From assembly GCA_900762805.1 (NCBI GenBank), contig CAAFHY010000203.1, positions 1 to 18,916 of the forward strand: DNA of 18,916 bases, read 5' to 3'. This document shows, piece by piece, positions 1 to 18,916 of the stretch. Positions within the stretch are counted from its first letter, which is position 1. Every line of letters starts with the position of its first letter. This stretch comes from Oscillospiraceae bacterium. Lineage in GTDB: Bacteria; Bacillota; Clostridia; Oscillospirales; Ruminococcaceae. Below the pieces are notes generated by a model. The model was not told where the DNA came from, did no database searches, and saw nothing but the letters and a program-made list of their open reading frames with translations. Both the position numbers and the translations under genes were made by a program.

Positions 1-85
1 AAATCTGTACCGTCATATTTACTGCGCGCCGCATCCGGCGCAAGCGGTGCGCGCCCCTGTCAGGGCGGCGCCCTCGGAGAACTCT

Positions 86-1465
86 ATGAACCACATTTTT
101 CAGGACTTCTGTCAAAGCTATGCCGGCCGGCGGGTCGCTTTCCTGGGCGTCGGCGTCAGCCATATCGGCATCATCCCGGCCTTTATCGAGGCCGGCGCGC
201 AGGTAACGGTCTGCGACCGCGCCGCGCAGCTCTCGCCCAAGGCGGCCGCCGCGCTGAACGGGCTGCCCATCGAATACCGCATGGGCGACGGTTATCTCGA
301 CCGTCTGACCGATTTTGATCTCATCTTCCGCTCGCCGGGCATCACGCCGCTTGAGCCGGGCATCCGGGCCGCGGAGCAGGCCGGCGTCAGGCTCACCGGC
401 GAGATCGAGCTGTTCTTCGATCTCTGCCCCTGCCGCTCCATCGGCATCACCGGCAGCGACGGCAAAACCACCACCTCCACGCTCATCAGCGAGATGCTGC
501 GGCAGGCCGGCCGCACTGTTCACCTCGGCGGCAACATCGGCGATCCGCTGCTGCCCCGCCTGCCAGAGATGACGGCCTCGGACATCGTTGTGGCCGAGCT
601 GTCGTCGTTCCAGCTCATGACCTTCAAAACCTCGCCCACCGTCGCGGTCATCACCAACATCCACCGCAACCACCTCGATTATCACCGCGACATGGCCGAA
701 TATATCGCCGCCAAAAAGCGTATCCTGGACTGCGGCGCCGCCGTCTGCGTGCTCAACGCCGACGATCCGACCGTCATGGAGATGGGCAGCGCCTTTGCCG
801 GTGAAAAGCGCCTGTTCTGCATGACCCATACCGTTGAAAACGGCGCTTTCCTGCGCGACGGCGCCCTCTGGCTGGCCGATGGCGGCCGAACCGAAAAAAT
901 CATCGACACGGCCGATATCAAGCTCCCCGGCTTTCACAATATCATGAACGCGGCGACGGCCATTGCCGCCGTGCGCGGGCTGGCCGCGCCCGACGATATG
1001 CGCCGCGTGCTGGCCGGCTTCGGCGGCGTCAAGCACCGCATCCAGCTCGTGCGCGAGCTGGACGGTGTGCGCTACTACAACGACAGCATCGGCACCACGC
1101 CCAGCCGCACCGTCATGTGTTTGCGCGCCTTCCCCCCAAAAAAGCAGGTCGTCATCGCCGGCGGCTCGGACAAGGGCATGGATTTCACCGAGCTGTCGGC
1201 CGATATGTGCCGCAGCGTCCGTGTGCTCATCCTCATCGGCGCGACAGCCGGCAAGATAGAAGCCGCCGTCCGCGGCTATGAGGGCTACAACGGTTCACCG
1301 GTCATCCTGCACGCCGGCAGTCTGGAGGAGGCGGTGCTGCTCGCCCGCGAACAGGCAAGGCCGGGAGAAAGCGTGGCTCTCTCCCCCGCCTCGGCGAGCT
1401 TCGACCAGTTCAGGAATTACGGTGAGCGCGGCGACCGCTTTGCCGCGCTGGTAAACGCCCTATGA
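86..1465 (+). CDS. murD: UDP-N-acetylmuramoylalanine--D-glutamate ligase
   Basis: Cytoplasmic peptidoglycan precursor enzyme that adds D-glutamate to UDP-MurNAc-L-Ala using ATP. The 459-aa product has the family's usual length and three-domain order. An N-terminal Rossmann region carries GVGVS near residue 22. The ATP-binding P-loop GSDGKTTT starts at residue 123, and NHLDYH of the central Mur ligase domain follows near residue 190. A C-terminal domain carries GGSDKGMDF. I chose the ATG at 86 because GGAGA lies 5 nt upstream; an in-frame start at 47 would add 13 residues without a comparable site. The stop codon overlaps the next gene's ATG (ATGA), so the two are probably translationally coupled. 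The upstream gene of any mur operon lies outside the window. Identification is firm. Confidence 0.95.
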   Translation: MNHIFQDFCQSYAGRRVAFLGVGVSHIGIIPAFIEAGAQVTVCDRAAQLSPKAAAALNGLPIEYRMGDGYLDRLTDFDLIFRSPGITPLEPGIRAAEQAGVRLTGEIELFFDLCPCRSIGITGSDGKTTTSTLISEMLRQAGRTVHLGGNIGDPLLPRLPEMTASDIVVAELSSFQLMTFKTSPTVAVITNIHRNHLDYHRDMAEYIAAKKRILDCGAAVCVLNADDPTVMEMGSAFAGEKRLFCMTHTVENGAFLRDGALWLADGGRTEKIIDTADIKLPGFHNIMNAATAIAAVRGLAAPDDMRRVLAGFGGVKHRIQLVRELDGVRYYNDSIGTTPSRTVMCLRAFPPKKQVVIAGGSDKGMDFTELSADMCRSVRVLILIGATAGKIEAAVRGYEGYNGSPVILHAGSLEEAVLLAREQARPGESVALSPASASFDQFRNYGERGDRFAALVNAL

Positions 1466-2163
1466 AGCAGCAGGATCTGACCGCCCGTTTTATCAAGGGC
1501 TACCGCGGGCCGCGCTCGCTGGCCGCCATCTGTCTGGCCATCGCCTCCTATTGCCGGCAGGGGGCGCAGGACGCCGGCTTTGAGCAGCGCCGCAGCTGTA
1601 TGATCGCTTGGCTCAGCCGCACCGTCTATGTCTGCGGCCAGCCCTCTCCCCTTGCGCGCCGCCGCATCGAAGCGACAGCGCGGGCCTGCGATGCCGCCGC
1701 CGTCTTTTCGGCCTCGCCGCTCACTTTGGACGGCTACACCGCGCGCACGGTGCAGGAAATGCGCTATGCGGGAGACGCCGAGGCCGCCCGCCCCACCGCT
1801 GACCTTGTTACTGCCGTCCGCATCATCCACAGCGTTTCAGGCGTTGCGGCCGACCGCCTGCTGGTGGAGTATCTGCGGCGCACGTCAGCCGGCGTGGCGG
1901 CACTGTTCCTCGCCGAGCAGGACGGCCGTCCCGCCGCTGCGGCCGCCGCCGATTTCATCTGCCCCGGCTACGCCGTGATCGGGTCGGTCTCGGTGCCGCC
2001 ACTCCATCGCGGCAACCGACTGGGGCTGCGTCTGGCCGCCGCGGCCGCCGCCGGCTATCGGAACGCCTATCTTATCTGCGAGAAGCAGCTGGTGCATGCC
2101 TATGCCGCCGAGGGCTTCGTGCCGTCGGCCGTGCTTGCCATCTCTTATAAAGACAGCCGATAG
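1462..2163 (+). CDS. GNAT-family N-acetyltransferase
   Basis: Predicted acyl-CoA-dependent N-acetyltransferase of unknown substrate, 233 aa. The C-terminal half carries the acetyl-CoA pyrophosphate-binding signature V-P-P-x-H-R-G-N-x-x-G-L at about residues 178-189. It is followed by an alanine-rich helix and a typical GNAT ending (YAAEGF near 214-219). The N-terminal 110 residues resemble no domain I recognise and may be a partner or substrate domain. Its ATG overlaps the murD stop codon by 4 nt, with no clear ribosome binding site of its own, so expression is probably coupled to murD. That pairing hints at a cell-wall or protein-modification role but does not prove one. The fold is likely; the function is open. 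Confidence 0.8.
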   Translation: MKQQDLTARFIKGYRGPRSLAAICLAIASYCRQGAQDAGFEQRRSCMIAWLSRTVYVCGQPSPLARRRIEATARACDAAAVFSASPLTLDGYTARTVQEMRYAGDAEAARPTADLVTAVRIIHSVSGVAADRLLVEYLRRTSAGVAALFLAEQDGRPAAAAAADFICPGYAVIGSVSVPPLHRGNRLGLRLAAAAAAGYRNAYLICEKQLVHAYAAEGFVPSAVLAISYKDSR

Positions 2164-2719
2164 GGCCGGCATCGCGAGACACCGGTTCTGACCGTCAGGC
2201 AAGCAGCGGGACAGGGCGGCAGGCGGGCGGCCAAAGCCTCCAAAATATCCGGGCATCTGTCCTGAAAAGCGGCCGATCGTCTTCCGAGGCCGGCTGACCG
2301 CCCATATCCCCCAAAAACAGCGGCGTGACTTCGGGGCTGCCCATGTGCCGCCGCATTTTTCCTGAAAAACCGGCCGAAATGCCCTTTCCCGAAAGCATTC
2401 GATGGCCGGCATCAGCCGGCGCCCGCTTTCCGCAAAGCGGCCACCAGCGGGCGCAGGTCCGCCAAAGCACACCCTTTTTCCGCAAGCGGCCGAACGGCGG
2501 GCGGCGCCTCAAGCTCACCCATCCCGCAAAAGGCGCGCACCATTCCCGCAAAAAGCATGGTTCGGCCGTCTGAGTTGGCTGTGTGCCTGTCCGGCCCGTG
2601 TCTTCCCTTGCGGGGCGCGTGAGCCGAGCCTGCTGTGCGTTCATCCGACCCGCGCTCGGCGCATCCCGCCCTTCCCCCCACCGCATTTCTGCCTGCCGGC
2701 ATACCATCAAGGAGCATCC
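2164..2719. other. 556-bp intergenic region without supported gene
   Basis: GC-rich and without a convincing coding signal. Frames open here lack ribosome binding sites or are antisense shadows. It contains degenerate short direct repeats: CCTGAAAAGCGGCCG near 2261 against CCTGAAAAACCGGCCG near 2361, and TTTCCGCAAAGCGGCC near 2427 against TTTCCGCAAGCGGCC near 2477. I see no clear terminator with a T-tract. The ribosome binding site of the downstream PLP enzyme lies at 2709-2714. Confidence 0.6.
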
Positions 2720-3946
2720 ATGGATCTGAAAGAATTTGACCGCCGCATCATGGCCGACTGCGCACCGGTATTTGCCTCGATCGAGGAAACGGCCGCCATC
2801 AACCGCGCCCGCGTACAGGACGCTTTTGTCAAAAACCGTGTTTCCAGCGCCATGTTCGCGCCCTCCACCGGCTACGGCTACGGCGACATCGGGCGCGACG
2901 CGCTCGACGGCCTGCTGGCCGATATCGTCGGCGCGGAGGACGCCCTCTGCCGCGCGGCCTTTATGAGCGGCACCCACGCGCTGACGGTAGCGCTGTTCGG
3001 CCTGCTGCGCCCCGGCATGCGGCTGCTCTCGGCGGTCGGCGAGCCGTATGATACCCTGCAGACCGTTATCAGCAAGCCGGGCGTCGGCTCGCTGACCGAG
3101 TTCGGCGTCGAGTACCGCTTTGTGCCGACAGCCGGCACGCGGCCCGACCTTGAAGCCATCGCCCGCGAAGCCAAAGGCGCCGATGTGGTGCTGGTGCAGC
3201 GCTCCCGCGGCTACAGCCTACGCGACACACTGACGCTGCCCGATATCGCCGCCGTCTGCCGTGCCATCCGCGCCGGCAACCCGAACGCCGTTATCCTGTG
3301 CGACAACTGCTACGGCGAATTCGTCGAGGCCGACGAGCCGCTCTCGGCCGGCGCCGATCTCATCGTCGGCTCCTTTCTCAAGAATATCGGCGGGGCCATT
3401 GCCCAGACGGGCGGCTATATCGCCGGCCGGAAAGAATATGTCGCGCTTTGCGAGCACCGCCTGACCGCCCCCGGCACCGGACGCGAGCTCGGCTCGGTGC
3501 CGCAGGGCCACCGCGAGATGTTTCTGGGGCTGTATTTTGCCCCCTCGGTCGTTGAGCAGGCGCTCAAATCGGCCGTCTACTGCTCGCGTATGTGCGAGCT
3601 GCTCGGCTACCCCGTCGTGCCCGCCTACAACGCCCGCCGCGGCGACATCGTTGACGCCATATCGCTGGGCAGCGAGGAGGCCGTCACGCTGTTCTGCCGC
3701 GCCATCCAATCGCTCTCGCCCATCGACAGCTTTGCCGTGCCGGAGGGCTACCCCATGCCGGGCTACGGCTGCGACGTCATCATGGCCAGCGGCTCGTTCA
3801 CCAACGGCTCCTCCATCGAGCTTTCGTGCGACGCCCCGCTGCGCGAGCCGTATGTGCTCTATCTGCAGGGCGGCATCCACCTCGATTACGCCCGCCGCGC
3901 CTTTCTTTTGGCGGCGGAAAAGCTGGAAGCCGCAAAAAACAGGTAG
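2720..3946 (+). CDS. PLP-dependent methionine gamma-lyase family / 'aluminium resistance' protein
   Basis: Cytoplasmic fold-type I PLP enzyme of the family named 'aluminium resistance protein' or 'methionine gamma-lyase family protein' in Firmicutes (YnbB-like). By family it should act on a sulfur amino acid, but the in vivo substrate is not established. The 408-aa product has the usual family length. The Schiff-base lysine is expected at K221 in SFLKN, and D195 in CDNCYGEF is expected to contact the PLP ring nitrogen. An N-terminal STGYGYGDIGRD stretch and FMSGTHAL fit the family. I chose the ATG at 2720 because AAGGAG lies 5 nt upstream; the frame stays open back to 2402, but that extension is low-complexity and has no ribosome binding site. 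The Zn-phospholipase-like gene follows 55 nt downstream, possibly in one operon. An AT-rich TAGAAT at 3967-3972 could be an internal -10 box. Confidence 0.88.
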   Translation: MDLKEFDRRIMADCAPVFASIEETAAINRARVQDAFVKNRVSSAMFAPSTGYGYGDIGRDALDGLLADIVGAEDALCRAAFMSGTHALTVALFGLLRPGMRLLSAVGEPYDTLQTVISKPGVGSLTEFGVEYRFVPTAGTRPDLEAIAREAKGADVVLVQRSRGYSLRDTLTLPDIAAVCRAIRAGNPNAVILCDNCYGEFVEADEPLSAGADLIVGSFLKNIGGAIAQTGGYIAGRKEYVALCEHRLTAPGTGRELGSVPQGHREMFLGLYFAPSVVEQALKSAVYCSRMCELLGYPVVPAYNARRGDIVDAISLGSEEAVTLFCRAIQSLSPIDSFAVPEGYPMPGYGCDVIMASGSFTNGSSIELSCDAPLREPYVLYLQGGIHLDYARRAFLLAAEKLEAAKNR

Positions 3947-4001
3947 ATTTGTTCACATTTATGCTTTAGAATGGTAATCGATCCCCTAAGGAGGGTTGTC
4001 T

Positions 4002-4787
4002 ATGCCATCCGTATATGCACATATCCTGTTTGCCAAAAAGGTGCTTGATCGGTTGGACTGTCCCAACCGCCGCCTCTTTACCGAGCAGCTGGATGAATAT
4101 CTCGTCGGCTCGCTGGGGCCCGACCTGCTTTTCTTCCACCCGCCCGTATTCGTCGGGTCGGTGGCCAAGGTCGGCAGCCGCCTTCATGCCAGTCCCGTCA
4201 GCGGCCTGCTGGAGCCGCTGCGCCCGCTGGTCTATAACGGGACGCCCTACGCCGCCGCCTACGCCGCCGGGCTTATCTGCCATTATGTGAGCGACCACGC
4301 GCTGCATCCCACCGTTGACAGCGAGGCGGCCAAGGCCCGCATCTCCCATCTGGGTCTGGAAACGGAGCTTGACCGCTATCTGGCCGAGCAGAACGGCCTT
4401 GACCCTCTGACCCTGCGCCCGCTGGCCGACATCGAGCCGAACGACAGGCTCTTTACACTGATGCGCTGCATCTATCCCTGTACCCGTCAGCAGCTTCGCG
4501 CCGGCTGGCGCGGCATCCGTCAGACATATCAGCTGCTCGGCTCGCTGGGCGGCAGCCCGCTGGCCGGTGTTGTCAACATCGTCCGACCGACACGCGGCAT
4601 CATCCTGAAAAAGAAAGCCGACCCGGCCTGCCGCGCCGCCGTCGAGCGCTATGCGCAAATGCTGGAGGACGCCGTGCCCACCGCCGTGTTCCTGATCGAC
4701 AGCTATTTCCTGTCGGTTCGGTGCAACGCCCCGCTCGACAGCGCCTTTCTGGGCGATTTCAACGGCCGCGAGGGGAAGGGTAGATAG
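4002..4787 (+). CDS. Zinc-dependent phospholipase C family protein
   Basis: Predicted metal-dependent hydrolase of the Zn_dep_PLPC type, 261 aa. Members resemble bacterial phospholipase C, but many Firmicutes copies lack a signal peptide and have no proven substrate. This one also lacks a secretion signal, so a cytoplasmic role is possible. Candidate zinc ligands follow the family pattern: H7 (YAHILF), D41 (GPD), H62, H94 and D98 (HYVSD), H102, and H116 with E122. I chose the ATG at 4002 over a TTG at 3996 because AAGGAGG ends 7 nt before the ATG. The gene converges with the phage-type operon across a 529-bp gap. No strong rightward terminator with a T-tract follows; the hairpin at 4850-4881 has its T-tract on the other strand. 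The family call is good and the activity unknown. Confidence 0.85.
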   Translation: MPSVYAHILFAKKVLDRLDCPNRRLFTEQLDEYLVGSLGPDLLFFHPPVFVGSVAKVGSRLHASPVSGLLEPLRPLVYNGTPYAAAYAAGLICHYVSDHALHPTVDSEAAKARISHLGLETELDRYLAEQNGLDPLTLRPLADIEPNDRLFTLMRCIYPCTRQQLRAGWRGIRQTYQLLGSLGGSPLAGVVNIVRPTRGIILKKKADPACRAAVERYAQMLEDAVPTAVFLIDSYFLSVRCNAPLDSAFLGDFNGREGKGR

Positions 4788-4844
4788 ACCGCACGGCGTC
4801 AAGAGCGCGCCGCCCGAAAAAGCGCGCCGCCGCACAGCACACAC

Positions 4845-4881
4845 AAAAAAGCGCCCCGACAGGCATACCTGTCGGGGCGCT
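4845..4881 (-). terminator. Intrinsic terminator of the phage-type operon
   Basis: A perfect 14-bp stem (4850-4863 paired with 4868-4881, arm AGCGCCCCGACAGG) closes a CATA/TATG tetraloop. On the - strand a run of T residues (complement of 4845-4850) follows at once. On the + strand no T-tract follows. It would therefore end leftward transcription downstream of the coiled-coil gene at 5317. Confidence 0.9.
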
Positions 4882-4897
4882 GCTTCCTGCTCTCCCC

Positions 4898-5243
4898 TGC
4901 CCCGCTCGGCGCAAAACCGTAACGTAAGCCTCTCTGCGTTCGCCGGGGGCAGGATAGAGCGGGCTGCCGGAGCGGGACCGCACAGGCGGCAGCGGCATTT
5001 TCCGCGTCGGCGCCCCGTCTCCCGCGCCTTCTGCCGGGGAAATGCCTCTCCGGCGCGAGGGTGTTTCCCTTGCCCCGCTCGGCGTAAAACCGTAACGTAA
5101 GCCTCTCTGCGTTCGCCGGGGGCAGGATAGAGCGGGCTGCCGGAGCGGGACCGCACAGGCGGCAGCGGCATTTTCCGCATCGGCGCCCCGTCTCCCGCGC
5201 CTTCAGCCGAGGAAATGCCTCTCCGGCGCGAGGGTGTTTTCCC
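4898..5243. repeat. Two-copy 173-bp tandem direct repeat
   Basis: Copy 1 is 4898-5070 and copy 2 is 5071-5243. They differ at only a handful of bases, for example GCGC/GCGT near 4911 and 5084 and CTGCCGGGG/CAGCCGAGG near 5031 and 5204. Each copy carries a small hairpin core (GCGGCATTTTCCGC) and CCGTAACGTAAGCC. No coding function is evident. Confidence 0.93.
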
Positions 5244-5316
5244 TGCCGCGTCCGGCGGCAAAAGCCATCCGCTTTGCTTTCGCCGCACGCCGCGTGTTTT
5301 CTTTGCTCCGCCGCCG

Positions 5317-5874
5317 TCAGCGGATGAACTGCCTGTTCTGCGTCATCGTGAGATAAGCGTAAATCTCCTCCGGGTCGGTGAACAGGTCCGACGGGTCAGC
5401 CGGCTGCCCGTCGGACCGGCCGGCCGCGGTCCCTTGCCCGCCTGCTTTGCCGCCGCTGCGCGCGGTGCGCCCGCCCGCTGCCGCCCGCTTCGCGGCGATG
5501 GCGTCCTTCAGCCTCCATTCCTCGACCTCCTCGCGCCAGCGGGTGCGCGTGCGCAGCTCCGTGTCGTCAAGGCTCTGTCTTTTGCGATCCCACGCCTTTT
5601 CCAGCTCGCGCAGAGCGCTGATATAGTCGCGGCGGATGGCCTGCCCGCGCTCCTCGCCGGATCCGCCCCACAGCCCCGCCGCCGCCAGCTGCTGCGGCAG
5701 GTCGCGGAGCTTTTCCATTGCCTCCACATAGAGCGAACGGGTGCCGCCGCGGAAGTCCTCCTCGGCCTCGGCCCGTTCACGCGCCTGTTTATCGAGGTCA
5801 GCCTGATACTTTGTATCGAGCTGCTGGCGCTGCTGGCGGCGCAGACGGGCCGAAAGTACGTCTGTATAGCTCAT
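5317..5874 (-). CDS. Charged coiled-coil phage protein of unknown function
   Basis: 185 aa, last gene of the operon. The N-terminal 70 residues are rich in Q, R, E and K and should form a long helix or coiled coil. A central segment LPQQLAAAGLWGGSGEE, followed by an R/E-rich helix, resembles a recurrent but uncharacterised motif of Clostridia phage structural clusters. The C-terminal third is a low-complexity Gly/Arg/Ala linker ending in an acidic DPEEIYAYL segment. Its ATG overlaps the endolysin stop by 4 nt (ATGA). Lying after the lysis genes is odd for a structural protein. It could be an internal or ejection protein, an assembly chaperone, or a lysis accessory factor. Phage origin is likely by context; the role is unknown. 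Confidence 0.75.
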   Translation of the reverse strand: MSYTDVLSARLRRQQRQQLDTKYQADLDKQARERAEAEEDFRGGTRSLYVEAMEKLRDLPQQLAAAGLWGGSGEERGQAIRRDYISALRELEKAWDRKRQSLDDTELRTRTRWREEVEEWRLKDAIAAKRAAAGGRTARSGGKAGGQGTAAGRSDGQPADPSDLFTDPEEIYAYLTMTQNRQFIR

Positions 5875-6659
5875 TTTGCCTCCTTTGCCGCGGCGGCCAG
5901 CGCCGCGATGCGGGACAGGATATCCTCCAGCTGCCGCTCACGGCTGGCGGGGGCATGAAGGCGGCTGTAGCCCTCGCAGACAGCCGCGTACAGCTCGCCG
6001 CCGATGCGGCACCAGCGGTAGCCATCCTGTTCAAAAACGCTGTCAACATCGTAAAAGCCGGTTGGGACATAGCCGAGGATCTCGCCCGCCAGCCCCGGCG
6101 CGGCCCGCAGGCGCAGCCGGTCGGCATAGACCTCCAGCTGCTGCCGGGCGGCGTCGCGCTCGACACGGCAGCGGGCGGCATCGTTCGCGGCCAGCCGCGC
6201 AATGGTGTAGGCGCTGTCGGTTTTGTCATAGACCGTCTGGAACGACTCGTCGAGACGGGTATAGAGCAGCGGATCGACCTGGCGGCCGCCGCGCAGCACC
6301 ACATAGTGGCAGTGATAGTCGTTTGCCGTGAAGCAGTTGCCGGAATTGCCCATGCGGCAAACGGCCTGTCCGCGGCTGACGCTGTCGCCCTTTTTCACGG
6401 TGAACGAGCCGCGCAGACAGTGCGCCAGCAGCGTTTCAAAGCCGTCTCCGTGGTCGATGCGGATATAGTTGCCCCAGCCCCTGGCGCGGTCCCAGCCGCA
6501 GCCGTCGGCAACGGCGGCGACCCTGCCGTCACCGGGCGACAGCAGCGGTGCCGTTGCGCCGCCCACCGTCGCGCCCCAGCCGAGGTCGATGGCCGGGTGA
6601 GCGGCGCTGTAGGGGCGGCTGATATAGACAAATGCCTTGGGAAAGGTCAGCACCGGCAT
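5871..6659 (-). CDS. Phage endolysin, M23 peptidase with C-terminal SH3-like domain
   Basis: 262 aa, predicted to cleave peptidoglycan cross-bridges or stem peptides at lysis. The M23/LytM domain (about residues 15-130) shows H21-x3-D25 (HPAID), H80 in LLAHC, and the HxH pair H116/H118 (HCHYV). H21, D25 and H118 would bind zinc, with H80 and H116 catalytic. A linker helix (about 150-180) leads to an SH3b-like wall-binding domain (about 183-228, LRLRAAPG... YRWCRIG). No signal peptide is visible, so export should depend on the holin upstream. I chose the ATG at 6659 because it overlaps the holin stop (ATGA) with a GGAGGGAGG tract upstream; the frame is open to 6788, but that stretch is the holin gene. 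A virion-borne wall hydrolase is an alternative role. Confidence 0.88.
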   Translation of the reverse strand: MPVLTFPKAFVYISRPYSAAHPAIDLGWGATVGGATAPLLSPGDGRVAAVADGCGWDRARGWGNYIRIDHGDGFETLLAHCLRGSFTVKKGDSVSRGQAVCRMGNSGNCFTANDYHCHYVVLRGGRQVDPLLYTRLDESFQTVYDKTDSAYTIARLAANDAARCRVERDAARQQLEVYADRLRLRAAPGLAGEILGYVPTGFYDVDSVFEQDGYRWCRIGGELYAAVCEGYSRLHAPASRERQLEDILSRIAALAAAAKEAK

Positions 6660-7060
6660 CAGCCCTCGCCTCCCTCCTCCGGCAGCTCGTGGGCGGCCGG
6701 CTCGGCCTGCGGTTGATAGGCGGGCAGGCCGGCGTCGGACAGCTGCCGGTCGGTCACGGCGAAGATATCCTTCAGATGGCCGGCGCATTTGCCGAAGTAA
6801 ACGGCGATAACGCCGAGCAGCAGCGCGTCGGGCATGACGGCGAAGGCGCCGAGATCGCAGGCGCCGTTCAGCTTGTCAAGAATGAGGGCAAGGGCAACAA
6901 AGCCCTCCGACACGATGGCTGCCTTGAGGATGCCCGTCAGCAGCAGCCGCCAGCTGAAGGCCTCGCGCAGCTTACCGACGCTTTGATAGGTGCCGAGCAG
7001 GATATTGGTGCCGGCCGCCAGCCCCAGACAGGGCAGATAACAGATGATTTTTTGCAGCAT
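6659..7060 (-). CDS. Phage holin
   Basis: 133-aa predicted inner-membrane protein that would form the lysis hole for endolysin release. Three hydrophobic segments are visible at about residues 5-23, 38-61 and 70-93, followed by a polar, acidic, proline-rich tail (about 105-133), as in many Firmicutes holins. AGGAG at 7065-7069 lies 4 nt before the ATG. The stop codon overlaps the endolysin ATG, the usual holin-endolysin arrangement. Function rests on topology and position, since holins are poorly conserved in sequence. Confidence 0.8.
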   Translation of the reverse strand: MLQKIICYLPCLGLAAGTNILLGTYQSVGKLREAFSWRLLLTGILKAAIVSEGFVALALILDKLNGACDLGAFAVMPDALLLGVIAVYFGKCAGHLKDIFAVTDRQLSDAGLPAYQPQAEPAAHELPEEGGEG

Positions 7061-7078
7061 AAGCTCTCCTCGTATACT
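7051..7078 (+). promoter_or_regulatory. Possible rightward (antisense) promoter in the lysis module
   Basis: TTTGCA (7051-7056), a 16-bp spacer and TATACT (7073-7078) resemble a sigma-A promoter read on the + strand, against the operon. TATACT is notable in such GC-rich DNA. It would face the rightward terminator at 7600-7624. The -35 box matches the consensus at only 4 of 6 positions. Confidence 0.3.
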
Positions 7079-7181
7079 AAGCTTTGCAGACGGTTTTAAG
7101 TGTGTCTGCTTCTTTCACTTGTTGTTCGGCGGGCCTTGGGAGGTCCGTGACGCGATAGCCGCCGGACAGCAGGAGCAATCT

Positions 7182-7225
7182 CCGATCGCTCTCTTTGAGC
7201 CGCAAGGCGCTTCAAAGAAGATCGG
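7182..7225. other. Imperfect long hairpin between lysis genes
   Basis: Arms CCGATC (7182-7187) and GATCGG (7220-7225) enclose TCTTTGA paired with TTCAAAGA, then GCC-GCAA-GGC. On the + strand the loop is a GNRA tetraloop (GCAA). No T-tract follows on either strand, so it is not a simple terminator. It sits in the 196-bp gap between the holin and the small membrane protein gene. Confidence 0.5.
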
Positions 7226-7256
7226 TTCCCCTGAGCCGGGCGTCAGCCGCGGGCCT

Positions 7257-7562
7257 TCAGGATAAAACCCTCCAGCTCCTGACCTCCTGATTGATCTTGT
7301 CGATAAAGGAATTGCCGCCCAGCGCCTTATAGGCGCTGTATTCGTAAATAAAGTTTTCCAGCTCGTGCTGCCGGATGGCCCGCGCGTCGCAGCGGCGGTA
7401 GTAGGTTGCCAGCATATCGGCGCGCAGCAGACATTTCTGCCCGTCGCGGATGCATTTGAAGCCGAGCAGCTTTTCACGCAGCGGCCGAATCAGCAGCAAC
7501 AGCAGCGTCAGCACAGCCGAAAGGCTGCCGGACACCGCCGCCAGCTTTTCAAGGATCGTCAA
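7257..7562 (-). CDS. Small phage membrane protein of the lysis module (holin-like)
   Basis: 101 aa with one strong hydrophobic segment (about residues 10-28, rich in leucine) and a conserved-looking cytoplasmic part. RADMLATYYRR is followed by FIYEYSAYKALGGNSFIDK, a signature I know from small Firmicutes phage proteins encoded next to holins. The start is most likely the TTG at 7562, since GGAGG (7570-7574) lies 7 nt upstream and no suitable ATG exists; the longer open frame reaching 7691 starts in proline/arginine-rich filler. It may be a second holin, an antiholin or a spanin-like accessory. The + strand across this gene may be transcribed too (promoter-like 7051-7078, terminator 7600-7624). 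Confidence 0.75.
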   Translation of the reverse strand: MTILEKLAAVSGSLSAVLTLLLLLIRPLREKLLGFKCIRDGQKCLLRADMLATYYRRCDARAIRQHELENFIYEYSAYKALGGNSFIDKINQEVRSWRVLS

Positions 7563-7599
7563 ATTTTCACCTCCCCGTTTCAATACATTTGTCCCTTCC

Positions 7600-7624
7600 T
7601 GCCCGCCGTCCGGCGGGCATTTTT
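7600..7624 (+). terminator. Rightward intrinsic terminator inside the leftward operon
   Basis: A perfect 8-bp GC-rich stem (TGCCCGCC 7600-7607, GGCGGGCA 7612-7619) with loop GTCC is followed by TTTTT (7620-7624) on the + strand. On the - strand the hairpin is followed by GGAAGGG, so it should stop rightward and not operon transcription. Confidence 0.75.
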
Positions 7625-7833
7625 CAAGATAGGCGCCCCCTTGTCCGGCTGTCCGCAGGGGCACGGCGGGCCGACAGGCGCAGGGCCGCATACACGCTTT
7701 GCCCCGGCGCGCCCCGTCAAGACCGGCGAGGGCAGGCGGAGCCGTACCGTGCGGCGGCAGAAAAAAGCCTTCCCTCCGTCCCCCGCCCCTGCCTTGCGGC
7801 GGCAGAGCCCGTGTTCTTCCAATCCCCGCCGCC

Positions 7834-8649
7834 CTATGACACCGGGCCGGTCGGCTCCCAGCTGTATACCGTCCTGCGGTGCTGCTCGACCGTCCCGCCC
7901 GTCAGCGTGTAGCCCCCGCCCGAAAGGGAAAGCGCCTGCCCCGCCGGGGCGCTTTCAATGTTCACCGAAAGGGTGCGCTGGGCCGTCAGGCTCGACCAGT
8001 CGATGCCCTTGACGATGACCGAGCCGCGCAGCAGCAGGTGGCTGTCACCGATGATCAGTGCCCGCGCGGTGCCGGTATAGCTTTTATAGCCGGCCGCCTT
8101 TTTGACGGCCGCTCCGCCATCGACCGAAAGCCAGACATCGCTTGCCTTGTTGATAAAGCCGTAGAGCGCGACGGTGTGCCAGACGCCGGGCGTGAGCGCC
8201 GCTTCCCACGTCGTGACCGTCGTCTTGCTGTTATAGGAGCTTTTCAGCACAACCCGTCCCTGTGCATCGGCCGAAACATCCCACCCGTAGCCGCTGCCGG
8301 GGCGGCTGCTGGCCAGCAGCGTCTGGGCGGCCGTCTCGATCATGCATTCGAGCGACACGCGCCATTCGACCGCGTCCGATTCCGAGTAGTTGTTGAAACA
8401 GTTGCCGGCCGGGCAGCTCAGCGGCCCGCGGACATAGCGGTAATCCTCCTGCTCGGCGGCAAGCAGCCGGCTGGAAAGGGCGGCGGCCGCGCTCGCCCGA
8501 TCGGTCACGATGATGCGCCGGATGTCGTGCATCACGCCGCCGGCATCACAGACGCGCACATTGAGGGCGCTGCCGTCGCTCGTGCCCGCGGCCGCCTGTC
8601 CGTGCAGTGTGCCGGCGGTATCGGCGGCATAGATATTGGCCAGTCTCAT
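7834..8649 (-). CDS. LamG/concanavalin-like phage adhesin (receptor-binding candidate)
   Basis: 271 aa. Residues about 95-230 read as a LamG-type beta-sandwich: VEWRVSLECMIE, then GYGWDVSADAQGRVVLK, GVWHTVALYGF, and DVWLSVDGG. Such domains bind sugars or surface proteins and occur in phage tail fibres and baseplates. The C-terminal 40 residues form a short Gly/Ser/Thr-rich strand region. The ATG at 8649 directly abuts the stop codon of the upstream fibre gene, with GGGGGAG just before it. Position between fibre and lysis genes supports a host-recognition role at the virion surface. I cannot name the ligand. After its stop, 271 bp lack a supported gene. Confidence 0.65.
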   Translation of the reverse strand: MRLANIYAADTAGTLHGQAAAGTSDGSALNVRVCDAGGVMHDIRRIIVTDRASAAAALSSRLLAAEQEDYRYVRGPLSCPAGNCFNNYSESDAVEWRVSLECMIETAAQTLLASSRPGSGYGWDVSADAQGRVVLKSSYNSKTTVTTWEAALTPGVWHTVALYGFINKASDVWLSVDGGAAVKKAAGYKSYTGTARALIIGDSHLLLRGSVIVKGIDWSSLTAQRTLSVNIESAPAGQALSLSGGGYTLTGGTVEQHRRTVYSWEPTGPVS

Positions 8650-9231
8650 TTAAGCTCCCCCGTAAACGAAATAAACAGTGCCGGCCGCCGGCGTTTCCGG
8701 CAGGCTCTCAACAACCGCCATTCCCAGCACGCCGAGATTACCGCGCGCCGCCGCGGCGGTGTCAGCTCCGGTGCCGCCGCCCGCTATGGGCAGCGTGCCG
8801 GTCAGCGCCGCGGCCTTGTCAACAACGCCGTCATTGTCGGCATCATAGACAGACCGGCACATATCGCCGGCACCGGCGGCGAGCATGGCATCGTCAACAT
8901 ATTTCTTGTTGACGGGGTCGTTGTCATTGCGCGGCGTAAAGGCGGTGCTGCCGTCGGTCAGCAGCACGGCGCCGGCGTCGGCCTTGGCGGCAAGGCCGGC
9001 GTTCAGGTCTGCCAGCGCCCCGGCCACTGTCGTCCCGCCGCAGCCGACGGCCTGTGCGCCGTCGGCCGCGGCCAGCTCGCTCACAAGGCCGTTGAAGGCC
9101 GGCACAACAACGTCGAGCGTCAGCTCGTCGAATCTCCGCTGCATGACGCCGCTGGCCAGCCCCGGCACATCGGGCAGGCCGCGCACGCCCTTATCGGCCA
9201 GCGCGGCCGTAGTGATGGTGCTCAGTGCCAT
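8650..9231 (-). CDS. Short phage tail fibre / appendage protein
   Basis: 193 aa. The N-terminal 55 residues (LADKGVRGLPDVPGL, then MQRRFDELTLDVVVPAFN) resemble a recurrent N-terminal part of tail appendage proteins in Clostridia phages. The middle carries DNDPVNKKYVDD, and the C-terminal part LPIAGGGTGADTAAAARGNLGV is a typical tail-fibre motif. A DADNDGVVD segment could bind calcium. It starts at 9231 with AGGAGG (9241-9246) 9 nt upstream and overlaps the 601-aa gene by 10 nt. It probably joins the tail hub to the LamG-like adhesin encoded next. It is much shorter than most fibres, so the pair may act as a split fibre. Confidence 0.75.
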   Translation of the reverse strand: MALSTITTAALADKGVRGLPDVPGLASGVMQRRFDELTLDVVVPAFNGLVSELAAADGAQAVGCGGTTVAGALADLNAGLAAKADAGAVLLTDGSTAFTPRNDNDPVNKKYVDDAMLAAGAGDMCRSVYDADNDGVVDKAAALTGTLPIAGGGTGADTAAAARGNLGVLGMAVVESLPETPAAGTVYFVYGGA

Positions 9232-11027
9232 TGCTTGATCCCTCCTGTTTCTCTGAATTCAAAGCCGAAGCCCAGCAGGGCGAACGGCTCATTTCCGCCG
9301 CTGTTTTCAAACCGCAGCGCGCCGCAGGGCACCTTTTTGATGCGCATCCGGCCGCCCACCACCTGCGGGTCGCTGTCGCAGCAGAAGGTGAACGCCGAAA
9401 AGCGCAGCGTGCTGAAGCAGAGATAGCGGCAGACGCTGATGTCCTTTTTGAGAAGATACCAAGCGCCGCGGCGCTTGGCCGATATGCTGACCGATGTGGT
9501 CGGCTGCGGCATGACGCGCAGATAATAGCGCAGCAGATCCTTGTTTTTGAAAAAGGAGCTGCCGGAAAATTCGGGCGTCGTCCAGCGGCAGGCGATGGGT
9601 GCGCCGCAGTCGTTGTAGCTGGCCGGGTCGGACGGGTCGGTATAAAATTCACACAGACGGCCGTCCGCCGTGCCGAAGCGCAGCGTATCACCGGCTGTCA
9701 GCACACGCGCACCGATATGGTCGAAGTGATAGCACTCGTACTGGTGCGCCGAATAGGGCTGGTCGCGGCGGTAATCCTTGGCCAGCAGGTCGAGCAGATA
9801 CAGCCTGCCGCCGGCCGCGATGATATAGAAGTCCTTATACACCGCCGCAGCCGCCTCCGACAGCTCCTCCCGCTGCAATGCGGCATTGATATAATAGCTG
9901 CGGTTCCGGGTGACGCGGTCGCCCGTCACATCCTCCGACGTGACGGCATAGACCCCGCCCGCTGTCAGGAACAGCGGCTCGCCGGCCGGCGCGAAGGCAT
10001 GGGGCGAAACGGCACCCGGCGCCAGCAGCAGGTTCTCGATGGGGAACTCGGCCCGACCGTCGATCAGCCGGCCGCTTCTGATAACGATGGTGCGCCCGTC
10101 GTCGTCGCGGCTCTTGAAGGCCAGCAGGCGGCTGCCCAGCGTCAGATAGCCGGCCACGGCGCAGCTGTCCTGCCCCAGCCGGCCATAGCCGGTGTCGGGA
10201 AAGTAATCGGGCTGTCCCAGCTCGGAATGGAAATCGAGATTGGGGCAGTCGGGATTGCCTGACAGAAACAGGCGGTCCTGACTGCCGTCAACGCCGAACA
10301 CGGTGCCCACCGTGCAGCGGTCGATGCGGTCGGCATAGCCGGCCACGGTTTTTTCGGCCTCTATTTCGACATTGTCGGCCCCCTCGCAGTCGCTCTCAGC
10401 CGGCGCCGTGTCAAAGGTGACCGTGCCGTCGGCCGCGTTGACCGTGAAGCCGCCGGCAAGCTCGGCCCACACCTCGCCCGACCGGATGCGGACGACAGCA
10501 CCCGCCGAGGTCAGCTCCGACAGTGACATCTGATAGACCCTGCTGACGCCGTCGGCCAGAAAGCGCTCGCGGAAGCGGCCGGTCAGCAGATTGAGGGGCT
10601 GGTAGTCGGTGCCGCCGCCATCGGGCGCACGGGAGACAGTCAGCAATGGGCAGTAGGCCCCCTGTGCCGCCGGCCTGACGCTGCTGCCGTCATAGGCCAG
10701 CAGCCGTTTGCCGTCCGCGATGAACAGCCGGCCCTCCAGCTGAAAGGCCTGCGAGCGGCAGTCGGCCAGACCGGCCGCCAGCTGCGCCGCGCCGTCATAG
10801 AGCGCCGTGCCGGCATGGATCAGCTCCTTGGTGCCGGCCCGTCCGTAGAACCGATGGATGCCGTTGACGCGGGCGGGATACTGGCGCACCAGATGATAAC
10901 CCATGCGCTTGCGCACGCGCCCCGGCACGTCGCGCACCATATTGGGCGCGTCGGGCGAGCGGTCAAGCGACACGCCGGAGGGCGCCGAGGTCAGATCGAC
11001 CCCCTTGAAGCACTCGACGACGGCCAT
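9222..11027 (-). CDS. Phage tail hub / stabilization-like protein (podovirus type)
   Basis: 601 aa, the largest protein of the cluster. It opens with FKGVDLTSAPSGVSLDRSPDAPNM and then RVRKRMGY, the start I associate with beta-rich 'stabilization' or tail-tubular-B-like proteins of short-tailed phages. Repeating beta-strand pieces (RLFIADGKRLLAYDGS, DRLFLSGNPDCPNLDF, RLYLLDLLAKDY) suggest a propeller-like fold. The C-terminal 100 residues are another beta-rich domain. I chose the ATG at 11027 by similarity. A TTG at 11069, which overlaps the upstream stop and has GGAG 6 nt before it, would add 14 residues and cannot be excluded. It would sit below the portal and connector as the main tail component. 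No tape measure or tube gene accompanies it. Confidence 0.7.
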   Translation of the reverse strand: MAVVECFKGVDLTSAPSGVSLDRSPDAPNMVRDVPGRVRKRMGYHLVRQYPARVNGIHRFYGRAGTKELIHAGTALYDGAAQLAAGLADCRSQAFQLEGRLFIADGKRLLAYDGSSVRPAAQGAYCPLLTVSRAPDGGGTDYQPLNLLTGRFRERFLADGVSRVYQMSLSELTSAGAVVRIRSGEVWAELAGGFTVNAADGTVTFDTAPAESDCEGADNVEIEAEKTVAGYADRIDRCTVGTVFGVDGSQDRLFLSGNPDCPNLDFHSELGQPDYFPDTGYGRLGQDSCAVAGYLTLGSRLLAFKSRDDDGRTIVIRSGRLIDGRAEFPIENLLLAPGAVSPHAFAPAGEPLFLTAGGVYAVTSEDVTGDRVTRNRSYYINAALQREELSEAAAAVYKDFYIIAAGGRLYLLDLLAKDYRRDQPYSAHQYECYHFDHIGARVLTAGDTLRFGTADGRLCEFYTDPSDPASYNDCGAPIACRWTTPEFSGSSFFKNKDLLRYYLRVMPQPTTSVSISAKRRGAWYLLKKDISVCRYLCFSTLRFSAFTFCCDSDPQVVGGRMRIKKVPCGALRFENSGGNEPFALLGFGFEFRETGGIKQWH

Positions 11028-11065
11028 TTTGTGTGCATGACCGGCCGGCGCGGCCGCCACGCGCC

Positions 11066-11446
11066 TCAAAAGCCGCTCCGATAGACGTCGATCACGCCGC
11101 CGGCCACAGCGCGGCAGCAGTCGGCGATGCCGGCGACATAGAGATTGTGGTAATAGACGGCGCGCTGAAGGTCATCGTCGGCCACCATGCGCGAGGCGAC
11201 GCCGTACAGTCCGGCCTTAAAAATAACATAAGGCTCCAGACCGACCTCATCCTCCAGATGGGCGATGACCGGCGGCTCGGCCAGCGGCTGACGGCCGCGC
11301 GCCATGCGGACGGTGTTGTTGGCCTCGAACAGCTCGGCTGTCACGATATTGATATCGGTCACGGCCGACCGGCTGTAATCGCCGGCGTCAAGCGGCGGAA
11401 CGGCCAGCACCGCCAGAGCATTTTCATAAAGCTTTTGTCCTGTCAT
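11066..11446 (-). CDS. Phage head-tail connector (head completion-like) protein
   Basis: 126 aa, mostly helical. It has the pattern VIAHLEDEVGLEPYVIFKAGLYGVASRMVADDDLQ, cut here at the helix boundary, followed by YYHNLYVAGI. This matches small adaptor proteins encoded right after the capsid gene in Clostridia phages (LYG-x-A-S ... DDD ... Y-x3-Y). Such proteins close the portal channel and bind the tail. GGGAGG lies 6 nt before the ATG at 11446. A 32-nt palindrome separates it from the capsid gene. The assignment is by order and helical pattern, not by a catalytic motif. Confidence 0.65.
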   Translation of the reverse strand: MTGQKLYENALAVLAVPPLDAGDYSRSAVTDINIVTAELFEANNTVRMARGRQPLAEPPVIAHLEDEVGLEPYVIFKAGLYGVASRMVADDDLQRAVYYHNLYVAGIADCCRAVAGGVIDVYRSGF

Positions 11447-11461
11447 ACATGTCCTCCCTGC

Positions 11462-11493
11462 GCCGCTTTCCCGCCGGCCGGCGGGAAAGCGGC
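11462..11493. other. 32-nt perfect palindrome after the capsid gene
   Basis: GCCGCTTTCCCGCC (11462-11475) and its exact reverse complement (11480-11493) flank GGCC, giving a 14-bp stem in RNA. It lies between the capsid stop (11507) and the connector ribosome binding site. No T-tract follows on the - strand. It could stabilise or pause the capsid mRNA, or be a processing site. Confidence 0.7.
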
Positions 11494-11506
11494 TGTATTT
11501 CTGGTG

Positions 11507-12559
11507 TTACAGCGTCTTCTGCGTGACGCCGGAGGGATAGCAGCCGTCCTTGTAAGCGTAAGCCCGCACGACGGTGTTGGCGGCCGTGACGTCGCTTGCC
11601 GTGCCGACGCGGGCGGTGGAGCTGTAGCGCGGATCGCTGCCGTCAGTCGTGAAGCGGATGCTGGCGCCCGCCGTGGCGCAGGTGAGAGCGCCCGCGTCGG
11701 AAATGGCCGGCGCGGCCGCGACGGTGCCGCCGCCGGTGCCGGTATCGACCTCGACATAGACGCCGCTGCACTTGGCGCCGAAAACGAACAGATCGTAATA
11801 CTGGCGGCCCTCCAGCAGGTTGCCGGAAATGCCCGGCGGGTCGATGTGAAAGCGCGTCTCGCTGATCTTGACGGGCGCGGCGGCCGCGTACTTGTAGGCG
11901 ATGATAAAGTTGACATGGGCGGGCCAGCGGCCGCCCGGCACCTTGACGACCGGCATATTGTCATACTCGCCGACCTGTCCCCTGGCAAGGGCACGGTGCG
12001 CCAGCGCCTCGCAGCCGAGAAATTCGTTCGAAAGCCTCAGCAGCTTATAGGCCTTGGCCGATATAAAAAGCGTGCGCCCCGTCTGCGGCACCTCGGCGTC
12101 GTCCATGGCCTCGGTGCCCGCCGAAATGCGCTCGCAGATGCTGGCTTTGCTGAGCGCCGCGGCGTTGCCGACGATCGTGCCTGCCTTTTCGGCCAGTCTG
12201 GCAAAGCAATAGGTGTCGTATTCGGGGATGGCGCGCTCGTTGATCTGAAGCCCCAGCATACTGACGGCGCTCTTGACGCCGCCCTGATCCAGGTTGTTGC
12301 CCTTATCGATGGTGAGCGAAAAGCCCTTGTCCTGCGTCAGCGTCAGCTCCTGCACGGTGTCCTGCAGCTCGGTGGGCGTTCCGTAGCGGTTGGCGCCGCT
12401 TCGGGTATAGTCGGTCATGGCGACGGTGGTCGGCGTGATGACCTTGACGGTCTTTACACCCGAAAAGGTGTAGTCGGGCGAGAAGCGGCCGGCGATGAGG
12501 CTCTCGCGGTGAAAGCTTTCCTCGACCTTCTTCTGAAATCCTGTGAATGTGTTGACCAT
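11507..12559 (-). CDS. Major capsid protein with C-terminal Ig-like domain
   Basis: 350 aa. Residues 1-275 look like an HK97-fold coat protein of podovirus type: an N-terminal helix, the KVITPTTVAMTDYTR strand region, LTIDKGNNLDQ, a helical middle, and TLFISAKAYKLL leading into beta-rich YYDLFVFGAKCSGVYVEV. Residues about 280-350 form a separate domain. Its sequence TCATAGASIRFTTDGSDP matches the chitobiase-C / Fn3-associated Ig-like signature (TPGATIRYTTDGSDP type). The domain should project from the capsid surface. A GGGAGG tract lies 5 nt before the ATG at 12559. Location after portal and scaffold candidate supports the call. Identification is by context and composition, so a non-capsid structural role is a small possibility. 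Confidence 0.82.
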   Translation of the reverse strand: MVNTFTGFQKKVEESFHRESLIAGRFSPDYTFSGVKTVKVITPTTVAMTDYTRSGANRYGTPTELQDTVQELTLTQDKGFSLTIDKGNNLDQGGVKSAVSMLGLQINERAIPEYDTYCFARLAEKAGTIVGNAAALSKASICERISAGTEAMDDAEVPQTGRTLFISAKAYKLLRLSNEFLGCEALAHRALARGQVGEYDNMPVVKVPGGRWPAHVNFIIAYKYAAAAPVKISETRFHIDPPGISGNLLEGRQYYDLFVFGAKCSGVYVEVDTGTGGGTVAAAPAISDAGALTCATAGASIRFTTDGSDPRYSSTARVGTASDVTAANTVVRAYAYKDGCYPSGVTQKTL

Positions 12560-12574
12560 GGCTCCTCCCTTTTC

Positions 12575-12877
12575 TCAGCGGCGGAATACGGCATCGTAAA
12601 TGGCCTCAAGCTCGGCCATCTCGCTGTCGGCGGCGCCGGTGCGGGCGCTGCCCATGCTGCTGCCGCGGTTGGCATAGTTGGTTTCAAGCGCGTCGATGCG
12701 CTTTTCCAGCTCGGTCAGGCGCGCAAGGCTCTGCTCAGGCCCCCTGCTTTCCTTCTCGCGCTGATAGGCGAGAAGGCCCAGCCTTGCGGCGCAGAGAAGC
12801 TGCTCCCGCGTCAGCTCCAGCTGTTTTCCGCCGATCTCAAGCGCAAAGCGCTCGGCCGGCATCTGATTGTTTTCCAT
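12575..12877 (-). CDS. Small helical phage protein, candidate scaffold
   Basis: 100 aa. It begins with a short beta-like segment (FALEIGGKQLELTREQ), followed by a helix (LLCAARLGLLAYQREKES). A predicted coiled coil (LARLTELEKRIDALETN, about 50-66), a Ser/Gly linker and an acidic C-terminal helix (EMAELEAIYDAVF) follow. It is encoded directly before the capsid gene, the standard place for a scaffolding protein. Scaffolds are short, helical and poorly conserved; phi29 gp7 is of similar length. I chose the ATG at 12877 because AGGAGG (12884-12889) lies 6 nt upstream; a further in-frame start at 12910 lacks one. The scaffold role is inferred from position and predicted structure only. Confidence 0.6.
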   Translation of the reverse strand: MENNQMPAERFALEIGGKQLELTREQLLCAARLGLLAYQREKESRGPEQSLARLTELEKRIDALETNYANRGSSMGSARTGAADSEMAELEAIYDAVFRR

Positions 12878-12938
12878 AGATATCCTCCTGTTGTAAAATT
12901 CTATCGTCATGCCGTTTCCGGCTGCCGATCGGCTTCTT

Positions 12939-12953
12939 CCTCCCGTCGGGAGG
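12939..12953. other. Short hairpin upstream of the scaffold candidate gene
   Basis: CCTCCC (12939-12944), loop GTC, and GGGAGG (12948-12953) form a perfect 6-bp stem in the 173-bp gap between the zinc-ribbon gene and the scaffold candidate. No T-tract follows on either strand. The rest of this gap is GC-rich with no supported gene. Confidence 0.4.
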
Positions 12954-13050
12954 CTGTCAAAGGCACCCGCGGGCCGGGCGGCGGCTCAGATGCGCGGCGG
13001 GCGAAACCCGCGGGACATTCCCGCCGGACCGCTCCGGCGGCGCCGGTTCC

Positions 13051-13230
13051 TCACGTCCGCGGCGCTGCGGCCTGCCGGCCATCGCTCTGCCCGTCCGGCC
13101 GGCTGACCGTCACCGGTTTGCCGCGCTGCGGGCACTGCGGGTTGCAGCAGCTGTGCTGCTCTATGCGGGCGCCGTCACGCCGGGTCACGGCCCGTATCCG
13201 CATCTCCAGCCGGCATACGCTGCATTTCAT
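13051..13230 (-). CDS. 59-aa zinc-ribbon phage protein
   Basis: Small protein of 59 residues. A CxxC pair (C3, C6) and a second cluster CCNPQCPQRGK (C28, C29, C33) would fold as a zinc ribbon, as in small Firmicutes phage proteins of unknown role. A perfect AGGAGG (13237-13242) lies 6 nt before the ATG at 13230. The first 56 nt overlap the end of the portal gene in another frame. The tail after residue 40 is polar and low-complexity. A nucleic-acid or protein-binding role in head assembly is possible. The gene is real by ribosome binding site, conserved Cys spacing and operon fit; its function is unknown. Confidence 0.75.
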   Translation of the reverse strand: MKCSVCRLEMRIRAVTRRDGARIEQHSCCNPQCPQRGKPVTVSRPDGQSDGRQAAAPRT

Positions 13231-14713
13231 CCTGCTCCTCCTTTCTCCGGCGCAGGCTTTCGAGCAGCCGGCTCTTGCCGGGGATGAGATGGTCGGGCAC
13301 GCTCTCCAGATAGGCGATGGCGTCGGTCACAATGCCCTTGGCGAACATATTGTCGAGCGTCTGCACCTGCATCAGCTCCGACCAGTAGGGCGACACGCCG
13401 ACATCGACCTGCACCGACATGGCGTCAATGCCGAGCGACGAAAAATCGACCGTCTGCCGGCGGCCGTCCAGCACCACCTCACGGCGGCCGTAGCTGGCGC
13501 GGATAAGGTCGATGATGACGCGCACCGAATCCTCGACGAACTGGAAGTAGGCCAGCTTCTGAAGCTCCAGCGGCGCGGCCGCCGCCTGCTGGACGGCAAT
13601 GATGGCGCTGGCGTTGTCGGGCCGGATATTGCCGAGCGCCGCGTCGGAGGCCCCCATGAATTCCTTGGTGTACTGGATGGTGCGGTCAACCAGCGTCAGC
13701 AGCTGGCCGGACATATCGCCGGCGCGGAAGCTGGTCGCCACCGCCTCGGACGGGTTGCCGACAACGCCGATGGCCTCGCCCACGCGGTTGCTCCACTCGC
13801 CGATCTTCTGCCGGTCGTAAAACACCTTGGGAAAGGCCATCATGTGCTGGTGGCGGATGGCCATGGCCCACAGCTTGTTGACGGCGATCTGGTTCGGGAT
13901 AAGCCCCGTGACCGCGGCGCGGCCGTGATAGCTGCTGCGCACCCGCTCATAGCTCATATAGGCCACGGGATAAAGGGTGCAGCGGCTGTCGATCTCCTCG
14001 CGCAGCATGGCGGTACGGGTCGATTCCGAGAAAAAGACCCGTCCGTCCCGCTTGTACATCCGCAGCAGCACGGTGGCGCTGCCGCCCTCCTCCCCGCCGC
14101 CCGGCGCGCCGGCCTCGCCGCTGTCGGGGCAGAAAAGCGCCGGCGGCACACCGTAGAGCGCCGCCCGCCGCCGCAGCGACGCCACGCTCTCACGCTTGAC
14201 GATCAGCAGGTAGGGCTGCCGCTGCACCTCCGCCTCATAGGGGTCGCCGAACAGGATGCGGGTGTTTTCCACCACGTCAAGCCCGATCTCGCCCTGCGCC
14301 GCGCGGCTGCCGATGGCATCGGGGTCGAAATACCAGAAAAAGCAGCCGTCGCCGTCAACGACACAGTTGCGCAGTATCTCGCGGCCGCGCGCCCGCATTT
14401 TGGTGCGCTCGATGACGCGCAGCACCTCACGCTCCAAAGCGGCGCAGACGGCGCTGTTTTGCTGTGCCGCGTCGAAGGGCGTCAGCTTGACGCCGATATC
14501 GTCGCTCACCAGCATGGCGACAAGATAGCTGCAGACGCGCTTGAGAAAGTTGAGCACCGGCTTGTCGAGATCGGGGGCCTGCAGCCCGTTCCACTGGTCG
14601 CCGATATAGAATTCCTCGTTCCGGCGCACCGTCTCATAGAGCCCGATGGCGCTGTTGTAGCGCACGCCGCGCTCATATTCGCGCCATATTCTTTCGGCCC
14701 GGTCAGTCGTCAA
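13175..14713 (-). CDS. Phage portal protein
   Basis: 512 aa, dodecameric vertex ring through which DNA enters and leaves the capsid. It has the N-terminal pattern YNSAIGLYETVRRNEEFYIGDQW (given here as a helix pair; RNEEFYIGDQW at residues 31-41) typical of podovirus-type portals of Firmicutes. DKPVLNFLKR, a wing region, and the helical crown segment IIAVQQAAAAPLELQK also fit. The C-terminal 30 residues are charged and hydrophilic. The start is the TTG at 14713, with GAGGGGG about 10 nt upstream; no ATG in frame gives a better N-terminus. It overlaps the small membrane protein gene by 11 nt and the zinc-ribbon gene by 56 nt. It follows the terminase genes as expected. Confidence 0.9.
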   Translation of the reverse strand: MTTDRAERIWREYERGVRYNSAIGLYETVRRNEEFYIGDQWNGLQAPDLDKPVLNFLKRVCSYLVAMLVSDDIGVKLTPFDAAQQNSAVCAALEREVLRVIERTKMRARGREILRNCVVDGDGCFFWYFDPDAIGSRAAQGEIGLDVVENTRILFGDPYEAEVQRQPYLLIVKRESVASLRRRAALYGVPPALFCPDSGEAGAPGGGEEGGSATVLLRMYKRDGRVFFSESTRTAMLREEIDSRCTLYPVAYMSYERVRSSYHGRAAVTGLIPNQIAVNKLWAMAIRHQHMMAFPKVFYDRQKIGEWSNRVGEAIGVVGNPSEAVATSFRAGDMSGQLLTLVDRTIQYTKEFMGASDAALGNIRPDNASAIIAVQQAAAAPLELQKLAYFQFVEDSVRVIIDLIRASYGRREVVLDGRRQTVDFSSLGIDAMSVQVDVGVSPYWSELMQVQTLDNMFAKGIVTDAIAYLESVPDHLIPGKSRLLESLRRRKEEQDEMQRMPAGDADTGRDPA

Positions 14714-14888
14714 GGCGCATCTGCCCCCTCTCGCTGCCGCTGTAATTCAAAAAATTGAGAAGCTGCCTTTCCGCCGGGTCGGGACGGGCGGGCGGCGGCT
14801 GACGGCGCAGCCGCCGCCAGTACAGCATACAGCAGAATACCGCCGATCCGCCAAGGGCGAAGCCGGCAAGAGCAAACAGGATCTCCAT
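14703..14888 (-). CDS. Small phage membrane protein between terminase and portal
   Basis: 61 aa with one hydrophobic helix (about residues 2-22, MEILFALAGFALGG onward), then a basic stretch (WRRLRRQ), and a polar tail containing QLLNFLNY. I chose the ATG at 14888 because the AAAGGAG (14898-14904) is 9 nt upstream; the frame's first ATG at 14897 touches that site with no spacing. The stop overlaps the portal start by 11 nt. Similar one-helix proteins sit at this place in some Firmicutes phages, with no known function. It could anchor packaging or assembly at the membrane. Confidence 0.65.
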   Translation of the reverse strand: MEILFALAGFALGGSAVFCCMLYWRRLRRQPPPARPDPAERQLLNFLNYSGSERGQMRLDD

Positions 14889-14903
14889 ATCATGCATCTC
14901 CTT

Positions 14904-16196
14904 TCAGATACCGTAGGACAGCAGGCTGTCCAGCTCGCTGTCATGTGTGATGAGCGGCTCTCCGCGGCGGGAGGCCGCAAAATAGCGCAGCGCGTCGGGC
15001 GCGTGGGTGACCTCGTGCGGGCGGCCGGCTGCGTCGCCGGGGTCATGGCAGTCGCACCGCAGGGCAAGCAGACTGCGGATGGTATTGGGGCAGTCCTCGG
15101 TGAAGCAGAGTGCCGGCCGGCTGCCGTCGCCGGGCGGCTTGAGCAGCTCCTTGAGCGCCAGCCAGCCCGAAGCGCGTGCCGCCGGCGCTCTGGTCAGCGT
15201 CACGCCGCAGCGCTGGAATATCTCGGCGGCGCTGACGCCCGTTTCCTGCCGCCGGTTCCACAGATCGGGCGGCGCAAAAACGGCCGCCGGCGGCCGGTCG
15301 AGCGCCGAAAGCAGCAGGCGGGCGGCATCTGAAATGATAAGGCTGCTCTGATACACCTCCCGGTACTGCACCGCGCGGCTGCCGTCAACGGCGAACAGAC
15401 AGGCCGCGAACATATCAAGGCCGTAATCGATGCTGACATACCGCGTCCAGCCGGCCGGCGGGCATCCGCTCGGCAGGACGTGCGTCTCGCGCCGGAATTC
15501 GGGGAAAAAGCGGCCGTCCTCCAGCTCCCATGCGCCGTCGAGCAGCGCGCGGCGCTCGTTTTCCGGCAGATTGAGCAGTCTTGTGGCGTAGCCGGGGTCC
15601 TTTTTCATCAGAAAGCTGTTGTCGGTCACGCGCGCCGGGATAAAGCGGCGGGTGCCGGTGGGCGTGCGGTGCGTCTGCATGGGCGCACCGAGGTCGATGA
15701 ACCGCTCTCTGACAAAGCTGTGCCCCGGTCCGCCGGGGTTGGTCGTGCTTTTGACCTGCTTGGGGTAACCGTTGCTGCCGCGCAGCCGCGACAGCAGATA
15801 GAGGTACATATAGCCCGTGAAATGCGTCAGCTCATCAAAGCGGATCACGTCGTATTCCGCCGACTGATAGCGGTGGACGTCCTCCTCCGAATCGCAGTAG
15901 CCGAATTCCAGCGCCGAGCCGTTGGCAAACAGGCCGGTGTGGCTTGAGGCGGTGTAGCTGTACAGGCTTTTCGGATAGAGCTGCAGCGCCACGCGCACCA
16001 GCGTTTTATCGAGTTCGGGCAGCGTACGCCGCAGGATAAGCTGCCGGCTGCCGCTGTAACGCAGGGCATAGAGCAGCGCGTCGAGCATCTGCCCCATGCT
16101 CTTGCCCCCGCCGGCCGCGCCGCCGAACAGCACCTCGTCCTCGGCGGCCTCGATAAAGCTGCGCTGCTTGGGGGTGACGCACAGCTCAAGCTCCAT
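14904..16196 (-). CDS. terL: Phage terminase large subunit
   Basis: 430-aa packaging motor: an ATPase that drives DNA into the prohead and a nuclease that cuts it. The ATPase part shows a Walker A FGGAAGGGKS (residues 24-33, K32), a Walker B VIRFDE (D121, E122) and the coupling motif STTNPGG (150-156). The RNase H-like nuclease has acidic residues D257 (SIDYG), D311 (PPD) and D401 (HAPDALRYF). All expected motifs are present at normal spacing, so the enzyme looks functional. The ATG at 16196 overlaps the small terminase gene by 11 nt. Its packaging strategy (cos or headful) cannot be read from the sequence. Confidence 0.95.
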   Translation of the reverse strand: MELELCVTPKQRSFIEAAEDEVLFGGAAGGGKSMGQMLDALLYALRYSGSRQLILRRTLPELDKTLVRVALQLYPKSLYSYTASSHTGLFANGSALEFGYCDSEEDVHRYQSAEYDVIRFDELTHFTGYMYLYLLSRLRGSNGYPKQVKSTTNPGGPGHSFVRERFIDLGAPMQTHRTPTGTRRFIPARVTDNSFLMKKDPGYATRLLNLPENERRALLDGAWELEDGRFFPEFRRETHVLPSGCPPAGWTRYVSIDYGLDMFAACLFAVDGSRAVQYREVYQSSLIISDAARLLLSALDRPPAAVFAPPDLWNRRQETGVSAAEIFQRCGVTLTRAPAARASGWLALKELLKPPGDGSRPALCFTEDCPNTIRSLLALRCDCHDPGDAAGRPHEVTHAPDALRYFAASRRGEPLITHDSELDSLLSYGI

Positions 16197-16458
16197 CGTC
16201 TATCACCCGCACCGTCACCCTGACTTCGGGCGGGGCGGACGTCTCCTCGCTCATCAGCTCGCCGATATATTTGGCGGCCGCCGTATCGCCGCGCAGCGCC
16301 TTGCCGATCTGCGCCATGGCGATGGCCTCGCTCGTCTTGAAGCCGGGCGGCAGCTCACGGAGCTGCTCGTCCAGCCTGCCGGCGGTCTCCGGGTCGATGG
16401 GCGCTTCAAGCAGGCGGACAAACGCCTCCTTAAAGGCCCGCGGCTTTTTCGGCGCCAT
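16186..16458 (-). CDS. Phage terminase small subunit candidate
   Basis: 90 aa, predicted DNA-recognition subunit that selects the packaging start. A basic N-terminus (MAPKKPRAFKEAF) is followed by helices including FKTSEAIAMAQIGKALRGD and AAKYIGELMSEE, a pattern seen in small terminase or terminase-associated proteins of Clostridia phages. GGGAGG lies 6 nt before the ATG at 16458; the frame extends to 16533 but that part overlaps the upstream gene and lacks a start site. It overlaps terL by 11 nt and the Cys-rich gene by 29 nt. The call rests on position and helical composition. Confidence 0.75.
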   Translation of the reverse strand: MAPKKPRAFKEAFVRLLEAPIDPETAGRLDEQLRELPPGFKTSEAIAMAQIGKALRGDTAAAKYIGELMSEETSAPPEVRVTVRVIDDGA

Positions 16459-16621
16459 TGTCCGCCTCCCTGATGTCCGCCCGCACGCAGGCCGGCAGAA
16501 CGCAGAACAGCACGCCGCAGCGCCGGTATTCATTGTAGACGCAGCGCCGGCACCGCTGTTTTTGCAGCGCTTCGGGGTCGGAGCGGCGCCCGACCCGTTT
16601 TTTGAGGTTTCTTCGTGCCAT
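16430..16621 (-). CDS. 63-aa cysteine-rich phage protein, first gene of the operon
   Basis: Very basic N-terminus (RRNLKKRVGRRSD) and five cysteines: C24-x2-C27-x7-C35-x4-C40-x4-C45. The CRRCVYN start and Cys spacing suggest a small zinc-binding or Fe-S fold, as in tiny proteins placed just before terminases in Firmicutes phages. GGGAG lies 8 nt before the ATG at 16621. It overlaps the small terminase gene by 29 nt. It is the first gene after the candidate promoter and leader terminator, so it may be a DNA-binding or antitermination-type regulator, though nothing here proves that. Confidence 0.7.
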   Translation of the reverse strand: MARRNLKKRVGRRSDPEALQKQRCRRCVYNEYRRCGVLFCVLPACVRADIREADNGAEKAAGL

Positions 16622-16651
16622 CAATAATCTCCCTTTCATTTTTCTGCACAC

Positions 16652-16682
16652 AAAAAGGCCCCGGAGCCTCAGCTCCAAAGCC
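16652..16682 (-). terminator. Leader terminator just upstream of the phage-type operon
   Basis: Read leftward, an 11-bp stem (16682-16672 with 16667-16657, three G-U pairs, loop TGAG) is followed by TTTTTG. On the + strand the three wobbles become C-A mismatches and no T-tract follows, so it works leftward only. It lies between the TATCAT box (16698-16703) and the first gene (16621). It may attenuate the operon or simply end transcripts from the CDF gene. Confidence 0.85.
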
Positions 16683-16697
16683 CTTTGCGACACTGTT

Positions 16698-16729
16698 ATG
16701 ATAGCACGGCGGGAACGTACATAACGTAC
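16698..16729 (-). promoter_or_regulatory. Candidate late promoter with tandem operator-like repeats
   Basis: On the - strand two direct repeats GTACGTT (16729-16723 and 16720-16714, 9-bp period) lie 10 nt before a -10-like TATCAT (16703-16698). The -35 position falls inside the upstream repeat and matches no TTGACA, which suits an activator-dependent promoter. An A/T-rich tract follows upstream (about 16739-16757). Confidence 0.5.
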
Positions 16730-17182
16730 CGTTTGCGGTTTTTTGAAAAAAATTTTGACCGGCGGCAGCCCGCCGGCCAGGGATACAGAAGCCCCTGCGA
16801 ACGCCCCGCGTCGGGGCAGCCTTCAGCGGGCAGCAGCGCGATTTTTCCCCTGCCGCAGGGAAGCGCGCCGGCGCGCGGAAGCCGCCCCTGTTCACTTTAT
16901 GAGCGCGGCATAAGGGCGGCAGGGCGCTGGAAATGAACACCGCCGGAAACGGCGCGGCAGCCTGACGGTCAGCGGGAAACAAACGGCATCGCCGCAGCCG
17001 GAGCGGGGGCAGCCCCACAGACCGCCTGATGGAGCTTTTCGGCCGGAGCTTCACCGAAGCCGCGAAAGACCCTTACGGACAAAAAGAGCGGCAGCAGACC
17101 GGAGCGGGCCGCCGCGCCTCCGTTCAGACCGCCGGCCGGGAACGGAAGCGGCAAGCAGCCGGAGCGGCCATACGGCCGGCGC

Positions 17183-18349
17183 TCACACATAGGGCCGGTC
17201 AACCGTCACAACAGCGGTATAGGTGGGGTCGAGCCGGGCGACCAGCCCGACGGCGCGGGTGCGCGCCTCCTCATCGCTCATCACGGCCTCAAAGGGCAGC
17301 ACAAGGTCAAAAATCAGGTTGGTGTGCGTCGGGCCGGTCACCATGCGGAAGTCGTGGATGGTGCAGCCCGCGTCGATCTCCCTGACGGCCTCGGCTACGG
17401 CGCGGCGCACGGTGATGACCGCTTCATTTTCCGTCTCGACGGGGTCCATGTGTATGACGGCGTTGCAGCGCAGCTCGCGGCGCAGGTCGCCCTCAATGTT
17501 GTCGATGAGGTCGTGCAGGGCGCGGAAATCGCCGTCGGCCGGCACCTCGGCGTGCAGCGAGATCATGCGCCGGCCGGGGCCGTAGTCGTGGACCAGCAGG
17601 TCATGGACGCCGACGATATCGGGGTGCGACAGCACAAGCCGCTCGACCTTCCGGCAGAAATCGGGGTCGGGCGGGCTGCCGAGCAGCGGATCAACGGTGT
17701 CCTTGGCCGACTTGACACCGCCGTAAATGATGAACAGCGCCACCAGCAGGCCGCAGTACGCGTCGATGTTCCAGTCGAGCAGCCGGAAAGCCAGCAGGCT
17801 CAGCGCGACCGCCGCGGTGGAAACGCAGTCGCTGAGGCTGTCATAGACGACGGCGGAGAGCGCCGGCGAATCGAGCGCCCGCGCGTAGCGGCGGTTATAG
17901 AGCGCCATATACAGCTTGACGGCGACCGAACAGAGCAGCACGCCCAGCAGCAGCCACGAAAATTCCAGCCCTTCGGGTCGGAGGATGCGCTTGAACGAGC
18001 TGATGCCCAGCTCGGCGCCCATAACAATGATGACAGCCGATACCAACAGGCCCGTGAGATACTCGACGCGACCATGCCCAAAGGGGTGCCGCAGATCGGG
18101 CTTGGCAGCCGCCAGCCGAAAGCCGATAACGGTGATCAGGGAGGAGCCGGCGTCCGACAGGTTGTTGAGGGCGTCGGCCGTGATGGCGAGCGAGCCGCTG
18201 AAAATGCCGGCCAGCAGCTTGATGAGGAACAGAACGATATTCAGACCGATGCCGACACCGCCGCACAGCGCGCCGTAACGGGCGCGGCTCTCCTCGCTCG
18301 TCTTGTCGGGCGGCGCACCGATGATCCATTTGGCAAGTAAAGTGACCAT
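17183..18349 (-). CDS. Cation diffusion facilitator (CDF) efflux transporter, probably Mn2+
   Basis: 388-aa inner-membrane antiporter that exports a divalent metal. Six helices are expected in residues about 28-215, then a cytoplasmic dimerisation domain (about 220-310) and an extra C-terminal extension of about 75 residues. Metal-site residues are N62-x3-D66 (ADALNNLSD) in TM2 and D170-x3-D174 (DSLSD) in TM5. HPFGHGRVEY after TM2 is a family hallmark. Zinc CDFs usually carry histidine here; the N-D-D-D set is that of manganese exporters such as pneumococcal MntE, so Mn2+ is the likely cargo. AGAGG lies 6 nt before the ATG at 18349. It is probably host-encoded and not part of the phage-type operon. 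Confidence 0.9.
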   Translation of the reverse strand: MVTLLAKWIIGAPPDKTSEESRARYGALCGGVGIGLNIVLFLIKLLAGIFSGSLAITADALNNLSDAGSSLITVIGFRLAAAKPDLRHPFGHGRVEYLTGLLVSAVIIVMGAELGISSFKRILRPEGLEFSWLLLGVLLCSVAVKLYMALYNRRYARALDSPALSAVVYDSLSDCVSTAAVALSLLAFRLLDWNIDAYCGLLVALFIIYGGVKSAKDTVDPLLGSPPDPDFCRKVERLVLSHPDIVGVHDLLVHDYGPGRRMISLHAEVPADGDFRALHDLIDNIEGDLRRELRCNAVIHMDPVETENEAVITVRRAVAEAVREIDAGCTIHDFRMVTGPTHTNLIFDLVLPFEAVMSDEEARTRAVGLVARLDPTYTAVVTVDRPYV

Positions 18350-18479
18350 ATTTTCCTCTCAAAATGATTTTTCGGGGCTTGGCGCGGCGCCATCTTCCCC
18401 GCCGCTTTTGCCGCGCGGCAGCGAAAGCGGCGGCCGGCGCAGGCCGGCAGGCTTGCCGAATCGGAGCGCCGCCCTGCAC

Positions 18480-18506
18480 AGTATATGCTGGGGCATTGTC
18501 CTTCAA
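18480..18506 (-). promoter_or_regulatory. Weak promoter candidate for the CDF gene
   Basis: Read leftward, TTGAAG (18506-18501), a 15-bp spacer and TATACT (18485-18480) lie about 130 nt before the CDF start. The spacer is shorter than usual. The leader between them includes an imperfect GGGG...CCCC hairpin near 18376-18402 but no riboswitch I can recognise. Confidence 0.3.
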
Positions 18507-18511
18507 GCCTT

Positions 18512-18916
18512 CCCAAGCCAGAATGGAAGCTCCCAGCTTTTTATAGTCAAGCCTGTCTGTTCAACGCAGGGCGGCGCCTATCAAGCCTTTTCCGCCCATG
18601 CTCCCGCGCGATGACCGGCCAAGCGGCCCATGGAGCAGCGGGAACAGCCCCCGCAAAAAGCGGCAGCGGCTATTTCCGCCGCGCGCTTTCTTCATGCTTT
18701 TGTTTTTCCCAAGTCAGAACAGGCGCTTCCGGCTTTTATATGCAAGGCCGCGCGCTCGGCGCGGGGCAGCGCCTATCAAGCCTTTTTCGCCCATGCTCCG
18801 TGCGATAACGGCCAAGCGGCCCATGGAGCAGCGGGATCAGCCCCCGCAAAAAGCGGCAGCGGCTATTTCCGCCGCGCGCTTTCTTCATGCTTTTGTCTTT
18901 CCCAAGTCAGAACAGG
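18512..18916. repeat. Tandem direct repeat of about 194 bp, running off the window
   Basis: Copy 1 is 18512-18707 and copy 2 is 18708-18900. Copy 3 starts at 18901 and is cut by the window end. Each starts with CCCAAG(C/T)CAGAA. The first 60 nt of copy 1 are diverged, but from 18574 (GCGCCTATCAAGCC) onward the copies are nearly identical. Hairpin-prone parts include CCGC-AAAAA-GCGG and GCGGC-TATTTCC-GCCGC. Confidence 0.92.

Follow-up and report, generated by a model that had tools for sequence, protein, structure and literature searches.

A compact podovirus-type particle gene cluster between host genes in an Oscillospiraceae genome: a candidate gene transfer agent

Positions 5317..16621 of the window (the whole stretch of DNA analysed, 18,916 nucleotides, GC about 65%) hold 16 unbroken genes on the minus strand, which make up one locus of about 11.3 kb by ORF reading and translation (Table 1). 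Neither these 16 particle genes nor the five flanking genes contain an internal stop when translated, and the gene content and coordinates of the preliminary description stand. Most adjacent genes overlap or abut, with gaps of 61-197 bp at four places. The encoded set includes TerS, TerL, portal, a scaffold-position protein, major capsid, adaptor, podoviral tail nozzle, fibre, lysis proteins and an ejection-like protein; as far as gene content goes, the operon order TerS-TerL-portal-scaffold-capsid plus short-tail genes is present. (A simple gene caller preferred a 1241-aa antisense ORF, which was set aside for the known particle genes.) On one side the cluster is flanked by MurD, GNAT-like, Met gamma-lyase and Zn-dependent PLC genes and on the other by a CDF gene, the single host-like gene before the window ends at 18916, so that the "ordinary host genes" described earlier are matched by host-like genes on both sides. 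Codon usage of the cluster is like that of the host flanks (RSCU r = 0.945). The source bacterium is probably from the gut.

Table 1. Features of the particle gene cluster and its borders, from high to low position
Position	Strand	Feature	Basis
16622..16779	-	Terminator-like hairpin (16779-16756) after the CDF gene, then intergenic region	Pattern scan, sequence
16430..16621	-	Small Cys-rich protein, 63 aa, first cluster gene	Translation
16186..16458	-	Small terminase TerS, 90 aa	Position; weak phrog_2412; alignment to relatives' short TerS
14904..16196	-	Large terminase TerL, 430 aa	phrog_979, 4.8e-47; Terminase_6N, 4.1e-10; alignment
14703..14897	-	Small membrane-anchored-looking protein	Beside portal in relatives; 48 loci (iterated profile)
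13175..14713	-	Portal protein, 512 aa	phrog_156, 3.1e-21; P22_portal; alignment; tree
13051..13230	-	Small Cys-rich protein, 59 aa, overlapping the portal 3' end	ORF
12575..12910	-	Scaffold-position protein, 111 aa	Precedes capsid gene, like groups R0/R10 in relatives
11507..12559	-	Major capsid protein, phrog_422 type, with C-terminal CHB_HEX/Fn3-associated domain	phrog_422, 2.7e-44; Pfam; alignment
11462..11493	- (scan gave +)	Palindrome, 14-bp stem, between capsid and adaptor genes	Pattern scan, sequence
11066..11446	-	Head-tail adaptor-like protein, 126 aa	Kept after capsid in relatives; weak phrog
9222..11069	-	Podoviral tail nozzle (P22 gp10 / T7 gp12 fold), 615 aa	phrog_3287, 9.7e-25; AlphaFold2; Foldseek
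8650..9231	-	Tail-fibre-like protein, 193 aa	phrog_11393, 4.8e-6; 69 loci (iterated profile)
7834..8649	-	Putative second fibre/receptor-binding protein, Laminin-G-like	LamG match below Pfam's cut-off
7257..7691	-	Membrane-anchored protein	phrog_4105, 2.6e-9 (a phrog without assigned function)
6659..7060	-	Holin-like hydrophobic protein, 133 aa	Hydrophobicity and position
5871..6659	-	Endolysin-like M23 peptidase with SH3-like domain	Peptidase_M23, 2.9e-15; SH3_3 below cut-off
5317..5874	-	Ejection/internal-virion-like protein, PQQLAAAGL.GG motif	Weak T7_gp14 match below cut-off
4850..4881	-	Terminator-like hairpin, 14 bp stem and T run, downstream of cluster	Pattern scan

A pattern scan gave 40 terminator-like sites in the region, as against 11.7 in shuffles; the minus-strand hairpins at both borders are among them, and with these the cluster looks like one transcription unit. 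Judging from its position, the intergenic region upstream would hold the promoter; the pattern scan gave no promoter-like site there. The palindrome behind the capsid gene is a possible attenuator.

Besides the virion structural proteins of phrog_3287, the nozzle protein matches tail tubular protein B (5.3e-4). The first 29 Foldseek PDB matches of its AlphaFold2 model (pLDDT 83.5) are all phage tail or portal-tail chains (E 1e-19 to 2e-11), P22 gp10 and the T7 nozzle gp12 among them, and the "short tail" proposed earlier is thus confirmed at the level of the predicted fold. Relatives of the major capsid protein carry the name N4-gp56 family. Small Cys-rich genes also follow the portal gene in four relatives (L101, L103, L096, L114; L denotes loci and G genomes); the 59-aa protein has no Pfam match, and no match was obtained from PADLOC for the 63-aa protein or in a PADLOC scan of three window proteins. 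No family match was found for the scaffold-position protein, nor in PHROG or Pfam for the holin-like protein or the small protein next to the portal. For the holin, scaffold and ejection proteins, position, hydrophobicity or a motif is the sole basis of the assignment; the ejection protein is 17-28% identical to proteins encoded in L086, L078, L080, L118, L103 and L106. From its position, the membrane-anchored protein downstream of the fibres is possibly lysis-associated. The M23 peptidase ORF extends to 6788, the ATG at 6659 being the more likely start.

The phrog_2412 match of TerS (2.6e-5) was obtained on a longer ORF. The protein aligns with the short TerS of relatives, with GD..A invariant, and a Pfam scan detected no HTH in it at E<=0.1, giving only a weak C-terminal match to DUF5681. 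By Pfam scan, HTH is absent from all five TerS of the window and four loci resembling gene transfer agents (GTAs); an HTH or terminase-small-subunit match, in two cases below Pfam's cut-off, was seen in all five prophage-type loci tested (L017, L037, L134, L136 and L131, a relative of L121). Use of a short TerS as a GTA diagnostic was dropped, as DUF5681-type TerS also occur in the phage-like loci L008 and L109.

The hallmarks of a temperate prophage (integrase or recombinase, att-like repeats, early or lysogeny genes) were not found within the 18.9-kb window. Tyrosine integrase and serine recombinase profiles gave no match there, PHROG and Pfam searches of the window gave no repressor, replication, lysogeny or other early genes, and no att-like repeat lies between the flanks, whose best direct match is 11 bp, equalled in 12 of 40 shuffles. 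For the window, then, these searches agree with the earlier report, in which neither an integrase nor a repressor, a replication gene or an att-like repeat was seen.

From a scan of genome contigs the best 80 of 167 relatives were retained, and 30 genomes, from 30 of these best 80 loci picked for capsid identity and long/compact context, were compared in detail. In two related genera, that of G005 (genus A) and that of G059 (genus B), a homologous capsid gene is present in all 16 and in all five species genomes, respectively; it is full-length and of the window's lineage in 14 of the 16, and full-length in all of the five. The exceptions are G925, whose copy is decayed, and G924, with a prophage-type copy only, so that loss does happen. 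(The two stops in the G924 match were rejected as a sign of decay, its frame of 275 aa being about that of the 276-aa prophage-type capsid of L113; the match extends past the end of this frame.) There is one capsid match per genome, save in G782 with a second, prophage-like copy. The full presence in these two genera contrasts with a capsid match in 91 of 394 genomes order-wide (E<=1e-3, weak hits counted) and in 47 of 396 genomes of one family (E<=1e-20), the best for the window's capsid in that family having 65% identity. The patchy order-wide distribution, together with the loss within the 16-species genus, is a counterpoint to a GTA. In a comparison with 391 genomes of the class, the window's MurD reaches at most 49% identity. 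All these relatives lie outside the window's species and genus, and for that species itself fixation is inferred from them. Among the 30 genomes, the TerL profile had no match in G009 or G791 and only weak ones in G001 and G011, and G146 gave no portal match. The protein family also includes prophages that carry integrases.

The cluster is complete and in one piece in L080, from a cultured relative (Ruminococcaceae bacterium Marseille-P2935). In several relatives the genes are split. Most of the relatives' genomes are MAGs, in which a contig break can look like a split and binning can go wrong, and a split was counted only where host genes stand on the needed sides; layouts were drawn with a simple gene caller, for capsid-bearing loci >7 kb only. 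TerS-TerL stands alone between host genes in G005 (of genus A), G780, G781, G782 and G785, and the capsid locus is separate from the TerL/portal locus in G059 (of genus B) and G004. Host genes also stand inside clusters, rsfS-leuS between TerL and capsid in L110 and tyrS between portal and capsid in L096. Host-flanked pieces in several species lie near leuS, tyrS, ychF or secA, at sites partly common to species: an rsfS-leuS flank is shared by L093, L094, L097 and L110, a secA region by L081 and L108, ychF and an M23 gene before TerS by L264, L266 and L272, and a three-gene block near TerS, with a middle gene 75-76% identical, by L103-L105 and L258. No integrase was found by profile search in the split or host-flanked loci as read. 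In 15 of 30 genomes the genes lie on more than one contig; to count all of these as dispersed was rejected, G786 and G790 being explicable by contig breaks, as was group R14 as a common valS/leuS flank, since it merges two synthetases. Recurrence of the window's own CDF and PLC flanks in relatives, an earlier suggestion, is weakly supported. A distant PLC-family protein adjoins the portal in four relatives, kept as a hint and rejected as strong synteny, its identity to the window's PLC being only 24-25% (L097/L098); and a CDF of 65% identity and a capsid of 77% identity are perhaps from one genome, by matching assembly figures, a pairing for which the like match P0100/P0247 shows that chance suffices.

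Particle genes of relatives are under purifying selection, with dN/dS <0.45 wherever computable (seven pairs). In Mantel comparisons with rpoB, r is 0.66 for the capsid (n=26), 0.77 for the portal (n=22) and 0.64 for TerL (n=21), with none of 2000 permutations as high; four of the 30 genomes were dropped for want of an rpoB match, and portal and TerL each had five genomes without a usable full match. The dN/dS values and the correlation of TerL with rpoB in the relatives are in line with the checks proposed beforehand, dN/dS well below 1 and a TerL tree like that of the host. Active phages, too, would be expected to show purifying selection and some correlation with their hosts, which is a counterpoint to a GTA. 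The portal tree has 78 rows (119 portals found in loci, minus 42 IMG/VR rows without a capsid match, plus the window). In it the window's portal is sister to that of G004, a split case (SH-aLRT 98), and both lie inside a set of 23 rows (SH-aLRT 99) in whose loci no integrase was found. The same set includes loci with phage-like early genes (L107, L109, L113), so that, judged by portal sequence, phages are close kin of this group. Fibre genes are fast-evolving, that of L078/L079 having 67% identity beside a 99% identical capsid.

The presence of the capsid gene throughout two genera, the common flanks, the split genes, the lack of a detected integrase, the low dN/dS and the correlation with rpoB together favour domestication. 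Between the two possibilities left by the preliminary description, a domesticated locus or the late half of an element, the relatives thus point to the former, and its GTA candidate is supported as such by distribution, splitting, integrase searches, dN/dS and rpoB. We consider it likely that the locus is a particle operon of podovirus type that has been domesticated and works as a GTA, particle production and DNA transfer being predicted from sequence. One transcript, from about 16.7 to 4.85 kb, would yield a small capsid fitted with a portal, an adaptor and a short nozzle, which TerS/TerL would load with DNA. Because TerS is short and has no detectable HTH, packaging would be expected to proceed without a phage-specific start site and so to draw on host DNA. 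Particles would then be freed from a sacrificed subpopulation by the M23 endolysin and the holin-like protein, and the fibres and ejection protein would deliver the DNA.

It is unlikely, though the first alternative to be weighed, that the cluster belongs to an ordinary podoviral prophage as its late half, the integrase and early genes lying beyond the window or recently lost. Homologous prophages do exist, one in Bittarella with a PF00589 integrase about 6 kb from the capsid (L121) and others with serine recombinases (L134, L136), to which the phage-like relatives L107, L109 and L113 may be added, and just one host-like gene separates the cluster from the window end; however, host-type genes adjoin both cluster ends, codon usage is like that of the flanks, and the nearest portal relative is a split locus with no integrase in the parts read. 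A domesticated killing particle like PBSX, lysing competitors instead of transferring genes, with DNA packaged or not, is still less probable. It has the precedent of PBSX and would suit the fast evolution of the fibres, and for FpGTA, the GTA of Faecalibacterium prausnitzii, the authors leave it open in the account they give (PMC12946183); but TerS, TerL and portal are retained, with low dN/dS where tested, and would be needless for a DNA-free killer, and the nozzle and ejection-like genes suit DNA delivery. Least credible is a decaying prophage remnant without function: decay is seen in kin (G925), but all 16 genes here are stop-free, dN/dS is low in kin, and full-length capsids persist in 14 of 16 and five of five species.

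GTAs outside the Alphaproteobacteria are few. The first gut, podovirus-type GTA, FpGTA, was reported in January 2026; in the same account its operon was not found in Gemmiger or Subdoligranulum, and GTA-like packaging is described in Onthomonas and Christensenellaceae, where the genes are not named (PMC12946183). The wider proposal, that several Oscillospirales genera besides Faecalibacterium have a podovirus-derived GTA as an old core trait, with its genes progressively scattered and the window's undispersed, seems to us evenly balanced. (Scattering so read is often beside aminoacyl-tRNA synthetase and other translation genes.) If true, it would explain GTA-like packaging in gut taxa without a known operon, a wider family supplying candidate genes for packaging events without a known source, and would arrange prophages, one-piece GTAs and dispersed GTAs as successive stages in one protein family. 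With such a genus-wide family, several gut lineages would have DNA packaging for exchange as an inbuilt trait, and since prophages and one-piece and dispersed clusters coexist in the family, the change from virus to host organ would be open to direct study.

To our knowledge, the particles of RcGTA, BaGTA and VSH-1/BhGTA are not podoviral, unlike the type predicted for the window. These three independently exapted groups of classified GTAs are described as virus-derived particle genes passed vertically in a host lineage; the window has intact particle genes of Caudoviricete origin, as in that description, and vertical inheritance is supported in its relatives (PMC9662315). GTAs so described also have no mobility or replication module of their own, none having been found in the window's 18.9 kb, pack at best a part of their own genome and pass genes to recipients (PMC9662315). 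The podoviral prophages L121, L134 and L136 and the IMG/VR loci L017, L018 and L054 have portal and capsid, and in most cases TerL, homologous to those of the window, but differ from it in that an integrase or serine recombinase is encoded in the locus. PBSX, a defective prophage of Bacillus subtilis, gives a chromosomal particle without self-transfer, as the window's would be; its tail type differs. According to the FpGTA paper, PBSX does not inject its packaged DNA and acts as a tailocin (PMC12946183). FpGTA itself, as described there (capsid RCH50849.1 and portal RCH50851.1 of FpGTA I), is likewise podovirus-like and of gut Clostridia, and by gene content shares with the window TerS, TerL, portal, scaffold and major capsid in an operon of about 10 kb, a TerS without obvious DNA-binding domain (on the window's side, the absence of an HTH match), and the presence of holin, endolysin and fibre genes along with the absence of replication genes, for the window within its 18.9 kb (PMC12946183). 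By the same description FpGTA differs in having two operons, which in one strain are separated by about 125 kb (PMC12946183); the window has no separate second operon for fibre and lysis genes, everything lying in one 11.3-kb locus, and some of its relatives are split.

The 16 particle genes claimed in the preliminary description are all intact, with no internal stops on translation, and their order is given in the table. The TerL, portal, capsid, structural protein, fibre and peptidase genes are backed by PHROG and Pfam matches; the others were named from where they lie, from their hydrophobicity, from weak matches or by aligning them with relatives. A short tail had also been proposed, and the modeled structure of the nozzle protein (pLDDT 83.5) bears this out with a predicted podoviral nozzle fold: its top 29 PDB matches are all phage tail or portal-tail structure chains, including P22 gp10 and T7 nozzle gp12, and a profile search also matched tail tubular protein B. 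Terminator-like hairpins were found at both cluster ends by pattern scan, and GC3 and codon usage are close to those of the flanking genes (RSCU r=0.945). Tandem repeats lie outside the cluster, and the long antisense open frame is probably a by-product of high-GC codon use.

Features of the window and of related loci (L numbers)
Feature	Location	Position	Strand	Details
Particle-gene cluster	window	16621 to 5317	-	small Cys-rich, TerS, TerL, small membrane-like, portal, small Cys-rich, scaffold-position, capsid, adaptor, nozzle, fibre-like, LamG-like, phrog_4105 protein, holin-like, M23 endolysin-like, ejection-like
Nozzle	window	9222-11069		structure modeled
Terminator-like hairpin	window	16779-16756		cluster end
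Terminator-like hairpin	window	4881-4850		cluster end
173-bp tandem repeat	window	4893-5263		2.1 copies, 93-97% alike, directly beyond cluster 3' end
193-bp tandem repeat	window	18565-18916		beside CDF gene, continues off window end
Antisense open frame	window	11033-14758	+	1241 codons, over capsid and portal
S24-type regulator	L103	4154-4753		5' of TerS
S24-type regulator	L114	3500-4150		5' of TerS
HTH + IrrE-type protease	L080	3274-4053		5' of TerS
tyrS	L096	7712-8932		between portal and capsid
TerL in two overlapping frames	L272 (genome G093)	5531-6855		374 + 80 aa

Tyrosine integrase and serine recombinase profiles found no match in the 18.9-kb window, and among 103 related loci scanned they matched 10 (L121, L131, L151, L153, L156, L115, L128, L134, L136 and L147). 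PHROG and Pfam matches within the window include no replication or lysogeny genes, and no flanking repeat above chance surrounds the cluster there; by these profile scans and repeat comparison, the earlier statement that no integrase, repressor, replication gene or att-like repeat was found holds across the 18.9 kb. Regulators lie 5' of TerS in three of the stand-alone related clusters (see table), and none of the S24 or HTH + IrrE type was seen at that place in the window. In 13 genomes (G numbers) searched for PF00589, it occurs on the capsid contig of three, about 6 kb from the capsid in G012 (a prophage), at least 85 kb away in G013 and 261 kb away in G002, and is absent from that contig in the other 10.

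Capsid relatives number 1020 proteins at E<=1e-3 among 7998 candidates scored, and TerL relatives 5445 among 7995 (120 listed in each case). The best 80 of 167 loci retained from the genome scan are titled mostly Oscillospiraceae, Ruminococcaceae or Clostridia, with a few others such as Paenibacillus and Faecalicoccus, and most relatives are MAGs. Some are prophages with integrase or early genes (L121, L134, L136); others are stand-alone clusters, commonly arranged as TerS-TerL-small gene-portal-scaffold-capsid-adaptor-nozzle-fibre. Three viral-collection contigs of 7-10 kb (L001, L002 and L158, MT836592.1) consist of the same gene set; TerS is short in L001 and L002, which may be GTA fragments catalogued as viruses. 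The records of capsid P0005 (77% to the window) and CDF protein P0243 (65%) both give 2 contigs, the longest 10,176, a hint that the cluster has stayed beside the CDF gene in a sister species, though P0100 and P0247 also share a value (32,268) despite different contig counts.

In several relatives the particle genes are dispersed among host genes. Capsid, portal and TerL share one contig in 12 of 30 genomes checked and lie on more than one in 15 (among these, G791 is without TerL and G146 without portal); the remaining three have capsid and portal together and gave no strong TerL match. Contig ends alone are ruled out as the cause of splitting wherever the pieces have host genes at their sides. 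Lone TerS-TerL pairs stand among host genes in L257 (adjoining W/Y- and E/Q-type tRNA-synthetase genes), L258 (a serine dehydratase gene; the contig is 203 kb long), L259 (degV), L260 and L261. G059 has two pieces: scaffold-capsid-adaptor (L108), located a few genes away from secA, and TerS-TerL-nozzle-portal (L266), located two genes away from ychF. The capsid locus of G004 begins directly after metabolic genes, with TerS-TerL-portal on a different contig near glycosyltransferase and sensor kinase genes. Host genes also interrupt L110 (rsfS and leuS between TerL and capsid, named from clustering with L093), L096 (tyrS), and four genes separate TerL from capsid in L099. In seven individual cases (L096, L110, L093, L094, L097, L078 and L257), aminoacyl-tRNA synthetase genes lie next to or near particle genes. 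G093, whose TerL in L272 reads in two frames, also has a full TerL elsewhere: it adjoins lysis-like genes in L265, a separate contig.

Several sites are common to more than one species. The rsfS-leuS pair lies 5' of the capsid locus in L093, L094, L097 and L110; rpoB divergence among the first three is 7-8% and capsid divergence 23-24% (the L110 genome yielded no rpoB). A secA neighbourhood is common to L081 and L108, and PLC-family, MFS-like and ABC-like genes (the latter two named by inspection) follow the portal in L097, L098 and L269, as does a PLC-family gene in L091, where the contig stops. Three genes (groups R46-R48) precede L103, L104 and L105 and recur in L258, in a different orientation and no more than about 3.5 kb from TerS, the middle gene being 75-76% identical. 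Kinase, regulator and 391-aa genes surround TerS-TerL of L260, L262 and L275; ychF and an M23 peptidase gene precede TerS in L264, L266 and L272, with the M23-like gene also in L274.

Retention in relatives is long-term. The capsid profile matched 16/16 species genomes of genus A (that of G005) and 5/5 of genus B (that of G059). Fourteen of the 16 have this lineage's capsid gene at full length, since G925 has a decayed copy (L367; portal, capsid and nozzle truncated) adjoining the same genes as L103-L105, and G924 a prophage-type copy only; G782 holds the lineage's own copy and a second, prophage-like one. In wider sampling the distribution is patchy: 91 of 394 genomes order-wide at E<=1e-3, many matches being weak, and 47 of 396 in one family at E<=1e-20.

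As judged from sequence, divergence of the particle genes follows that of the host (Mantel r against rpoB 0.66 for capsid in 26 genomes, 0.77 for portal in 22 and 0.64 for TerL in 21; 0/2000 permutations as high), though host-range-limited phages could yield some correlation too. Low dN/dS had been put forward as a mark of domestication; values for the particle genes are 0.03-0.43 over seven pairs of relatives, where dS was finite and differences were present, similar to neighbouring host genes, but active phages show the same. The portal tree places the window as sister to G004 (SH-aLRT 98; 60% identity over 369 columns), within a 23-row set (SH-aLRT 99) that holds genus A rows and L080, L095 and L096, and in which no IMG/VR row or locus with an integrase was found. 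Phage-like L107, L109 and L113 also belong to this set, so domestication may have occurred there more than once, or phages may derive from it. Between L078 and L079 the fibre is 67% identical and the capsid 99%, as though the receptor-binding region were fast-evolving or exchanged.

Scanned against Pfam with a limit of E<=0.1, the 90-aa TerS of the window and those of four GTA-like loci (L271, L258, L103, L266) gave weak DUF5681 matches only, whereas all five prophage-type TerS (L017, L037, L134, L136, and L131, scanned as a relative of L121) gave an HTH or terminase-small-subunit match, those of L017 and L136 falling below Pfam's cut-offs. This fits a loss of the sequence-specific packaging start in the window and GTA-like loci, though some phage-like loci also have a comparably short TerS.

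The description of gene transfer agents (GTAs) with which the cluster was compared is that of PMC9662315. On the reading as a probable GTA, the cluster would be transcribed as one transcript; particles would be filled with host DNA, because TerS has no detectable DNA-binding domain; the holin-like protein and M23 peptidase would bring about lysis, and the nozzle and ejection-like protein would deliver the DNA. In a limited search of open PMC full text, no publication on GTA genes of this order was among the matches listed besides PMC12946183, of January 2026, on the podovirus-type GTA of Faecalibacterium prausnitzii (FpGTA). Loss of the sequence-specific packaging start is likewise proposed there, and a capacity of 9 kb is given; if that of the present particle were near this, the 11.3-kb cluster would be too large for its own particle.
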